Shown here: in pieces, positions 1-64,000 of the stretch
How the letters are laid out: each line of letters starts with the position of its first letter
Numbering within the stretch: the stretch's first letter is position 1
Source: Streptomyces gelaticus
Lineage (GTDB): Bacteria > Actinomycetota > Actinomycetes > Streptomycetales > Streptomycetaceae
Length of the DNA: 64,000 nucleotides
Assembly: GCF_014649535.1 (NCBI RefSeq)
Contig: NZ_BMTF01000029.1
Location: forward strand, 1 to 64,000
Direction: 5' to 3'
The notes under the pieces: generated by a model
Databases searched by the model: none
What the model was told of the DNA's origin: nothing
The model's input: only the letters and a program-made list of their open reading frames with translations
Translations under genes and position numbers: made by a program

Positions 1-2
1 CG

Positions 3-74
3 GACGGACTCGACCTCGACCCGGCCGAACTCCGTACCGCACTGCTGCGCCTGTTGCGCACCTTCACCGACTGA
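3..74 (+). CDS. C-terminal end of an unidentified protein (partial)
   Basis: The window opens inside a reading frame that runs from base 3 to a TGA at 72-74 and encodes 23 residues rich in Leu, Asp and Arg. The composition and high-GC third positions look coding, and the helical Leu/Arg-rich end would suit a regulator C-terminus, but no family can be named from so short a piece. The stop lies 82 bases before the flavin monooxygenase start on the same strand. Confidence 0.45.
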   Translation, partial: DGLDLDPAELRTALLRLLRTFTD

Positions 75-156
75 CCTCCGCACTGCCGTCCATGGGGCGG
101 AATCTGCCGCAAGACGGCTCCAGAACCTGGCAAGAACCCAATAAAGAAGGCACTTC

Positions 157-1302
157 ATGGACCCCGTACTCATCGCCGGAGCAGGCATCGGCGGACTCAC
201 CCTCGCCGCCGGACTCGCCGGCCGCGGCATCCCGGCCGTCGTCCTGGAACAGGCCGAACAGCTCGCCCCTGTCGGAGCCGGCCTGACCGTGCAGCCCAAC
301 GCGCTCATGGCACTACGCCGTCTGGGCCTGGCCGCGCCCTTCGAAGCCGTCGGCGCGCGGCTGTCCACGGCCGCCGTCTACGACGCTCGCGGCCGCGTGT
401 TGCTGCAGCCGAGCCCCGCTCAGGCCGACGCCCTGCTGGCGGAGATCGGCGCACCCACCCTGGGCCTGCACCGCGCCACCATCCACCAGGTGCTGGTCGG
501 CCAGCTCGGCACCAGCGAGCTGCGGCTCGCCTCGGCCGTCACCGCCGCCGACCCCGATCAGGCCACCGTCACCCTCGCCAATGGGCAAGAAGTACGCGGC
601 TCCGTGCTGGTCGGTGCGGACGGCCTGCGCTCCACCGTCCGAACCGCGCTGCTGGGCGCCCAGGCACCCACCTACAGCGGCTACTACTGCTGGCGCGGCG
701 TCACCGACGCCAACCCCCTGCCCAGCGACTGGATCGGAGAGATATGGGGAGCGGGCCGCCGCTTCGGCGGATGCGTGATCGACGGTGACCGTTTGTACTG
801 GTTCCTGTGCGCCAACGGCCCCGCCGGTGGCAAGGACAGCGATGTCCGTGCCGCGCTCACCCGGGCCACGGCCGAGTTCCCCGACTATGTCCGCCAAGCC
901 GTCAGGGACACCCCCGTCAGCGCCGTCCGACGCGACGACATCCGGGACCGCCCGCCGGTCACGCAGTGGGGCCGGGGCCGCACCACCCTGCTCGGCGACG
1001 CCGCCCACCCCATGACCCCCAATCTGGGCCAGGGCGCGTGCCAGGCCATCGAGGACGCTCTCGCCCTCACCGACCTGATCACCGAGCACGGCCCCACCCC
1101 CGACGCCCTGCGCCGCTACGAACGCTTCCGCCGGCCCAGGGCCAACGCCGTCGTCAAGGCCGCCCACCAGCTCGGACGCATCGCTCACTGGAGCACCCCC
1201 ACACGCACCCGGGTACGCAACACCCTCGTCCGCCTGATCCCCGCCTCCGTCCTGGTGCGCCAACTGCGGGCCTCCTGGCGGCTGCCCGAGACCACGAGCT
1301 GA
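157..1302 (+). CDS. FAD-dependent monooxygenase (class A, PHBH fold)
   Basis: This 381-residue protein belongs to the class A flavoprotein monooxygenases (UbiH/zeaxanthin-epoxidase-like). They use NAD(P)H and FAD to hydroxylate or epoxidise small organic substrates in the cytoplasm. The Rossmann motif GAGIGG is at residues 8-13, followed by E31 for the FAD ribose. The DG motif GADGLRS is at 153-159 and the GD motif GDAAHP at 280-285. The ATG follows an AAGAAGG ribosome-binding site. The imine-reductase-like gene starts 51 bases downstream on the same strand, so the two are probably co-transcribed and may act on one substrate. The substrate cannot be deduced from sequence. Confidence 0.9.
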   Translation: MDPVLIAGAGIGGLTLAAGLAGRGIPAVVLEQAEQLAPVGAGLTVQPNALMALRRLGLAAPFEAVGARLSTAAVYDARGRVLLQPSPAQADALLAEIGAPTLGLHRATIHQVLVGQLGTSELRLASAVTAADPDQATVTLANGQEVRGSVLVGADGLRSTVRTALLGAQAPTYSGYYCWRGVTDANPLPSDWIGEIWGAGRRFGGCVIDGDRLYWFLCANGPAGGKDSDVRAALTRATAEFPDYVRQAVRDTPVSAVRRDDIRDRPPVTQWGRGRTTLLGDAAHPMTPNLGQGACQAIEDALALTDLITEHGPTPDALRRYERFRRPRANAVVKAAHQLGRIAHWSTPTRTRVRNTLVRLIPASVLVRQLRASWRLPETTS

Positions 1303-1353
1303 CTCCCAGAGGCACCCCTCCACCCGCGCCGATTCACCGGAAGCGAGCACAAG

Positions 1354-2247
1354 ATGCACGACCTCGACGCCGACACCGGCCGTGTCCCCCTCTCGGTCCT
1401 CGGCCTGGGCCTGATGGGCCAGGCCCTCGCCGCGGCCTTCCTGGGCCGAGGCCACCCCACCACCGTATGGAACCGCACCCGCGCCAAGGCCGAACCCCTT
1501 GCCGCGCAGGGCGCGCAGCTCGCCTGGACCGTCCGTGACGCCGTCACGGCCGGCCCGCTCGTGGTCATTTGTGTCTCCGACTACGACACCGTGCGTGACA
1601 TCCTCGAACCCGTGAGCCGGGACCTGTCCGGCCGCACCCTGGTCAACCTGACCTCGGGCACCTCACAAGAGGCCCGTGAGACGGCCCAGTGGGTGATCCA
1701 CCAAGGCGCCGTCTACCTCGACGGCGCGATCATGGCCGTACCCCCGGCCATCGGCACCGCGAATGCCACCGTCCTCTACAGCGGTCCGACCACCGCATTC
1801 GACCGGCACCAACAGGCACTCAGCAGTCTCGGCAGCCCCGTGTACGTCGGCGCGGACCATGGCCTGCCGTCCCTGTTCGACGCGGCCGCACTCAGTTTGG
1901 TGTGGAGTACTCTCAACGGCTTCCTGCACGGCGCTGCCCTGCTCGGCAAGGCGGGAATCCCCGCGACCGCATTCGCCCGCCTCGCCAAGACGGGCATCGA
2001 AACCGTAGCCGACTGGGTGCCCGGCTATGCCCAGCAGATCGACGACGGCACCTACCCCGCCACCGAATCCACCGTCAACACGAACCTGACCGGAATGAAA
2101 CACCTCCTCCACGAAAGCCACGCCGCCGACATCAACACCGAACTACCCGAACTCCTCGCGACCCTGGCCGAACGGGCAGTAGCCAAGGGACACGGCAACA
2201 ACAGCTACGCAGCGATCACCGAACAGCTCCGTCACCCCTCGCCGTAA
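1354..2247 (+). CDS. Imine-reductase-like NAD(P)-dependent oxidoreductase
   Basis: This 297-residue protein has the beta-hydroxyacid dehydrogenase/6-phosphogluconate dehydrogenase fold. The nucleotide-binding segment GLGLMGQALAAAF is at about residues 17-29, and VWNRT (38-42) has the Arg that favours NADPH. The spacing, the VNLTSGTSQEAR segment (about 97-108) and the helical C-terminal half match bacterial imine reductases better than sugar-acid dehydrogenases. In that family an Asp or Tyr in the dimer-swapped helix is the proposed proton donor. By eye, the matching position here is S181 within LSLVWST, so the reaction may differ. It lies 51 bases after the flavin monooxygenase and probably shares its transcript. 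A GGAAGCGAG element precedes the ATG. Confidence 0.8.
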   Translation: MHDLDADTGRVPLSVLGLGLMGQALAAAFLGRGHPTTVWNRTRAKAEPLAAQGAQLAWTVRDAVTAGPLVVICVSDYDTVRDILEPVSRDLSGRTLVNLTSGTSQEARETAQWVIHQGAVYLDGAIMAVPPAIGTANATVLYSGPTTAFDRHQQALSSLGSPVYVGADHGLPSLFDAAALSLVWSTLNGFLHGAALLGKAGIPATAFARLAKTGIETVADWVPGYAQQIDDGTYPATESTVNTNLTGMKHLLHESHAADINTELPELLATLAERAVAKGHGNNSYAAITEQLRHPSP

Positions 2248-2557
2248 CTGAACAGCCACCAGCGGCTTCTGACCGGTAGTGATGCGCTGATTGCTTGAGT
2301 GCGTCTTCGTTCGCCGGCCGGGTTGTGGACCTCCTCCAAGCATGGCCGAAGCCCGTGCGAGCGCGGCGGGCACGAAGGGCTTTCCCGGCGGCGAGGAAGC
2401 CGGGGCATTGTCAGTGGGGCCGTCTACTGTGCCGGCTATGTCTGACCATCTACGGAGCGGTGGCCTGCGGGCTGAACCCACGACTGCGGATGAGCGGTCG
2501 TCGGATGCAGGGCCGCCGAAAGCGCAGTTGGAGCCCGGCGGGGGGAGAGGGGCAGCC
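2248..2557 (+). other. Intergenic stretch without a supported gene
   Basis: The reading frame of the downstream nucleotidyltransferase stays open through this 310-base stretch. However, its composition is unlike protein, no internal start has a ribosome-binding site until 2558, and no family is recognisable. It probably carries the promoter and 5' leader of the downstream gene. No repeat or strong hairpin was seen. Confidence 0.4.
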
Positions 2558-3769
2558 ATGTACGGGGCCACCGGCTGGGAACCTCTGCCGGAGGAGTTCG
2601 ACCGTCGGTCACGGGCCGGGGAGCCGGAGTTCGCGGACCTGGCACAGGCGGTGCGCTGGAGGACCGCGCGCCGGGCGGCGATCGATCACGTGCTCGCTCT
2701 GATCGCCGGATCCTGGTGGAGCGACAGTCTGGTGCTGCGGGGCAGCCTGCCACTGCAGGCATGGGCCGGTGAGCGGGCCCGGGAGCCGGCTGATCTCGAC
2801 TGGGTGGTCGTTCGCGACATGGTCAACGAGGGCTGGCCGTACGGAAACCTCATCGATCTGACTCGCACCTGGCCCGCCGTGGCGGACGCGATGGAGCCCG
2901 CAGACGATGCGCACGGCATTCATGGGACCTGGGATGTGAGGAGTCCTTCGCCGGACCTGGACCGGCTGCTGGAGGCCGCCTCGGCGGACGAGGACGCCGA
3001 ATCGCCATACATGGACCTGCTCGACCGGATCAGGGAACGGCCCGAGGCACCGGGCGGCGTGATGCTCGACGCCGATCAGGCGTATGCGGAGTCGAGCGAC
3101 GGGGGATGGTCCTACCACGGGCCGGGGGTGCGGCTGGAAGTGCCCTGGCGGGCATCCGGGTTGCCGTCCGGCCGGATACGCGTGGACTTCGCCACCGACG
3201 ACATGTTCTCCGACCCGCCGGAGCCGGCGGTGTTGCCGGTCGGCTCCGGCCGGCCGCCTGCGGTCGTCCTGACGGCCGGCCGGGAACTCTCGCTCTCCTG
3301 GAAGATCCTCTGGTTGCAGGTCGAGTCCGAGGAGGACGGCGGTGCCCAGGGCAAGGACCTCTACGACGCCGTCCTCCTGGCCGAGGACCGCCGTACCAGC
3401 CTGTCCACAGATCTCCTGGAAGACGTGCTGTCCGGCGGCGACGCGCAAGGCTTCCACCCCGACCAGGTACACCAATGGTCAGTGGCATGGGAAAAGTTCC
3501 AGGCCGAGTACCCCTGGGTGCAGGGGAGCGTGAAGGAGTGGTTGTCCCGATTGTCCGGGGCACTCACTTCGATGTTCGCGGCGGTGGTCCCCGCCATGGC
3601 CGATATCGAGGTCGGCGACTCGGTGACCATCAGCGGTGGCCCCTTCGCCACTCTCCAGGCGACTGTCAACGAGGTCTGTCCCCAGTCGAGAAGGGTCAAG
3701 GCTCTGGTCCATTTCTTCGGCCGGGAGACCCTGGTCGACCTCTCCTTCGACCAAGTGCGGAACAACTGA
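2558..3769 (+). CDS. AbiEii-like nucleotidyltransferase fused to a NusG-type KOW domain
   Basis: The predicted protein has 403 residues, with an ATG preceded by GGGGGAGAGG. The N-terminal two thirds resemble AbiEii/AbiGii nucleotidyltransferases. A LVLRGSLPLQAW segment (about 57-68) is followed by DLD near residue 80 (the metal-binding GS...DxD pattern). Then come RIRVDF at about 206, a Lys-containing WKILWLQ helix, and GKDLYDAVLL at about 265, equivalent to the KDLYDL motif of the family. The last 57 residues (about 347-403) closely match the KOW domain at the end of transcription factor NusG, including VGDSVTI, GPFATL and FGRETLVDLSFDQV. AbiEii proteins are type IV toxins that modify tRNA 3' ends. 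Here no AbiEi-like antitoxin gene is adjacent. The KOW domain suggests targeting to ribosomal protein S10/ribosomes or Rho, which is inference. Confidence 0.72.
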   Translation: MYGATGWEPLPEEFDRRSRAGEPEFADLAQAVRWRTARRAAIDHVLALIAGSWWSDSLVLRGSLPLQAWAGERAREPADLDWVVVRDMVNEGWPYGNLIDLTRTWPAVADAMEPADDAHGIHGTWDVRSPSPDLDRLLEAASADEDAESPYMDLLDRIRERPEAPGGVMLDADQAYAESSDGGWSYHGPGVRLEVPWRASGLPSGRIRVDFATDDMFSDPPEPAVLPVGSGRPPAVVLTAGRELSLSWKILWLQVESEEDGGAQGKDLYDAVLLAEDRRTSLSTDLLEDVLSGGDAQGFHPDQVHQWSVAWEKFQAEYPWVQGSVKEWLSRLSGALTSMFAAVVPAMADIEVGDSVTISGGPFATLQATVNEVCPQSRRVKALVHFFGRETLVDLSFDQVRNN

Positions 3770-4167
3770 GGAGCAGTTGGGTGAGCGGGGCCGAGCATGC
3801 CCGCGCCGGAGCCGCTGAAGCCGCGTGAGGAGGCCGGTACCGTCGCGGCGGCCCGAACCGACTGCGTGTCGATGAGTCCTGCCGTGGGCCCGGCCTCACG
3901 GCCTTGGCGTCCATGGATCGTTTCCCGCAGCCGATCGTGGAACTCTGCGATCAGCCCGTGCCCGTGCCCGCGCCAGCGGCGGAAGACACGAACGTCGTGG
4001 AGGCCCCCTCGACCAAGTCGCTACAGGGGCGCCGACGTGGCCGCGCAGGCCGTCGCCGAACCCGAATTCGCCGGACAGGCGCGGTCCCCTGATCGATGAG
4101 TCGGGGTAATGAATGGATGAGATCATCGATCTTGTTCGGCCCCACAAGGGGGTGGTGATCTGGCCAT
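3770..4167. other. Intergenic region without a supported gene
   Basis: These 398 bases lie between the nucleotidyltransferase and the MFS exporter. Several overlapping frames are open on both strands, but none has a ribosome-binding site, a recognisable family or a sensible composition. The last 60 bases must hold the promoter and leader of the exporter gene, which lacks an obvious Shine-Dalgarno sequence. The content looks like decayed DNA. Confidence 0.4.
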
Positions 4168-5370
4168 ATGAAAAGTACGGAAGCTCTCACACCCTCCACA
4201 GCCGACAGCGGCGTACCTCGCTGGTCACCCGTCATCGCCGTGGCACTCAGCACTTTCACCGTGGTGTCCTCCGAAATGATGCCGGTGGGCCTGCTGACGC
4301 CCATGTCCAAGGCGCTTTCCGTCTCCGACGGTGTCACCGGCCTGTCCCTGACGATCACCGGGGTCGTCGCTGCGGCCGTCTCCCCGTTTGTTCCAGCGCT
4401 CATCGGGCTTCGCGACCGCAAGGAAGTGCTCGTCACCTTCATGGTTCTGCTGTCAGTGGCGAATGCGCTGACCGCGATCGCGCCCAATTTTCTGGTTCTG
4501 GCTTCCAGCCGAATCCTTCTCGGTATTGCGATGGGCGTCGTGTGGGGACTCGCTGCAGGACTTGGCCCGCGACTCGTCGGCGGACCACGAGTCGCGCTTG
4601 CCACCACGCTGATCTTCTCGGGCGTCTCCATCGCCTCGGTTCTCGGGGTGCCGCTGGGTACCCTCCTTGCGGCGCTCATCGGCTGGCGTGCCACGTTCTG
4701 GGCACTCGCACTCGTCGGTGCGGTGGCCGCGGGCGTCCTGGTCCTCACGCTTCCGGCCCTTCCGGTTCACCGGCGGAGCCGCCTCGACGGAACCATCGGC
4801 GTGTTGAGGAACCGCGGTGTCGCGGCCGGGCTGGCCATCACGGCGCTGATCGTGCTCGGTCACTTCACCGGCTATACGTACGTGCGCCCGGTCCTCGAGT
4901 CGGACGCGGGCATGAGCGCCGGCTTGATCGCGAGCTGTCTGCTGGTCTACGGCCTGGCCGGCGTCGCCGGCAACTTCACCCTCGGCCCTCTGGCGGGCCG
5001 GTACACGAAGGAGGCTGTGACTATCGCTGTGGCGGGCGTCACCATGGCCGTAGCGTTGTTGCCGTTCGCCACCGCGGGCACTGTCACTGTGCTGATCGTG
5101 CTCGTCGTCTGGGGCGCCTCGTACGGCGGGGTATCGGTCTCGACGCAGACCTGGGTCCGCACGGCCGACCCCGCGCGTACTGAGGCATCGGCCGCACTGT
5201 GGGCCGGCGTGTTCAACGCAAGCATCGCTCTCGGCGCGCTTGCGGGCGGGTTCGTCATCGACCGTGCGGGAAACCGCGCCGTCCTTTTCTCGGCGGCGCT
5301 GATCACGGCGGCCGGGCTGGTCATCGCCGCCGTCTCGCGGCCTCGACCGACCGCTCCTCGTACGGGGTGA
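4168..5370 (+). CDS. MFS exporter, DHA1 family, NepI/AraJ-like
   Basis: This 400-residue integral membrane protein has about 12 hydrophobic segments, the normal length for the DHA1 drug/sugar/nucleoside efflux group. The first helix ends in VVSSEMMPVGLLTPM, which closely resembles the start of the purine-ribonucleoside exporter NepI and its AraJ/YdhP relatives. The loop between helices 2 and 3 carries RDRKEV, a degenerate form of the MFS motif A. It probably exports a small hydrophilic metabolite or drug by proton antiport across the cytoplasmic membrane. It converges on the LysR gene, with 126 bases between the two stops. The substrate is unknown. Confidence 0.85.
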   Translation: MKSTEALTPSTADSGVPRWSPVIAVALSTFTVVSSEMMPVGLLTPMSKALSVSDGVTGLSLTITGVVAAAVSPFVPALIGLRDRKEVLVTFMVLLSVANALTAIAPNFLVLASSRILLGIAMGVVWGLAAGLGPRLVGGPRVALATTLIFSGVSIASVLGVPLGTLLAALIGWRATFWALALVGAVAAGVLVLTLPALPVHRRSRLDGTIGVLRNRGVAAGLAITALIVLGHFTGYTYVRPVLESDAGMSAGLIASCLLVYGLAGVAGNFTLGPLAGRYTKEAVTIAVAGVTMAVALLPFATAGTVTVLIVLVVWGASYGGVSVSTQTWVRTADPARTEASAALWAGVFNASIALGALAGGFVIDRAGNRAVLFSAALITAAGLVIAAVSRPRPTAPRTG

Positions 5371-5496
5371 CCGGAGATGGATGCCGCCGGTCATTGATCG
5401 GTCCGTCCGCTGCCCTGGGCCGACAGCCACCAATCCGGACGACGTTCGTCCGACGGGCGGATCTGCTCCGCTCACAGCCGGGACAGCAACGTCGTC

Positions 5497-6396
5497 TCAG
5501 CCCACGTTCTCCAGCAAGAGCTCGACGAATCTGTTGGCGAGGCCGTGCTGCTTCCGTTCGCTCTGCAGGACGAGCAGCGTGGTCGGCTCCAGATCGGGAA
5601 CCGGCAGGTAGCGGATGTCCGGCCGCGGGGCGTACCGGGTGCTCGCTTCGCACAGCAGCAGACCGAGGCGGGTGCTGGCCACGGTCGAGAGCCCCTCCTG
5701 AATCGTGCCGGCGGTCGCCGAGTAGGTCAGCTCGATCCCGCTACGTGTCCGCCTCGGCGCATTCACCTGTCGCCAGTAGTCGGGGGCGGCACCGCGTGGC
5801 TCGATCAGTGCCATTTCCGACAGTTCGCCGGCAGAGACACTCGACTCACCGGCCAGGCGGTGCGCGGTGGAGACGGCGAGATACATCGGCTGCCGCGAGA
5901 ACTCCAGCATGGGCTGCAGGCCTTTCTCGCGGCAGGGCGAGAGCACGATGGCCACGTCGATCTCCGCCCCGCTCAGGTCGGAGAACGGGTCCCCCCAGGA
6001 AAGTTCGACGAGTTGGGCGGAGCCTTCGGCAAGGCTCGCGATCGCCTTGGCAACCGGCTCGTACACGGCGCACTGGAATCCCACGCGCATGGGCCGGTCC
6101 GTTGCCGCGGCCCGGGCGGCGTCGAAGCCCTCGCGAAGCTGGCGGAAGGCAGGCACCACCTGTTCGGCCAGCGCTCGCCCCAGATCGGTCAGCTCGACCC
6201 GGCGGCTGGTTCGTACGAACACCGGAGCGCTCAGCCGGTTCTCCAGGCGCTTGATCAGCTGGGAGACGCGTCCCTGGGTGACACCCAGGATTTCGGCCGT
6301 GCGGCCGAAATGGAGTTGGTGAACCAGCACGGAGAAACACTCGAGTTCCTGGAGCGGAAGCTCCGGGATTACGGGCCATGGCGGTGTGCGATCCAC
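5497..6396 (-). CDS. LysR-family transcriptional regulator
   Basis: This 299-residue protein has a standard LysR layout. A winged helix-turn-helix spans about residues 16-75 (LQELECFSVLVHQLHFGRTA, then VTQGRVSQLIKRLE, then VFVRTSRRVELTDLG). A periplasmic-binding-protein-like effector domain spans about 100-297. The unusual element is GVTQGRVSQLIKRLE in the recognition helix, where most LysR proteins have SQPAVSxQI. It converges on the MFS exporter and lies next to the TetR/amidohydrolase block, so its target is not evident from position. LysR proteins usually control a divergent neighbour, but upstream of this one there is only a 336-base gene-free stretch. Confidence 0.88.
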   Translation of the reverse strand: MDRTPPWPVIPELPLQELECFSVLVHQLHFGRTAEILGVTQGRVSQLIKRLENRLSAPVFVRTSRRVELTDLGRALAEQVVPAFRQLREGFDAARAAATDRPMRVGFQCAVYEPVAKAIASLAEGSAQLVELSWGDPFSDLSGAEIDVAIVLSPCREKGLQPMLEFSRQPMYLAVSTAHRLAGESSVSAGELSEMALIEPRGAAPDYWRQVNAPRRTRSGIELTYSATAGTIQEGLSTVASTRLGLLLCEASTRYAPRPDIRYLPVPDLEPTTLLVLQSERKQHGLANRFVELLLENVG

Positions 6397-6732
6397 CTCC
6401 GCATTCTATGCCGGTGTCGCGCGGCGCCCGCTCCGGCCAGTGGTGATCCACCCCCACGAGGTGCCGAGGTGAGATCACTGTCGCGGGAAGTCCGGCCCCA
6501 GCCGGTCGGGGTGGACGACCTGGTCCAGCTGTCGAGGCAGGTAACGAGCTGGGCGCCGGTGAGCGTGATCCGGACCATGTCGTGCCGTCCCCGCGCTCAC
6601 CGTCGAGGGGTGGCACTGGTTCGGCGAAGATCGCAGCTCGCGCTGGTATGCCCACGACGAGACCTTCATCCGCGAGCTCGTCGTATCGGCGGTAACGATC
6701 CACGCGTGGACCCGGACGCCGCGCCGCAGTGA
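6397..6732. other. Intergenic region with possible gene remnants
   Basis: No intact gene is visible in these 336 bases. Short stretches on both strands look mildly protein-like, for example a Trp/Asp-rich stretch on the plus strand around 6605-6690. They are interrupted and match no family I can name. The left end should hold the LysR promoter. The stretch is best read as eroded coding DNA. Confidence 0.3.
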
Positions 6733-7335
6733 TCAGCCCTCCGGAAAGAACCTTGCGACGGCCGGTCGCAGCCGGGTTGTTTCGAAGTCGTCGATGGGCA
6801 GCGCGAGTTGCTCCAGAAGCAGACCATTGATGATGGTCAGCAGATCCGCGGCGTCGGCCTCGGGGTCCGCGGATCCGGCCCCGCGCAGTTCGCCGGCGAA
6901 GGCCGCCCGCTGGGCGACTCCCCATGCGTCGAGGCTGGCCTGCAGCTGGTGGCGGCGAGCGACTTCCAGGAAGAACTCGTACCGGGCGATGCCGGAGTCC
7001 CGGTCATGGGCCAGGGATCCGGTCACGTACTGCACGATGCGGGTGATCCGCTGCGGGACATCGACGTCCGGCAACCGGTGGAACAGTACGCGCACCTCCT
7101 CGATCTGCCGGGTGGCCAGCCGTCGCAGGGCTTCGTCGAGCAATTGGTCGAGGGTGCCGAAGTAGTAGCGGGCGATGCCGTGGGTGGTGCCGGCCTCCGC
7201 CGCGATAGCCCGGTGTGTCAGGGCGCGCGCGCCTTCCCGCGCCAGCAATCGGGTCGCGGCGTCCAGGAGAGCTTCGCGGCGGGCGGCCCCTCGGGCCATC
7301 TGCGGCTCGCGCATGGGCGTTGTCACGGGGTTCAT
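6733..7335 (-). CDS. TetR-family transcriptional regulator
   Basis: This regulator of about 200 residues has an N-terminal TetR helix-turn-helix: ALLDAATRLLAREGARALTH, then AIAAEAGTTHGIARYYFGTLDQLL, at about residues 20-65. The rest is an all-helical ligand-binding and dimerisation domain. The ATG at 7335 gives the full HTH with a short leader, and an ATG seven codons later (7314) is possible. Neither has a strong ribosome-binding site. The gene diverges from the amidohydrolase gene, with 96 bases between. A near-perfect palindrome at 7358-7381 lies between them, which argues that this protein represses both transcripts and responds to a metabolite of the amidohydrolase/peptidase pathway. Confidence 0.88.
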   Translation of the reverse strand: MNPVTTPMREPQMARGAARREALLDAATRLLAREGARALTHRAIAAEAGTTHGIARYYFGTLDQLLDEALRRLATRQIEEVRVLFHRLPDVDVPQRITRIVQYVTGSLAHDRDSGIARYEFFLEVARRHQLQASLDAWGVAQRAAFAGELRGAGSADPEADAADLLTIINGLLLEQLALPIDDFETTRLRPAVARFFPEG

Positions 7336-7357
7336 CGTACTGGCGTGGATGGCGAAA

Positions 7358-7381
7358 GTTGTTCTCCGTATGGAGAAAAAC
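7358..7381. promoter_or_regulatory. Palindromic operator between TetR and amidohydrolase genes
   Basis: The core reads TTCTCC-GTAT-GGAGAA, with 6-base arms and a 4-base centre. The palindrome extends outwards to GTT and AAC with one mismatch per arm. It lies 22 bases upstream of the TetR start and about 50 bases upstream of the amidohydrolase start. This position and symmetry are typical of an autoregulated TetR operator. Binding itself is inferred. Confidence 0.62.
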
Positions 7382-7431
7382 TGCGCTACGGTATGCCCAT
7401 CGGACACCGCCGTCAGCCGCGGAGGGAAGCT

Positions 7432-9177
7432 ATGACCAGCACGATCATCACAGGTGGGCGGGTACGCACACTCGATCCGAACGCACCCGAGGCCGAGGCG
7501 TTGGTGCTGTCCGGCGGGCGCGTGCTCGCTGTGGGGGACCGGGACGCCATGGCGGAAGCGGCGGGTCCCGATGCCCGCCGGATCGATGTCGAAGGCGGCA
7601 CAGTGATGCCCGGCCTGATCGACACCCATCCGCATGTCCTGCACTTCGGAACCTTGGCGGGCGGGCTCGTCGACCTCACCGACGCCGTCGATCACGCGGA
7701 CATCGTGGCGCGCATCCGGGCCGAGGCCGCGAACACGCCACCGGGGGAGTGGATCATGTGCACCCCGGTCGGTGAGCCGCACTACTTCGTGCGCCGTTCG
7801 GAGCGGGATCTGCCCGAACGGCGTCTGCCCGATCGATGGACCCTCGACTCGGCGACCGACGCCCATCCGGTGCTGATCCAGGCGTGGGCGCCCCGCATGC
7901 CGAACGTGGTCGCGTTCAACAGCGCGGGCCTGCGCGCGGTCGGACTCACCTCCTTCATCCCCGGCCGGGTCTGCGACGTCGAGATCGACAAGAACGAAGC
8001 CGGTGACCTGACCGGAATCCTGCGCGGACCTGTCACCAACTACTACACCTACGACCCCTTCTGGGGGCAGATCCTGACCAAGCTGCCGAAACCGAGCATG
8101 GAGAACGCCGTCGCCGGTACGACCGCGGAGTTGGCGCGCTACGCGGCGCAGGGCGTGACCACCGTGTACGAGGGGCACGCGATGGAACCGGAACACATCG
8201 CGCTCTACCGACAGCTGCGCGCGACCGATTCCCTGCCCCTTCGCGTGATGGCGACGCTGGACGCCGAGTCGGTCATCTTCTATCCGTTCGACCCGCTCCC
8301 GCACGGCGAATTCGCCGCTCGCCTCGAGCAGCTCGCCGACCAGATCTCGGACGACGGCGACGACATGCTGCGGGTCGGCGGGCTCACATTCAGCCCGGGC
8401 GGCCCTTGCTTCTCGGGATACTTCGCGACCTACGAGCCCTACGCGGACCCCTTCGGCAAACCCACCCGTGGCGTGCGATTCCTGTCCCTGGACAAGGAGG
8501 AGACCTTCATCAGGTTCTGTGCCGCCAACGGCATCCGTGCGAACCTGTGCCTCGGTGCGTATCGCGAGCACGACGAGTTCCTCGACATCGCGGAACGCGT
8601 TGTGCGGGAACACGATTTCCGTGACCGGCGCTGGATTCTCCAGCATGCCATGACGATCACGCCGAAGCAGGCCCGCCGATACGCGGAACTCGGTTTCCAG
8701 GTCACCACCAGCGCGGGATTCGCCTGGGGCAAAGGTGCGATGTACGGCGAGCGCATGGGGACTCACCTCTGGCGCGACCTCGAGCCGCTGCACCGTCTCA
8801 GCGATATCGGGCTTGATCTGGCGGGCGGTTCGGACTGGGGGCCGAAGAATCCGTGGGAGCAGATCGAACTGGCGCAGACCCACCGCTTCGCGGGCAGCGA
8901 TCACCGCAATGACGGGCCTGACCAGAAGCTTTCGCGCATAGAGGCGCTGCGCATGTGGACGACGGGGGCGGCGAAGGTGCTCGGCCGGCCCGAGATCGGC
9001 TCGCTCGCGCAGGGAAGCCACGCGGACCTGGTGATCGTGGATCGTGATCCGGTGACCTGCCCGGTGGAGGACCTTCGAGGTACCAGGGTGCTGCGGACGC
9101 TGCTGGGCGGGAGGACCGTCCATGACAGCGGCGAGCTCTCCTGCCCGGCCGAGGAGACGCAGGCGGTGGCGTCATGA
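7432..9177 (+). CDS. YtcJ-like metal-dependent amidohydrolase
   Basis: This 581-residue enzyme belongs to the Amidohydro_3 (YtcJ) branch of the amidohydrolase superfamily. These enzymes hydrolyse C-N bonds at a metal centre in a TIM barrel. After a beta-sandwich start (about residues 1-60), the barrel opens with the metal motif HPH at residues 66 and 68 (GLIDTHPHVL). Further candidate ligands are in LQHAMTITP and in LAGGSDWGPKNPW. The C-terminus returns to the composite beta domain (GSLAQGSHADLVIVDRDP). The ATG follows a strong GGAGGGAAG. Its stop overlaps the start of the M20 peptidase gene by ATGA, so the two are translationally coupled. TetR control through the palindrome upstream is likely. 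The natural substrate is unknown. Confidence 0.9.
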   Translation: MTSTIITGGRVRTLDPNAPEAEALVLSGGRVLAVGDRDAMAEAAGPDARRIDVEGGTVMPGLIDTHPHVLHFGTLAGGLVDLTDAVDHADIVARIRAEAANTPPGEWIMCTPVGEPHYFVRRSERDLPERRLPDRWTLDSATDAHPVLIQAWAPRMPNVVAFNSAGLRAVGLTSFIPGRVCDVEIDKNEAGDLTGILRGPVTNYYTYDPFWGQILTKLPKPSMENAVAGTTAELARYAAQGVTTVYEGHAMEPEHIALYRQLRATDSLPLRVMATLDAESVIFYPFDPLPHGEFAARLEQLADQISDDGDDMLRVGGLTFSPGGPCFSGYFATYEPYADPFGKPTRGVRFLSLDKEETFIRFCAANGIRANLCLGAYREHDEFLDIAERVVREHDFRDRRWILQHAMTITPKQARRYAELGFQVTTSAGFAWGKGAMYGERMGTHLWRDLEPLHRLSDIGLDLAGGSDWGPKNPWEQIELAQTHRFAGSDHRNDGPDQKLSRIEALRMWTTGAAKVLGRPEIGSLAQGSHADLVIVDRDPVTCPVEDLRGTRVLRTLLGGRTVHDSGELSCPAEETQAVAS

Positions 9178-10504
9178 CCGCCGACCGGTCGAACCGGGTG
9201 CTCGCCCGCATCGACAGCATGCGCGAGGAGATGGTGGCCACGCTGGCCGAGGCCGTCTCCATCCGAAGCGTGAACCCGACCTGTCCGGATCAGGACTATG
9301 ACGATCTGGTCGGTGGTGAAACGGAGGTCTCCCGGCTGCTGGCGACACTGTACCGGCAGGCCGGCGCGGAGACCGAGCTGTTCGGCGAGGTGCCGGGCCG
9401 GGACAACGTGGTCGGCGTGGTGCACGGTAGTGGCGGCGGGCGCTCGCTGATCTTCAACGGCCATGTCGACGTCGTACCGGCGGACGACTCCGTGCAGTGG
9501 ACCCACGACCCCTTCACGGCGTTCATCGACGAGACCCATGTCTGGGGCCGGGGATCGGCGGACATGAAGAGCGGACTCGTTGCGCAGGCCTTCGCCGCCA
9601 GAGCACTGACCGAGACCGGGACACGGCTGCGAGGCGACCTGATCCTGCAGGGCTGGTCGGCGAGGAGAACCTCGAACACCACCTGGGGACCTCCGCCGTC
9701 CTGGGTCGCGGCTTCACCGCCGACGGGGCGATCATCGCCGAGCCCACCGGCGCCGACCGGCCGTTGACCGTCATGCCGGCCACTCCCGGCGTGCTGGTCA
9801 TGCGCATCGCGGTGACAGGGCGCAGCGCGCACGCGTCGATGCGCTCGCGCATGCGCGCCCAGGCGGGGGTTGACGAATACGCCGCCGACCCCGTCGCCGC
9901 CAGCGCGATCGACGCCGCTGTGCTGATCCACGACGGGCTGCGCCGGCTCGAGGCCGAATGGGTCGAGAGCCGGACGGACCCACTGTTCGAAAAAGGCCAG
10001 TTCACCATCGGTCTGAACGTGGTCGATGGCGCCGCGCACGGCAGCCGCAACGTCGCGTTCATTCCCGACAGTACGACCCTCGAATACGCGATCTTCTACC
10101 CGCCCGCGACGGACGTGTACGAGATCCGGTCGGAGATCGCGCGCACGGTGCTGGACATCGTGCGGCAAGACCCCTGGCTGCGCGTCAACCCTCCGCGCAT
10201 CGACTGGCCGATGCACTATCCGGGCGGTCGGACCGACCGGGATCATCCGCTCTGCCGGACAGTGCGCGCCGCTCGCGAGCAAGCGGCCCTCGGTACCCCG
10301 TACGCCGGCCCGGGCGATGTGCTGCCGTTCCCCTCGGCCACCGATCTCACCTGGTTCACCGCCGTCGGCATCCCCGCCGTCGGGCTGGGGCCGGGCGCCC
10401 AGGTCATGGCACACGCTGTCGATGAGCGGTGTGCGATTGACGAGATGGTCGATGCCGCGAAGGCATACGCGGTGGCGGCGATCGAATGGTGCGGTGCAGC
10501 ATGA
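9174..10504 (+). pseudogene. M20-family metallopeptidase/deacylase, frameshifted
   Basis: The first part reads as an M20 peptidase (ArgE/DapE/acetylornithine deacetylase type). It has the metal motifs FNGHVDVVP and WGRGSADMKSG in the frame starting at 9174. Near 9650-9653 the frame breaks, and the homologous sequence resumes in another frame with LVGEENLEHH (the catalytic GEE), then AEPTGADRP and the lid and C-terminal domains down to a stop at 10504. Restoring one base would give about 443 residues, the usual size. The start overlaps the amidohydrolase stop by ATGA. The remaining sequence shows no other damage, so the break is either a very recent inactivation or a sequencing error. The family hydrolyses N-acyl amino acids, di-/tripeptides or carbamoyl compounds. 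Confidence 0.78.
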
Positions 10505-10668
10505 ACAACGACACCGCCGAACTCTCGGCGATCGCACCGTACACGGCGATCGGATTGTCGATCGCACTTCCCCGGGAAACGGCGACCCGGACATCGTCGC
10601 GGCCCTTGGGCAGCAGCCGAGCTCTCACCGTCTTCGTCCATGAGCGTGGTCGAAAGGAGGCGCGATGA
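10501..10668 (+). CDS. Short reading frame coupled to the M20 gene, probable gene stump
   Basis: This 55-residue frame starts with an ATG that overlaps the M20 stop (ATGA), exactly as the M20 gene overlaps the amidohydrolase. The first 20 residues look like a genuine protein start, but the rest is Arg/Ser-rich and low in secondary structure. The original third gene of the operon was therefore probably truncated. The frame ends in another ATGA overlap with the next small frame. No function can be assigned. Confidence 0.3.
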   Translation: MNNDTAELSAIAPYTAIGLSIALPRETATRTSSRPLGSSRALTVFVHERGRKEAR

Positions 10669-10727
10669 CTTCTGCGCACGGCAAGCCCTGCCCGGCCGCC
10701 GGCATTTCGGGGTCGAGCGCGTCGTAG
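10665..10727 (+). CDS. 20-residue frame with a strong ribosome-binding site, probable gene stump
   Basis: The ATG is preceded by AAAGGAGG at ideal spacing and overlaps the previous stop, which marks a real translation start. The frame ends after 20 codons. It is best explained as the surviving 5' end of a fourth operon gene whose body was lost, since the sequence up to the hairpin at 10874 shows no continuous homologue. Confidence 0.3.
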   Translation: MTSAHGKPCPAAGISGSSAS

Positions 10728-10873
10728 CTCGGTATCGTGACGCTCCGGGCGGCGGCCGAAGCAGGGGCTGTGGAGATTCACTTGGTCATCTCGCACGGCG
10801 CTCGACGGTGCATACAGCTGGAGACCGATCTGAGCGTCGCACCACCACGAAGCCACAGGCATGCACGGCGTCA

Positions 10874-10911
10874 CCGGCAGGACCTGGCCGCACCCGGCCA
10901 GGTCCTGCCGG
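10874..10911. terminator. Perfect 16-bp hairpin, probable terminator
   Basis: A perfect inverted repeat (arms 10874-10889 and 10896-10911, starting CCGGCAGG) encloses a 6-base loop. There is no T-tract, as is common for actinomycete terminators. It separates the amidohydrolase/peptidase operon and its decayed tail from the urease operon on the same strand, and so prevents read-through. Confidence 0.7.
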
Positions 10912-11195
10912 CGACGCCGACTCGGTTGTACGGGACTCTGAGGGCGGCGGCAGCGCTGGATCCATCGGACGCGGCCATGGTGAACGGGCGCTGTCTGTCT
11001 GTCGGTCCGGGCCGCCACACGGACGGCCGGAGTGATTCCGGGCCCTGGGATTGACCTGCCTGACGGGGTGGCGACCGCGTACCCCGTATCGCGGATTCAG
11101 CAGATCGTGTTGTTCGTCGGCATCTTGGCCGTTTTACCGATCTCGTCCGCTCACTATCGGGGGACGCCCGGTTTCCGTTCTGGAGGAACGTGCCC

Positions 11196-11261
11196 GTGAT
11201 CTCCGGCATGCCTGGCCGCATGTACTGCCCGACCAAGAGAAATGGCTCATCGTGCATTTGA
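11196..11261 (+). CDS. Possible 21-residue leader frame overlapping the urease start
   Basis: The best ribosome-binding site upstream of the urease operon (GGAGGAA, about 11182-11188) faces a GTG at 11196 that is out of frame with urease. The resulting 21-codon frame ends at 11261, 10 bases inside the fused urease subunit gene, whose own GTG has only a weak AAGAGA upstream. Translation of the leader could therefore couple to urease synthesis. This is an inference from spacing alone. A frameshift near the true urease start is the alternative. Confidence 0.3.
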
Positions 11262-12105
11262 CTCCGCATGAGCAAGAGCGTCTGCTGATCCATGTCGCAG
11301 CCGACGTTGCGCAGAAGCGCCGCGACCGCGGGCTGCTCCTCAACCACCCGGAAGTCGTGGCCCTGTTGACGGTGCACGTCTTCGAAGCGGCGCGCGACGG
11401 CAAGACGGTCAGCGACATCATGGACTCGGGTCGGCGCCTGATCAGCCGGGCGGAGGTGATGCACGGCGTCCCGGAGATGATCAAGAGCGTCCAGGTGGAG
11501 GCCACCTTCCCGGACGGGACCAAGCTGGTCACCATTCACGATCCCATTCCGGAGGCCGCAGAGGAGCTCGAGATCCATCCGGGCAAGGTCGAGCATCCCC
11601 AGCCGCCCCGCACGCCGGGCTCGCCGGTCGACTGCGACGACAGCGGCAACTCATCCGTGGGCTGCGACGAGTACGACGACACAGCCTCCCGGTACGACGC
11701 GATCTACTTCAACGTGCACCTCGACGGGGACACGCAAGGCGACAGCCTGCAGAAGAACGCCACCACCTTGCCGGGCCCGGGCAAGACGAAGATCAAGGTG
11801 AAGAACGAATCGGACCGTCCCATTCAGGTCGGTTCCCACTATCACTTCGCCGAGGTCAATCCAGGACTCAAAGTCGTCGGCATCGAGATCCCTGCCGGTC
11901 AGACAGTCCCGAGCGACGGCAGTCTCTGGGACTGCGATGCGGCGAAAGGCCGACGGCTCAACATCGCCGCAGGCACGGCCGTGCGCTTCGAACCAGGTGA
12001 CGAGTGCTGCGTGGAGCTGGTGCAGATCCAGGGGGATGTCACGGCCGACAGCGGCAACACCAGCGACCTCACCAAGATCCAGGGACTGCGCGAAGGAATC
12101 GTCCG

Positions 12106-12109
<4 letters not shown>
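11252..12109 (+). CDS. ureAB: Urease gamma/beta fusion subunit
   Basis: This 285-residue protein joins the two small structural subunits of nickel urease, as in Helicobacter UreA. The gamma part (residues 1 to about 105) has [19 protein letters not shown], then [21 protein letters not shown] and [18 protein letters not shown]. The beta part (about 145-265) has [19 protein letters not shown] and [14 protein letters not shown] Cys/Asp-rich linker (about 115-140) joins them. The beta part carries an extra segment between the VN strand and the AAGTAVRF strand, and a C-terminal extension. GTG 11252 is chosen because it gives the canonical gamma N-terminus. The stop overlaps the alpha-subunit ATG (ATGA). 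The assembled (gamma-beta-alpha)3 enzyme hydrolyses urea to ammonia and carbamate in the cytoplasm. Confidence 0.92.
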
Positions 12110-14157
<2,048 letters not shown>

Positions 14158-14276
14158 ACCGCCACCTGCCCGGCCGTCGGAGCAACAGCATCGCGGCCGG
14201 GCCCCCGGGGCCGGTACACCATGACCCGCCCGCGCCCGGCACGACTTCCGACCCTGCGAAAGGCAGCCGCTCAACC

Positions 14277-14951
14277 ATGAGCCGTGCAGCCCTGCTCCTC
14301 CTGGCCGACGGCCGCTTCCCCGCCGGAGGGCATGCCCACTCGGGTGGCGTCGAAGCCGCCGTCGCCCACGGAGCCGTTCACGACACCGAAAGCCTGGAGG
14401 CATTCTGCCTCGGCCGTCTGCACACCACCGGCCTGACCATGGCCGGTCTGGCCGCCGCGGCCGCCGCCGGGCATGACCCGCTGCTGCTGGACGACGCCGC
14501 CGACGCACGCACCCCCGTCCCCGCGCTCCGCGCCGTCGCCCGTCGGCTCGGCCGTCAGATGATGCGCGCGGCCCGAGCGACCTTCCCGTCCGAAGACCTG
14601 GAACTGCTGGCCGCCGAGCGCCCCCGGGGCGCCCACCAGCCGCTCGTGCTGGGCCTCGCCGCCCGGGCCGCCGGACTCACCGCTCTGGACGCCGCCTACG
14701 CCACCGCGTACGAGAACGTCAGCGGCCCGGCCACCGCGGCAGTGCGCCTGCTGAGCCTCGACCCTCTCGACGCCTCGGGGCTACTGGCCCGCCTCAGCCC
14801 CGATATGGACGCCGTCGCCACAGCTGCCGCCCGGGCCGCGGATCGGGTCACGACCGAGGGGGTCGACGCCCTCCCGTCCGCGTCCTCTCCGTTGCTGGAC
14901 ATCATCGGCGAGCAGCACGCCGCCTGGACCGTCCGGCTCTTCGCCTCCTGA
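14277..14951 (+). CDS. ureF: Urease accessory protein UreF
   Basis: This 224-residue all-helical protein belongs to the UreF family. UreF bridges UreD and UreG in the complex that inserts nickel into apo-urease. The hallmark start is visible at residues 5-25 ([19 protein letters not shown]), as are the C-terminal [12 protein letters not shown] segment and the Arg/Ala-rich middle. The gene lies 119 bases downstream of ureC, the largest gap in the operon, with GAAAGGCAGC about 10 bases before the ATG. It is followed by ureG after 28 bases. Confidence 0.92.
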
Positions 14952-14979
14952 AACCCTCCCTTCCCACCTGGAGTTCTCC

Positions 14980-15671
<692 letters not shown>

Positions 15672-15675
<4 letters not shown>

Positions 15676-16520
15676 GCCACGCCGCACAAATCGTCGATGA
15701 CCGAGCGGCGTCGACCGGATCCCTCTCCGGCGCCGAGGAGCCCGCCGGGCACCCGCACGGAGTACGGGCCACGGCCCGCATCCGCGCCACGTACAACGGA
15801 CGTGCCACCACGCTTCCACAGCTACGCAGTGACGGCCCGTTCCACCTCCGACGCATGCGCACCGACGGGAACTCCGCCAAGGTGGGGATCATCGGTGCCA
15901 TGAGCGCCCCACTCGGCGGCGACCGACTCACCATCGACGTCACCGTGGAGGACCGGGCCCTGTTGGAGGTCACGACAGCCGCCGCCACACTCGCCCTGCG
16001 CGGCCCCACCGCCGCGCCGGCCACGTACGACGTACGGCTCACCGCCGGGGAGCACGCCGGCCTGCGCTGGCTGCCCCGGCCGCTGATCAGCGCTGCCGAC
16101 AGCAACCTCAGGCAGACTTGCCATGTCGAACTTGCCTCCACCGCCCGGTTGTTACTGAGGGAGGAGCAAATCCTGGGCCGGGCCAACGAGGACCCGGGCC
16201 ACCTCGTGAGCAGACTCCTGGTCCACCGTGCCGGGAGACCGCTGCTCGACCAGCAGACGGCATACGGGAATCCGGAGCCTGGCTGGGACGGTCCGGCCAG
16301 GCTGCACGGACACCGCGCCGTCGGCCAACTCCTGCTCGTGGACCCGAAGATGGGCACTCGTCACGACCCTGTCCTTCTCCGCACGGGATCCCGGGACGGG
16401 TGCGCTGTTCTCACACCGCTGGCCGACGGCCGGGCACTGCTCGCGACCGCCGTCGCACCGACCTCCTCAGTTCTGCGGGAACTGCTCGACGAGGCCCTCG
16501 CACACGCGCTGCGAGGGTAG
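15672..16520 (+). CDS. ureD: Urease accessory protein UreD (UreH)
   Basis: This 282-residue beta-rich protein binds apo-urease directly and accepts nickel from UreG via UreF. Family features are [20 protein letters not shown] at about 40-60, a [10 protein letters not shown] strand, and the [12 protein letters not shown] segment near 155-165. It is the last gene of the operon, ATGA-coupled to ureG. No ureE lies nearby, so nickel loading must depend on UreG alone or on a UreE encoded elsewhere. It converges on the FabV gene, with 106 bases between the stops. Confidence 0.92.
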
Positions 16521-16626
16521 CGCGGGCCACCTGCAGGCCCCGGCCGTCACAGGCCGGACGGACCTCGGTGCGACGAAGGGGGAGAACCGCTCGGCGGGGG
16601 TTCCGCATGGCGGATCCGTGCCGGGG

Positions 16627-17841
16627 TCAGGATGTGGGAACGGGCCAGGGGATGTCGGTGGCCACCGCGGCGGTGTAGTCGACGCCCGGCACGGAGAATC
16701 CGTACAGGCGTTGGACCTCGGCGTGGAACCAGTCGAGGTCGGCGAGACCGGCGATGGTATCGGTCGTGGCGGCCGCCCAGCGTTCGGTGACGGCCGTCTG
16801 GACGTCTTCAGCGAGTTCCCAGGTGTCCAGGCGGATCCGGCCTTCGTCATCCAGGGCGAGCGGGGCGGCACCGGTGAGTTGGTCCCACAGGGCGGCAAGT
16901 TGATGTACTGGCGGGACCAGGTCCTCTCCAAGGACGCCGCGCAGCAGGCCGGTGTACAGGGCGATGCCGGGGATGGCGGTGGAGGACTGGGTGACGGCGG
17001 CGCCGTTGACAGAGGTCACGGCCCGCCCGCCCACCGTTTTGTCGAGCCGCTCGCTCAGGGTGCGGGCGGTGGCCTCCAGGTGGGCCTTGGCCGCGCCGAT
17101 GGTGCCCTGCCGGTAGATCGCCGCTGTCAGCGGCGATCCGATGTACGACAGCGCGACGGTAGCGAAGCCCTCGGCGAGCAGTCCCCGACCGGCCAGGTGC
17201 TCGATCCAGCGTTCCCAGTCCGCACCGCCCATCACGGCCACGGTTTGCTCGACATCATCGCCCTCAGCCGGCCCGGTCTCGACCTCGCGCACCTCGGGAA
17301 CGCCCTGGTCGTCGAAAACAAGGGTCTTGGTGCGGTTCGCCCGGCCGATCGGCTTGAGGACGGAGGCGTACGTGGTGCCGGTGGCCGGGTCGGTGCGTCG
17401 TGGCGCGGCCACCGAGTAGATCAGGTAGTCCAGCCTGCCGCCGAAACGCTGTTCGATGAGATCGGCGACCTGATTCTTCATCGTGTCGGAGAACGCGTCG
17501 CCGTTGAGGAAGACCAGATCCCGCCCGGCGGTACGGGCGATGTCGGCGGTGGCGGCGGTGCGGTACCAGCCGGCCGTAGCGGTACGCCGTTCGGTGGGGG
17601 CCTTCTCGAAGGAGACCATGATGCCGCGGATACCGGCGCGCTTGAGTCCGGCGACAGTGGCCGCCAGGCCATATCCGGCCGAGGAGCCGATGATCAGAGC
17701 CACCGGTCCGGCACCCTCCGGCACGTCGGCAGAGTCGGGGCATGCCTGCCACATGTCGGCCACCAGCCGCTCGCAGCCCGCCGGGTGGGAGTCGAGGAAG
17801 AGGAAGCCCCGGTTGCGGGGGATGAGAACGCGCTCGCTCAC
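16627..17841 (-). CDS. fabV: FabV-type trans-2-enoyl-CoA/ACP reductase (NADH)
   Basis: This 404-residue protein matches the length of FabV/trans-2-enoyl-CoA reductases, enlarged SDR enzymes that reduce the enoyl double bond at the end of each fatty-acid elongation cycle and are insensitive to triclosan. The NADH-binding GSSAGYGLA is at about residues 52-60. The catalytic Y243-x8-K252 pair (AIYRQGTIGAAK) has the eight-residue spacing that distinguishes FabV from FabI. The GTG start follows AAGGA. It is a stand-alone gene, with a strong hairpin upstream (18100-18129) insulating it from the RidA gene. It could supply a dedicated fatty-acid or polyketide pathway or confer inhibitor tolerance. Confidence 0.92.
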   Translation of the reverse strand: MSERVLIPRNRGFLFLDSHPAGCERLVADMWQACPDSADVPEGAGPVALIIGSSAGYGLAATVAGLKRAGIRGIMVSFEKAPTERRTATAGWYRTAATADIARTAGRDLVFLNGDAFSDTMKNQVADLIEQRFGGRLDYLIYSVAAPRRTDPATGTTYASVLKPIGRANRTKTLVFDDQGVPEVREVETGPAEGDDVEQTVAVMGGADWERWIEHLAGRGLLAEGFATVALSYIGSPLTAAIYRQGTIGAAKAHLEATARTLSERLDKTVGGRAVTSVNGAAVTQSSTAIPGIALYTGLLRGVLGEDLVPPVHQLAALWDQLTGAAPLALDDEGRIRLDTWELAEDVQTAVTERWAAATTDTIAGLADLDWFHAEVQRLYGFSVPGVDYTAAVATDIPWPVPTS

Positions 17842-18099
17842 GATTGCAGTCCTTGGGTCGACTGAGCCAAAAACGCGGCAACCAGCCGGGCCGCCACGTT
17901 CTGCAAGTCTGCGACAGGACGAACACTGACAGTGGACCCACCAGGGACAAGGATCAGGAGCCGATCTTGGAGTGTTCCCCCACTTCCAGCAGGGCAAGAA
18001 GCAGCTGCGACCAGGCTCAGCACCGTCCGGCACTTCGCCCGCCCCCTGATCCGCTGCCGGCCGGACGAACCGCCCGGGCCGCCCTCAGCGCCGGGCGTC

Positions 18100-18129
18100 C
18101 CCGGACAGGCCCGAGCGGGCCTGTCCGGG
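18100..18129. terminator. 13-bp perfect hairpin downstream of the RidA gene
   Basis: Arms 18100-18112 and 18117-18129 pair perfectly around a GAGC loop. It lies 83 bases beyond the RidA stop, reading on the minus strand, and upstream of fabV. It therefore probably ends RidA transcription. There is no T-tract. Confidence 0.65.
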
Positions 18130-18211
18130 CGACAGCTTGCCCCGATCGGGAAACAGCGGACGCGGGGCACCCGATCGCGGGATCGGGCCGATGCTGCGCG
18201 CGGAGGATCCG

Positions 18212-18616
18212 CTATGGCCGTACCGCGACCGCGTCCACCTCGAACAGCATCCCCGGCAGCGCGAGCGAGGCCACGCCGCTCAGTGTCTGGGCCGGCAGCC
18301 TGTCTCCAAAACGGGCGTGCAGCGCCTTGCCGAGGATCTCCAGCTTGTCGAGGTCGTGGTCGACGATGAAGGTGCCGAGTCGGACCACGTGCTCGTAGCC
18401 AAGGCCGACCCCCTCCAGCGCCGACCGCAGCCGGTCGAACGCCAGGTCCACCTGGGTCGCGAAATCACCGGGGAGAGGAGCACCGGTGGCGTCGGAGGCG
18501 TACTGGCCGCCGATGAAGACGGGTACGCCGGGCGCCGAGACGGCATGGCTGTAGCCGAATGGTGCCGGGTCATGGAGGGCGGCTGGGTTGGTGATCGTGC
18601 GCTGATCGGTCGTCAT
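18212..18616 (-). CDS. RidA/YjgF-family enamine/imine deaminase
   Basis: This 134-residue protein is of RidA/YER057c/UK114 length. These trimeric proteins hydrolyse reactive enamine/imine intermediates such as 2-aminoacrylate, or act in catabolic pathways. Visible family elements are PFGYSHAVSAPGVPVFIGGQ near the start, QVDLAFDRLRSALE, the VRLGTFIVDHDLD strand, and the terminal LFEVDAVAVRP, which normally includes part of the active site. The canonical Arg of RidA proper (in the RPxR segment) is not obvious, so it may belong to a Rid2-7 subgroup. It is a single gene with no operon partner. Confidence 0.82.
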   Translation of the reverse strand: MTTDQRTITNPAALHDPAPFGYSHAVSAPGVPVFIGGQYASDATGAPLPGDFATQVDLAFDRLRSALEGVGLGYEHVVRLGTFIVDHDLDKLEILGKALHARFGDRLPAQTLSGVASLALPGMLFEVDAVAVRP

Positions 18617-19157
18617 GCCTGATTCAACATTGCGCACCGACCTGGCATTCCAACGGCAGCCGTCACGGCCACCCCGCCCACGACCTTCCGCGACGACGCG
18701 CGCCCACACACCGAACCTTGCGTCGCCACCGCCGCGCGCTCACCGTCTCCCACCCCGCGTCCCATGAGCCACCGCCGAACCTCGTACTGGGCGGCCTCCG
18801 GTTCAGTCCAGGCGGTCGTATGCGCCCGGCTCCCGCACGGCGACCAACGTCAGCTCTTCCGCGTCCCGGTACGCTCCGGCGCCGCAGAGGTGGCCGGCCA
18901 CCCGTTCTCCACCTGATGCGCGTCAGCCACGGCTGCGCGGGCACCAGCTGCTCCCATCCGTGCCGCTGCGCGGATGATCCAGCGTCCGAGATCTTCGCGC
19001 CCAGAACGCCCCGCAGGTCCCGGCTGAGTCAGCCGTGAACGAGGGCGGCTTCCTTCTCCACCACCGGCTGGTGGCAAACGCGGGCCACTCTCGATGGGGT
19101 CCGGGCGAACCGCTACCTTACGGGGCCAAGGAGTTTGATCGTTCTACCTAGTGTGGG
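18617..19157. other. 541-base region without a supported gene
   Basis: Several short overlapping frames exist on both strands. All are Arg/Pro-rich shadows without ribosome-binding sites or recognisable families. The right end must hold the promoter of the pentapeptide-repeat gene. No repeat or hairpin of note was found. Confidence 0.4.
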
Positions 19158-19163
19158 GTGTCT

Positions 19164-20768
19164 ATGGTGGTCATCGGTGATGGCGAGCCGGCGGCCGACG
19201 CGGTGCGGGCAGCCGCGGGCCGGCTGCGCGGCGGCGACATCGGTCCACGGCGGGACGCCGTGGCCGAACTGGCCCGGCTCGGCGACGAGCATCCGGACCT
19301 GCGGCCGAACGTCGCGGAGGCGGTCTGCGCGTTCGTCCGAGAGCATCTGGCCCGGGACGAACACCCGGCGGACGGCGGCAACGATCCGGCCGGGCCGGAG
19401 GTACGGCGGGCGGCGCTCGGCATGCTCGCCGACCGGCTGCGTCCCGTACCGGACACGGCCGGGCCGGACACCGCCCGCTGGGACGGCATCAAGGTGGACC
19501 TGACCGGCGCGGTCGTGGACAGCATCGACTTCACCGGCTGCCGGTTCGCCCGGGCGACCTTCGCCGACTGCCTGTTCCGTGGCGATACCACATTCGAGGG
19601 AACGCGTTGGGAGCGCGAAGCGGTGTTCGCGCGCGCGGTGTTCGCCTGCGACGCCCGGTTCGCCGGTGCCCGGTTCGGCATGGAGGCCGTCTTCGGCCGG
19701 GCCCGGTTCCACGGCCGGGCCCGGTTCGACGATGCCCAATTCGACGGGCTCGCCTGGTTCGGATTCGGCGAGGAGGGTGTCTGGGAGGAGGAGAGCTGGG
19801 AGGATCTCGACGACGACGCCTTCACGGAGATGCTCGGGCCGGCGACCGCGATCCCCTGGTGCGAACCGAACGAGACCGACCCCCACTGGCCCGATGCGTA
19901 CCTGATGGGTGAGTACCAGACCTGGGAGGAGGGCGGGGACGGGGCGCTGTTCCGCGATGCCGCGTCGTTCCGCGGCGCGCACTTCCGGGACGCCGCGTGG
20001 TTCTGGAAGGTGCGGTTCGGCGCGGCGGCGATGTTCCGCGGTGCGCGCTTCGACTCGCAGGTGTACCTGGACCAACCCGCCGCCGACCTCACCGAAGCCC
20101 GCGCTGCGGCCACCGACCTCGAACAGCGGTGGCCGTTCGGCTGGGCGACGGTACCCGCGGACGACGGCCCGGCACGCCTGGCAACCGACGCCGCCGTCGC
20201 CCCGTACGCACACCAGTTGGCCGCGGCCGAGGCGTCAGGGCGGCTGGCCGGGCTGCGGATTCTGGATGCGCTCGGCGACGTCCGACCCGAGTTGCGCGCC
20301 GAGATCGTCACCGCGGCCTGTGCGTACCTGCGGATGCCGCTGCCGTTCCCGGTCGGCGCCGCGGACCTCGACGACGAGCAGCGGGCCGAACTGGCCGTGC
20401 GGCAGGCGGCGCAGAACCTGCTCACAACGCACCTGCGACCGGCGGAGGCCGACCGGTTCTGGCCGGACGCGGAGCTGCCGCTGTCCGGTGCCACGCTGGT
20501 CGACCTCGACCTGAGCGGCTGCCGGCTGGCGTACGCGGACTTCACGGGCACCCAGTTCCACGGCGTCACGCGGCTCGACGGCGGTCTGTTCACCCGCGCC
20601 GCGCTGTTCCGCCTGCCCGACGGCAGCGGCTTCGCGACATTCCACGGGCCGGTGAGCCATGACGGAGCCGACCTCGGCGAGGAGCACCTCGCCCTGTCCG
20701 GACTGCCCCGTCAGCACACCGCCCGCGCCACGCTCGAATCACTGCTCGCGGCCAGCCCCGCGCCGTGA
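19164..20768 (+). CDS. Pentapeptide-repeat-like protein
   Basis: This 534-residue protein contains two blocks of degenerate A(D/N)LXX/(A)XF-type pentapeptide repeats. The first is at about residues 115-185 (DFTGCRFARATFADCLF, then VFARAVFACDARFAGARF). The second is at about 255-290 (ALFRDAASFRGAHFRDAAWF). A shorter run occurs near 445-480 (ATLVDLDLSGCRLAYADFTG). Such repeats fold into a right-handed beta-helix. Between and around them lie helical segments with repeated VRxAAGRLRGG and AAEASGRLAGL units, suggesting an internal duplication. An acidic insert (about 205-250) interrupts the first helix. The function is unknown, and no DNA-gyrase-protecting partner or topoisomerase gene is adjacent. 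The start may alternatively be the GTG at 19158. Confidence 0.8.
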   Translation: MVVIGDGEPAADAVRAAAGRLRGGDIGPRRDAVAELARLGDEHPDLRPNVAEAVCAFVREHLARDEHPADGGNDPAGPEVRRAALGMLADRLRPVPDTAGPDTARWDGIKVDLTGAVVDSIDFTGCRFARATFADCLFRGDTTFEGTRWEREAVFARAVFACDARFAGARFGMEAVFGRARFHGRARFDDAQFDGLAWFGFGEEGVWEEESWEDLDDDAFTEMLGPATAIPWCEPNETDPHWPDAYLMGEYQTWEEGGDGALFRDAASFRGAHFRDAAWFWKVRFGAAAMFRGARFDSQVYLDQPAADLTEARAAATDLEQRWPFGWATVPADDGPARLATDAAVAPYAHQLAAAEASGRLAGLRILDALGDVRPELRAEIVTAACAYLRMPLPFPVGAADLDDEQRAELAVRQAAQNLLTTHLRPAEADRFWPDAELPLSGATLVDLDLSGCRLAYADFTGTQFHGVTRLDGGLFTRAALFRLPDGSGFATFHGPVSHDGADLGEEHLALSGLPRQHTARATLESLLAASPAP

Positions 20769-20931
20769 CCACGCTGCCGGTCCGGCGTCGTACCAGCGGA
20801 CCGACGCCCTGCCCGCACGGCGTGGCGGTCCCAGGGCCGCTTGTACGGGCCCGGGCTCTCAGCCGGCGTCATGCTTGCCAGGCTGATGCCGCCCGGGCAC
20901 TGCACGATCCGACCGTTGGCGACCTCCTCGA

Positions 20932-20960
20932 AGCGCTGCCCGGACCGACCGGGCAGCGCT
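20932..20960. terminator. 12-bp hairpin between convergent genes
   Basis: AGCGCTGCCCGG (20932-20943) and its perfect complement (20949-20960) flank a 5-base loop. The hairpin lies between the convergent pentapeptide-repeat gene and the Cys-rich protein gene, 54 bases beyond the stop of the latter, so it can serve as a bidirectional terminator. Confidence 0.65.
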
Positions 20961-21013
20961 CCGCACACATCGAAGTGTGCTTCGCAGTCTGCTCCGGTGA
21001 CCGGGCCGAGGGG

Positions 21014-21256
21014 TCAGGCGTGATCCACGAGCTGGGACTCGGACAGGCCCTTCGCACGTGCGCAGTGTGCGCAGCAGAAGAACTGTCCGTCGGCTTGCAT
21101 GCCGTGACCGAGGATGCGGCACTGGCAGTTGACACAGATCGGGGCGATCTTCTGGGCGGCGCACTCGATGCTGTCGAAGACGTGGACCGCCCCGTCCGCG
21201 ACACGTACCTCGAACGCCAGCTCGTATTCGTTGTGGCAGACCTCGCACACGGCCAT
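21014..21256 (-). CDS. Small Cys-rich metal-binding protein
   Basis: This 80-residue protein has nine Cys and four His arranged as three clusters: CEVCHNEY at the N-terminus, ECAAQKIAPICVNCQCRI in the middle, and GHGMQADGQFFCCAHCAR near the end. This is a treble-clef/zinc-ribbon-like layout common in small actinobacterial proteins that are often labelled prokaryotic metallothionein. It probably binds zinc or copper in the cytoplasm. The ATG has AGGAATG upstream. It is monocistronic and converges on the pentapeptide-repeat gene. Confidence 0.8.
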   Translation of the reverse strand: MAVCEVCHNEYELAFEVRVADGAVHVFDSIECAAQKIAPICVNCQCRILGHGMQADGQFFCCAHCARAKGLSESQLVDHA

Positions 21257-21808
21257 GGACGATCATTCCTTGCTGCCGGAATCGATGAGCTGGGGCACCT
21301 GCACGTTCACTCGCCGGTGAAAGCGCGGTGCCCTGGACACTAGCGGAAGGGCGCACCGATCCTCCGGCAGCGCGTGCACTGCTGCCCGACCGTGCTGGCG
21401 GAATCACTCACACAGCGTCCTCGCGCCCAGCGCGGCAATCACGGAACCGTCCACCGGGTGGTGGTGGCACACCATGACCCGCGACTCAGGTCCGCAAACG
21501 GAGAAGACTGCCCCCACTCGCCCCCTCCCGGCACCCCCGGCCAAAACTGCTCGTCCCCTGCGCGCAGGACTGGACGCCCGAGCCCGCGGCCTCCTCACTG
21601 GCCGGGGCGGCAACAGCGCAAGCCGGTCACCCTCCCCTTGTGCGGCATACGGCACGGCATACGTCGAACGCCGACATCCTCAAGGACCGACCGCCAGGCC
21701 CGGCCGGGAAATGCCCGAGGTCATCAAGGGCGCGTTGTTCCTGCTGCGGTGAAGTACGAGGCGCTTGAAAGACGTTGTTGCGGCTCCCACCGGCTGCCCG
21801 GCTGTGTG
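21257..21808. other. 552-base region without a supported gene
   Basis: No frame here has a credible start and family. The left end contains the promoter of the Cys-rich protein gene. The right end is the 3' flank of the DinB-like gene. Overlapping frames around 21400-21750 on both strands are Pro/Arg-rich and look like shadows. Confidence 0.4.
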
Positions 21809-22384
21809 TCAGGTTGTCGTGCTGACTTCGTTGCTGGTTCCTTGCTCCGCGGTGAAGCCGTGGAGGTGGAGGTCGCGAAGGACGCCGATTTCGGCGCCGT
21901 GGTGAGCGGCTTCGTCCAGGGCGTGGAGAGCCAGGAGCAGGTAGCTCTCGTGACCGTAGGAGCCGGCGCGGGGGCCCATGGGCTGGAGAAGACGGTCATC
22001 GCCAAGGAGTTCGACGCGGGTTCGGAATCGGGACCAGTCGGTGACCAGCATCTGGACGCCTTCGGCCGCCGTGCCCGGCCACAGGTGCTGGTCACCGCTC
22101 GGGGTTTCGTCGTCAAAGAAGCGGCCGTAGCCGCGCAGACAGTCTGCCCCGATGTGCCAGATACGCCACGCGATCGTCGTGAACGGTGCCGGACGGACAT
22201 CGCCGGCGGGCCGTGGATCGGCACGGAACACACCGTTCTCATCCGCCCGGAGCGTCATGCACGAGGCGACGGGCTCCCAGAGGTACTCGGCGTCGGTGAG
22301 GCCGTCAAGGCGGGCGAGGGTTCTGGAACGTACGTCGTCAAAGGTCTCGAGCAGATCTCGGGTGACAGGGCCGGGCGAGGTCAT
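21809..22384 (-). CDS. DinB-like (YfiT/mycothiol transferase superfamily) protein
   Basis: This 191-residue protein fits the DinB four-helix metalloprotein superfamily. Helix 1 reads LLETFDDVRSRTLARLDGL and is followed by the characteristic LTDAEYLWEPV. A candidate metal ligand occurs in TTIAWRIWHIGADCL and a second His pair in DEAAHHGAEIGVLRDLH, which matches the usual H...HxxxH layout. In actinobacteria many relatives are mycothiol-dependent S-transferases that detoxify electrophiles, but the substrate cannot be told. The ATG follows CGGAG at good spacing. The gene stands alone. Confidence 0.82.
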   Translation of the reverse strand: MTSPGPVTRDLLETFDDVRSRTLARLDGLTDAEYLWEPVASCMTLRADENGVFRADPRPAGDVRPAPFTTIAWRIWHIGADCLRGYGRFFDDETPSGDQHLWPGTAAEGVQMLVTDWSRFRTRVELLGDDRLLQPMGPRAGSYGHESYLLLALHALDEAAHHGAEIGVLRDLHLHGFTAEQGTSNEVSTTT

Positions 22385-22623
22385 TGGCTGCTCCGGGTTC
22401 GCCGACAGGTGAGGCCACCGTTGATCACCGGTGTGCGAAGACGGAAGATCACGCAGTGGCTGCGGGGCAAGCGTAATCTGCAATCCGCAGAGGACTTCGG
22501 TTTGCGCACGGTTGGGGACCGACTGCCGAGGGGGGCGTGTGCCGCGTCGCGCGCGGTGGGGGATTTGTCATGGGCCGGGCTCATCGTCTGGCTGATCGCC
22601 TGCTACTGACCCTGCTGCGCCCA

Positions 22624-22656
22624 TCGGGCCCGTCACCGGAAGAGTGACGGGCCCGA
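22624..22656. terminator. 13-bp hairpin downstream of the secreted-protein gene
   Basis: Arms 22624-22636 and 22644-22656 are perfectly complementary around a 7-base loop. The hairpin lies 38 bases past the stop of the minus-strand secreted-protein gene. It is also 14 bases after the end of an open plus-strand frame that I do not otherwise support. A terminator for the secreted-protein gene is the simplest reading. Confidence 0.7.
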
Positions 22657-22694
22657 CTCAGTGTCTCGCGGCCTCTGGGTGCTGCGGAGGAGGC

Positions 22695-23024
22695 TCATCC
22701 CGTACGAGGCTCAGCTGCGATGATCTTCGCGTCGCGGTCGCACCATACCGTTGAAGTGCTGCCAGAGGCAGCCCAGTTGCCGTAGTGCCAGTACCTGTAC
22801 TTCCTGGCATCCAGCGTCTCGCACCTGATGGCGAGGAAGAACGATCCGCCGGTGCAGGAGATCCTCGCCCCCTTGTGACCGCCGCTGCCGTCGATGATCT
22901 GCGGATAGCTCGGACAGATGAGCCCTGTGGCCCCGGCCGAGGCCGGCGACGCGAGGCCGAGCATGCCTGCGCCGGCCAGTGCGATGGATGTAGCGACGGC
23001 TGCGACCCGAGAACGAATGGACAT
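22695..23024 (-). CDS. Small secreted protein
   Basis: This 109-residue precursor has a textbook Sec signal peptide: basic start MSIRSR, hydrophobic core, and ASPASA/G cleavage around residue 30. The mature part of about 79 residues has four Cys, a GSGGHKGARISCTGGSF segment and several aromatic residues, suggesting a small disulfide-bonded extracellular protein. The ATG follows a strong AGGAAAGGA. No family or function is recognisable. It is monocistronic with its own terminator. Confidence 0.82.
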   Translation of the reverse strand: MSIRSRVAAVATSIALAGAGMLGLASPASAGATGLICPSYPQIIDGSGGHKGARISCTGGSFFLAIRCETLDARKYRYWHYGNWAASGSTSTVWCDRDAKIIAAEPRTG

Positions 23025-23585
23025 GCTGTCCTTTCCTGGTGGTCCTTCGGCGTACGGAGGGAAGGAGGCTAGCGGCCCCGGTCACGATTCGGTAGGGTCC
23101 GCGCGGGGTGGAGGGGTCACTGACCGCTGAGGGCGCACGGCACGCGCGACGCCTGGCCGGTCGGGAAGCACCCGGCCACAGCCGACTCCATCACCGTGGC
23201 GAACACTCGCCGGGCCTACGACACGGCGCTCGGCAAGGTCGTCCCGAGCTCGGCGAGGGCCGGTACCTGTCGGCTGTCGCCAACGACGAGAACCAGGTTC
23301 TCGAACAGCTCTGGGGCACCGCCGTCAGTGCCTGGACGCCCGTCCCTGATCCGGCCGGCCCGGTTACGGAAAGCGCGACGTGCCGGCTTGGCCCGGGTGA
23401 ACAGCGAGCGCAGGGCGACAAGTTGGTCGTGACGTCGGTCGCCGTGCAGTGCCTTGCCGGGGCTCAGCGCGAGCGCTCGACGCGTCGACGGAGCGCGAGG
23501 GGTTCCGGGCGGCGGCGGGCAGAGGGCGGAAGGTGGAGTCAGGGCGGGCGGTTCACCCTTGTCGACAGCGCTCGGGGTGGGCGGT
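23025..23585. other. 561-base region without a supported gene
   Basis: The left 60 bases should contain the promoter of the small secreted protein. The rest has overlapping frames on both strands with no start signals. It lies next to the severed histidine-kinase remnant and may itself be flanking DNA carried along with that rearrangement. Confidence 0.35.
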
Positions 23586-23870
23586 TCACACCGTCGGCAG
23601 CACGATCGTGAACGTCGTCCCCGTCCCCACCGTGCTCTCCACGTCGATCGTCCCCTTGTGGTCCGAGACGATCTGCCGGGCGATCGACAGGCCCAGCCCA
23701 CTGCCGCCCGTCTCCCGTCCCCGGGCCGCGTCGGCGCGCCAGAAGCGGTCGAAGACGTGCGGAAGGTCATCCGCAGGGATGCCCGTGCCCGTGTCGCGGA
23801 CCTGGACGATCGCCCGGTCGCCGTGGTGCACCAGGCACAGCGTCACGGTGCCGCCCGCCCAGCCGGCCGA
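23586..23870 (-). pseudogene. 3' remnant of a sensor histidine kinase
   Basis: Read on the minus strand, this piece encodes the end of a HATPase domain: GGTVTL, then the G1 box VRDTGTGIPADDLPHVF, then the G2 box GGSGLGLSIARQIV, ending in GTTFTIVLPTV and a stop. The dimerisation/phosphoacceptor domain, the N box and everything upstream are missing. The sequence runs directly into the 3' end of the oxidoreductase gene in a different frame. No partner response regulator is present. It is a non-functional relic of a two-component sensor cut by a deletion or rearrangement. Confidence 0.8.
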
Positions 23871-26800
23871 CGAGTTCCGCGGACCGTGCCCTGTATCGCG
23901 CCACCGATGCCATCTTGATCTCCTCGTAGCCGCGCACGGTGTCGGGCAGTGAGGCGATCTCGACGGCCAAGCCGTGGCAGCCCTCGTCGAGATTCCGGCA
24001 GACCTCGCTGATCGTGGCCTCGTACTCGACGACCAGGGCCCGTTCCGTGCGCCGCACGCGTGCCGCTCCGAAGGGGTCCAGGCGGGTGCCACGGAGCCTG
24101 CGCATCGCGGCGAGTGCCTGGAAGGCGGGCTTGAACCAGGGGCCGAGTTCGATCTTGCGAGTCATTCCGAGTGCCCGCAGTACGGGCGGATGGAGACGGT
24201 AGGAGATCCGCGCGCCGTCCCCGAAGCGGGCCTTCACCTCCCGCTCGACCTCGGGGTCGAGGGAGAGCCGGGCCACCTCGTACTCGTCCTTGTACGCCAT
24301 CAGCTTGTGCAGGTTCCTGGCAACGGCCTCGGTGAGTGCGGTCGAGCCGGGGACGCTCTCGCCCTCTGCTCGACGTACCTGTTCGACGAAGCGTGCGTAC
24401 CTCGCTGCGTAGGCGGCGTTCTGGTACGCGATGAGGTCCGGTACCCGGACCGCCAGGAGCCGGGCGAGCTCCGACTCGGGGGCGGCACCGACCAGTTCGA
24501 GGGTACGCCGGGCCTCGTCGGACAGACCGCGCTCCGGCTTGGGTGAGGCGGCCCGCCCCTCCAGGAGATCGGCGAAGGCCTCGGGGTCGGCGACGGCCTG
24601 GCGGCCGAGACGGAACGCCTTGAGGTTGGCCTCGACTTTCACACCGTTGAGGGTGATCGCCTCCTCGATGGCACGGGCCGGCAGCGGCAGCCCGCCGGTC
24701 TGGTAGGCCGCGCCCGTGAGCAGGAGATTGGCGAACTGGTCCTCGCCCAGCAGGTCGTTGGCGAGCCGGCGCGCGTCGAGGAAGACCGCGTCCCTGGACT
24801 CTGTCCGGATCCGTTCCTTGAGAGGTCCGACGGGCGGGAACGACACCTCCGGGTCGATCACCATCTGTCCGGTCGGGACCTCTGCCGTGGAGACGACCGC
24901 CACTGTGCGTGCCGGGGTGGCCGTCGTCAGCTGTCCGGGATCGGCTGCGACGAGCAGATCACAGCCGAGGTAGAGATCGCACTCGTCCAGGGCCGCTTTA
25001 CCGGCCTGATCCGTCGTCTCCTTGGTGATCTTGATGTCGGAGACCACCGCGCCGCCCTTCTGGGCCAGGCCGGTCTGGTCCAGGGCCCGGACGTGCCGGC
25101 CCGCGAGTGAAGCCGCGGTGCTGAGGATCTGGGCGAGCGTGACCACGCCGGAGCCCCCGACACCGGTGATCCGGGTGGTGTGGGATGCCGGTACGAAAGG
25201 CTCCGGATCGGGCAGAGCAGCGTCGTCCGGCATCGGGACGGGGACGAAGGCGGGCTTTTTGCCGACGGGGACGACGGTGAGGAACGAGGGACAGTCCCCC
25301 GCCAGGCAGGCGTAGTCCTTGTTGCAGGAGGACTGGTCGATCCGGGTCTTGCGGCCGAACTCGGTGTCGACGGGCTGCACGGAGAGGCAGTTGGACTGCT
25401 GTCCGCAGTCGCCGCATCCTTCGCACACCCGCTCGTTGATCACCACGCGCTCGGTGGGTTCGGGCACGAGGCCGCGCTTGCGCTTGCGTCGGAGTTCCGT
25501 CGCGCATTCCTGATCGTGGAGGAGCAGGGTGACGCCGGGGGTCCGGGCGAGCACCTCCTGGGCCTCGGCCAGGCGGTCGCGGTGCCAGACGACGACGCCC
25601 TTCGGAAGCGTGATCCTCCGGTAGCGCTTGACGTCCTCGGTCGTGACGATGATGCGCTTGACGCCCTCCGCCAGGAGGCCCTGGACTATCGCGGGCACGG
25701 GCATGACGCCGACGGGTTGCTGGCCGCCGGTCATCGCCACCGCCGAGTTGTGGAGCAGCTTGTAGGTGACGTTCACTCCCGCCGAGACCGCAGCGCGGAT
25801 GGCGAGGCTGCCGGAGTGGTGGAAGGTGCCGTCACCGAGGTTCTGGATCAGGTGGTCGCGTTCGAGGAACGGCTGCATGCCGATCCACTGGGCGCCCTCG
25901 CCTCCCATCTGGGTCATGCCGATCACGTCCCCGGCCTGGGAGGGGGCCATGAGCGTGACCATGGCGTGGCAGCCGATCCCGGCCCCGACGGCGGCTCCCT
26001 CGGGTGCCTTGGTCGAGAGGTTGTGAGGACAGCCGGAACAGAAGTAGGGGGTGCGGGTGAGCAAGGGCAGAAGCGGCAGGCTCTTGCGCCGGGTTGTTGC
26101 CCGAATATTCTCCAACCAGCTTTGCACGGTGAGGAATTCACCCAGTTCGTTCAGGCGGGGTGCGAGCCGTGCGGCGACGGTGTCGGGATCGAGTTCTCCG
26201 TCGAGGGGAAACAGGGCCGAGCCGTCGGGTGTGCGCTTGCCGGAGACGGACGGCTGGTCACCCTGGCCGTAGAGCAGGTCCTTGAGAGCGGTCTCGACGA
26301 GTGGGCGCTTCTCCTCCACGACAACGATGTGGCGCAGTCCGCTCGCAAACCGTTCGACGACCGTGGGTTCCAGAGGGTGGATCATGCCGAGGTGCAGCAG
26401 CCGTACACCGCGGCGCCCCAGTTCCGCGTCGTCGAGTCCGAGGATGCGAAGGGCCTGGCGGAGGTCGAGGAAGGTCTTGCCCGCCGCGACGATGCCGATG
26501 CGGTCGTCGGGACCCGTTCTGGTGATCCGGTTGAGGTTGTTGGCGGCGGCGTAGCGACGGGCGATCTCCAGACGGGCGCCGTCCCGGCTGCGTTCCAGAT
26601 CGCCGAGGGCCGGTTGCACCATCCGGCTGCCTACGGTGTGGCGGTACGACACCCCGTCGACCGCGAGGTCCGGAACGACCGGTGACACCCGTCCGGCGCT
26701 CACGTCGACGGTGCCGGAGCCGTCGGCGACGGCCGTCACGATCTTCAGCGCCACCCACAGTCCGGACGCCCGGGACATCGCCACACCGTGCAGCCCGAAG

Positions 26801-27360
26801 TCGAGGGCTTCCTGCGGGTCGGACGGGTAGAGCGTGGGCAGACCCAGATCTGCGAGGAGCAGTTCGGAGGCGCCGGGGACGGTCGACGACTTGGCGGCGG
26901 GATCGTCGCCGACCAGGGCCAGTGCGCCGCCGTCCGGGTGGGTGCCCATCAGGTTGTTGTGCCGGATGGCGTCCGAAGCGCGGTCGAGGCCCGGGGACTT
27001 GCCGTACCAGATGGCCGTGACACCGTCGACGCGCTTGTCCGGCTGCGCCGAGGCGAGTTGGGTGCCCTGGCCGGCCGTCGCCGCGAGTTCCTCGTTGACG
27101 CCCGGGCGGAAGACGATGTCGTACTCGTCGAGAAGGGAGCCGCAGCGCGTGAGTTCCATGTCGTATCCCGCGAGCGGCGAACCCTCGTATCCGGAGACGA
27201 ATCCCGCGGTGCCGCGGCCCTCGCGACGGTCGGCGCGACGGATGTCGAGCGGCAGGCGGGCGAGGGCCTGGATGCCGGTGAGGTGAACGATGCCTTCTTC
27301 GCGTACGTATCGATCCTGAAGCGTGGGGCGGGAGCCGGTTGCTTTCTGGGGGGTCACCAC
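23767..27360 (-). CDS. Indolepyruvate ferredoxin oxidoreductase family protein (fused IorA/IorB type)
   Basis: This cytoplasmic enzyme of about 1197 residues is of the fused type that oxidatively decarboxylates aryl-pyruvates to aryl-acyl-CoA using TPP, CoA and iron-sulfur clusters. In order it has a pyrimidine-binding and transketolase-like part (about 20-400), a TPP core with CSGCPHN and NLGDGTFHHSGSLAIRAA (about 455-600), and a Cys-rich ferredoxin-like segment with CEGCGDCGQQSNC and CNKDYACLAGDCPS (about 655-705). A gamma domain with GVGGSGVVTLAQIL follows (about 745 on). The C-terminus reaches the conserved RGYEEIKMASVARYR and then reads about 40 further residues through histidine-kinase remnant DNA, so the natural end has been replaced. 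The GTG pair at 27355-27360 follows GGAGGAA. It may serve aromatic amino-acid degradation. Confidence 0.88.
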   Translation of the reverse strand: MVTPQKATGSRPTLQDRYVREEGIVHLTGIQALARLPLDIRRADRREGRGTAGFVSGYEGSPLAGYDMELTRCGSLLDEYDIVFRPGVNEELAATAGQGTQLASAQPDKRVDGVTAIWYGKSPGLDRASDAIRHNNLMGTHPDGGALALVGDDPAAKSSTVPGASELLLADLGLPTLYPSDPQEALDFGLHGVAMSRASGLWVALKIVTAVADGSGTVDVSAGRVSPVVPDLAVDGVSYRHTVGSRMVQPALGDLERSRDGARLEIARRYAAANNLNRITRTGPDDRIGIVAAGKTFLDLRQALRILGLDDAELGRRGVRLLHLGMIHPLEPTVVERFASGLRHIVVVEEKRPLVETALKDLLYGQGDQPSVSGKRTPDGSALFPLDGELDPDTVAARLAPRLNELGEFLTVQSWLENIRATTRRKSLPLLPLLTRTPYFCSGCPHNLSTKAPEGAAVGAGIGCHAMVTLMAPSQAGDVIGMTQMGGEGAQWIGMQPFLERDHLIQNLGDGTFHHSGSLAIRAAVSAGVNVTYKLLHNSAVAMTGGQQPVGVMPVPAIVQGLLAEGVKRIIVTTEDVKRYRRITLPKGVVVWHRDRLAEAQEVLARTPGVTLLLHDQECATELRRKRKRGLVPEPTERVVINERVCEGCGDCGQQSNCLSVQPVDTEFGRKTRIDQSSCNKDYACLAGDCPSFLTVVPVGKKPAFVPVPMPDDAALPDPEPFVPASHTTRITGVGGSGVVTLAQILSTAASLAGRHVRALDQTGLAQKGGAVVSDIKITKETTDQAGKAALDECDLYLGCDLLVAADPGQLTTATPARTVAVVSTAEVPTGQMVIDPEVSFPPVGPLKERIRTESRDAVFLDARRLANDLLGEDQFANLLLTGAAYQTGGLPLPARAIEEAITLNGVKVEANLKAFRLGRQAVADPEAFADLLEGRAASPKPERGLSDEARRTLELVGAAPESELARLLAVRVPDLIAYQNAAYAARYARFVEQVRRAEGESVPGSTALTEAVARNLHKLMAYKDEYEVARLSLDPEVEREVKARFGDGARISYRLHPPVLRALGMTRKIELGPWFKPAFQALAAMRRLRGTRLDPFGAARVRRTERALVVEYEATISEVCRNLDEGCHGLAVEIASLPDTVRGYEEIKMASVARYRARSAELVGRLGGRHRDAVPGAPRRPGDRPGPRHGHGHPCG

Positions 27361-27776
27361 TGCGTTCCTCCGGGTGGGGCATCTGTGGCCGTCGGGGCGG
27401 ACGAGGAGTCGGGCCGGTACGGCAAGGGCGGGCGCCCGAAACAGCCGTGCCTGCGAGGCGCGGCCATGGTGCGCGTGTCGGTACTGGGGGCTCTGGTCGC
27501 CGGACGGGCCGTGCCACCGAACGGGACAAGAGGCCGGGAGTGAGGGCCGGGAGAGTGCCGGGCACGCGGCCCGGCGCCCCACAGACGCTCCATGCCGGGC
27601 CAGGCCCTGTCCGTCGGACTGCTGTCTGCCGCGCGGTGTCCGGCATGCACGCTCGCGGCGTTGCCGAAGTGGCCCAGTAGCTCTGCTACGAGGCCGTTCC
27701 GGCGCTTGGCGGTCGCACGCACCGGGACGCCGCGCGGCCGCTCTCCGGGGCGGCGACGGCAGTTCGACGACAGGAC
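27361..27776. other. 416-base region without a supported gene
   Basis: This lies between the flavin hydroxylase stop and the oxidoreductase start, both on the minus strand. The left end carries the ribosome-binding site and presumably the promoter of the oxidoreductase gene. Frames present on both strands are Arg-rich shadows. No palindrome matching the CTCTTG-N9-CAAGAG element was found here, so the oxidoreductase is probably not under the same TetR protein. Confidence 0.4.
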
Positions 27777-29444
27777 CTAGGCGGGCTGCTCAGTGGCGTT
27801 GAGCAGGGCGGCGAGCGCGGATGCAGGGGATGATCCCTCGGCGCTGTGCCACGCGATGTGACCGTCCGGCCGGACGAGAAGGGCTCCGTTCTCACGGATC
27901 CCGAGCAACTCGGGGCAGTAGCCGTCCGGGCTGGTGACGTCCCGGCCGATCACGACAGTTCGCTTCGCCACGCCCTCCCCGGTCTCCGCGAAGGCATCGG
28001 CCCAGTCGGCTCCCTCGGGCCCCGTGATGAGGGTGAAGCCCGGTATGAGGAGGTCGTGCGTGGACACCCGTTCCCCGGCACGTTCGATCCAGGCGTGCGG
28101 AAGTCGTGCTCCGGGGGCGGCGATCGGTGTGTAGTCGGTGGCCGAGAACGGGGCACCGTCGTCGTGCCGGGCCGCTCCGTAGACGTATCCGATCTCTTGG
28201 TTGAGCGCGTCGAAGTGCGGGCGCTGGGGAGGAATGGCGTCCGCGATCCGTCGGCGTTCCGCCGCGGCGACTGCCGGGTCGGGGCTTTCGAGGCGGGCGG
28301 CGATCCTGGTCGTTTCGGGCCCGATCCCGACCTCTGCCATCTTGATGGCGTTGAGCATGCTGTGGCGGGCGTTGTCGACGGCCACGGGACGGCGTTCGCG
28401 CTCGTACCCGTCGAGCAGGGCGTCGGAAGCACCACCCCTCAGAACGGCGGCGAGTTTCCAGCCGAGGTTGTCCGCGTCGGCGAGGCCGCTGTTCATCCCC
28501 AGGCCGCCTGTCGGCGGGAACTGGTGAGCCGCGTCGCCCACGAGGAACACACGGCCGCTGCGGTACGTCTCGGCGGTCCGGGCCGCCATGATCCACGGCC
28601 CGACGGAGCGGATGTCCACGTCGAGTTCGGTGGTTCCGACGGCCTCCTGGATGATTCGGGCACACCGCTCGGGCGGGTAGTCCTGCGGTGATTCGACAGC
28701 CGGGTCGAAGCTCCGCTGGAAGGTCCACCGGCGAACGCCGTCCATCCCGATGAGGAGTCCCGGGGAGGCGCTGTTGATCAGCCAGACCAGCAGAGCGGGG
28801 TCCTCTCCCATCCAGGGGGAGAGATCGGCGTGGAAATAGATGTTCAACTGGTGGCCGAGAACCGGGGAGTCGTCCATCTTGATGCCGAGCGTGTCGCGCA
28901 GGCTCCCGGTCGCCCCGTCCGCCGCCACGGCGTAACGGGTGCGCAGGATCTGCCGCCCGCCCACGCCTTCCACGGTGACATCGACGCAATCGCCGAGGTC
29001 CGTCACCTCCACGACGGTGGTGCTGTAGTGCACGGTGGCCATGCCCTGGGCGAGGACCGCGTCGAGGAGATGTCGCTGTACACGGTCCTGGGCGCAGGAG
29101 GTGAGCTGCTCGGCCGAGGCGTGGATCCGGTGCAGGAGCTGGTCCTCCGGGCCTTCGACGAGGTCGATGCGGCCCAGTGGTTCCCCGGCGAGGGTCTGCT
29201 TCCACAGGATGGTGCCGGCCCAGGCCGGGTCGGCGGCGTCCGCTCGGACGGCATCCGCGATGCCCCAGGTGCGGAACAGTTCCATGGACCTGGTGTTGAC
29301 GACATGGGCCCGGGGGTGCGGATTGATCCCGTCGTACTGTTCGAAGACCACGCTGCGGACGCCGTGCCGGCCCAGGACGAGCGCGGTGGCGAGCCCGACG
29401 GGGCCGGCTCCGACGATGACGACCGGGGCGTCGATGTCGGTCAT
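27777..29444 (-). CDS. FAD-dependent aromatic hydroxylase (PheA/TfdB/MhpA type)
   Basis: This 555-residue two-domain flavoprotein has the length of phenol-, 2,4-dichlorophenol- and 3-(3-hydroxyphenyl)propionate hydroxylases, which insert one oxygen atom into an aromatic ring using NAD(P)H. Visible are VVIVGAGPVGLATALVL (7-23), the DG motif in AADGATGSLRDTLG, the GD motif LVGDAAHQFPPTGGLGMNSG, and a C-terminal thioredoxin-like domain ending HIAWHSAEG. The start overlaps the stop of the upstream VOC dioxygenase gene (ATGA), so the two are co-translated. Together with the ring-cleavage candidate and the FAH hydrolase it suggests a meta-cleavage route for a phenolic compound. The actual substrate is not deducible. 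Confidence 0.9.
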   Translation of the reverse strand: MTDIDAPVVIVGAGPVGLATALVLGRHGVRSVVFEQYDGINPHPRAHVVNTRSMELFRTWGIADAVRADAADPAWAGTILWKQTLAGEPLGRIDLVEGPEDQLLHRIHASAEQLTSCAQDRVQRHLLDAVLAQGMATVHYSTTVVEVTDLGDCVDVTVEGVGGRQILRTRYAVAADGATGSLRDTLGIKMDDSPVLGHQLNIYFHADLSPWMGEDPALLVWLINSASPGLLIGMDGVRRWTFQRSFDPAVESPQDYPPERCARIIQEAVGTTELDVDIRSVGPWIMAARTAETYRSGRVFLVGDAAHQFPPTGGLGMNSGLADADNLGWKLAAVLRGGASDALLDGYERERRPVAVDNARHSMLNAIKMAEVGIGPETTRIAARLESPDPAVAAAERRRIADAIPPQRPHFDALNQEIGYVYGAARHDDGAPFSATDYTPIAAPGARLPHAWIERAGERVSTHDLLIPGFTLITGPEGADWADAFAETGEGVAKRTVVIGRDVTSPDGYCPELLGIRENGALLVRPDGHIAWHSAEGSSPASALAALLNATEQPA

Positions 29445-29956
29445 GCGCGCCTGACCAGTTCGGCGAAGGGCTCACCCGCGTCGAAGCGGCGCACCAGATC
29501 GTCCGGGTCGAAGGCGACCCCGATCGGATTGGCTTCGAAGGCTCCGGACCGGAACCACTCGTCGAGGGCTTCTTCGGTGGCGAAGTTGTCGATCTGGAGC
29601 TCGATGTGATTGCCGTCGGGGTCCTCGAAGTACATCGAGGTGGTCGGACCGTGGTTGATGCACCAGAAGGGCAGGATGCCGTCCTTCTTCAGCCGCTGGT
29701 ACGTGCCGAGCAGATCTCCGAGCGTGGTGTAGGTGAATGCTGCGTGGTGCAGACCGGTGTGCGCGTCCGTCGGACGCTCGGAAGCCCCGGTGGCGACCAG
29801 CGCGACACGGTGGTGCTCGTCGTCGTAGGTCAGGAAGGCGAGGGCCTCGTTGGCGAAGGTGACGCGGCCTTCGAGGACGCGTACGTACCAGTCGGTCATG
29901 GGCGACAGACGGCCGGTGCGCAGGACGATGTGGGCGAGTTTGCCTGGAGAAGCCAT
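29441..29956 (-). CDS. VOC-family extradiol-dioxygenase-like protein
   Basis: This 171-residue single VOC module resembles catechol-2,3-dioxygenase-like enzymes and biphenyl-2,3-diol dioxygenase fragments. The three metal ligands of the fold are visible: a His in the first strand (LAHIVLRT), a His in LHHAAFTYTTL, and a Glu in GNHIELQIDN. A two-module extradiol dioxygenase is normally about 290 residues, so this is the short type. It is the first gene of the operon, with AAGGAGGT nine bases before the ATG, and it overlaps the hydroxylase start. Two CTCTTG-N9-CAAGAG palindromes lie 36-90 bases upstream. A role in ring cleavage after hydroxylation is likely but unproven. A glyoxalase-type role is the alternative. 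Confidence 0.82.
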   Translation of the reverse strand: MASPGKLAHIVLRTGRLSPMTDWYVRVLEGRVTFANEALAFLTYDDEHHRVALVATGASERPTDAHTGLHHAAFTYTTLGDLLGTYQRLKKDGILPFWCINHGPTTSMYFEDPDGNHIELQIDNFATEEALDEWFRSGAFEANPIGVAFDPDDLVRRFDAGEPFAELVRRA

Positions 29957-29991
29957 GGAGTGGCGACCTCCTTATCGAGGGCATGACAGCC

Positions 29992-30012
29992 CTCTTGGCT
30001 GCCATGCAAGAG
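29992..30012. promoter_or_regulatory. Operator copy 1, CTCTTG-N9-CAAGAG
   Basis: A perfect 6+6 palindrome with a 9-base spacer lies 36 bases upstream of the dioxygenase gene start. The same element recurs at 30026-30046 and 30718-30738 and, with one mismatch, at 30695-30715. It is probably the binding site of the TetR protein encoded between the two pairs. Confidence 0.68.
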
Positions 30013-30025
30013 AACCTTAGGTGGG

Positions 30026-30046
30026 CTCTTGTATGGCAGTCAAGAG
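30026..30046. promoter_or_regulatory. Operator copy 2, CTCTTG-N9-CAAGAG
   Basis: This second perfect copy lies 34 bases from copy 1 and 8 bases beyond the TetR stop codon. The pair occupies the whole promoter region of the dioxygenase-hydroxylase operon, as expected for repression. Confidence 0.68.
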
Positions 30047-30053
30047 ATCGGTG

Positions 30054-30620
30054 TCAGCGTGCCGCCGCGACGGCCGTCAGCGCCTCCATGAGGAGGTCGA
30101 TGAACTCCCCGGTCGGTCGGTCCAGCCCCCGGGCGCTGACCAGAAGCCCCTCGAAGAGCACATGTGCCATGTCCGCCACGGGTGCGACGTCGACCCCCTC
30201 GGGCAGCCGGTTCGCGACGGCCGCGAGCAGGCGTCCCTCCAGCCATTCCCGCATGTGGGAGTAGACCTCGGTGAGGGCGGGCGACTCGTCCATACGGTCA
30301 TACGCCTCCCGGTGCAGCCCGCGATACGCCTCCAGGTCGGCGAGGAACGTCACCAGTTGCCGCTGCGGATCCCCTCCGATCGCGGGATCCGTCTCCACGC
30401 GCTCCCGCTCGCGCTGGAAGAGGCGGTCCAGTGCGGCGGCGAACAGGTCGTCCTTGGTCGGGAAGTACCAGCGCACGGCGTTGGCCGCGACGCCGGCCGC
30501 CTTTCCGACCTCGGTCAGGCTGGTCCCCTTGTATCCCTTGACGGCGAAGAGCTCCCAGGCGCTGTCGACCAGGACGGCCTCGCGCTCGGCTTTGGGGATC
30601 TGTTGGCGGTTCCTTGGCAT
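30054..30620 (-). CDS. TetR-family regulator of the aromatic catabolic genes
   Basis: This 188-residue regulator has a TetR helix-turn-helix at about residues 12-60 (AVLVDSAWELFAVKGYKGTS, then VGKAAGVAANAVRWYFPTKDDLF). A helical effector domain follows. The ATG at 30620 is chosen because it gives the usual short N-terminus before helix 1. The gene lies between the VOC/hydroxylase operon (same strand, downstream) and the divergent FAH hydrolase gene. Identical palindromes occur on both flanks, so it probably represses both transcripts and itself, and is released by an aromatic intermediate. Confidence 0.88.
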   Translation of the reverse strand: MPRNRQQIPKAEREAVLVDSAWELFAVKGYKGTSLTEVGKAAGVAANAVRWYFPTKDDLFAAALDRLFQRERERVETDPAIGGDPQRQLVTFLADLEAYRGLHREAYDRMDESPALTEVYSHMREWLEGRLLAAVANRLPEGVDVAPVADMAHVLFEGLLVSARGLDRPTGEFIDLLMEALTAVAAAR

Positions 30621-30694
30621 AGCAACCCAGCCTAGGCGGCACATCCCCGCCCTCATCGGCTGCACCCGGGAGCGGTGACTCGGTGGCCGATGAA

Positions 30695-30715
30695 CTCTTG
30701 ACTCGGAAACAAGAA
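30695..30715. promoter_or_regulatory. Operator copy 3, CTCTTG-N9-CAAGAA
   Basis: This copy has one mismatch in the right arm. It lies 75 bases upstream of the TetR start and 53 bases upstream of the FAH hydrolase start, on the divergent promoter region, and is 23 bases from copy 4 centre to centre. Confidence 0.6.
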
Positions 30716-30717
30716 AT

Positions 30718-30738
30718 CTCTTGACTTAGATGCAAGAG
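30718..30738. promoter_or_regulatory. Operator copy 4, CTCTTG-N9-CAAGAG
   Basis: This perfect copy ends 30 bases before the FAH hydrolase ATG. Binding here would block RNA polymerase at that promoter and, with copy 3, also the TetR promoter. Confidence 0.68.
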
Positions 30739-30767
30739 AACATGTCCCCAACACGCGGGAGTCCGTG

Positions 30768-31658
30768 ATGCGCCTGTACAGCACAGCCCTGGGCATCGCC
30801 AGGGAGGAGAGCCCCGGCGAGCTCTCCGTACTCGACCTCCCCTTCGCAGACCTGGGCGCCCTCCTGCGCGGACCGGGTGTCGACGCCGCGCGCGCCGCGG
30901 CGGTCGTCCGGCGGGTCGCCCTCGGCGAGGTCCGGGTGCACGCTCCCGTTCCCCGGCCCGGGAAGATCCTGATCGTCGGCCTCAACTACCGCAGCCATGC
31001 GGAGGAGGCCCTGGAGATGTTCGCCGCGATGGGGCGGTCCGACGTCATCCTGCCCGCTGAGCCGAATTTCCAGCTGGTCGCCGGATCCGCGGTCACCGCA
31101 CCGGGCGACGACATCCGCCTCCCGGCCGTCGCGGCCGACCGGGTCGACTACGAGGGTGAGGTGGCCGTCGTGATCGGCCGGTCCGCGAGCGCGGTCTCCG
31201 CCGCCGAGGCTGCGAGCCACATCGCCGGCCTGACCATCGCCAACGACGTCTCCGCGCGCGATATCCAGCAGCGTGCGATGTCGGGCGATCCGACCGTGTC
31301 CCTCGGTGTGGCCAAGAGCTTCGACACCTTCAAACCGCTCGGCCCCTGCTTGGTCACCCCGGACGAGTTCACCGCGCCGCTCGACCTGCGGCTGCGCACC
31401 CTGGTCAACGGTGACATACGCCAGGACGACCGCACCAGCAGCTTCATCCACGGCGTGACCGAGCTGATCTCCTACCTCTCCCGTTATCAGACCCTCGAAC
31501 CCGGAGACGTGATCCTCACCGGAACACCGCGCGGCGCCGGCGTGTTCTCCGGTCGTCATCTGCGGCCCGGCGACGTCGTCGAGGTCGAGGTCGAGCACAT
31601 CGGCACGCTCCGGAACCGCGTGAGGGCCGCCCCCGGGGGCGCGAGCGCGGGTGCATGA
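30768..31658 (+). CDS. Fumarylacetoacetate-hydrolase-family protein
   Basis: This 296-residue enzyme belongs to the FAH superfamily, which cleaves C-C bonds or isomerises/decarboxylates acylpyruvate-type ring-fission products with a divalent metal. Family motifs are KILIVGLNYRSHAEEA (about 66-81), the metal-binding VDYEGEVAVVIG with E-x-E (about 127-138), the Asp in IANDVSARDIQQR, and the C-terminal LEPGDVILTGTPRGAG. It is transcribed divergently from the TetR gene and preceded by two operator copies. Its expected substrate would be the product made by the hydroxylase and VOC dioxygenase encoded on the other side of the regulator. Confidence 0.9.
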   Translation: MRLYSTALGIAREESPGELSVLDLPFADLGALLRGPGVDAARAAAVVRRVALGEVRVHAPVPRPGKILIVGLNYRSHAEEALEMFAAMGRSDVILPAEPNFQLVAGSAVTAPGDDIRLPAVAADRVDYEGEVAVVIGRSASAVSAAEAASHIAGLTIANDVSARDIQQRAMSGDPTVSLGVAKSFDTFKPLGPCLVTPDEFTAPLDLRLRTLVNGDIRQDDRTSSFIHGVTELISYLSRYQTLEPGDVILTGTPRGAGVFSGRHLRPGDVVEVEVEHIGTLRNRVRAAPGGASAGA

Positions 31659-32429
31659 CAGCCGGGACGCACCGGACGTCGGGCGGCGGCGATGTACGGG
31701 ACCTGCGGCATGCCGGGAAATGCCCCCAGGCGCCACAGGGCCACGGTGACGGCGCGGGCCGGGTGTCCGCGAAGAGCCGGTACGCATTCGCACCGGCACC
31801 GCGAGCACCCGCGGTCCTCCCGCGAGCACCCACGGTCCTCCCGTGAGCACCCGCGCCGCCGACGCCCACGCGCCATCGGCGACAGGGCGAACGGTCCCTG
31901 ACGTGGCACTGAATGGCTGCTTTCGAGGGGCCGGTGAGCACAGCAAGGCGCGGCGACCCGCCTGTCCCAGCCTGACCGGCCGATTCCATGGGATCGGCCA
32001 CGTACATGGGGCGCTGACCTGGATGTGTGATGTTGTGGCGCCATTTCAGGCCCTTCGCGGCTTCGCCCCACAGCTCGGCGAGCTCAGACGGCTCGGCTGC
32101 CATTTGGTGCAGAGCGTCACGGCCAACGTTTGGAAGTCTGCGGGCGAGACCCGTGAGGGAGTTCACCCCCTCGCGCACGGCGGCGTCGAGTGTGACCGTC
32201 AGAAACGGTTCAGCCGAGGCTGAATCAGCGAACCGAGCGCCAGGACCACGACCGGGTCCGCAGGCCTCATCCCGCGCAGGTCTTGCCCGAGCCGGGTTCC
32301 GACCCGATCGACACCCTGCGCGCCTTGGAGGATTTCGTCGGCCGGCCGGGGCACGGCCGACGAATCACGTCGTCGACAACCTCTCAGGGGATGGGGGACA
32401 GGGGCAGGGGGCAGGGACAGGCGGCGTGG
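31659..32429. other. 771-base region with decayed sequence and short tandem repeats
   Basis: No intact gene is supported here. A minus-strand stretch around 31950-32200 has moderately coding-like composition (for example RDALHQMAAEPSELAELW) but no ribosome-binding site or known family. It opens into an Arg-rich frame formed by tandem repeats at 31800-31856. This may be the remnant of a gene that once flanked the terpene cluster. It separates the convergent FAH and terpene-synthase genes. Confidence 0.35.
31800..31856. repeat. 21-bp tandem repeat, about 2.7 copies
   Basis: Units start at 31800, 31821 and 31842 and share the core GAGCACCC followed by CGGTCCTCC in the first two. Neighbouring units differ by one or two bases and the third is incomplete. 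The repeat lies in non-coding DNA. Its 21-base period keeps any overlapping frame open, which explains spurious long frames here. Confidence 0.65.
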
Positions 32430-33395
32430 CTAACTCGCGTAGCGGGCGTGCCCGATGTGCCACACGTAGGAGGCGGCGACGGCTTCCATCGCGTGAGCGT
32501 GATGCGCGAGTGCTTTCTTGTTGCCGGCGGCGAGTTCGGTGATTCGAAGGCGTGCGGTGGAGGCTTGGTCTTCACACATGCGGGAGGCCAGGCGGAACGC
32601 CTCTTCGAGGTCGCACTCACGGTGTCGGACCAGCAGGGTTGGCAGGCTCAGAGGAGTCGGGCCACCGCGATCTGTCTCCTTCGCGTACGAGGCAAGGTCG
32701 TTGATCCACCCGGCAAGGTCGGCGACGGCCTTCTCCAGTTCCCGCACCGCTGCCGAGGATCGCTGGTCCTCGGTCAGTTCGTATCCGAGCGCGACTTCCG
32801 CGGTCGCCATGACGGTCCGGACGAAGACTGTGTGGGGGCGCATCGCGCAGTAGTCGCTCAGGGTGACCTGGTCGGGCCTGTCGAGGTGATGGGCCTCCCA
32901 GAGGATGCCGAAGAGGTTGTCCCGCAGGTGCGCGGTGAGCCGTAGGTACTGCGTGGGCGTGGCCCGTTCCCGGAACCGCTGCAGCAGGTCCCGCAGGGCG
33001 GCGGTGCAGGCGTCGTCATCGGCCGCTGGCTCGTCGTGGCCGGCCAGCAGATGGACACAGTGACTGATGCGGCGGACCAGACGGGCGGTGTCACGGCCTC
33101 CTTCGGCCTCGCCGTGTACATCGTCGAACGCGGTGAGCCACAGAAAGAGATCGGCGCAGAGGAACACGCCGTCCCGGTCCGCTGTGGGCAGGACACGAGC
33201 CACCCCATGAGCCGTGATGTTGCAGAGGGCCTTCGCCTCGCCGGGTGAACCGATCAAGGGGAAGGTCCGGAGCCACTGGGCGGTCTGTTCCTCGATGGCG
33301 TCGGCATACGGGCTGGTGGCGAAGGGGCCGGGGAAAGAGCCTCGGAGGTCGGGCATCGGCAGGGTACGCGCGTCCGAGGTGCGGGTGTGGCTCAT
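32430..33395 (-). CDS. Class I terpene synthase (diterpene type)
   Basis: This 321-residue protein has the complete class I catalytic signature: the Asp-rich DDVHGE at residues 91-95 on the first metal helix, the NSE triad NDLASYAKE with N232, S236 and E240, and a terminal ARY pair near 318. These bind three Mg2+ and ionise a diphosphate. Its place after a class II cyclase gene implies that its substrate is a bicyclic labdadienyl (copalyl-type) diphosphate, which it would convert to a diene or alcohol. The ATG overlaps the P450 stop (ATGA). It is the last gene of the operon. The order GGPP synthase, class II cyclase, P450, class I synthase matches the cyslabdan (cld) clusters of Streptomyces. 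Confidence 0.9.
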   Translation of the reverse strand: MSHTRTSDARTLPMPDLRGSFPGPFATSPYADAIEEQTAQWLRTFPLIGSPGEAKALCNITAHGVARVLPTADRDGVFLCADLFLWLTAFDDVHGEAEGGRDTARLVRRISHCVHLLAGHDEPAADDDACTAALRDLLQRFRERATPTQYLRLTAHLRDNLFGILWEAHHLDRPDQVTLSDYCAMRPHTVFVRTVMATAEVALGYELTEDQRSSAAVRELEKAVADLAGWINDLASYAKETDRGGPTPLSLPTLLVRHRECDLEEAFRLASRMCEDQASTARLRITELAAGNKKALAHHAHAMEAVAASYVWHIGHARYAS

Positions 33396-34771
33396 ACGGC
33401 TGTCCCCGCGACGGTCCGCTGCCTGGTTTCGGCGACCATACGGGGGTCCGACGGATGCACGGTGAGCAGCCCGACAGGCTCCACGGCGGCGCCGGGAACG
33501 GGCCGCAGCCGCCAGCGGGAGGCGATGAACGCCGTGATGACGATCGCCTCCGTCCAGGCGAACGCGTCGCCGATGCACATGCGTTTTCCCGACCCGAAGG
33601 GGATGAAGGCTCCCCTCGGCGGCTGGGGGCGCTCCGGCAGCCAGCGGTCGGGGTCGAAGCGCAGCGGGTCTGGGTACAGAGCCGGGTCGCGGTGCAGTGC
33701 GTAGGGACTCCACAACACCTGCTCACCCGCCGGCAATTCGGCCTGCCCGAGGCGCACGGGCTTGGTGGCCTGCCGGGTCACCAGCCAGCCGGCGTGGTGC
33801 AGGCGCAGGGTCTCACTGACCAGTCTGCGGGTGAAGGCGAGTTGGGGGACGTGCTCGGCGGTGATCGGACCCTCTCCGACCACGGAGTCGACCTCCTCGT
33901 GCAGCCTGCGCTCCAGCTCGGGGTCGCGGCCCAGCTCGTGGAACAGCCAGGCCAGCATGACTCCGGTCGTCTCGGAACCTGCGGCCAGCAGCCCGATGAT
34001 CTCCGACAGGATCTCGTTGTCCGGCAGTGGCGCACCGGATTCGTCCCGGGCCTCCAGGAGCAGCGTCACGAGGTCGTCGTGGACGTCGGGCTCGGTCCGG
34101 CGCTCCGCGATGATGTCCGCCACTTCGCTGCGCAGCAGGCTGCGAGCGGCCTTGAGCCGCCGGTTGCTGCGGGTGGGCAGCCGTTCCAGCGAGGACACGG
34201 GCACCATGGTGCGCCAGATGGCGGCCGTGAAGACCGTGTCGACGGCGTCGAGGATCGCGCGCGCCCGCTCCTGCTCCGCGCGGAAGGAGCACAGCACCGA
34301 CATGGCCACGTCCTGGGCCATCAGCCCCATTTCGGTCTTCAGGTCGAGCAGTTCCCCCTCGTGCCAGCCCGTGATGGACGGCTCCACCGTTTCCCGCATC
34401 GTGTTGACGTACCTGCTGACCTGCTCGCGGTGGAAGGCGGGCTGGAGCAGTCGGCGCCGACGCAGGTGGGGCGCGCCCTCCGCGACCGGCAGGGCCGACT
34501 GACCGAAAAGCTTGAGCTTCTCGCCCAGCAATCCCTTGGAGAAGGAGCCGGACCTGCTGGTGAGCATCTCGTGGATCAATTCATGCGAGTTGACCACGGT
34601 CACCTTCTTGGGGCCGACCGATATGCGGACGATCGGCCCGTATGTGCGCAGGTGTTCGACGAACTTCAGGCGGTCTTTGACCAGGGGCACAACGTGTCCG
34701 ATGAGCGGCAGCCGCCCCGGAGCGGTCGGCGGAACGTCCATGCCGGCAGTCACATCTATGTCGGTAGTCAC
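33392..34771 (-). CDS. Cytochrome P450 of the diterpene operon
   Basis: This 459-residue P450 has all canonical motifs: I-helix AAGSETTG (about 263-270), K-helix ExxR at E320-R323 (SETLR), and heme loop PFGSGKRMCIG with C399. It lacks a membrane anchor and is of bacterial soluble type, needing external ferredoxin and reductase. None is encoded in the cluster. The GTG start overlaps the class II cyclase stop (GTGA) and follows GGAAAGGA. It probably oxidises the labdane skeleton, for example by hydroxylation or epoxidation, as the equivalent enzyme does in cyslabdan biosynthesis. Confidence 0.92.
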   Translation of the reverse strand: MTTDIDVTAGMDVPPTAPGRLPLIGHVVPLVKDRLKFVEHLRTYGPIVRISVGPKKVTVVNSHELIHEMLTSRSGSFSKGLLGEKLKLFGQSALPVAEGAPHLRRRRLLQPAFHREQVSRYVNTMRETVEPSITGWHEGELLDLKTEMGLMAQDVAMSVLCSFRAEQERARAILDAVDTVFTAAIWRTMVPVSSLERLPTRSNRRLKAARSLLRSEVADIIAERRTEPDVHDDLVTLLLEARDESGAPLPDNEILSEIIGLLAAGSETTGVMLAWLFHELGRDPELERRLHEEVDSVVGEGPITAEHVPQLAFTRRLVSETLRLHHAGWLVTRQATKPVRLGQAELPAGEQVLWSPYALHRDPALYPDPLRFDPDRWLPERPQPPRGAFIPFGSGKRMCIGDAFAWTEAIVITAFIASRWRLRPVPGAAVEPVGLLTVHPSDPRMVAETRQRTVAGTAV

Positions 34772-36366
34772 GCGTCCGTCCTTTCCATATCCGCTTCTGT
34801 ACATGCGGCTGCGCGACGTGCCCGCAGCAACTCGCGCGCAGCGAGCACCTCTGCTTCGATCACTGCGGTGGGCGCATAAAGGGTTTTGTCGTGCCACAGG
34901 GCGGGGTGCCGGCGGCTGGCGTGCGAGGCGGCGCGCAGGTATGTCTCGGCGAGGTCCAGAGCCCGGGTGTGCTGTGGCTGCGGCGCGGGGGTGGCGGCGC
35001 TCAGCAGGATCTTGACGGCGTATGCGGTTTCTTCGACGGTGCCGCCCCACACGCCCCAGGAGCCGTCGGCGCGCTGAGTGTCAGTTGTCCACGCGGCGGC
35101 GCTCTGGACGGCCCTGGACGCCTGGTGGCCGCCGTACTGTGCGAGCGCGGTGACGCTTCGCGCGGTGGCGTAGTACGGGGAAGCATGCCATTTGTCGGTC
35201 CAGTGTCCTTCGGGTTGCTGCTGGCCGGTCAGCCAGTCGCACAACTTTGCTGCTCGGGGGCCGTACATGCCGTCTGCGGTCGGGCAGCGCCGCAGGTAGC
35301 TCACGAGGGCCTGGAGGGCGTGGGCGTTCGCGGTGACCGATCCGGTGTCCTCGCCGATGTAGCAGTCGTAGTGGCTGCCGTTGTGGAACAGGTCCAGCGG
35401 TGCCGGGTCGTACGGCAGGTCGACGAGCGAGGCAACCAGCACCGACATGGCGGTGTCGTCGGCATCGGTCATGAGGCCGGGCGCACCGCGCACCCCTTGG
35501 GAGTCGTAGATCTCCTCGGCCCACCTGCGGACAGTGGGAAGAGCGGCGGCGGGCAGGTGGGCGCGCGCCAGCGCGGCGGCGACCCATAGCCGTTCGACCA
35601 CGCGGAGGGGCGCGGCCTCGGGGAAGAGACCGTCGTAGCGCTGCGCCACTGCTGTGAGGTCGGCGACGGCCTGAGGGGTGGTGGCGGGTGACCGTGCTGC
35701 CCGTGCCGCGGTGGCGGCCGGCGAGCTGCCCAGCAGGCCTTCGACGTCGGGGACGAGAGCCGGCGGTATGTAGCCGGCTATGCCTTCGAACGTGTGGTGA
35801 AACTTGACGGGCAGGCTGCCCGTCGGCTCATATCGCCTGGCCACGTAAGCAGGTGCCGATTCGTGGAAGCCGCCCGGAACCGGCAGCAGGGGGCCACCGA
35901 TACCTGGCATGTCCTCGCCGGTGGTCAGGGACCCCAGCTTCTCGTTGATCTCGGCCACCAGGCTGGGTACGAGTATTTCCGCTGCAGCGGTGTCCGGCCA
36001 CGGGCACACCGGCGGCAGTGATCGCAGTACGTCGAGGCCCCGGTTCACCGCGGCCGTGAGCCGGGCGGTGACCTCTGCGGACGTGGTGCCCCTTTGCAGG
36101 ACGGCCAGGGCGGCCTCCACCCCGCTGAGTGTCGGCAGGAGCCGGTAGGGCAGCGGTCCCTCCCCCCAACTGCCGTCGGGGGCCTGCTGTTCCAGCAGGT
36201 ACGTGATCCGCCGTGGCTCCCCGGGCAGCCACGGCGCCGCAGAGAGGACGCGGGTTGTCTCGTACAGGGACGGACCGACGCTTCCCCATCCGTCCTGGTC
36301 GGCCCTGGTCACCAGGCTGGTGGCTCGTTCGGCGTAGGACGTGCCGATGGGCGTGCTGATGCTCAC
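34768..36366 (-). CDS. Class II diterpene cyclase (labdadienyl/copalyl diphosphate synthase-like)
   Basis: This 532-residue two-domain (beta-gamma) cyclase carries the class II acid motif DxDD as DADD at residues 301-304 (LMTDADDTAMS). QW-like motifs occur near 59-67 (QQAPDGSWGEG) and 460-470 (QRADGSWGVWGG). It protonates geranylgeranyl diphosphate and cyclises it to a bicyclic labdane diphosphate without losing the diphosphate group. Its length equals that of Streptomyces CldB/PtmT2-type enzymes. The GTG start has GAGGAGGA upstream. The stop overlaps the P450 start. It is transcribed after the GGPP synthase gene, with 46 bases between. Confidence 0.92.
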   Translation of the reverse strand: MSISTPIGTSYAERATSLVTRADQDGWGSVGPSLYETTRVLSAAPWLPGEPRRITYLLEQQAPDGSWGEGPLPYRLLPTLSGVEAALAVLQRGTTSAEVTARLTAAVNRGLDVLRSLPPVCPWPDTAAAEILVPSLVAEINEKLGSLTTGEDMPGIGGPLLPVPGGFHESAPAYVARRYEPTGSLPVKFHHTFEGIAGYIPPALVPDVEGLLGSSPAATAARAARSPATTPQAVADLTAVAQRYDGLFPEAAPLRVVERLWVAAALARAHLPAAALPTVRRWAEEIYDSQGVRGAPGLMTDADDTAMSVLVASLVDLPYDPAPLDLFHNGSHYDCYIGEDTGSVTANAHALQALVSYLRRCPTADGMYGPRAAKLCDWLTGQQQPEGHWTDKWHASPYYATARSVTALAQYGGHQASRAVQSAAAWTTDTQRADGSWGVWGGTVEETAYAVKILLSAATPAPQPQHTRALDLAETYLRAASHASRRHPALWHDKTLYAPTAVIEAEVLAARELLRARRAAACTEADMERTDA

Positions 36367-36412
36367 GGGGCGACTTCCTCCTCGGAGTTCTGATGACGGT
36401 GCGCGGCGATGC

Positions 36413-37492
36413 TCATGTCTGTCTGGCCGTTGCGTCCAGGGCGAGCCGGCGCAGGGAGGCTGTCGCACTTCCAGGGAAAGGAGCGTTGTCCAGGGCGGCG
36501 AGGGCGGTGGCCCGTCGTGCGGTGATCATTTCCTCCACGGTCTTCCGGGCGCCGGTGGAGTTCAGGATCGTGCGGACCGCGGCGGCGTGTTCCTCGTTGA
36601 GGTCGCTCCGCCCGACGAGCTCGCGCAGTGTTTTCAGTTCGGCCGTGGAGGCTCGCTGGACCGCGAGCGCCATCAGGACGGTGGCCTTGCCTTCGCGCAG
36701 GTCGTCCAGTATTGACTTGCCTGTCTTGGCAGGGTCACCGAAGACCCCGAGCAGGTCGTCCCGCAGCTGAAACGCTTCTCCTAGCGGTATGCCGAAGGCG
36801 GTGCAGGCATCGAGTACGGGTGGGGCGGCTCCGGCCGCTGCCGCCCCTATGTGCAGGGGCCGTTCTATGGTGTATTTAGCCGTCTTGTATCGAATGACAT
36901 GCAGTGCTGTATCCACGTCGCCGGCAAGGCGGCCGGTGGTCTGCAAGTCAAGGAGCTGGCCGTACATGACCTCGCTCCGCATTTCGGCCACCAGGGGCAG
37001 CACCTGTGCCAGCCGTCCCGGGCTGAGGTCCGCTGTGCGCAGGAGTTCATCGGACCACACCAGGGACAGGTCCCCGAGAAGGACGGCCGCGCCCAGACCG
37101 TGCGCTTCGGCCCTGCTGCCCGGGCCGCCGCTGTCGGTATACGCGGTGGCGAGCGCACGGTGGGCGGACGGCCGGCCGCGGCGGACGTCGCTGTCATCCA
37201 TCACGTCGTCGTGTACGAGGGCGAACACCTGGAAGAGTTCGAGGCTGGCGGCAGCGCGAACGGCAGCAGTCATGTCGCCTGTTGCTCCAGCGGCCTGCCA
37301 TCCGTACAGGCACAGCAAGGATCGCAGTCGTTTTCCGCCGGTCAGGAGTCCGCGCAGGGCGGTGGTCAGGTAGAGCAGCTCTTTTCCTGGCGCAGCACGT
37401 TCCTTGGCGTCCAGGAATTCCGTCAGAGCCGCGCCCACCTTCTGTCGTAGGGAAGCGAGCTCGGGCAGTCCAGTAGGAAGGGTTTGTGTCAC
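36413..37492 (-). CDS. Polyprenyl (geranylgeranyl) diphosphate synthase
   Basis: This 359-residue trans-prenyltransferase has the first Asp-rich motif DDVMD at residues 95-99 (ALVHDDVMDDS), the GGKRLR substrate site at about 52-57, and the second Asp-rich motif DDLLGVFGD at 245-253. In this family small or large residues just before the first motif set chain length. Here they are F90 and L92, with the context favouring C20. It supplies GGPP to the class II cyclase encoded next. The GTG start follows AAGAGGA. A strong hairpin at 37586-37628 precedes the gene, so it likely has its own promoter in the 94 bases between. Confidence 0.9.
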   Translation of the reverse strand: MTQTLPTGLPELASLRQKVGAALTEFLDAKERAAPGKELLYLTTALRGLLTGGKRLRSLLCLYGWQAAGATGDMTAAVRAAASLELFQVFALVHDDVMDDSDVRRGRPSAHRALATAYTDSGGPGSRAEAHGLGAAVLLGDLSLVWSDELLRTADLSPGRLAQVLPLVAEMRSEVMYGQLLDLQTTGRLAGDVDTALHVIRYKTAKYTIERPLHIGAAAAGAAPPVLDACTAFGIPLGEAFQLRDDLLGVFGDPAKTGKSILDDLREGKATVLMALAVQRASTAELKTLRELVGRSDLNEEHAAAVRTILNSTGARKTVEEMITARRATALAALDNAPFPGSATASLRRLALDATARQT

Positions 37493-37585
37493 CGGCGGTT
37501 GATCCTCTTTCGTTCGAGAACCGTCGTTGCGGTTCCGTTCTTGCAGAGGACGGGCCAACTGACCCGCGTCTCCTTTCCTGGGGCT

Positions 37586-37628
37586 GTCGCGGTGGTGCCG
37601 GCCGGCTCCCGGTCGGCACCACCGCGAC
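37586..37628. terminator. 15-bp hairpin between conservon and diterpene genes
   Basis: A perfect 15-base stem (37586-37600 with 37614-37628) encloses a 13-base loop whose ends can pair further. It lies 30 bases after the CYP157-like stop and 94 bases before the GGPP synthase start, all on the minus strand. It should end or attenuate the conservon transcript before the biosynthetic genes. Confidence 0.7.
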
Positions 37629-37657
37629 GCGACGATCGACGGCAGGTGATACGGCTT

Positions 37658-38950
37658 CTACGCCTCGGTCCTGCCTGACGTCGGGGCCAACGGGGTGTCC
37701 CGCTCGGGGCGGGAGGGGCTCCGGCTCCAAGGGGTGGCCCCGTCGGCGTCGGGGGTGAGCGGTGTGAACCGGGCCGGGAGCGCGGTGAGCGTCCGGTGGA
37801 CAGCCCCGGGGCGGTAGGTCAGCTTGCCGGCGGGAACGGCCAGTTCGATGTCCGGCAAGTAGGTCAGCAGCCTCTCGATGGCGGCGGTGGCGATCAGTGT
37901 GGCGACGTCACGGGCGGGACACGTATGGGGCCCTGCGGCGAAGGCCAGGTGCGCCTTGTTCCCGGAGCGGTAGCCGTCCGTCGGAATGCCCGAATGGGGG
38001 CAGGTGTTGGCGGCGGCGTACGACACCATGACGGGCGAGCCTGCGAGGATGCGAGCGCCGTGGAAGGTCACGTCCTTCTTGGGGAGATGGACGCTGTAGT
38101 TGGCCAGCGGCGCGTCGTGCCACAGCGCATCATCGATGGCGTGCTGGATGGGCAGGCTCCCGGTGGTCAGGGTGCCGAAATACCGGTCGTCGCTGAGCAT
38201 GCGGACGAGCGTGTTGGCAATGAGGTTGCACAGTGGCTCGTTCCCGGCCCCGAGGGTGATGAGGATCTGGTTGACGGCCTCTTCCTGGCTCAGCCCATTG
38301 GGGTGATCGATGAACCAGGAAGTCAAATCGTGACCGCGCTGTGTCGCTTTGGTCCCGTAGAGGTCTTCGAGGTAGGCGCTGAACGCCTGCCCGCCCGCTG
38401 CCTGTTTCTCCGGATCGCTGTCCATCATTGCCTCGAGCGCCCACACGAGCCGCGGGCCCTCCTCGTCCGGCATGCCGAACAGAGCATTGAAGACCATCAG
38501 GGGCAACTGCTGCGCGTACTGGCGGACGAGGTCGACCGTCCCGGTATCAGCGAATTCCTGCAGCAGCGTGTCGGCGAAGCGGAATGTCAGGGTGCGCACG
38601 TCATTGGGATCCAGGAGACCGAAGCTGTCCGTGATCACACGTCGCAGGTGCGCGTGTGCCTCGCCGTCGGCGAAGAACAGACTCGGCCGCCACTCCACCA
38701 GGGGCCGGATCGGGCTGTCCTCCGGCACCTGCGGCAGCCAGTTCCGGGTGTCCTTGGTCCACGTATCGGCGTCCTGGAGGAGGTCGAGGGCGGCCCGGTA
38801 GTCGGTGACCAGGTGGACCACGACACCGGGGGCCACCTCGGCTACGCCGACCGGTCCCTGCCTGCGCAGCAGTTCATAGCTGCGCTGCGGGTTCGCGGCG
38901 TGTTCGGCCCCGTGCAGGGACACGGGGGCTTCGGCTGGTGTGAGCGTCAC
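37658..38950 (-). CDS. CYP157-like cytochrome P450 lacking the ExxR motif
   Basis: This 430-residue P450-fold protein has a clear heme-binding loop, FAAGPHTCPAR with C344, and an I-helix TLGAGNEPLCN (about 232-242) with Asn-Glu-Pro replacing the usual acid-Thr pair. The K-helix position that is ExxR in nearly all P450s reads DALW (D274-W277). This is the hallmark of the CYP157 family, which is repeatedly found with conservons in Streptomyces. The enzyme may not be a classical monooxygenase and could be a signalling or sensing partner. Its GTG overlaps the CvnD stop (GTGA), so it is translationally coupled to the conservon. Confidence 0.88.
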   Translation of the reverse strand: MTLTPAEAPVSLHGAEHAANPQRSYELLRRQGPVGVAEVAPGVVVHLVTDYRAALDLLQDADTWTKDTRNWLPQVPEDSPIRPLVEWRPSLFFADGEAHAHLRRVITDSFGLLDPNDVRTLTFRFADTLLQEFADTGTVDLVRQYAQQLPLMVFNALFGMPDEEGPRLVWALEAMMDSDPEKQAAGGQAFSAYLEDLYGTKATQRGHDLTSWFIDHPNGLSQEEAVNQILITLGAGNEPLCNLIANTLVRMLSDDRYFGTLTTGSLPIQHAIDDALWHDAPLANYSVHLPKKDVTFHGARILAGSPVMVSYAAANTCPHSGIPTDGYRSGNKAHLAFAAGPHTCPARDVATLIATAAIERLLTYLPDIELAVPAGKLTYRPGAVHRTLTALPARFTPLTPDADGATPWSRSPSRPERDTPLAPTSGRTEA

Positions 38951-39567
38951 GAGGCTTTGACTCCGGCAACGGATATGGAATGGGCGGTCAGTTGGGCGAG
39001 GGCGTGCAGGCCGCTGTTCTTCTCTCGTGCGTCACAGGTGACCAGTGGAGTCTCCGGGGCGAGGTCGAGCTTGGAACGGATGAGCGCCAAGTCGTACTTG
39101 GGTGAGTCAGGGAAGACATTGACAGCGACGGCGTACGGCAAACCGCGCTCCTCGATGAGTTCCATCACCTCCCAGGAGTCCTTGAGCCGCCGGGTGTCGA
39201 CCAGGACGAGGGCGCCGAGTGCTCCGAACGCGATGCCTTCCCACAGCGGAAGGAAGCGGCGCTGCCCCGGAGTTCCGTACAGATACAGAACGATCTTGTC
39301 GCCCGGCAGCGTCAGACGGCCGAAGTCGATGGCGACCGTGGTGGTGGTTTTGTCGCGCAGGACATCGTGGCTGAGGTCATCGGTGGCGACCGCCGCGTTT
39401 GTCATGACCTCGTCGGTGTGCAATGTCGGAATCTGCGACAGCGACTTGACTACGGTCGTCTTGCCGATACCGAGCGGGCCTGCAACGAGGATCTTGATCC
39501 TTCGGTGTTCTCCCTCAGGCAGGTAGACGGGAGACGGGCTAGGCGGCAAGGAGAGCGTGGAGTCCAC
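38947..39567 (-). CDS. cvnD: Conservon GTPase CvnD
   Basis: This 206-residue member of the conservon-associated small GTPases resembles Ras/MglA-type proteins. P-loop GPLGIGKTTVV is near residues 30-40, switch-II motif YGTPGQRRF near 97-105, and the base-recognition segment reads NVFPDSP instead of NKxD, as usual in this family. It is thought to cycle nucleotide state in a membrane complex with CvnA-C. The GTG start lies 28 bases inside the end of cvnC. The stop overlaps the P450 start. The neighbouring order cvnA-B-C-D-CYP157 is complete. Confidence 0.92.
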   Translation of the reverse strand: MDSTLSLPPSPSPVYLPEGEHRRIKILVAGPLGIGKTTVVKSLSQIPTLHTDEVMTNAAVATDDLSHDVLRDKTTTTVAIDFGRLTLPGDKIVLYLYGTPGQRRFLPLWEGIAFGALGALVLVDTRRLKDSWEVMELIEERGLPYAVAVNVFPDSPKYDLALIRSKLDLAPETPLVTCDAREKNSGLHALAQLTAHSISVAGVKAS

Positions 39568-39922
39568 TCAGAACCTCTTCCAGGACTTCTTTCGACGGTC
39601 GGCCATCGTTCGACGCGCGGAGGGCGTCCGGAATCGGGACGGTGGCTTTTAACTGTCCGTCAGTGACAAGTTGTTCGGCGAGCACCAGAGTCACGCTGAC
39701 CGGCAGACCGAGATAGCCGGCCAGTTCGACGACGCTGAGAGATCCGTCGGTGAGCAGCTCGATCACACGCTGGTGCACCGCCGTGTGGTACCTGGCCAGG
39801 GGCATGCCGCTGGCACGCAGAGCGGCCAGCGAATCGAGCGTGCCCGAGAGACCGACGCCGGGGCTGGTTCCGGTCGCGAGGTAGGCCGGCAGCAGCCGTC
39901 GCTGTTCCTGGCCGCGGCTCAT
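39539..39922 (-). CDS. cvnC: Conservon DUF742 protein CvnC
   Basis: This 127-residue winged-helix-like DUF742 protein is the third component of the conservon. The conserved core LLTDGSLSVVELAGYLGLPV is visible at about 57-76. It is followed by the VTLVLAEQLVTDG helix. In this family it is thought to link the roadblock protein and the GTPase. The ATG overlaps the cvnB stop. The N-terminal 35 residues are Gly/Ser-rich. Confidence 0.92.
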   Translation of the reverse strand: MSRGQEQRRLLPAYLATGTSPGVGLSGTLDSLAALRASGMPLARYHTAVHQRVIELLTDGSLSVVELAGYLGLPVSVTLVLAEQLVTDGQLKATVPIPDALRASNDGRPSKEVLEEVLSGLHALLAA

Positions 39923-40356
39923 GACGCCCCGTTACTGGTACGGGCGGGAACGGACATGATCTGTTCCCCGAGTTTCATTGCCTGGCGGGCCATGGTGGCC
40001 GCGACCACTCCCATGGGCATGTCCTCATCGCCCGCTGCCGCTATCAGGGTGTTGGTTCCTTCGCCGACCGGCATGACCATGTAGATGCCTCGGTCGTTGT
40101 GGGAGGTGACGGTCTTGAGCGGAGTGCTTCGAGGGGCCCCCAGAACGGCGTTGGTGGCGGCGCGGGAGGCGGAGTGCAGCGCGGCAGTCATCGCACCGAT
40201 GCCGTCTGCCTCGTCCTTGGTGAGATCCTCGGAGATGGCCTGGACCATCCCGTCGAGAGTCATGGTCAGGGCATGCCGGACACCGCGGATTTCGGTGATG
40301 GGCTTCAGGACCCAGGCGTACGAGCCGGTCTGTTCGTGGGTTTCAGGCATGGTCAC
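39919..40356 (-). CDS. cvnB: Conservon roadblock/LC7 protein CvnB
   Basis: This 145-residue Roadblock/LC7-domain protein is of the kind that acts as a GTPase-activating or scaffold partner of CvnD. Typical elements are WVLKPITEIRGVRHALTMTLDG, KDEADGIGAMTAALHSASRA, and NTLIAAAGDEDMPMGVVAATM. The GTG at 40356 is chosen because it overlaps the cvnA stop by GTGA, in the style of the rest of the operon. An ATG two codons later is also possible. Confidence 0.92.
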   Translation of the reverse strand: MTMPETHEQTGSYAWVLKPITEIRGVRHALTMTLDGMVQAISEDLTKDEADGIGAMTAALHSASRAATNAVLGAPRSTPLKTVTSHNDRGIYMVMPVGEGTNTLIAAAGDEDMPMGVVAATMARQAMKLGEQIMSVPARTSNGAS

Positions 40357-41753
40357 AGTGTTGACTCCGAATCGGTGACGGACCGGTCGCCGGTGAGGCC
40401 ACTTTGGAAATCGCTCCACATGGCCCCGGTGTCTTCCGGGTTCAAGGGGCGGGGCGCTGCGGCGGACTCATCGTTGGTGGCTGTCGCTGAGAAGCGGCGG
40501 CGGCGCTGCGGCAGCGCCGCCGCGCCGCTCGGCTCGGGTGAGGGCGCGGGCGAGTCGGCAGCGGTGGGTCGCCTGTGGGCCTGTGGCGCCACGGCAGGTT
40601 GGGGAGCCATGACCGAAGGGGGCGTGGCGATTTCGTCGATCGAGGTCAGCAAGTTCTCGGGAATGGACACCACAGCGCGCACCCCGCCATAGGGAGAGGA
40701 AGTGTCGATGGAGACATGGAGGCCGTAGTCGGCGACGAGACGGCCGATGGCGGCGAAGCCCATCGACGGCGGATCGCCGAGTTCGAGGAGCATCACTTCC
40801 TGCTGTTCACCCGATATCAGACTTCGGCCGCGGGCGAGCGCTTCGGCGGTCATGCCCTTGCCGGCGTCGTCGATCGTGATGCACACACTGCCGTTGCCGG
40901 TCTGGATCAGGCCGACCTCCACCATGAGGTCGTCACGGGAGTGCTCCAGCGCGTTGGCCATCAGCTCGGCGCAGACCACAGCAACCGGCTCGGCCGCGCG
41001 GCCGACCACGCCGATGTTGGACAGGCCCAGCCGAGACACGATGTTGATGCGGTCGAAGCCGCGCAGTCGGGAGGAGGCGCCACTGACGACCTCGCTCACG
41101 TAGGTGTCCTTGCGGACGTGACCCGGCCAGCCTCCGCACACGATGGCGGATTTCTGCGTGAGGCGCAGGTTCTGCTCATTGAGGTGGTCGGACTCGAGCA
41201 GGCTCTGCGTCAGACGCGGCGGAGCGCTGAACTCGTGCTGCAGACCCACGATATTTGTCTGCAACCGGTAGGAGAGGGCCTGGGACTCCTGAGTTGCGCC
41301 ACGCAGGGCCGCCCGAGCCGCGGCGTCGATGCGGCGCCTTTCCTTGAGGACGATGCCGGAAACCGTTTCGGGCACGGCGTCGAGGAGCCGGGCGGCCTCG
41401 GACCCTGCGAGGTTCTTGTGCAGGAGTCCGGGAACGGGGTGATGAGAGCTGATCAGGTGCAGTGCGAGAGCGGGAAGCCGATCGGAGACAAGGTGACGCA
41501 CCTCGTCGAGAATCTCGGCTTCGCGGGTAGTGACTTCCTGCGCGCGGGACTCCGCGGTCTGCCTGTTCTGCACCTCGGTTCGGGCCCGGCCCTCGGCAGC
41601 ATGCGCGCGGGAATTGGCGGCCTGCGCCTCCGCGGACAAGTCTTTGCCCCGGCGTATGTGGGTGCGGCGCGAGCGTGCCAGGAGCAGCGCCCAGACTGCT
41701 AGGAGGAGGGACAAGACGCCGAGGGCAAGGGCGATTTTTGAGGACAAGGTCAC
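40353..41753 (-). CDS. cvnA: Conservon sensor-kinase-like ATPase CvnA
   Basis: This 466-residue membrane protein has one N-terminal transmembrane helix (about residues 4-26), a long Ala/Glu/Arg-rich coiled-coil segment (about 35-85) and a nitrate-sensor-like helical region. A HATPase domain follows, with N box ELMANALEHS and G box DDAGKGM (about 262-335). The classical phosphoacceptor His box is not evident, as in other conservon kinases. The last 100 residues are a Pro/Ala-rich low-complexity tail. It heads the operon and probably senses a membrane or cell signal and controls the CvnB-D switch. Compared with large CvnA proteins with extracellular nitrate domains, this one is short. Confidence 0.9.
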   Translation of the reverse strand: MTLSSKIALALGVLSLLLAVWALLLARSRRTHIRRGKDLSAEAQAANSRAHAAEGRARTEVQNRQTAESRAQEVTTREAEILDEVRHLVSDRLPALALHLISSHHPVPGLLHKNLAGSEAARLLDAVPETVSGIVLKERRRIDAAARAALRGATQESQALSYRLQTNIVGLQHEFSAPPRLTQSLLESDHLNEQNLRLTQKSAIVCGGWPGHVRKDTYVSEVVSGASSRLRGFDRINIVSRLGLSNIGVVGRAAEPVAVVCAELMANALEHSRDDLMVEVGLIQTGNGSVCITIDDAGKGMTAEALARGRSLISGEQQEVMLLELGDPPSMGFAAIGRLVADYGLHVSIDTSSPYGGVRAVVSIPENLLTSIDEIATPPSVMAPQPAVAPQAHRRPTAADSPAPSPEPSGAAALPQRRRRFSATATNDESAAAPRPLNPEDTGAMWSDFQSGLTGDRSVTDSESTL

Positions 41754-42291
41754 GGAGGGGGGTCCTAGGGGGTCGGTCGAGCCTTCGAAGAACGGCGCAG
41801 CGGTTCACTCCCCCGCAGGGGTGGTGAGTGCGGCCTCCGGAGAGCTGGCGTACAGGAGAACATGTGGCAATTCGTGAATAGCGCGTGGATCTACAGGGCG
41901 AAGAGGTGCCACCGCAGACACACGACTGCGACGCCGAGACAGGGGCCGGCGAATTGCCCGAGCCGGCCAAGGCTCCAGCGGCGCCATCCCATGGGCAGCA
42001 TCGGCCGTCCGGCCGGCCCTCGCGCAACTCACGGCCCCGGAATCGGATGCAGGGCGGAGCCCGCTGAACACAAATGAACAGGTTCATCAGAGCTCCGTCG
42101 AGGACTGCGAACGTCGGCTACGTCGAGTGCTTCCCGCCATCGCACGCAGTCGACTCGCGGCCTTGCCACTTCCTAAAACGCGGTCAGCTTACTGGAGTTG
42201 ATCTGTGCACGTGGCCCTGGTGGGCCCGCACCGTCACGAACCGGACGATCTTGACTCGCCGGGTTCTCCCAGATCGCACGGCGTGGACAAT
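41754..42291. other. 538-base upstream region of the conservon
   Basis: No gene is supported. The left end should contain the conservon promoter, since cvnA is the first gene and no Shine-Dalgarno of note precedes its GTG. A plus-strand frame around 42070-42170 is slightly AT-richer. No palindrome or hairpin of interest was found. Confidence 0.4.
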
Positions 42292-42479
42292 GGCGCGCTC
42301 CGCCAGCTCGCCGTATCGCCCCGTATGGGGTGATCGTCCGCGGCGGTGTCGAGGAGAGCGACACCGGCCGGGAGGCCGCGCTCCTGCGTGAGGTCCGTGA
42401 GGAGACCGCGGGTGATACGGACATCGTGTGCGTGCTTCACGGGATGGAGCACGCACACGGGGGAGAGGAGTGCTTCTGA
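42292..42479 (+). pseudogene. Nudix hydrolase remnant
   Basis: The plus strand encodes RRIAPYGVIVR, typical of the first strand of Nudix hydrolases. It jumps directly to VEESDTGREAALLREVREET, the Nudix box with its REVREE catalytic helix, and stops at 42479 after a further 25 residues. The residues normally between these elements are missing, the box has one residue too many, and there is no start signal. It is the relic of a small pyrophosphohydrolase. Confidence 0.6.
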
Positions 42480-42672
42480 GCGGCCAGGGGCGAGAAACGG
42501 GACTTCGGGAGTCGCCGCGGCGGTCTGGCCCCGCACGGGCCGGACCGGGCCCGGCCGCCCGTCGGCCCCAGGCACTTCGGCAGCGCCCGAGCTTCGGTAT
42601 CTGCTGGAACAGCGAAGGCTTCCAGGGACGGCCCGCCGTACACCCCACCCACCCGGTCGTCGGAGAGCACCA

Positions 42673-42707
42673 GGGCCCCACCCCCTCGCCTTTCGGGGGT
42701 GAGGCCC
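42673..42707. terminator. Hairpin downstream of the surface-protein gene
   Basis: Arms 42673-42685 and 42695-42707 pair with one mismatch around a 9-base loop. The hairpin begins 37 bases after the surface-protein stop, reading on the minus strand, and is the probable terminator of that single-gene transcript. Confidence 0.6.
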
Positions 42708-42743
42708 TTCTCGTGTTCAGCGGGCGAATCGTCGCTGGTCGGT

Positions 42744-45212
42744 TCAGCCGGTGTTGTCCTGACGCCTGCGGCGCATCCACCACACCAGGGCCGCGCCGGC
42801 GGCGACGACCGCCGCGGCGATGCCGGAGATCAGCCCGACCGGGGTGTCGGAGCCGGTGTCAGCGAGGCCGCCGTGCGGGTCCGGCTCATTCGTCGGCGGA
42901 TGGGCGTTCCCGCCGGTCCGGGTCGGGTCCGGGGTCGGGGTCGACGGTTCGTCACCCGGCTCGGACGGGTGGGAACCAGGCTTCGTGGGGGTGGGGGTGG
43001 GCTTGGGATCCTCGCCTTCCCCGGCCGCCGTCCTGCCGCCGCCGAGGTAGAGGGTGTCGGTGTCCCGGTAGGAGACGTCATCGGACTGGAGGGACGTCCT
43101 GGTAGTGGTGTCCAGGGTGCGGTGTTCTACGTTGAACCGGGTGCGGGAGATGTTCTGCTTGGGCTGCTTGGAGAAATCCACGCCGCCGACGCCCTGGTTG
43201 TAGATTTTGCCACCGTACTCCAGCTCGAACCACTCGATGCCCTTCTTGAGGGAGTCCATGTAACGCTTGTGGACGCTCTCGCGAGTCCAGTTCTCATTGG
43301 GGGCGCGCAGTGGCCACGCGGAGACGTCGTTGGAGTCGATGGTCTTGTGGAAGTCGGTCGGGGTCTTCGCGTCCTGCTGGCGGATGTACTCGGCGGCGAC
43401 GCGGGCGGTGTAGACGGCGCGCAGGTCGGCGTAGTCGGGGTCGGTGTTGACCCGGTCCTCCACCAGAGGCATCACGTTCGTGCGGACGTTGGCCTCAATG
43501 GCGTGCTTCTGCTCGTCGGTCAGGCCCTTGCACTCGGTGGAGCCGGGTGCCTGCCACTCGACGTCCAGCCACTGGGTGGACACCTTCAGGGGTGCGTCAA
43601 GGATGTAGATTCCGCCGTCCTGCTCGCGCACCTGGGCGGGCTTGGGCTCGATCCACATGCGCACGCCGGGGAAGCAGGGCATGCCGTTCTGGCGGGGCGC
43701 GGTGTCCCAGTACCGCTTGGCGCCGGCGTGCTTGTTGGGATTGAGGGCTTCGGAGAAGTCGTGCTTCATCTCAAGGTCGGCTTCGAGCAGGACCCGGCCC
43801 GCGTCGGTCTTGCCGAACTCGGCGTCCATGACCCGGTCGGGCTCGTCCGGGTTGAGGTTGACCCAGAACTTCTCCGGAGTGAGCGCGAGCCAGGTGAACA
43901 GGGCGTCGGAGGAGAGCTGCATGCGCGCCTCGCCGCCGAAGCCGGGGTTCTCGTCCGGGTTGGGCATCTGGTCGGCACGCATGGAGTACTGCATGCCCTT
44001 GCCCTTGCCCAGGCCGCCGACGTAGCGCAGTTCCAGGGTGGTGAAGTCGACGCCGCCCGGTCCACCGCGCGGGAGGGTGCCCCGGGTGTCGAGCCGGCGG
44101 GCCTCGGCCTGGATTTTCTTGGCCTGTTCCAGGTTCTTTCCGGAGCCGTTGATCCGGTCGTTCAGCGGGCCGCGGGTGCCGCAGGTGGAGGCGGCGGTGA
44201 GCTGCATCCTGCCCTGGCCGCCCTGGCCGCCCTGGCCGCCCTGGCAGCCCGGTGCGAACCACCGCTGGTAGTCGGAGTAGCCCTTGATCGGCTTGGTCCG
44301 CGGGACGGGGTTGTAGATCCGCTGATTGCCGCGGACCTGGTTCGTCTGGCCGGGCCGCAGCCGGTTGACGTACCGGTTCAGGTTGTCGATCTTATTGCGC
44401 TGGCCTGTGGTGAACGCCTTTGCGCCGGTGAAACGGAACTTGTGATCCGGCATGAACCGGGCGATCTTCCGGTCCTTGGCGAGCTGCTTGTTCGTCAGCT
44501 CCGAGTTCGATTTGAACTCGTTGAACTCCTTGGTGCGCTGGTTGTAGGCGTCGTAGCGGCGCGTGTCGACGACATTGCCCTGTGCGTCGATGAGTTCGAC
44601 GGTGACCTCGCACAGCCAGTCCGGTCCGACCAGGCGGAAGTCACGGACGAGCTGGCGTTCGAACGCCGATCCCTTGTGGTTGTTGGTCTGGTTGCGGATG
44701 AACCTGTGCTCGAACCAGTGCTCGAAACTCAGGCCCTCTTTGTTGTGGAAGTACCGGGCGTAGATCTCGAACTTGCGGTCCTCCGGGTCACCGGACTTGT
44801 CCGCGATCTTCTGCCACGCCTTGTAGTTCTTCTCCGTGTCGTTCGGGACCTTCGACAGGGCCTGCGCCCTGTCGGCGGACGTCGGCGGCCTCACCCCGTC
44901 GTACGCCTTGCCGGGCAGGTCGTAGTTGAAGTTCTTCGGGTTGCCCTTCCAGGCGGAGAAGTTCGAGCCGGTGGGGTCGTTGGGGAACCCCGAGTTCTTC
45001 GGAGTGCTCTGGTACTTGTTTCCCAGGTTCTTCACATCGCAGCGCTTCGCGCCGGGCTTGATCCTGGCCGCGACGGCGCGCGGCGCGGCGGTCGCGGTGT
45101 CGGTCTCGATGCCGGGCAGGCCGGTCACGGTGATCGCCGAGGCGATCCCGAAAGCGGCCAGAACGCGGCCTGCCAGACGCCACCGTTCGGGTATGCGCAG
45201 TGCTCTGTTCAA
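42744..45212 (-). CDS. Large sortase-anchored surface protein with nuclease-like region
   Basis: This 822-residue precursor has an N-terminal signal peptide (about 1-43, ending TATAA/P). Its cell-wall sorting signal consists of a Pro/Thr/Glu-rich stalk, LADTG at 783-787, a hydrophobic helix and an RRRR tail. LAxTG is the signal used by actinobacterial class E sortases. Residues about 180-250 contain GSAFERQLV (E185), RRYDAYN (D221) and EFK (E232, K234), followed by a NKQLAKD helix. This spacing resembles PD-(D/E)XK nuclease toxins. A Gly-Gln repeat (GGQGGQGGQG) lies near 325. The start is TTG with GGGAAG upstream. The remaining 450 residues have no recognised domain. It may be a surface or contact-dependent effector. 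Confidence 0.75.
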   Translation of the reverse strand: MNRALRIPERWRLAGRVLAAFGIASAITVTGLPGIETDTATAAPRAVAARIKPGAKRCDVKNLGNKYQSTPKNSGFPNDPTGSNFSAWKGNPKNFNYDLPGKAYDGVRPPTSADRAQALSKVPNDTEKNYKAWQKIADKSGDPEDRKFEIYARYFHNKEGLSFEHWFEHRFIRNQTNNHKGSAFERQLVRDFRLVGPDWLCEVTVELIDAQGNVVDTRRYDAYNQRTKEFNEFKSNSELTNKQLAKDRKIARFMPDHKFRFTGAKAFTTGQRNKIDNLNRYVNRLRPGQTNQVRGNQRIYNPVPRTKPIKGYSDYQRWFAPGCQGGQGGQGGQGRMQLTAASTCGTRGPLNDRINGSGKNLEQAKKIQAEARRLDTRGTLPRGGPGGVDFTTLELRYVGGLGKGKGMQYSMRADQMPNPDENPGFGGEARMQLSSDALFTWLALTPEKFWVNLNPDEPDRVMDAEFGKTDAGRVLLEADLEMKHDFSEALNPNKHAGAKRYWDTAPRQNGMPCFPGVRMWIEPKPAQVREQDGGIYILDAPLKVSTQWLDVEWQAPGSTECKGLTDEQKHAIEANVRTNVMPLVEDRVNTDPDYADLRAVYTARVAAEYIRQQDAKTPTDFHKTIDSNDVSAWPLRAPNENWTRESVHKRYMDSLKKGIEWFELEYGGKIYNQGVGGVDFSKQPKQNISRTRFNVEHRTLDTTTRTSLQSDDVSYRDTDTLYLGGGRTAAGEGEDPKPTPTPTKPGSHPSEPGDEPSTPTPDPTRTGGNAHPPTNEPDPHGGLADTGSDTPVGLISGIAAAVVAAGAALVWWMRRRRQDNTG

Positions 45213-45385
45213 GTGTGATCTTCCCTCATGAGTGGGGCCTTGAGGGGATAGGGGCGGCGCGCATGGGCCCCCGTGACGTGTACACGCCGCTCTTTGATCC
45301 TAGGCCGGTCCACTGCCGCGCAAGAAGCGAATGAGTGCGTGTCGGCGTGGCAACCTGAATGAATTTGTGGTGAGTTGATGAATAC

Positions 45386-46111
45386 TCAGCCAGTGAAGTA
45401 AAGGCTTTCCATGCGGCTGGTCGCGTGCTCGCTGTGCCGCACCCGCAGTGAGGAGGCGTCCAGATCGGCCCTTCCCCGCGGGTCCGCGTCCCCGAGGCAG
45501 GCCGTGGCGAGGGCACCCCAGTCGTTCTGGTTCGGCTCGTCGTCCAGGTCGAAGTACACCTCGAGGTCTTCGAGGGCTTCCGTGGTGATCCCGAGGATGG
45601 ACATCACCGCCTGCGGGTCGCCGGTCACGACGAACGGTTCGTCGCCGGGCCAGCCGCAGGCATGGAACATGGTGCCGTCCGGCAGCCAGACGAGGTCTTC
45701 GGTGTGCTCGGCGCCGCAGTGCACCTCCACCCGGCCCACGATCCGCGCGTCGGGGAAGCGCTCGCGCAGCCGGGTGGCCTCCGCGAGCAGCGGCCTGTCG
45801 TTTCCGTCGTCCGCAAACGCCGGATCGGAGACCGACATGACGTTCCCCCACGCCCCCACCTGGACGATGTCCAGATCGGACCTCGTGGCGACCGTGACCG
45901 AGTCGCTCTGCCTACGTTGACCGAGGTCTTCGATCACGTCGTCGACCGTTTCCAGGGAGCGGGCGAACTCCTCCGCCCGGTAAGGAGCGTTGGGCGGTAG
46001 ATCGCCGGCGTCCACGGTGAACGGCGGGTGGAGGACAGTCAGTTCGTGGCGGCTGCCGCTGCCCTGGGTCATGCGGTCGGCAGGCAAGGTCCAGAAGTCG
46101 GTGTCAGACAT
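45386..46111 (-). CDS. Conserved hypothetical protein, acidic
   Basis: This 241-residue acidic protein has no signal peptide or membrane helix. Its composition (many Asp/Glu, LDDEPNQNDWGALATACLGD, and a strand-rich middle with VEVHCGAEHTEDLVWLPDG) suggests a globular cytoplasmic protein. It resembles SMI1/KNR4-like or other polymorphic-toxin immunity folds only in general character, so no function is claimed. The ATG at 46111 is preferred over a GTG nine bases upstream. It lies next to the surface-protein gene on the same strand, 173 bases upstream, which leaves an effector-immunity link possible but unproven. Confidence 0.7.
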   Translation of the reverse strand: MSDTDFWTLPADRMTQGSGSRHELTVLHPPFTVDAGDLPPNAPYRAEEFARSLETVDDVIEDLGQRRQSDSVTVATRSDLDIVQVGAWGNVMSVSDPAFADDGNDRPLLAEATRLRERFPDARIVGRVEVHCGAEHTEDLVWLPDGTMFHACGWPGDEPFVVTGDPQAVMSILGITTEALEDLEVYFDLDDEPNQNDWGALATACLGDADPRGRADLDASSLRVRHSEHATSRMESLYFTG

Positions 46112-46367
46112 GCCTGTCACCGTAGCCGGGGCCTGGTCCGGACGTGTCCGAGCGTTACGGTCCGTGGGCCACGCTCCGCACCTGACCGGTGGGCGGCGGA
46201 CGGCACATTCGAGTGGATGCTCCGGGGCCCCGGACGAAAGCGGACGCAGTGGGCGACATCGAGTGGCTGGTGTCGGTCTTCCCAGAACATGATTCCACCT
46301 CAGGAGTGCGGCGACTGAATCGCGTCGCCGGGCCGGGTTGTCCGTGTTCGCACTCGACCGGATGCTG

Positions 46368-48047
46368 TCAGGTGTAGGTATACGGAACCGGGGACGTGGC
46401 CGAGGCGCCGGTGGAGGTCGTCACGACCACGGCCACGGGGCCGGCTGTGGCCCTCGCCGGGGTGACCGACTGGACCTTGACGGCGGACATGACCTTGAAC
46501 GAGAGCGCCGGGATGCCGCCGAAGATGACGCTGTTGACCTGGGACAGAAAGGTGCCGTTGATGTTCACGACGCGGCTTCCGGTACGCGGTCCTGAAGTTG
46601 GGCTGATGCTGGTGATCGTGGGGGCGCCCACGTAGGTGTAGGAGAGGCTGGTGGAGACGCCTCCTGGGTTGACCGCGTAGACAGGGACGCTGCGGGCGAG
46701 GGGCGATGGCGGGACGGTGACGGTGAGCTGGGTGTCCGACAGGACGGTGGCGACAGCCATGACGGTCCCGAACCACACATACTTGACACCGATGAAACGG
46801 GATCCGGTGAGGGTGAGGACGTTTCCCCCGTTCATCGATCCGAGCGATGACGAGATCTGGTTCACGACGGGCTGCCGTCGGTAGAAGTAGTGGCCGATGA
46901 TCGCTGTTCCGCCGCGAGCGGTCACTGTGATCGGTACGGCTGATCTGATCGCGGAAGGGGTGATGGCGGTCAGCGTGGTGTCGCTCACCACGGCGAAGCT
47001 CTTGGCCTGCCGAATCCCGAAGAGGACGGCGGTGGTCCCGAGGAAGCCCCGGCCTTTGATGGTCACAGCCGTTCCGCCGCCACGGGTGCCGCGGTTGGGC
47101 GAGATGCTGGCCGGCCTTCTCTGGATGCTCACCGTGTTGTCGCCGTGGTCGACGACATAGACGTAGCCGCCGTCCGGTGTGGTCGCCACCTCGTGGGGCT
47201 CGACGAATCCCGGGCGCGTTTCGGTGACGTTGTTGGAACTCGGGTTGATCACCGTCACCGAGCCCGCCGCGGGCATGGTCGCGTAGACGAGCGTCCCGTC
47301 GGGGGAGACGGTCAGATGGACGGGGCTGGTCGCGACGGTGATGGTGTCGGTGACGGTGTTGGTGGCCGTGCTGATGACGCTCACCGTGTGGGCACCGGAG
47401 TTCGCCACGTACACGTGGGCCCCGTCGGGGGTGACGGCCACGCCCTGGGGCACGTTGAAGCCGGTCACGGTGGCAGCGACGGTGTTGCTGAGCGTGTTGA
47501 TCACGCTCACCGTGCCGTCGGCGGAGTTGGTGACATAGGCGCGCAGTCCATCGGGACGGATCGCGATGCTCTCGGGGCTGTTCCCCACGGTGATGGTGCC
47601 GGTGACAGTGTTGGTGGCCGTGCTGATGACGCTCACCTTGTTGGTGCCGGAGTTCGCGACATACAGGCGGGCCCCGTCGGGCGTGACGGCCAGCCCGCGC
47701 GGCGCGGTGAGGCCGCCGACAGTACCGATGAGTGTGTCGGTGGCGGTGCTGACGATGCGGACGGTCCCGGAGCCGGGCTCCGTCACGTAGACGAAATGGC
47801 CGTCGGGGGTGATCGTCACGTCCCACGGGCCGGCCCCGACACCGATGGTGGTGGCGGCACCGGCGGCGGTGTCGATCACGCTCAACGTATCGGCACCCGA
47901 GTTGGTCACATAAGCGCGCAGCCCGTCGGGCCGTATGGCGATGGAGCGGGGTCCTGGCCCTACCGGGATCGTGTCCACGGCGGCCATGGCGCCGGACGGT
48001 GGACTCCCGAACTGCTGGACAGCCGACGGGCCTTTCAAGGCGGACAT
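46368..48047 (-). CDS. YncE-like seven-bladed propeller protein with three IPT/TIG domains
   Basis: This 559-residue protein starts with seven near-identical propeller repeats (about residues 22-306). Each has a YV(T/A)NSG...VSVI(S/N/D)TATNTV...(I/V)TPDG pattern of about 42 residues, as in YncE/Nhl-type propellers. Three IPT/TIG immunoglobulin-like domains follow (about 308-559), each opening with a SP..G...GG.xVxIxG motif. It has no signal peptide or membrane helix, which is odd because such domains are usually extracellular. AAGAGGAG precedes the ATG. It diverges from a second IPT/TIG gene across a 404-base promoter region, suggesting shared control and a joint structural role. The function is not known. 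Confidence 0.85.
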   Translation of the reverse strand: MSALKGPSAVQQFGSPPSGAMAAVDTIPVGPGPRSIAIRPDGLRAYVTNSGADTLSVIDTAAGAATTIGVGAGPWDVTITPDGHFVYVTEPGSGTVRIVSTATDTLIGTVGGLTAPRGLAVTPDGARLYVANSGTNKVSVISTATNTVTGTITVGNSPESIAIRPDGLRAYVTNSADGTVSVINTLSNTVAATVTGFNVPQGVAVTPDGAHVYVANSGAHTVSVISTATNTVTDTITVATSPVHLTVSPDGTLVYATMPAAGSVTVINPSSNNVTETRPGFVEPHEVATTPDGGYVYVVDHGDNTVSIQRRPASISPNRGTRGGGTAVTIKGRGFLGTTAVLFGIRQAKSFAVVSDTTLTAITPSAIRSAVPITVTARGGTAIIGHYFYRRQPVVNQISSSLGSMNGGNVLTLTGSRFIGVKYVWFGTVMAVATVLSDTQLTVTVPPSPLARSVPVYAVNPGGVSTSLSYTYVGAPTITSISPTSGPRTGSRVVNINGTFLSQVNSVIFGGIPALSFKVMSAVKVQSVTPARATAGPVAVVVTTSTGASATSPVPYTYT

Positions 48048-48451
48048 GCTGGCTCCTCTTGGCCGGACTCCCGGATTCGGTGAGTATCAGAGCGAGTTGA
48101 GGATTCCATGCCCTGAGATTCAATCATCTGCAGCTCATGATTCAGGAGTCGATTCCAGATGCTCCCTGGATCGTCCCATCCAGCACGGCTCGCCATAAGA
48201 AGGCATCCGGGGCACTCGGGCGCACATTTCGCCATCAGGGATTAATTCATGAAATAGTATTCACTACTGGGTCCATGATATGAGCCCTACTTCATTCGCA
48301 AACTGCCTGGTTCAATTTTCGTACAAGGGATGCCTTGCGCGAGAATCCGCCTTCACTGGTATGGCGCCGACGCCCATAGGCCCAGTTGTACTCCCGCATG
48401 CGGGGCCGCCTTTCCCGGAGAAGAAAGCACGCGGACCGAAGGAGAAGCGTC
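48048..48451. promoter_or_regulatory. Divergent promoter region of the IPT/TIG gene pair
   Basis: These 404 bases are visibly AT-richer than the surroundings, especially about 48080-48330 (for example AATTAATTCATGAAATAG-like stretches). That composition is typical of strong or specially regulated Streptomyces promoters. No clear palindrome was identified. A minus-strand frame inside it is judged non-coding. The ribosome-binding site AAGGAGAAG (48439-48447) belongs to the plus-strand gene. Confidence 0.45.
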
Positions 48452-49186
48452 GTGGTCACACTGAACCCGAACCAGGGACCCACCTCAGGTGGTAACCAAG
48501 TCGTCATCACCGGAACGAACTTCACGGGCGCCACCAGCGTGAAGTTCGGGACCAAGTCGGCCAGTTTCGTGGTCGACAGCGCCACCCAGATCACCGCTGT
48601 CGCACCCTCGAACAATGCCTCGGTCCAGGTCACCGTCACCACGCCGGGCGGCACGACATCCCCGGTCTGGTACTACTACATTCTGTTCCCGTCCAAATCG
48701 AGCCTCAGCCAGACCGCGGGGCCGCTCGCCGGCATCCCCGTCACCCTCACCGGCTCAAATCTGACGACCGCCACATCGATGTCCTTCGGCGCCAACACCG
48801 CGGTTCCCACGGTGGTGAACGACACCACACTGAACGTCACTGTGCCGGCCGTGGCCACCCCCCAGACCGTCGGGGTCAGCGTCACGACCGTTGGCGGCAC
48901 CACCAACGGGCTCACCTTCACCTACGTGGGCGCTCCGACGGTGACCGGCATGGACCCCGTCTCGGGACCGGACTACGGCGGCACCGCCTCCACCATCACC
49001 GGCACCAACCTGAGCGATGTCGTCGATGTGTCGTACGGCCCCGACTCAACCGCCTACAACATCATCGACGACTCCACCATCGTCGCCTACTCCCCGGGCG
49101 GCACGGGCACGGTGCCCGTCACCGTCACCAGCGTGGGCGGCAGCGACTCCTCCCGGTCCTTCACGTACACCGTCACCCCCGGCTGA
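48452..49186 (+). CDS. IPT/TIG-domain protein without signal peptide
   Basis: This 244-residue protein consists almost entirely of three IPT/TIG domains. They run from about 2-85 (LNPNQGPTSGGNQVVITGTNF), 86-165 (SQTAGPLAGIPVTLTGSNL) and 166-244 (PVSGPDYGGTASTITGTNL), with each later strand ending in a TTPGGTT-like turn. There is no signal peptide, no transmembrane helix and no enzymatic motif. GTG 48452 is chosen for its AAGGAGAAG site and gives a start exactly at the first domain. It is divergent from the propeller-IPT gene and probably co-regulated with it. Export would require a non-Sec route. Confidence 0.85.
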   Translation: MVTLNPNQGPTSGGNQVVITGTNFTGATSVKFGTKSASFVVDSATQITAVAPSNNASVQVTVTTPGGTTSPVWYYYILFPSKSSLSQTAGPLAGIPVTLTGSNLTTATSMSFGANTAVPTVVNDTTLNVTVPAVATPQTVGVSVTTVGGTTNGLTFTYVGAPTVTGMDPVSGPDYGGTASTITGTNLSDVVDVSYGPDSTAYNIIDDSTIVAYSPGGTGTVPVTVTSVGGSDSSRSFTYTVTPG

Positions 49187-49577
49187 GCCTGCCCTCTGCC
49201 CTCGCCCGGTCGGTGCTCTTCGCTCATGTGCTCGCCGGGCAGAACCGGATGCGGCAGTGCTCCACTCCGAATCCGGTGCCGTCGTCCTCCGGCAGGGCAG
49301 CTGCCTCTGCCCGGCCGGCACAGCTGACCCGGAACCGCCGGGAGCCGCCGGAGCCTGCCGGCGCGATGACGTCGTCCAGCCGGCCCGTGTGCATGGACCA
49401 GACCGCCAGTTGTCCGCTGGTGGGCCTGAGATCGATGTGGCCCTGGCCGTCCCTTGGACCTCGCGGGGCCAGGGCTGTTCGCCGGGCTTGACCTCGATCA
49501 CGGTTGAGGTTGTTGGGTGGGGATGGCGGCGATCGCAGCCGTCACCTGAGCAATTCGGCACGGAGAAGGGCACGTTC
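49187..49577. other. 391-base region without a supported gene
   Basis: The frames present are continuations or shadows of the neighbouring genes. The last 20 bases carry the ribosome-binding site of the NTF2-like gene (GGAGAAGGG). Nothing else was recognised. Confidence 0.4.
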
Positions 49578-50009
49578 ATGACGAGCGACATTCTTGTGGT
49601 GGGGACGATTTCGCCGGAGACCCAGGCCGCGGTGACCGGTGTGGTGAAGGGCCTGGAGAAGGCTTTCAACGCGAAAGACCCGGTTGCGCTGGGCGAGCAG
49701 TACACCCAGCACGCCTCCTGGACCAACGCCAGGGGCACGCGTCTTGACGGCAGGGAAGCGATTGCCGAGTTCAGCGCTCCGGCGATGAAGAGCTTCCTGC
49801 GTGACTCCTTTGCCCGGTACGACGTGGTCAAGATGTTGGAGATAGCCCCCGATGTGATCGCTGTGAACGTGGTGCAGACGCCCACCGACAGCACGGGCAC
49901 CCCTGTCGACGGCCCGCGGGGAGCGACGCTCTATGTGATCGCCGAGCAGGCGGACGGTTGGCACATCGCGGCCGGCCAGAACATGGCCGTCGCCCCACAG
50001 GCCGTGTGA
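49578..50009 (+). CDS. SgcJ/EcaC-family NTF2-like protein
   Basis: This 143-residue protein has the SnoaL/NTF2-like fold of the SgcJ/EcaC group. A long first helix (VTGVVKGLEKAFNAKDPVALGEQY) is followed by ASWTNARGTRLDGREAIAEF and a curved sheet ending in VIAEQADGWHIAAGQNM. Members occur in natural-product clusters and as stand-alone proteins, often of unknown reaction. The ATG follows GGAGAAGGG. It has no obvious partner and no signal peptide. Binding of a small hydrophobic ligand in the cone-shaped pocket is the general expectation. Confidence 0.85.
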   Translation: MTSDILVVGTISPETQAAVTGVVKGLEKAFNAKDPVALGEQYTQHASWTNARGTRLDGREAIAEFSAPAMKSFLRDSFARYDVVKMLEIAPDVIAVNVVQTPTDSTGTPVDGPRGATLYVIAEQADGWHIAAGQNMAVAPQAV

Positions 50010-50286
50010 TGCCTGGCTCAGCGCTCGTTCCGTTACCTCACTCGCCGAGGCCGCGGCGGATGGCCGCGAACAACCGCGCCTCGGCCCCGGGTTCCCCCGA
50101 TGTCCGGTACACAGGCACGGTCTCGGAGGTTGCCCACAACTGGTCGAGATGGTCGGCTCCTGGAAAGCAGGCGATCACCAGGGCCTCGACGACGCATGGA
50201 CCACCGCCGACGTCCTGCCAGGCCTCGGCTCCCAGCGGGGCCGTACGTCACCAACCTCGGCTTCGCCGCCTGAACAACAACCCCCT

Positions 50287-50317
50287 GCCGCCCCGGGCTT
50301 TCGAGGCCCGGGGCGGC
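50287..50317. terminator. 12-bp hairpin between convergent genes
   Basis: GCCGCCCCGGGC (50287-50298) and its perfect complement (50306-50317) flank a 7-base loop. It lies 15 bases beyond the stop of the minus-strand membrane-protein gene and can also stop transcription from the NTF2-like gene. Confidence 0.72.
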
Positions 50318-50332
50318 TAAGGATCCAGGACA

Positions 50333-51466
50333 CTAGGAGCGGGTGGCGGTCACGCAGCTGTTGCCCGTTCCCGTCGTGCCGTTGCTCGTGTCGATCCGCT
50401 TGCTGCGGTCGTACGGATCGACGTGATGGGCCTCGTCGGCGGGCTCGTCGGCCGTGCCGAAGGGGGGCACGAAGTAGCCAGTCGGGGCGGAGCAGCCGCC
50501 GTTGGTCATGTCGAGCGCGTACGAAACGAGGGACATCGTGCCCGGTTCGGTGATGACCTCGGCCGGGTCGTCCCAGCTCATCACCACCTCGCGCCGCACG
50601 ATCGTACGGACGACCTCGGCGTCCCGCCCGTCGTCGCCCGCCGGGGTGACCGGGTACACAAAGGTGACGTCCGCCGCAACCTCGACCGCCCCGTGTTTCC
50701 CCTCCCGGTACGTGAGCCGACCGCGCGTCTTGACCACGTCACCGACCGGCCGGGACTGCTCCGGTTGGAAACGGCTGAACAAAAGCAGCGGGTCGGTCTT
50801 GTCCGTGGGCGCCGTCGACGACAGGGCGGCACGGAGATACTCCTGGACGTCCTTCTGGTGCGGGTTCAGCAGTGCGATCGCCTTCGTGGGCCGCTCGCCG
50901 CGCAGCACACGGGAGTTGAGTCCCGCGTCCACCAGGAAGTCCCGGCTCTGCCGCAGTGCCCGCTCGACCTGGGCGGCGTCCATCCAGCCGGTCGCCTCGG
51001 CCGGTGGCACCGTGATCCCTGCCGCTCCGTCGGCCCAGCGGGCGGCAGGCGAACCCCGGAAGGGTTCGGCGAGGGTAGGGCGCAGATCCGGCTCGGCGCC
51101 GGGTGCCTCCCGCGGGCTTTCCGACTCGGCGGCCAACGGCGCCTCGTCCTGCCTGTCGTCGTTGCCACCGAACCAGCCGACGACCTGGTGCGGGAAGAGT
51201 GCCACGACGAGGAGGGCCACGACCGCCACCAGCCCGGCCACGTACCAGCCTGTCCTGCGCCGGGGCCGGGCCGGTGAGTACGTACGCCAGCCTTCCGGCT
51301 GCCCGGAGCTCTCCCGCAGCCGTCGTTCCACCTCACGGGCGCGTGCCGACGGCTCCACGGGGGCCCCGGCCGCACCCGCCACCGATTCACGGAGGAACCG
51401 CTCCCACTCTTCCTCGGACACGGACGACCCGTCGGACGCCCCGTCCTGCCCCCCAGCCGCGCTCAC
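50333..51466 (-). CDS. Single-pass membrane protein, conserved hypothetical
   Basis: This 377-residue protein has a cytoplasmic acidic N-terminus (about 1-70, with EEEWERFLRES), a transmembrane helix at about 73-95 (WYVAGLVAVVALLVVALF), and a large extracytoplasmic part. The outer part has a Glu/Pro-rich linker and a globular segment with AADVTFVYPVTPAGDDGRDAE and a Cys pair (GGCSAPTG and NSCVTATRS). Proteins of this kind are common in Streptomyces and remain uncharacterised. The GTG start follows CGGGAG. The gene is monocistronic with a terminator 15 bases after its stop. Confidence 0.8.
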   Translation of the reverse strand: MSAAGGQDGASDGSSVSEEEWERFLRESVAGAAGAPVEPSARAREVERRLRESSGQPEGWRTYSPARPRRRTGWYVAGLVAVVALLVVALFPHQVVGWFGGNDDRQDEAPLAAESESPREAPGAEPDLRPTLAEPFRGSPAARWADGAAGITVPPAEATGWMDAAQVERALRQSRDFLVDAGLNSRVLRGERPTKAIALLNPHQKDVQEYLRAALSSTAPTDKTDPLLLFSRFQPEQSRPVGDVVKTRGRLTYREGKHGAVEVAADVTFVYPVTPAGDDGRDAEVVRTIVRREVVMSWDDPAEVITEPGTMSLVSYALDMTNGGCSAPTGYFVPPFGTADEPADEAHHVDPYDRSKRIDTSNGTTGTGNSCVTATRS

Positions 51467-51732
51467 ATCGCACTCCCGTTCCCGCTCGATTGCTCGATGC
51501 CAGATGGCTCGATCGCTCGACCGTCTGATCAGTTGACTGTGCACCGGTCCGTCGAGAGCCGCCCGTATGATCGCATGAGCAAGCCGCCAACCTGCCGGGA
51601 CGGTGGGTGAAGTGTCAGGTCGCCGCTCTGTCCGCCGGTATGGGCGTGGACGCGATATTCGACGACAGGGCCCAGTGCCGCATCAGGCGACGTTCGCCCT
51701 GGCCCGCGGCGGCCGCTCGCGTGCCCGTCGGC

Positions 51733-53070
51733 TCAGGCAAGCCGAACCGCTTCCCGGATCTGCCTGAGTGCCGCGGTGAGTACGTCGATGTCTGGTGTGG
51801 CCAGTGCAAGCCGTATCGCGTTGGGTGCGTGCCGTGTTGCTGCGAAGACTTCGGCTGTGGAGACGAGGATCCCGTTTTCGGCGAGACGGTGGGCGACGAT
51901 GTCGCTCCTGAGCTCGTCGGGCAGGGGCAGCCAGCCCCAGTAGGAGCCGGGGTGGCTCATGAGACCGAGGTCCGCGAGCTCTCGGCGAGCGATGGCCTGG
52001 CGCCGGCGGGCGTCCTCACGTCGCGTTCTCTCCATGCGGGCGACGGTTCCGTCGCCCAGCCATCGCGTCGTGAGGGCGGTGACGATGCCGGGCACTCCCC
52101 AGCTGGATGCCCGAAGCGCCCGGGTGACAGTGGACAGGTGCTGTCGCGGTGCGACGATGTGTCCGGCGCGCAGTCCGGTGGAGAGGTTCTTCGACAGGCT
52201 GCCGATGTAGAAGGTGCGCTCCGGGGCCAGGGCATGGAGAGGCGGTGGCGCGTCCGGGACGAGGAAGCTGTAGGTGCCGTCCTCGACGAGGACACAGTCG
52301 TACCGACGGGCGATTTCGACGATCCGGTTCCGGGCCGCGGTATCGAGTGTGAAACCGAGGGGGTTGTGCAGGTCCGGCATCACATAGATCGCCGAGACCG
52401 GGCGCTCTCGGCAGAGCGCCTCAAGTCCGTCGGGGTCGCTGCCGACGGGACCGCAGGGGAGCGGGGCGAGCTCGATACGGCGGATTCCGGCGAGGAGCTT
52501 CACGCCGGGATACGTCAATGCGTCGACGGCCACGACTTCGCCGGGCGAGGCAATGCTGCTCAGGACAGTGTCGAGGGCGTGCTGGGCCCCGCCCGTCAGG
52601 AGCACCTGCGCAGGGGGGACGTCGATTCCACGGTCCAGCAGGTACGTGGCCACGGCCGCCCGGTCGGCACCGCGTCCGCCCGGTGGCTGCTGGGAGAGAA
52701 GCGCGCCCAGGTCGCCCTCAGTCGCGAGCTCACGCAGGGCGTGACGGAGCTGATCGCTCTGGTCCGGTGCGAGTGGCTGGTTGAACGAGAGGTCGGCCAG
52801 CCGGGCCCCGGCGGGCAGGCGGCGGGGGTCGGTGCCGCCGAAGCCACTGATGTCACGGACGTAGGTACCTCTGCCCGCCTCGCCCACCACGAGGCCGGCA
52901 GCCGCCAGCTCCCGGTAGACCTTCGTGGCCGTCGCCAGTGCGATGCCGCGCTCCCGTGCGAGATCCCGATGAGTGGGCAGCCGAGTGCCCGCCGGGACGG
53001 TCCCGGCGCGGATGGCGGTGGCGATCTCGTCCGCGATGGACCGGAAACGTTCGACCCGCACCGTCACCAT
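51733..53070 (-). CDS. MocR-type GntR regulator with aminotransferase domain
   Basis: This 445-residue MocR/PdxR-family protein has a GntR winged helix at about residues 3-70 (IADEIATAIRAGTVPAGTRL, then GIALATATKVYRELAAAGLV). A fold-type-I PLP-dependent aminotransferase-like domain follows. The PLP Lys lies in FYIGSLSKNLSTGLRAGHI, with VLLTGGAQHALD and VMPDLHNPLGFT as cofactor-site segments. Such regulators sense PLP or amino compounds and usually control a divergent gene. Here the divergent gene is the PaaI-like thioesterase, with 96 bases between. It carries no transporter or pdx gene nearby, so the effector is unknown. Confidence 0.92.
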   Translation of the reverse strand: MVTVRVERFRSIADEIATAIRAGTVPAGTRLPTHRDLARERGIALATATKVYRELAAAGLVVGEAGRGTYVRDISGFGGTDPRRLPAGARLADLSFNQPLAPDQSDQLRHALRELATEGDLGALLSQQPPGGRGADRAAVATYLLDRGIDVPPAQVLLTGGAQHALDTVLSSIASPGEVVAVDALTYPGVKLLAGIRRIELAPLPCGPVGSDPDGLEALCRERPVSAIYVMPDLHNPLGFTLDTAARNRIVEIARRYDCVLVEDGTYSFLVPDAPPPLHALAPERTFYIGSLSKNLSTGLRAGHIVAPRQHLSTVTRALRASSWGVPGIVTALTTRWLGDGTVARMERTRREDARRRQAIARRELADLGLMSHPGSYWGWLPLPDELRSDIVAHRLAENGILVSTAEVFAATRHAPNAIRLALATPDIDVLTAALRQIREAVRLA

Positions 53071-53166
53071 CCCTGTAGCTAGGACAATTCCTTGATTGCA
53101 TCACTCTACGGTCCGTACCGTCCGGAACATCCGTCGAGAGCCAACGAGAATCGAGGAGTTGCGCCC

Positions 53167-53652
53167 GTGCCCGGATCCGACGCCGCACTGCCGGTGCTGG
53201 CATACCTGCGCCGTAAACTCACGGGGACGCTGCGGCCGGAAGACCGGACCCACATGCGGTACCCGACACCCATCTCCGAGCTGCTCGGCTTCCACATCGT
53301 CGATGTCGGCGAGGGGACTGCGTCGGTTCGTGTCGAGGTGGACGCGGTCTTGCACGGCAACCAACAGGGCACGGTGCACGGCGGATTCCTGGTCGAGCTC
53401 GCCGACGCGGCGATCGGGACGGCCCACTCGACCCTCATGAGGATCGGTGAGTCGTTCACCAGCATCGACATCCGCGCCGCGTTCCTGCGCCCGGTGTGGT
53501 CGGGCGGCCTTGTCGCGACTGCCCGGCCCGCACACTCCGGACGGACGATCACACACTACGTTTGCGACATCGTTCGAGCCGATGGCAAGCCCGTCGCGAC
53601 GGTGACCAGCACGGTCATGACGCTGCGTGGCGAAAGCGCGGCGGGACGCTGA
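53167..53652 (+). CDS. PaaI-family hotdog thioesterase
   Basis: This 161-residue hotdog-fold protein belongs to the PaaI/YbgC-like acyl-CoA thioesterases. The diagnostic segment NQQGTVHGGFLVELADAAIGTA (about 58-79) carries the HGG loop and the catalytic acid on the long helix. The strands SFTSIDIRAAFLRPV and GRTITHYVCDIVRADGKPVATV follow. It releases free acid from CoA esters, often phenylacetyl- or other aromatic CoA thioesters. The GTG start follows CGAGGAG. It is divergent from the MocR gene and may be its target. Confidence 0.9.
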   Translation: MPGSDAALPVLAYLRRKLTGTLRPEDRTHMRYPTPISELLGFHIVDVGEGTASVRVEVDAVLHGNQQGTVHGGFLVELADAAIGTAHSTLMRIGESFTSIDIRAAFLRPVWSGGLVATARPAHSGRTITHYVCDIVRADGKPVATVTSTVMTLRGESAAGR

Positions 53653-53693
53653 TCAGCGGCCCGCCCTGTCGCTGCCCGAGGCTGAAGATCAAG

Positions 53694-54293
53694 CTAATTC
53701 CTCCCCCTCAGTCCGTCCAGCACCAGGTCCGTCAAGCGCTCCGGCAGGTCCGGCTCGATCGGGTGGTGGCCGAGCAGAGAGCGGGTCTGTAGCGGGGAGC
53801 AGAGCAGTTCCAGCGCCAGGGCCGCGTCCGTGTCCGCCGGGAGCTCCCCGCGTTCGACGGCACGGCTGACGATGGCGCCGGCCTGATCGAGGCGGGACTG
53901 CCAGAAGGTCTGCCAAGCCTCGGCGAGGTCCGGGTCGTCGGAGCTGAGCGAGGCTGCCCGGGCAACTGAGCGGCCGGTCGGGGTGGCCAGGTACTCGGCC
54001 AGCGCGTGGGCGAACGCGGCCAGGTCGGTGCGGACGGCTCCGGTGTCGGGGACGGGGATGCCCTCGTCACTGCCGGCCAGCATGGCGTCCAGCACGAGCT
54101 TCTCCCGACTGCCCCAACGCCGGTACACCGTTGTCTCGTTGACCCCGGCACGGGCCGCGACCCCGGCGATGCTGAGCCGCGCGATGCCTTCCTCGGTCAG
54201 CACCTCCATGGTGGCCGCCAGAACGGCCTGGCGGACGCGCGCGGCGCGGCCACCAGGGCGGCGGCGGATCGGCTCCGGTTCTTCCTCGGTCAT
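53694..54293 (-). CDS. TetR-family regulator next to alpha/beta hydrolase
   Basis: This 199-residue TetR protein has its helix-turn-helix at about residues 20-65 (AVLAATMEVLTEEGIARLSI, then VAARAGVNETTVYRRWGSREKLV). A TetR_C domain with LSSDDPDLAEAWQTFWQSR follows. The first 18 residues are basic and Pro-rich. The ATG follows GAGGTGATC. It is divergent from the alpha/beta hydrolase gene, with 114 bases between. A short palindrome in that interval (54329-54345) is the best operator candidate. The ligand is probably the substrate of that hydrolase. Confidence 0.9.
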   Translation of the reverse strand: MTEEEPEPIRRRPGGRAARVRQAVLAATMEVLTEEGIARLSIAGVAARAGVNETTVYRRWGSREKLVLDAMLAGSDEGIPVPDTGAVRTDLAAFAHALAEYLATPTGRSVARAASLSSDDPDLAEAWQTFWQSRLDQAGAIVSRAVERGELPADTDAALALELLCSPLQTRSLLGHHPIEPDLPERLTDLVLDGLRGRN

Positions 54294-54328
54294 GTGTCGA
54301 TCACCTCGATCACCACCTTAACGCAGGA

Positions 54329-54345
54329 GTACTTGCAATAAGTGC
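54329..54345. promoter_or_regulatory. Candidate operator ACTT-N5-AAGT
   Basis: The arms ACTT and AAGT flank a 5-base centre, with a further G/C pair outside after one mismatch. It lies between the divergent TetR and hydrolase genes. The symmetry is short, so the assignment is tentative. Confidence 0.35.
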
Positions 54346-54407
54346 CGCCCGGGCGCATAGTCGCTAATGCAAGAGTTCCGGCTTTAAGTGCAGCAGGAGG
54401 CATCGCC

Positions 54408-55460
54408 ATGTCCTTCACCTGGCCCCTGGACCCGCAGGACCTGTTCGTCGAGCGCTACCCGCAGATGACCCTCGGCCTCCCCGCCGATGAGGTGGACGCG
54501 GTCCGCGCCGCCATCACCGAGATGTGGCCCGACCGGCCCGGCAGCTGGGTGTACGAGTGGTCCGCCCTCGCCGCCCGGTACGCCGAGGCCGGGCGCCACC
54601 GCCTGGCCGCGCAGGCGTACGGCTGGGCCAAGTTCCCCTCGCTGGCCGACGACCCGAAGCGCACCGCGCTCGCCCGCCAGGTCGAGCAGTACGCCCTCGC
54701 CGCCCCCGGCTTCCCGGTGGAGTTCGAGCGCCGCATGCTCACCGTCCCGTACCGCGGCGGCGAGGCCACCCTGCCGATCCACCTGATAGCCGCCCCCGGC
54801 CTGCCCGCAGACGCGCCGATCGTGCTGGCCAGCGGCGGGGTGGATTCCTGGAAGACCGACCTGCACGGCATGTGGGAGCAGCTCGCGCTCGCGCTGCCGG
54901 CACGGTTGCTGCTGTTCGACATCGTCGGCACCGGCGAGACCGCCCACCTGCCGATGACCCCGGACGGCGGGGCCGAGGTGATCGCGGGACTGGTCGCCTT
55001 CGCCCGCACGATCGGCAACGGGAAGGTCGGTCACTTCGGCATCTCGATGGGCGGTTACTACTCTGCCCGGACCGGACTGACCGGGGCGGTGGACGCCTCT
55101 GTGGTGCTCGGCGGCCCGGTGGAGCGCTCCTTCGCTCCGGGCCGCGGCTTCGCCTTCGGCATGGACGGCATCGTCGGCAACGCCCTGGGCTTCGACGCCA
55201 TGCCGAGCACGGCCGAGCGCGAGGAGGCCTTCGCGGCCTTCGACCTGCGCCCGCTGCTGGATCAGAATGCCAACGGGCCGATGCTGGTGGTCAACGGCAC
55301 CGACGACGTCCACGTCCCACTGGACGACACCCTGGTGTTCGAGGGCCGCCGGGACACCCGGGTCGAACTGATCCCGGACACCGGCCACTGCGCCATCTCA
55401 CGCTTCGGCGAGGCGATGGCCGTGATCGCCCCTTGGCTGAAGGACACCCTGATCGGCTGA
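54408..55460 (+). CDS. Alpha/beta hydrolase (FrsA-like esterase)
   Basis: This 350-residue alpha/beta hydrolase has a helical N-terminal cap (about 1-110) and a catalytic domain. The nucleophile elbow is GHFGISMGGYY (Ser near residue 212), the acid is in VNGTDDVHVP (near 298), and the His is in PDTGHCAIS (near 325). The oxyanion strand reads IVLASGGVDSWKTD. This layout matches FrsA/DUF1100-type esterases and related C-C hydrolases. The ATG follows CAGGAGG. It is divergent from the TetR gene and probably repressed by it. The substrate is unknown. Confidence 0.9.
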   Translation: MSFTWPLDPQDLFVERYPQMTLGLPADEVDAVRAAITEMWPDRPGSWVYEWSALAARYAEAGRHRLAAQAYGWAKFPSLADDPKRTALARQVEQYALAAPGFPVEFERRMLTVPYRGGEATLPIHLIAAPGLPADAPIVLASGGVDSWKTDLHGMWEQLALALPARLLLFDIVGTGETAHLPMTPDGGAEVIAGLVAFARTIGNGKVGHFGISMGGYYSARTGLTGAVDASVVLGGPVERSFAPGRGFAFGMDGIVGNALGFDAMPSTAEREEAFAAFDLRPLLDQNANGPMLVVNGTDDVHVPLDDTLVFEGRRDTRVELIPDTGHCAISRFGEAMAVIAPWLKDTLIG

Positions 55461-55461
55461 T

Positions 55462-55632
55462 CCGACAGTCCTGTCGCGACACGAAGCCGAACTCCACGTC
55501 TACCCAGGGGGAATCCACGCCGGCGAGCTACTCGCCCCCGACGCCGAACTCAGCGCCCGCATCACCAACTACCGCATGACCGCACTCAACCGGGCCCTGC
55601 ATTCCTCCCGCTCACCGGGCGGACCTCGATAG
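55462..55632 (+). pseudogene. C-terminal remnant of an alpha/beta hydrolase-3 esterase
   Basis: This frame encodes RHEAELHVYPGGIHAGELLAP and then an Arg/Ala-rich terminal helix to a stop. It matches the last 50 residues of hormone-sensitive-lipase-type (abhydrolase_3) esterases, which carry the catalytic His in a VYPGxxH motif. No start or upstream catalytic residues are present. It begins directly after the intact hydrolase stop and looks like the leftover of a second, unrelated esterase gene. Confidence 0.6.
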
Positions 55633-55822
55633 CCCGACCAACACGGGCTGCACCGCGCCCCGTGCGGGAGCCGACGGCACGCTGCGCGGTGCGATCGCCG
55701 GCAGCGAGGCACGGCCTCCACCGCATGGCCCAGGCCACCACCCCGATGCACAACCTCGCTCTGGCCGAATGAGCCCACAGGCCCCCCGCCCGCAGCTCGC
55801 ACCCCGTCCCGGGCTGCCCGGA

Positions 55823-57034
55823 TCACGGCCTTCTGCGACACTCCGCCGGCAACTCGACCCGCACGAGGAGGCCGCCGGCCTCCCGAGCTCGCACCGTCAC
55901 GGTGCCGTGGTGGCCGCGTGCGACGGACCGGACGATCGCCAGACCCAGACCGTGGCCGCTGCGGTCGCTGGCCACGCGGGGGCGGGCCCGGTAGAAGGGC
56001 TCGAAAAGGCGGTCCACCACCTCGGGGTCGACCGTCGGGCCAGTGTTGACGATCTCCACGACGATCGCGTCGTCCACGCGGTCGACGCGTACATCGACCG
56101 TCCCGCCCGGCACGTTGTGCGTACAGCCGTTGTTCAGGAGGTTCACCACAAGCTGCCGCAAGAGCGTCTCGCTGCCCATGACACCGCAGGGTTCGAGGGT
56201 GTCGATCGCGACGGTCATCGTCACGTCGTCAGCCCCGGCCCGCTGCTCGGCGACGGCCTGTTCCGTCAGTTCGGCCATGTCCACCGGCTCGGTGTCGTGG
56301 GTCTCTTGCGCCGCCGCGAGCCGCAGCAACTCCTGAACGACCCGGATGTTGCGCTCGTTGGTCTCGCGCAGCATCGGGAGCAGCTCGGCGAACTCCTCCT
56401 TCGACGTGTCGCCGTCGGCCATCTGCAGAATCGCGCGGGTCGTCGCGAGCGGTGTCAGGAGCTCATGCGAGGCGTTCGCGGCGAACCGCTGATGTGCCGC
56501 GAACGACTCCTCCAGGCGCCCCAGCGTCGTGTCGAAGGTGTCGGCGAGCTGCTTCAGTTCGTCCTTGGGCCCTTGGGCGTTGATCCGATATGCCAGGTCG
56601 CCCTCGCCGGCCTTGGCCGCCGCCTGACTGATGGTGTGCAGCGGCGCGAGCAGCCGTCGGGACAGGAGCCAGCCTGCGCTCAGGCCGATGCCGAGGACCA
56701 CGACCACGCCGCCGATGGCCAGGGCGAGGACCGTCGCCCACACATCCTCCTTGTCGCGGATCAGGCCGGAGGCATCGATCGTGTCGCCCCGCTTCGGTGG
56801 CGGATCCTGGATGTGCGGCTCGTGTTCCGGCGCGACGTGGGTCGGGCCGGCCTCCTCCTGCGGTACGACGATCGGCGTTGTGAAGTCGTATGTCGGCAGA
56901 TAGCGGATCCCGGTGTAGATGATGGCCACCATCATCGCCGAGCAGGCCGCGAGCGCGGCGCCGAAGCCGAGGAAGAGCCGGGTGTGGATGCTCAGCGTGC
57001 GCGGCCTGTACACGCGGCCCCGACGCCGCCTCAC
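55823..57034 (-). CDS. Sensor histidine kinase (HAMP type)
   Basis: This 403-residue membrane kinase has a basic N-terminus, one transmembrane helix near 20-45, an extracytoplasmic loop of about 75 residues, a second helix near 115-140 and a HAMP linker. The H box is FAANASHELLTPL (about 218-230), the N box NLLNNGCTHN (about 315) and the G boxes EIVNTGPTVD and GHGLGLAIV. The GTG overlaps the response-regulator stop (GTGA). It should phosphorylate the co-encoded OmpR-type regulator and, by its position, control the divergent MacB-type exporter in response to a cell-envelope or drug signal. Confidence 0.92.
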   Translation of the reverse strand: MRRRRGRVYRPRTLSIHTRLFLGFGAALAACSAMMVAIIYTGIRYLPTYDFTTPIVVPQEEAGPTHVAPEHEPHIQDPPPKRGDTIDASGLIRDKEDVWATVLALAIGGVVVVLGIGLSAGWLLSRRLLAPLHTISQAAAKAGEGDLAYRINAQGPKDELKQLADTFDTTLGRLEESFAAHQRFAANASHELLTPLATTRAILQMADGDTSKEEFAELLPMLRETNERNIRVVQELLRLAAAQETHDTEPVDMAELTEQAVAEQRAGADDVTMTVAIDTLEPCGVMGSETLLRQLVVNLLNNGCTHNVPGGTVDVRVDRVDDAIVVEIVNTGPTVDPEVVDRLFEPFYRARPRVASDRSGHGLGLAIVRSVARGHHGTVTVRAREAGGLLVRVELPAECRRRP

Positions 57035-57693
57035 TTCGCGCCCAGGTAGTAGCCCGCGCTGATCGCGGTGTGCACGAGCTGCGGTTCGCCGAGCTTCTTG
57101 CGCAGCGTATGCACCACGAGCCGGACGGCGTTCGTGAGCGGATCGGCGTGCGCGTCCCATGCCTTGTCGAGCAGGTACTCCGCGCTCAGGACCCCGCCGT
57201 CGGCGCGCATCAGCAGCTCCAGGACGGCCCTTTCCTTCGGCGTGAGTCTGATTTCCGCACCGCCGCGTACCACCCGGCGTCGGTGCGTGTCGAAGGTCAG
57301 GTCGGCGAACGTCAGGACCGGGGAATGCGCCATGGGACTGCGCCGATACAAGGCCCGCAGTCGTGCGACCAGTTCGGGGAAGTCGAAGGGCTTGGCGAGG
57401 TAGTCGTCCGCGCCGAGGCCCAGGCCTTCCACTTTGTCACCGAGCCGCCCGGCAGCCGTGAGCATCAGCACGCGGCAGCCCATGCCCATCTCGACGATGC
57501 GCCGGCACACCTCGTCGCCATGCACACCCGGCAGGTCACGATCCAGGACCACGGCGTCGTAGTCGTACACCGTGACCCGCTCCAAGGCCGTCGTCCCGTC
57601 GTGGACGACGTCGACGGCGATGGCCTCGCGGCGCAGCCCGAGCTCCAGGACGCGCGCCATGTACTGCTCGTCCTCGACCACCAGAACCCGCAC
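57031..57693 (-). CDS. OmpR-family response regulator
   Basis: This 220-residue protein has a receiver domain with the phosphoacceptor D51/52 in AVVLDRDLPG, the acidic pair in VVEDEQ, and the Lys in YLAKPF. A winged-helix DNA-binding domain follows (about 128-220, with RLTPKERAVLELLM and VHTLRKKLGEPQLV). The GTG start follows AAAGGGGCG. It is the first gene of a two-gene operon with the kinase and diverges from the ABC exporter operon, with 189 bases between. Confidence 0.93.
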   Translation of the reverse strand: MRVLVVEDEQYMARVLELGLRREAIAVDVVHDGTTALERVTVYDYDAVVLDRDLPGVHGDEVCRRIVEMGMGCRVLMLTAAGRLGDKVEGLGLGADDYLAKPFDFPELVARLRALYRRSPMAHSPVLTFADLTFDTHRRRVVRGGAEIRLTPKERAVLELLMRADGGVLSAEYLLDKAWDAHADPLTNAVRLVVHTLRKKLGEPQLVHTAISAGYYLGAK

Positions 57694-57882
57694 GTGCGTC
57701 GCCCCTTTCGTCGTTCCTGAGAATTGCCTGAATATGCGGGCCGCGGCCGAAGAGGTTCCGTCCGTTTCCCGGCGTTTCTGCCACGTCTACCAGATGCTGT
57801 CTTTGATTCGTGTATGAGGGGGCGCGCGAGACGCCCTTCTCGCAAACGCCGCTCAAAACACCGGCTGCATAGCGTGCCGTCC

Positions 57883-59322
57883 ATGAACCTATGCAAACGT
57901 GCCTGGTGGCGGCTCACCGGCGCCCCGGGCAAAACGCTGATGCTGGTCGGCTTGTTCTTCGTCGTCTGCACCCTGGTGCTGTCCGGCTTCCTGATCCGGT
58001 CGGCGGCGGCGCGCGCGGCCGACAGCGCCAAGAACCGTGTGGGCGCGGTGGCCACGATGCAGCTCGACGTGAACGGCTTGCTGGCGTCGGGCAAGAACAA
58101 CGGCAGCGAGGGCAGCGGGCAGAACCCCGGCACCATCGGATCCGCCGGCGACCTGAGGCGCGACCTGGTCGACAAGATCTGCAAGTCGTCCGTGGTCGCC
58201 GACTGCAACTACACCGCGGACGGGGCCGCCTTCCCCACCAAGACCACCAAGCTCTACCAGCCGGTCCCGGTGCCGGCGGGCCAGGACACCACCGGCACCG
58301 ACCTGTTCAAGGTGGACGGTGTGCGCAAGCTCGGCGAGGTGAGTGCCTTCCGTAACGGTGACTCCAAGACCATCGCCGGGAAGGGCATCGGACCGGACAC
58401 CAAAAGGAACGAGATCGTCGTCGAGGAGCGTGTGGCCAAGGAGAACAAGCTCGAGATCGGCGACACGGTCAAGCTCAAGATAGGTGAGCTGATGCCGGGC
58501 GTGGACACCTCGGAGCACGAGTTCGAGGTCATCGGCATCTACAAGAACGGCACGGCCGACACGGGCCAGTACGTGCCCGCCATGATGGATCCGGCCAACC
58601 AGCTCTACACGAGCATCGAGGGCGCCAGCCTGCTCGGCGGCAGGACCACCGACGGCGGCGGCACCCTCAAGTCCGCTACCTTCAAGCTGACCGACCCCCA
58701 AGACCTGGACCGGCTCAAGGACGACGCAAAGAAGGCCGGCGCCGATCTCCAGATCTTCCCGATCTCGGTCAACGACAAGCAGTACAGGACGCTCGTCGGC
58801 CCCATCGCCAAGACCGCGAACTTCGCGACGGTCACCGTCTGGCTCGTCGCCGTCGCCGGCACCATCATCCTCGCCCTCGTCGTCGCCTCCAACCTGCGCG
58901 AGCGCCGCGGCGAGCTGGGCATCCTGCTCTCTCTCGGCGAGAAGAAGCCCAAGCTGCTCGGCCAGCACCTCATCGAGGTAGTCGCCTGTGCCGTCATCGC
59001 GATCGCACTCGCCGGAGTGGGCAGCCAGTTCATCTCCGAGGCGATCGGCAACAAGCTGCTCGCCGGTGAGGTCGAATCGGCCAACGAGGAAGCCGAGAAC
59101 GAGAGTCTCCCATCCGACTACAGCGACACCAGCGGCATGAGCAAGCAGGGCGACGACCAGCCCAAGACCGATCCCATCGACTCACTCGACGTGCACCTCG
59201 GTCCGTCCGACATCGCCAAGGTCGGCGCCACCGGGCTCGGCATCGCCGCCCTGGCCACTCTCGTCCCCGGCACCCGCGTCCTGCGCCTCAACCCGCGCGA
59301 CATCCTCACGAAGGGAAACTGA
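57883..59322 (+). CDS. ABC exporter permease (MacB/FtsX type)
   Basis: This 479-residue permease has the FtsX/MacB layout. An N-terminal membrane helix (LMLVGLFFVVCTLVLSGFLI) is followed by a large extracytoplasmic domain (about 40-300) and then three C-terminal helices near 308-330, 362-385 and 446-466. These systems export peptides, antibiotics or lipids using force from the ATPase across a periplasm-like space rather than a channel. The ATG has no good ribosome-binding site, but it gives the canonical N-terminus of this family. A Glu/Ser-rich acidic insert at about 388-430 is notable. The ATPase gene follows after one base. Confidence 0.9.
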   Translation: MNLCKRAWWRLTGAPGKTLMLVGLFFVVCTLVLSGFLIRSAAARAADSAKNRVGAVATMQLDVNGLLASGKNNGSEGSGQNPGTIGSAGDLRRDLVDKICKSSVVADCNYTADGAAFPTKTTKLYQPVPVPAGQDTTGTDLFKVDGVRKLGEVSAFRNGDSKTIAGKGIGPDTKRNEIVVEERVAKENKLEIGDTVKLKIGELMPGVDTSEHEFEVIGIYKNGTADTGQYVPAMMDPANQLYTSIEGASLLGGRTTDGGGTLKSATFKLTDPQDLDRLKDDAKKAGADLQIFPISVNDKQYRTLVGPIAKTANFATVTVWLVAVAGTIILALVVASNLRERRGELGILLSLGEKKPKLLGQHLIEVVACAVIAIALAGVGSQFISEAIGNKLLAGEVESANEEAENESLPSDYSDTSGMSKQGDDQPKTDPIDSLDVHLGPSDIAKVGATGLGIAALATLVPGTRVLRLNPRDILTKGN

Positions 59323-59323
59323 C

Positions 59324-60040
59324 GTGACGAGCACACCCACCGGCACGCACGCACACGGCGGTACGACCGCGCCGATACTCGAACTCGCCGACGTGAGCCG
59401 CACGTACAGCACCGGCAGCCGTCGCCGCGTCGTCCTCAAGTCCGTTTCGTACATCTTCGAGGCCGGCCACATGTACGCCATTGTCGGCCCGTCCGGCTCC
59501 GGTAAAACGACACTGCTGTCCCTGGCCAGCGGGCTCGACGCACCCACTTCGGGCAGCGTCCGCTTCAAGGGACGCGATGTGGCCGAAGTGGGCCTCGGTA
59601 CGTACCGCAACCGGCACGTGGCCACCGTGTTCCAGTCACTGAACCTGCTCACCTACATGAACGCCGTCCAAAATGTCACCTCCGCCATGGAGATCACCGG
59701 CGTCAGGAGCGGCAGCAGGAAGCGGCGAGCCAACGAACTGCTCGGGCTCCTCGGCATCGAGCCCGAGGACCGTGCCCGCCGCACCCTCCAACTCTCCGGC
59801 GGCCAACAGCAGCGCGTAGCCATTGCCCGGGCACTGGCCTGCGAGGTCGACATCCTCTTCGCCGACGAGCCGACCGGTGCCCTTGACCACGAGGCCGCCG
59901 CCGGCATCATCGAGGTCTTCCAGAAACTGGCCCACGACGACGGCAAGTGCGTGATCGTCGTCACGCACTCCAGGGACGTCGCCGCCGCCTGTGACAAGAC
60001 ACTCGTACTCAAGCGGGGAAAGCTGATTCCACAGGGCTGA
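59324..60040 (+). CDS. ABC exporter ATPase (MacB/LolD type)
   Basis: This 238-residue nucleotide-binding subunit has Walker A GPSGSGKTTLL, the Q-loop in NRHVATVFQSLNLL, signature LSGGQQQRVAIARAL, Walker B ILFADEPTGALD, and the switch His in VVTHSRDVA. The GTG start lies right after the permease stop, with AAGGGAAACTG as a ribosome-binding site. It works with the permease as a dimer in the cytoplasmic membrane. The pair sits opposite the two-component system and is probably induced by it. Confidence 0.95.
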   Translation: MTSTPTGTHAHGGTTAPILELADVSRTYSTGSRRRVVLKSVSYIFEAGHMYAIVGPSGSGKTTLLSLASGLDAPTSGSVRFKGRDVAEVGLGTYRNRHVATVFQSLNLLTYMNAVQNVTSAMEITGVRSGSRKRRANELLGLLGIEPEDRARRTLQLSGGQQQRVAIARALACEVDILFADEPTGALDHEAAAGIIEVFQKLAHDDGKCVIVVTHSRDVAAACDKTLVLKRGKLIPQG

Positions 60041-60242
60041 TCCCGGCGGGACACGAGAGGCGTGGGTTCCGGTATCCGTTGTCGTCGCGCGTAAAGCGCT
60101 GCAGCCGGTGCGGCGCACGCTTCCCGTACGAGGCGATCCGCCGCCGGTGCCTGAAGTCCGGTCAGCGGTACGCCGACGGACCGCGCCGCCGACCGGCCCC
60201 AGCCCGGCGACAAGTGGCATCCGGACGTCCTGGGGCCGTCGG

Positions 60243-61523
60243 TTACGGGACGCCGAGTTCGAAAAGGGCGTAGCCCGCGTACGAGCCTGAAGCCAGGGCC
60301 GCGATGCCGAGGAGCATGAGCTGGTGGGTCAGGCTGAGGCGGCGCAGGGCGAGGGCGAGCGGGAGATAGAGCGGGAAGAGGGGGAGCAGATAGCGGGAGA
60401 CGTTGGCGAATATCTGCTGGCTGCCCAGGATGAGGACGAGGGTGAGGACGGTGTAGACCATCAGGACGGCCGGGGGACGCAGCCGGATCAGCACCGAGAG
60501 CAGTGCGAGCGCGAGCAGGACGACCCCGACGCCGATCAGGTCCGCGAAAGGCCAGGCGGAGAGATAGTCGGAGTGGCCCACCGGGACGGATGTGAGGACG
60601 TCGAAGGTGTGCCGGCCGTAGTCCCATTCGTGGGCCCAGGCATCGGACTGAAGCTTGAAGTAGCCGCCGTAGTCGCCCATTTCGTGACCCACCCAGCCGA
60701 TATAGGCGAGGAGGCCGAGCGGGGCGACGGCCATCGCGGCCACCGGTCGCAGGATGTCGTCCCGGTGACGCCAGAGCTCGAGCAGGGCCGCGACGGCGAC
60801 GGCGGCGATCAGCGCCCCGGCGGTTGGCCGGTTGAGCCCTGCCGCGCAGGTGAGGAGACCGGCGGTGAGCCAGCGCCGGCTCAGGACGGCATGGCAGGCC
60901 CAGACGGCCAGGGCCACGTAGAGGGAGTCGGAGTACACGGCCCACTCCGCGCCGGAACCGGGCCAGACGGCCCAGAGTCCGGCCGCGGCCAGCCCGGCCC
61001 TTCTGCCGCCGAGGCGTTCGGTGACGGCGTAGATGCCCAGGGCGGCGACCAAGGAGGCGACGACGGAGACCACCATGCCGGCGCCGTACGAGCCGAGGCC
61101 GGTGAGCTCGGAGACCAGCCGCATCAGCGCCGGGTAGAGCGGGAAGAACGCCGCCGAGTTCCCTTCGAGGGTGATCGGGCCGGTGGCGCCGGGGATCGGG
61201 ACCAGTCGAGGGTCGTACCCGTGCTCGGCGATCTGCTGGTACCACCAGCCGTCCCAGCTGGCCAGGACGTCCCACGGGTGGGCGCCACCGCCGAAGCGCG
61301 GGTGTTTCGTGCGGTAGTCCCCGGAGGAGTGCAGCAGCCACATGAAGGAGGCGAAGCCGATGAACTTGAGCGTGCCGTAGACGGCCAGTACAGGGCCGTA
61401 GTGCTCGGCTGTGCGGCGCAGCCGGCGCCGGCGGTCGGGGCCCGTGGTGGCGGGCTGCTGCGACAGCTTCGCGTTCCAGCTCGGGGTGCCGGTCGCGGTC
61501 GTACGGGCGATGGTCTTGATCAT
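60243..61523 (-). CDS. Polyprenol-linked mannosyltransferase-like membrane protein (PIG-V family)
   Basis: This 426-residue integral membrane protein has about ten hydrophobic segments of the GT-C superfamily. The PIG-V-like region starts near SWDGWWYQQIAEHGYDP, an acidic loop between the first two helices that forms the catalytic site in GT-C enzymes. It continues with NSAAFFPLYPALMRL. Such enzymes use polyprenyl-phosphate-mannose to glycosylate lipids or proteins on the outer face of the membrane. The ATG overlaps the stop of the upstream glycosyltransferase gene (ATGA), so the two form one unit in which the GT2-GtrA protein may make or flip the polyprenyl-sugar donor. Confidence 0.85.
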   Translation of the reverse strand: MIKTIARTTATGTPSWNAKLSQQPATTGPDRRRRLRRTAEHYGPVLAVYGTLKFIGFASFMWLLHSSGDYRTKHPRFGGGAHPWDVLASWDGWWYQQIAEHGYDPRLVPIPGATGPITLEGNSAAFFPLYPALMRLVSELTGLGSYGAGMVVSVVASLVAALGIYAVTERLGGRRAGLAAAGLWAVWPGSGAEWAVYSDSLYVALAVWACHAVLSRRWLTAGLLTCAAGLNRPTAGALIAAVAVAALLELWRHRDDILRPVAAMAVAPLGLLAYIGWVGHEMGDYGGYFKLQSDAWAHEWDYGRHTFDVLTSVPVGHSDYLSAWPFADLIGVGVVLLALALLSVLIRLRPPAVLMVYTVLTLVLILGSQQIFANVSRYLLPLFPLYLPLALALRRLSLTHQLMLLGIAALASGSYAGYALFELGVP

Positions 61524-62743
61524 GCGCGGAACACCCACGCTCGGAAGAACAGGAACCGCAGCAGCGTCGCGGCCAGGTTGGCGGCGACGAGTACGGCGAG
61601 TTCGACGGTCTGCCCGGCCGAGGGCACCGCGTGGTGCAGGGCGGCGAGCGATCCGCCGGTGAGCGCCAGGCCGATCAGGAGGACGACAAGGCCCCTGCTC
61701 TGGTGGCGCAGCACACCGCCGCGGCCGCGGAGGCCGAAGGTGAGCCGCCTGTTCACGGCCGTGTTGGCGACGGCGCAGACCAGCAGCGCGAGTGCGTTGG
61801 CGGCCTGGGATCCGGCCACCGGGCGCAGCGCCGCGTAGAGGAGCAGGTATGCCAGGGTGCTGACGGCTCCTACGGCGGCGAAGCACACGAGTTGGGTGGC
61901 GAGCCTGCCCGGGGCATCGGCGCCGACGTCGCGGAGCGACCCGCCCGGCGGCAGCGTGTTCCGCGCCAGTGCCCCGCCGATCCTGGCGATGCCGCGCAGG
62001 TCGGCCAGTGCCGTGGCGAGGATGTCGACCCGGGTGTCGGGATCGTCCACCCAGTCGACCGGTACCTCATGGATGCGCAGTCCGGCACGCTCGGCGATCA
62101 CCAGCAGTTCGGTGTCGAAGAACCACTCCGAGTCCTGTATGAGGGGCAGCAGTCGCTCGGCCACATCACGCCGCACCGCCTTGAATCCACACTGCGCGTC
62201 GGAGAAGCCCACGGCGAGGACGAAGCGCAGGAGGGCGTTGTAGCAACGAGAGGTGATCTCTCGTTTGGGGCCGCGTACCACCCGGGAACCGGGGGCCAGA
62301 CGGGTGCCGATGGCGATATCGGAGTGGCCGGAGAGCAGCGGGGCCACGAGCGGCAGCAACGCCGTCAGTTCCGTGGACAGGTCCACGTCCATGTACGCGA
62401 GTACGGGGGCCGACGAGAGCGACCAGGCGGTACGCAGCGCCCGGCCGCGCCCCTTCTCGGCCAGCCGAAGCCACTGTGCTTCGGGCAGTTCGTCTGCCAG
62501 CCGAGCGGCGATCAGCGGGGTGCTGTCCGTGCTGGCGTTGTCGGCGATGGTGATACGGAACGGATAGGGGAAGGTCTCGCACAGGTGTGCGTGGAGCCGC
62601 CGCACGCTCGGCTCCAGATCTTTCTCCTCATTGAACACGGGGACGACCACGTCCAGGACGGGCTCCGGGTGGTGTGTCGCCACCGGCGCGCGGTGCGGCA
62701 GTGGGCTTGGGTCCTTCAGGGCAAGTGACCCTTGTTTTCTCAT
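61520..62743 (-). CDS. GT2 glycosyltransferase fused to a GtrA-like membrane domain
   Basis: This 407-residue fusion has a GT2 domain (about 28-260), with LDVVVPVFNEEKDLEPSV at the start, the DxD motif in AYMDVDLS, and the conserved NASTD and QCGFKAVRR segments. This is typical of dolichyl/polyprenyl-phosphate glucose or mannose synthases. A GtrA-like four-helix domain follows (about 290-405), which is associated with flipping the polyprenyl-sugar. It fits as donor-maker for the neighbouring GT-C protein. The ATG follows AAAGGA. Confidence 0.9.
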   Translation of the reverse strand: MRKQGSLALKDPSPLPHRAPVATHHPEPVLDVVVPVFNEEKDLEPSVRRLHAHLCETFPYPFRITIADNASTDSTPLIAARLADELPEAQWLRLAEKGRGRALRTAWSLSSAPVLAYMDVDLSTELTALLPLVAPLLSGHSDIAIGTRLAPGSRVVRGPKREITSRCYNALLRFVLAVGFSDAQCGFKAVRRDVAERLLPLIQDSEWFFDTELLVIAERAGLRIHEVPVDWVDDPDTRVDILATALADLRGIARIGGALARNTLPPGGSLRDVGADAPGRLATQLVCFAAVGAVSTLAYLLLYAALRPVAGSQAANALALLVCAVANTAVNRRLTFGLRGRGGVLRHQSRGLVVLLIGLALTGGSLAALHHAVPSAGQTVELAVLVAANLAATLLRFLFFRAWVFRA

Positions 62744-62810
62744 ATTTTGTCCTTTTGTGGCCTGGTGCGGGGCAGGCCGAAGACGCTTGGGGCGACGGTG
62801 TGCTACAGCG

Positions 62811-63311
62811 TCACGGGGTGATGGGCGAGGGTGAGGTGGTGGACGGCTGGTTCCGCGCGGTCGCCGTACCCGAAGGCGGGGCCGAGGTCGAGGGCGGCGA
62901 CGCGCTCTGCGTGCTCCCCGGCGGGGACTCGGTGGCCGTACTCCCGGTCGTGCCCGGCGGCATGATGGTGACAGCCCCGTCAGGGGACGCGGGGGCCGTG
63001 GAGGTGTCCGAGGAAGGTGTCGTGCTCGGGGACGCGTCGGGTGTCGCGTGCGGGGCGGAGCTCGACGGGCTCGTCGCGGGCTGTGGGCCGGGCCGGCTGG
63101 GCTCGGCCCGGGGCACAAGGCCTGGCAGCAGGAACAGCCCGACACTGAGGCCGACGACGGCCAGGACGGAGCCGGCTGCCCTCTGTGCGGCCCGTCTCCG
63201 ACGGCGGACGCGCACCCCTGCCCAGAGACGTTCCCGGTGCTTCGGCTCGAACGGTGCGGGCGCCTCGGTGTCGCGCATCATCTGTGCCAGCTGCCGCTCG
63301 AAGTGATCCAT
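62811..63311 (-). CDS. Membrane-anchored partner of the SigE-type sigma factor (anti-sigma-like)
   Basis: This 166-residue protein has a short cytoplasmic N-terminus (MDHFERQLAQMMRDTE, basic 30-residue helix), one transmembrane helix near 55-70, and a 95-residue Ser/Thr/Pro-rich extracytoplasmic tail. It has no catalytic domain. It starts 11 bases after the sigma-factor stop with AAGGAGAA, so it is co-expressed. Small single-pass proteins at this position are usually regulators of the adjacent sigma factor, but no classical ZAS motif (HxxxCxxC) is seen. It is therefore at best anti-sigma-like. Confidence 0.72.
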   Translation of the reverse strand: MDHFERQLAQMMRDTEAPAPFEPKHRERLWAGVRVRRRRRAAQRAAGSVLAVVGLSVGLFLLPGLVPRAEPSRPGPQPATSPSSSAPHATPDASPSTTPSSDTSTAPASPDGAVTIMPPGTTGSTATESPPGSTQSASPPSTSAPPSGTATARNQPSTTSPSPITP

Positions 63312-63322
63312 GGGGTTCTCCT

Positions 63323-63829
63323 TCACTGCACCGGCTCGGTCACATTGCCCAGGAGCTGCCTCAGCCGCGCCACTCCGCGTGCGGCGTGGGACCGGGCCGT
63401 GCCCACCGGGCACCCGAGTGCCTCCGCCACCTGTCCCTCGGGCAGGTCCTGGTAGTAGCGCAGTACCACCGCCACTCTCTGCTTCGGCGACAACTGGGCC
63501 AGCGCGGCCTCCAGTCGGGAACGCTCCGCCACGTCTGCGGAAACATCGCCGGCCATCGCCGCCTCCGGCAGCTGTTCGACGGGGCGTTCACCCCACCAAC
63601 GCCGCTGCCCCGAGCGTGCCGCCGCACGCATCATCACCTTGCGGACGTACGGCTCCGGCGCGTCATCCGCGACCTTGGGCCAGACGAACCAGAGCTTGAC
63701 CAAGGACTCCTGCAACAAGTCCTCGGCCCGATGCCGATCGCCTCCGACGAGCAGACGGGCCAGGTGGAGCAGCACCGACCAGCGGGCAGCCACGAACTCG
63801 TCGAACGCATGGGCTCGACTCTGCTCCAT
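63323..63829 (-). CDS. SigE-family (ECF) RNA polymerase sigma factor
   Basis: This 168-residue ECF sigma factor of the SigE subfamily starts with FDEFVAARWSVLLHLARLLVGG. Region 2 includes DLLQESLVKLWFVWPKV, and region 4 includes LSPKQRVAVVLRYYQDLPEGQVAEALGCPVGTARSH, the helix-turn-helix that reads the -35 element. The ATG at 63829 gives the usual start. A GTG two codons upstream is possible. It probably transcribes its own operon and a small regulon. The signal is unknown. The upstream 170 bases run to the window edge and hold no further supported gene. Confidence 0.9.
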   Translation of the reverse strand: MEQSRAHAFDEFVAARWSVLLHLARLLVGGDRHRAEDLLQESLVKLWFVWPKVADDAPEPYVRKVMMRAAARSGQRRWWGERPVEQLPEAAMAGDVSADVAERSRLEAALAQLSPKQRVAVVLRYYQDLPEGQVAEALGCPVGTARSHAARGVARLRQLLGNVTEPVQ

Positions 63830-64000
63830 CCGCACTGTCCTTGTTCTCGCCGATCGCCTACACCCTGTAAAAGGCACTGGCGTACGACCCACGATGCACC
63901 TGAGGCCCGTGATCTGGATCACATGACATGTTGGCGACAAGCGCGACATCCGGACGCCACGGCTGCCTCATCGTGACGGCCCGGAAGAGGAACCATTCGT

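Follow-up and report, generated by a model that had tools for sequence, protein, structure and literature searches.

A conservon fixed to a labdane-type diterpene operon in Streptomyces, with the diterpenoid as its possible input

A nine-gene cassette joining a conservon to a diterpene operon was found in the window, i.e. the whole 64,000-nucleotide stretch of DNA analysed here. The nine open frames, all on the minus strand and lying between approximately 42.3 and 32.4 kb, follow each other in the order cvnA, cvnB, cvnC, cvnD, CYP157, GGPP synthase, class II cyclase, P450 and class I synthase. The conservon and diterpene halves are co-inherited and their linkage is fixed, and the arrangement is far beyond chance, since 31 further distinct loci share it. 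By comparison with these and with a second type of locus described below, we give about an even chance to the reading that the cassette is a co-inherited unit which would make a labdane diterpenoid together with a G-protein-like system answering to that diterpenoid.

The conservon half begins with cvnA (40353..41753), which encodes a histidine-kinase-like ATPase of 466 aa with a HATPase_c domain just above the Pfam cut-off, followed by cvnB (39919..40350; Roadblock/LC7 protein in Pfam, with a start set by homology to an annotated orthologue), cvnC (39539..39922; DUF742 protein in Pfam), cvnD (38947..39567; small GTPase, ATP_bind_1 in Pfam, with the P-loop AGPLGIGKTT) and a cvnE/CYP157-like P450 gene (37658..38950), the product of which keeps the heme Cys and is a probable sensor or accessory protein. 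It is a conservon in that HATPase, Roadblock, DUF742 and small GTPase genes stand in one operon. The diterpene half consists of genes for a GGPP synthase of the polyprenyl synthetase family (36413..37492; PF00348), whose chain length we infer and which has both Asp motifs (LVHDDVMDDS and QLRDDLLGV), a class II diterpene cyclase (34768..36366; SQHop cyclase in Pfam, DADDTA motif), the best PDB relative of which is 5bp8, an ent-CPP synthase, a canonical pathway P450 (33392..34771; P450 in Pfam, with ETLR, SETT and FGSGKRMCIG) and an LrdC-like class I terpene synthase (32430..33395; Terpene_syn_C_2 in Pfam, PDB 6oh6 at E 3e-95) with the motifs DDVHGE and NDLASYAKE. For these four genes the starts at 37492, 36366, 34771 and 33395 were preferred over those of the longest ORFs. 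The sequence-only reading had placed conservon and diterpene genes on one strand, and all nine minus-strand genes are indeed open and show the expected domains or motifs. It had also proposed stop-start overlaps within each half; these exist at five junctions (cvnB/C, cvnC/D, cvnD/CYP157, class II/P450 and P450/class I), whereas cvnA and cvnB are separated by 2 nt and the GGPP synthase and class II genes by 46 nt. The two halves are 165 nt apart, and the conserved unit extends beyond cvnA, up to approximately 42.32 kb.

The class I enzyme is 51% identical to LrdC and keeps its Phe189 and Tyr317 (positions counted on the alignment), which are reported as catalytic residues of this biformene synthase (PMC9814573). 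An oxidised labdane is therefore the likely product of the cassette.

All five conservon genes were present in 32 of 32 distinct Streptomycetaceae loci in which the cyclase is 52% identical or more (window counted), and the conservon was likewise present in 24 of 24 plasmid records having a class I match. Class II matches occurred on 30 plasmid records, six of which had no class I match and lie outside the latter count; the record NZ_CP108269.1, which has no annotation, was left out. A diterpene operon regularly found without the conservon, which would have spoken against the proposed association, was thus seen in none of the 32 loci and none of the 24 records. The conservon was absent at 11 more distant Streptomycetaceae cyclase loci, all at most 42% identical, within flanks of approximately 9 kb (shorter for L058 and L060). 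At one of these unlinked loci, L061, a weak 25% match to type-2 CvnA (see below) lies approximately 9 kb from the cyclase gene. Conversely, a CYP157 at least 60% identical was found in 8 genomes among 295, and the cassette was present in all 8; G224, the CYP157 of which is in pieces, was omitted from this listing. Genome searches scored 3-5 candidates per genome (5 in the CYP157 search), so that misses are possible. Second copies of L034, L039 and L037 (L072, L075 and L081, respectively) were dropped as duplicates, as were L029, L031, L032, L040 and L041, which match other loci.

The borders of the cluster, for which comparison with other genomes had been suggested, coincide with those of the cassette, as DNA similarity begins and ends at the cassette ends in 7 of 7 close loci. 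The only repeat at these ends is one common 8-mer, and no match to the cassette was found in phage records. The 31 cassette CYP157s are monophyletic against 20 others with a support of 100/100 (L052, with a CYP157 in pieces, was left out of this tree and of the partial correlations). Divergence of the conservon half correlated with that of the diterpene half with r 0.97 over 30 loci, a value reached in 0 of 2000 permutations. FastTree trees of the two halves had 17 of 27 splits in common, including 13 among the 15 and 17 well-supported ones, and showed no strongly supported conflict. L040 and L044, in which the P450 is missing, were left out of the half-versus-half correlation, the half trees and the partial correlations. 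CYP157 gave the strongest partial correlation with the diterpene half (0.68, 29 loci), which may only mirror its place beside the diterpene genes.

Two conserved elements lie outside the reading frames. The motif CAACTCC-GTAAGCTGACC (42182..42200, minus strand), with many invariant columns in an alignment of 18 upstream regions, is a probable promoter element of the cassette; a promoter scan of the cassette gave no sigma-70-like site. The 165-nt gap between the halves, which has a fold z of -4.8, holds a hairpin (37586..37628, minus strand), an inverted repeat with 20-nt arms, in which 7 of 15 pairs covary compared to 1-2 in slid controls, in an alignment of the 20 of 32 cassettes that could be aligned. 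This hairpin has no T run and is not among the predicted terminators of the cassette, and Rfam returned nothing up to E 1 between 30 and 46 kb of the window. It is a candidate attenuator or operator.

The window CvnA has a single TM-like segment, N-terminal at residues 1-29, with no NIT match in Pfam and no extracytoplasmic sensor, and one TM-like segment was found in 32 of 32 CvnA frames. It contains motifs that we take to be the N-box, the G1 box and the DHL motif. According to PMC13343842, conservons with a cvnE P450 have a CvnA without outer sensor, and the window follows this rule; the cassette resembles in this respect S. coelicolor cvn9-12, which are described there as cvnA-D plus a P450, with a CvnA lacking the outer sensor. 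No diterpene gene matches were found at the 20 nearest-type conservons, unlike the cassette, and 17 of the 20 have a second P450 match behind CYP157.

The conservon P450 has no Pfam match at E 0.001 but matches NCBIfam P450 models, below their cut-offs, and PDB P450 chains. Its ExxR arginine is replaced by Trp (DALW) and its I-helix Thr by Pro. Among the cassette CYP157s the ExxR Arg is absent in 32/32, the heme Cys is present in 31/32 and the I-helix Thr is Pro in 25/32. With a heme Cys, no ExxR arginine and linkage to a conservon, the protein fits the description of the CYP157 family in PMC3599690 as conservon-linked P450s without ExxR. The sequence-only reading had raised a role of this P450 in the pathway; a catalytic one is not favoured by these losses, and because the ExxR arginine is missing throughout, the protein would rather be a sensor than an oxidase. 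Where conservons have no diterpene genes, their CvnE proteins are degenerate in the same manner, so that this trait is not specific to diterpene sensing. A single-sequence fold of CYP157 was set aside (mean pLDDT 38.7).

A separately built locus, referred to as type 2, was found in two families outside Streptomycetaceae, with the order P450, class I, class II and NIT-type cvnA-B-C-D, and the conservon was present at 8 of the 9 loci found there. It belongs to a different CvnD clade and a different cyclase clade than the cassette, here type 1, in a quick-method CvnD tree with 14 of 32 cassettes and in a cyclase tree with 20 of 32 cassettes, 8 type-2 loci and 11 of 12 unlinked loci, for which there was a long-branch warning. 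In alignments the type-2 class II enzyme has DADTT, with the middle Asp kept, the class I enzyme a variant D-x-x-x-D and NDLAT, and the P450 ExxR and Cys; none of the annotated loci showed a CYP157 among or next to the type-2 genes.

In 14 genomes of one genus (L177, at a contig end, was left out), the NIT sensor of CvnA varied with the diterpene genes, as trans-species alleles (r 0.97-0.98), and only weakly with the rest of CvnA (r 0.39), the partial r being 0.97 and -0.40, respectively. In the five different-allele pairs examined, divergence is highest within the NIT domain, with lower values ahead of it, and comes to an end behind it. No such block was found in four other conservons of the closest genome pair; in more distant pairs the CvnAs of other conservons also give lower values in their N-terminal part (58-93% per 60 columns). 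Since the sensor domain adjoins the cyclase gene, part of this co-variation could stem from exchange of one contiguous block. The type-2 pattern is a mark of ligand and receptor, and suggests that the diterpene is the sensed input, beyond being a regulated output. The type-2 loci resemble the comQXPA and agr pheromone systems of Firmicutes in that maker genes and outer receptor half covary in the form of trans-species alleles and the kinase half stays conserved, but the ligand would be a diterpenoid and the receptor a CvnA with a G protein. This polymorphic signal-receptor pattern is present in the type-2 loci and absent from the window's type, which, unlike comQXPA and agr, has no such linked alleles, all nine genes varying gradually (six-member near clade). 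As an allelic block is missing from the window's type, the ligand argument for it is carried over from type 2, and the two types need not work alike.

In the proposed mechanism, enzyme families and conserved residues suggest that the class II enzyme would convert GGPP to a copalyl-type diphosphate, from which the class I enzyme would form (E)-biformene or a closely related compound, and that the canonical P450 would oxidise this biformene-type product. The degenerate CYP157/CvnE would probably bind the diterpenoid or a precursor and adjust CvnA, itself devoid of an outer sensor, and CvnA would set the GTP state of CvnD via CvnB and CvnC; these signalling steps are modelled on published CvnF8/CvnA8 work and on the type-2 loci. 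The cassette itself is probably among the targets of this system, giving a loop that may be tuned at the upstream region and the inter-half hairpin.

Three other explanations were weighed. The best placed, although unlikely, is that the conservon is merely a dedicated regulator, through which another cue (another organism, the redox state or a cytosolic metabolite) would switch the operon via CvnE, with the diterpenoid as output. The linkage and co-inheritance data fit it equally well, and S. coelicolor cvn8 is reported to affect at least four pathways, including an adjacent lanthipeptide cluster which is kept low (PMC8510531); however, it leaves unexplained that the outer sensor of type-2 CvnA tracks the diterpene genes rather than the remainder of CvnA. 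We consider it improbable that the linkage has no function, large plasmids having spread the cassette as a block, and recombination of one contiguous block that ended by chance inside cvnA having produced the type-2 co-variation: although the cassette is on 24 plasmid records and shares its borders as a block, two associations exist with differing conservon and cyclase clades, the conservon was lost from none of the 32 cassettes, and the type-2 divergence peaks in the NIT domain and falls off on both sides in the five different-allele pairs. A biosynthetic CYP157-like protein (partner, chaperone or unusual oxidase), which the other conservon genes serve or accompany, is about as improbable, for while its gene adjoins the diterpene half and follows it more closely than the other conservon genes do, its heme Cys is nearly always kept, and labdanmycin formation is reported to require a further gene, labE, the ExxR arginine and mostly the I-helix Thr are gone, no CYP157 was seen beside annotated type-2 genes, and the cld cluster, described as cldA-D, is reported to have yielded cyslabdan in a heterologous host (PMC10301674 for labE and cldA-D).

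If the reading of the diterpenoid as input is extended, it is conceivable, though somewhat less than evenly probable, that diterpenoid hormones exist in actinobacteria along with G-protein-type receptors dedicated to them, and that such systems arose at least twice by the joining of a labdane-type pathway and a conservon: type 1, in the window and often on large plasmids, with a degenerate-P450 intracellular receptor, and type 2 with an outer NIT sensor, the specificity alleles of which would have diversified alongside its own diterpene genes. The inputs of conservons are described as unknown, although a typical streptomycete has at least eight of them (PMC8510531; PMC13343842), and when a conservon is tied to a single biosynthetic operon, the product of that operon becomes a candidate ligand, which can be prepared and tried. 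Were the diterpenoid indeed the ligand, a small G protein would be relaying a terpenoid signal in bacteria, and the alleles would form a natural set for testing specificity. A joint text search for conservons and diterpenes in open-licence papers returned a single paper, which deals with essential oils in polymers and, going by its listing, is unrelated.

The cyslabdan (cld), raimonol (rmn), labdanmycin (lab) and lrdABDC clusters of Streptomyces have the same four gene kinds as the cassette, and the biosynthetic order noted earlier, GGPP synthase, class II (DxDD), P450 and class I, was confirmed to be that of the cyslabdan/lrd-type clusters, where we take lrdA, B, D and C to have these roles, respectively. 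Unlike the cassette, these clusters are described without a conservon in the review PMC10301674, which does not use the term. Three loci with a class I protein 76-78% identical to LrdC also carry it, so the known clusters probably have a conservon too. According to the same source, the cld and lrd clusters each comprise four genes and led to products when placed in other Streptomyces hosts, so that synthesis itself can probably proceed without the conservon. Four-gene clones of cyslabdan-type clusters may be without their own regulator. The K155 lrd cluster was not found among the loci compared, where the best identity to LrdC was 78%. A 100-genome search with the window class I protein returned three loci, all already in the set.

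The cassette spans window 42.3-32.4 kb and consists of nine genes, all on the - strand. The first encodes a histidine-kinase-like CvnA (466 aa, one membrane-like segment) and is followed, in this order, by the genes for CvnB (Roadblock), CvnC (DUF742), CvnD (GTPase) and a CYP157-like P450, which complete the conservon, and by those for a GGPP synthase, a DxDD class II cyclase, a canonical P450 and a class I terpene synthase, which form the diterpene half. The coordinates, calls and order had been proposed by a sequence-only reading and proved correct, while some starts and the choice of overlapping neighbours were slightly corrected.

Searches with the class II cyclase covered 392 Streptomyces genomes (matches in 24, one of them the window's), 297 genomes of the family, which overlap the Streptomyces set (matches in 14), and named genome contigs (15 loci). 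About 7-10 kb of flanking DNA was examined at each locus, contig permitting. Once duplicates were removed, 43 Streptomycetaceae loci were retained, 32 of which, counting the window, have a cyclase at least 52% identical to the window's. A comparison of cluster borders had been suggested as a check of the linkage, and the conservon was indeed linked in all 32, with cvnA-B-C-D, CYP157, GGPP synthase and class II genes in identical order and strand. The pathway P450 (the canonical one) was present in 30/32 and the class I gene in 31/32; the cassette of locus L040 is cut by the contig edge, and in locus L044 (oriented, ~10754-10908) the class II gene is directly followed by the class I gene without a pathway P450 match, the conservon being retained. 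At the 11 loci with a cyclase of at most 42% identity, no conservon was found in the stretch examined using the window's genes as probes. All 24 plasmid records with a class I match contain the cassette, as identified by a DNA match across the whole unit (20) or by annotation (4). In the reverse search with CYP157, eight of 295 Streptomyces genomes gave at least 60% identity, every one a cassette genome. The next-best matches begin at 55%, and the diterpene genes were unmatched at 19 such conservons (CYP157 at most 55%) and at one more from the window's own genome.

DNA similarity between the window and seven close loci extends from 32424-32439 to 42248-42322 and ends there, with few short pieces in common beyond the cassette. 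The plasmid records with the cassette measure 0.34-1.27 Mb; the five inspected are all linear, and their neighbouring genes differ, except between two S. anthocyanicus records. The CYP157s of 31 cassettes form one clade against 20 controls (100/100), as do 14 cassette CvnDs (SH-aLRT 98). The identity matrices of the two halves are correlated (r = 0.97, 30 loci; 0/2000 permutations as high), partly owing to common genome ancestry, and their trees show no conflict with strong support.

The nearest PDB chain to the window's class I enzyme is 6oh6, a 'labdane-related diterpene synthase', which we take to be LrdC, the (E)-biformene synthase of the lrdABDC cluster. The likeness to the lrd/cyslabdan-type clusters lies in the 51% identity to this chain over the aligned part and in the presence of both Phe189 and Tyr317 of LrdC, as counted on the alignment; counting LrdC together with 31 loci, the Tyr is present in 32/32 and the Phe in 28/32. 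Published work reports these residues to be essential for (E)-biformene formation (PMC9814573), names the cyslabdan, raimonol, labdanmycin (cld, rmn, lab) and lrdABDC clusters (PMC10301674), and describes the gene content and organisation of n-CPP synthase clusters as extremely conserved and these clusters as supporting cyslabdan/labdanmycin production (PMC9814783). Given the retained class I residues and the conservation of these n-CPP-type clusters, the product is likely to be an oxidised labdane. By analogy with LrdC it would be of the normal series, against which counts the best PDB match of the class II cyclase, the ent-CPP synthase 5bp8.

The heme Cys is present in 31/32 cassette CYP157s, the exception being that of L052, whose match is split in three, either as a pseudogene or through sequencing errors. 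The ExxR arginine is absent in 32/32 and the I-helix Thr is replaced by Pro in 25/32; in 20 conservons that lack diterpene genes, Pro occurs in 20/20 and the arginine is absent in 15/20. ExxR is present in 30/30 pathway P450s. Its absence in CYP157 was already known (PMC3599690), and CYP157 has been listed with the most frequent P450 families of predicted Streptomyces gene clusters, terpene being the commonest cluster type (PMC7369989). CvnE/CvnF accessories are described in PMC13343842 as accompanying CvnAs without outer sensors; CvnA8 is stimulated by CvnF8, and CvnE11 was modelled on CvnA11. The window's CvnA resembles those of such S. coelicolor-type conservons in having no outer sensor, and one membrane-like segment is found in 32/32 cassette CvnAs. 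The partial correlation with the diterpene half, given the other four conservon genes, was highest for CYP157 (0.68, 29 loci), which is also the conservon gene nearest to that half, followed by cvnA (0.41), cvnC (0.37), cvnD (-0.09) and cvnB (-0.15).

A conserved block lies upstream of cvnA at 42182-42200 (18-sequence alignment). In the window, 165 nt separate the two halves; if the stop codon is included, the distance is 136-203 nt in 28/32 cassettes, 87-98 nt in L048-L050 and 45 nt in L078. This gap folds better than shuffles (z -4.8) and contains a hairpin (37586-37628) in which 7/15 pairs have changed on both sides with pairing kept (20 alignable cassettes), compared with 1-2 such pairs when the pairing is slid. 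These changes are compatible with an RNA hairpin, acting as an attenuator or as a terminator that lacks a T run, as well as with a palindromic operator. After the hairpin, another inverted repeat (37518-37535) lies within 37501-37551, together with a stretch, TCCTCT, that could pair with the ribosome-binding site AGAGGA of the GGPP synthase gene.

A class-level cyclase search (296 genomes, E 1e-60) yielded eight loci outside Streptomycetaceae (seven in family f19, one in f39), and a separate search a ninth, L143 (family f3), where no conservon was found at the cyclase. In the other eight the conservon adjoins the cyclase, in a separately built arrangement (type 2, the window's being type 1). 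The complete order P450-class I-class II-cvnA-B-C-D occurs in five (L142, L152, L153, L155, L157); L154 is without a cvnC match and L151 without a sound class I match, and L156 is rearranged: conservon genes flank the cyclase on either side, and behind it CvnB and CvnD give good matches, CvnA one over a short piece only. Pfam detected a NIT domain in CvnA of L152, L157 and L156, flanked in L152 by two membrane-like segments. Since these eight genomes contain 5-12 CvnD matches each in ~7-11 Mb, chance adjacency is estimated at about one per cent.

The type-2 loci of f19 and f39 are L142, L151-L157 and L172-L182, with trans-species alleles of the diterpene genes and the CvnA sensor in genus g37, where the locus is present in 15/15 genomes found (one cut by its contig). 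Two genomes of this genus, G797 and G663, mostly share 92-100% DNA identity to either side of the locus, with some 250-base bins at 83-90%, but only 62-76% in a bounded block of ~5 kb. This block comprises the three diterpene genes (P450, class I, class II) together with the NIT domain of CvnA. Within CvnA, protein identity is 46% in NIT, 95% in the next part, 99% in the ATPase and 89% in the tail; it is 99% for CvnB, 98% for CvnD, 67% for class II, 58% for class I and 51% for the P450. Four other conservon CvnAs of this pair (93-96% overall) have no such block; in more distant pairs other CvnAs are also lower N-terminally (58-93% per 60 columns), to a lesser degree. Over the other 14 genomes of g37, NIT identity follows class II, class I and P450 (r 0.97-0.98) rather than the remainder of its own CvnA (0.39) or cvnB/C/D (0.18-0.31), the partial correlations being 0.97 with the diterpene genes against -0.40 with the rest of CvnA. 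Four allele groups, drawn at thresholds that we set, are shared by NIT, class II and P450; class I separates G916. The groups cross relatedness: the two genomes most alike outside the block (98.2%) are at 45-67% inside it. Ligand-receptor co-evolution with specificity alleles would predict such a pattern.

From the observed linkage, unit, residues and co-variation we infer that what a conservon adjoining a labdane operon senses is most likely that operon's own diterpenoid. Binding would be by the NIT domain of CvnA in type 2 and, by analogy, by the degenerate P450 (CYP157) in type 1, and the signal would pass from CvnA to CvnB/C and on to CvnD, then to output genes, with product, binding and this course all being predictions. 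The main alternative is that the conservon purely regulates the operon in response to a cue other than the diterpenoid. In type 1 itself divergence is gradual and there are no alleles, and the ligand proposal for the window thus rests on analogy. The exchange of a single contiguous block may contribute to the type-2 co-variation, but in five different-allele pairs divergence is lower before NIT, peaks in NIT and is over after it.

The eight type-2 CvnDs form one clade (SH-aLRT 96), separated from the window's type by a branch with 99, and the type-2 cyclases fall outside the window's clade, in a group shared with two unlinked cyclases. The simplest reading is that the two associations are of separate origin, although an old association with later exchange of the conservon is conceivable.

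The conservon and the diterpene half are each of a known kind. Their unit was not found in searches of open-licence papers, a scope that excludes key cyslabdan, lrd and labdanmycin papers, and the neighbourhood network in the supplement of PMC9814783 may show these genes. A conservon is present at three loci with LrdC relatives of 76-78% identity, so the published cyslabdan/lrd-type clusters probably also carry one.

Pieces of window 1-31700 and 42330-64000 have matches, arranged in other orders, on large plasmids (S. atratus, NBC_01590, NBC_00376), and the 84-kb contig may therefore belong to a plasmid or a chromosome arm. Upstream of the cassette, 42744-45212 (-) encodes an 822-aa protein without a Pfam family, with a C-terminal LAETG-type sortase signal just below the model cut-off, and a DUF6333 gene lies at 45386-46120. 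In the left flank, 23767-31658 encodes a POR/TPP/DUF6537 protein, an FAD aromatic hydroxylase, a glyoxalase-fold protein and a fumarylacetoacetate hydrolase, possibly for aromatic catabolism, outside the cassette.
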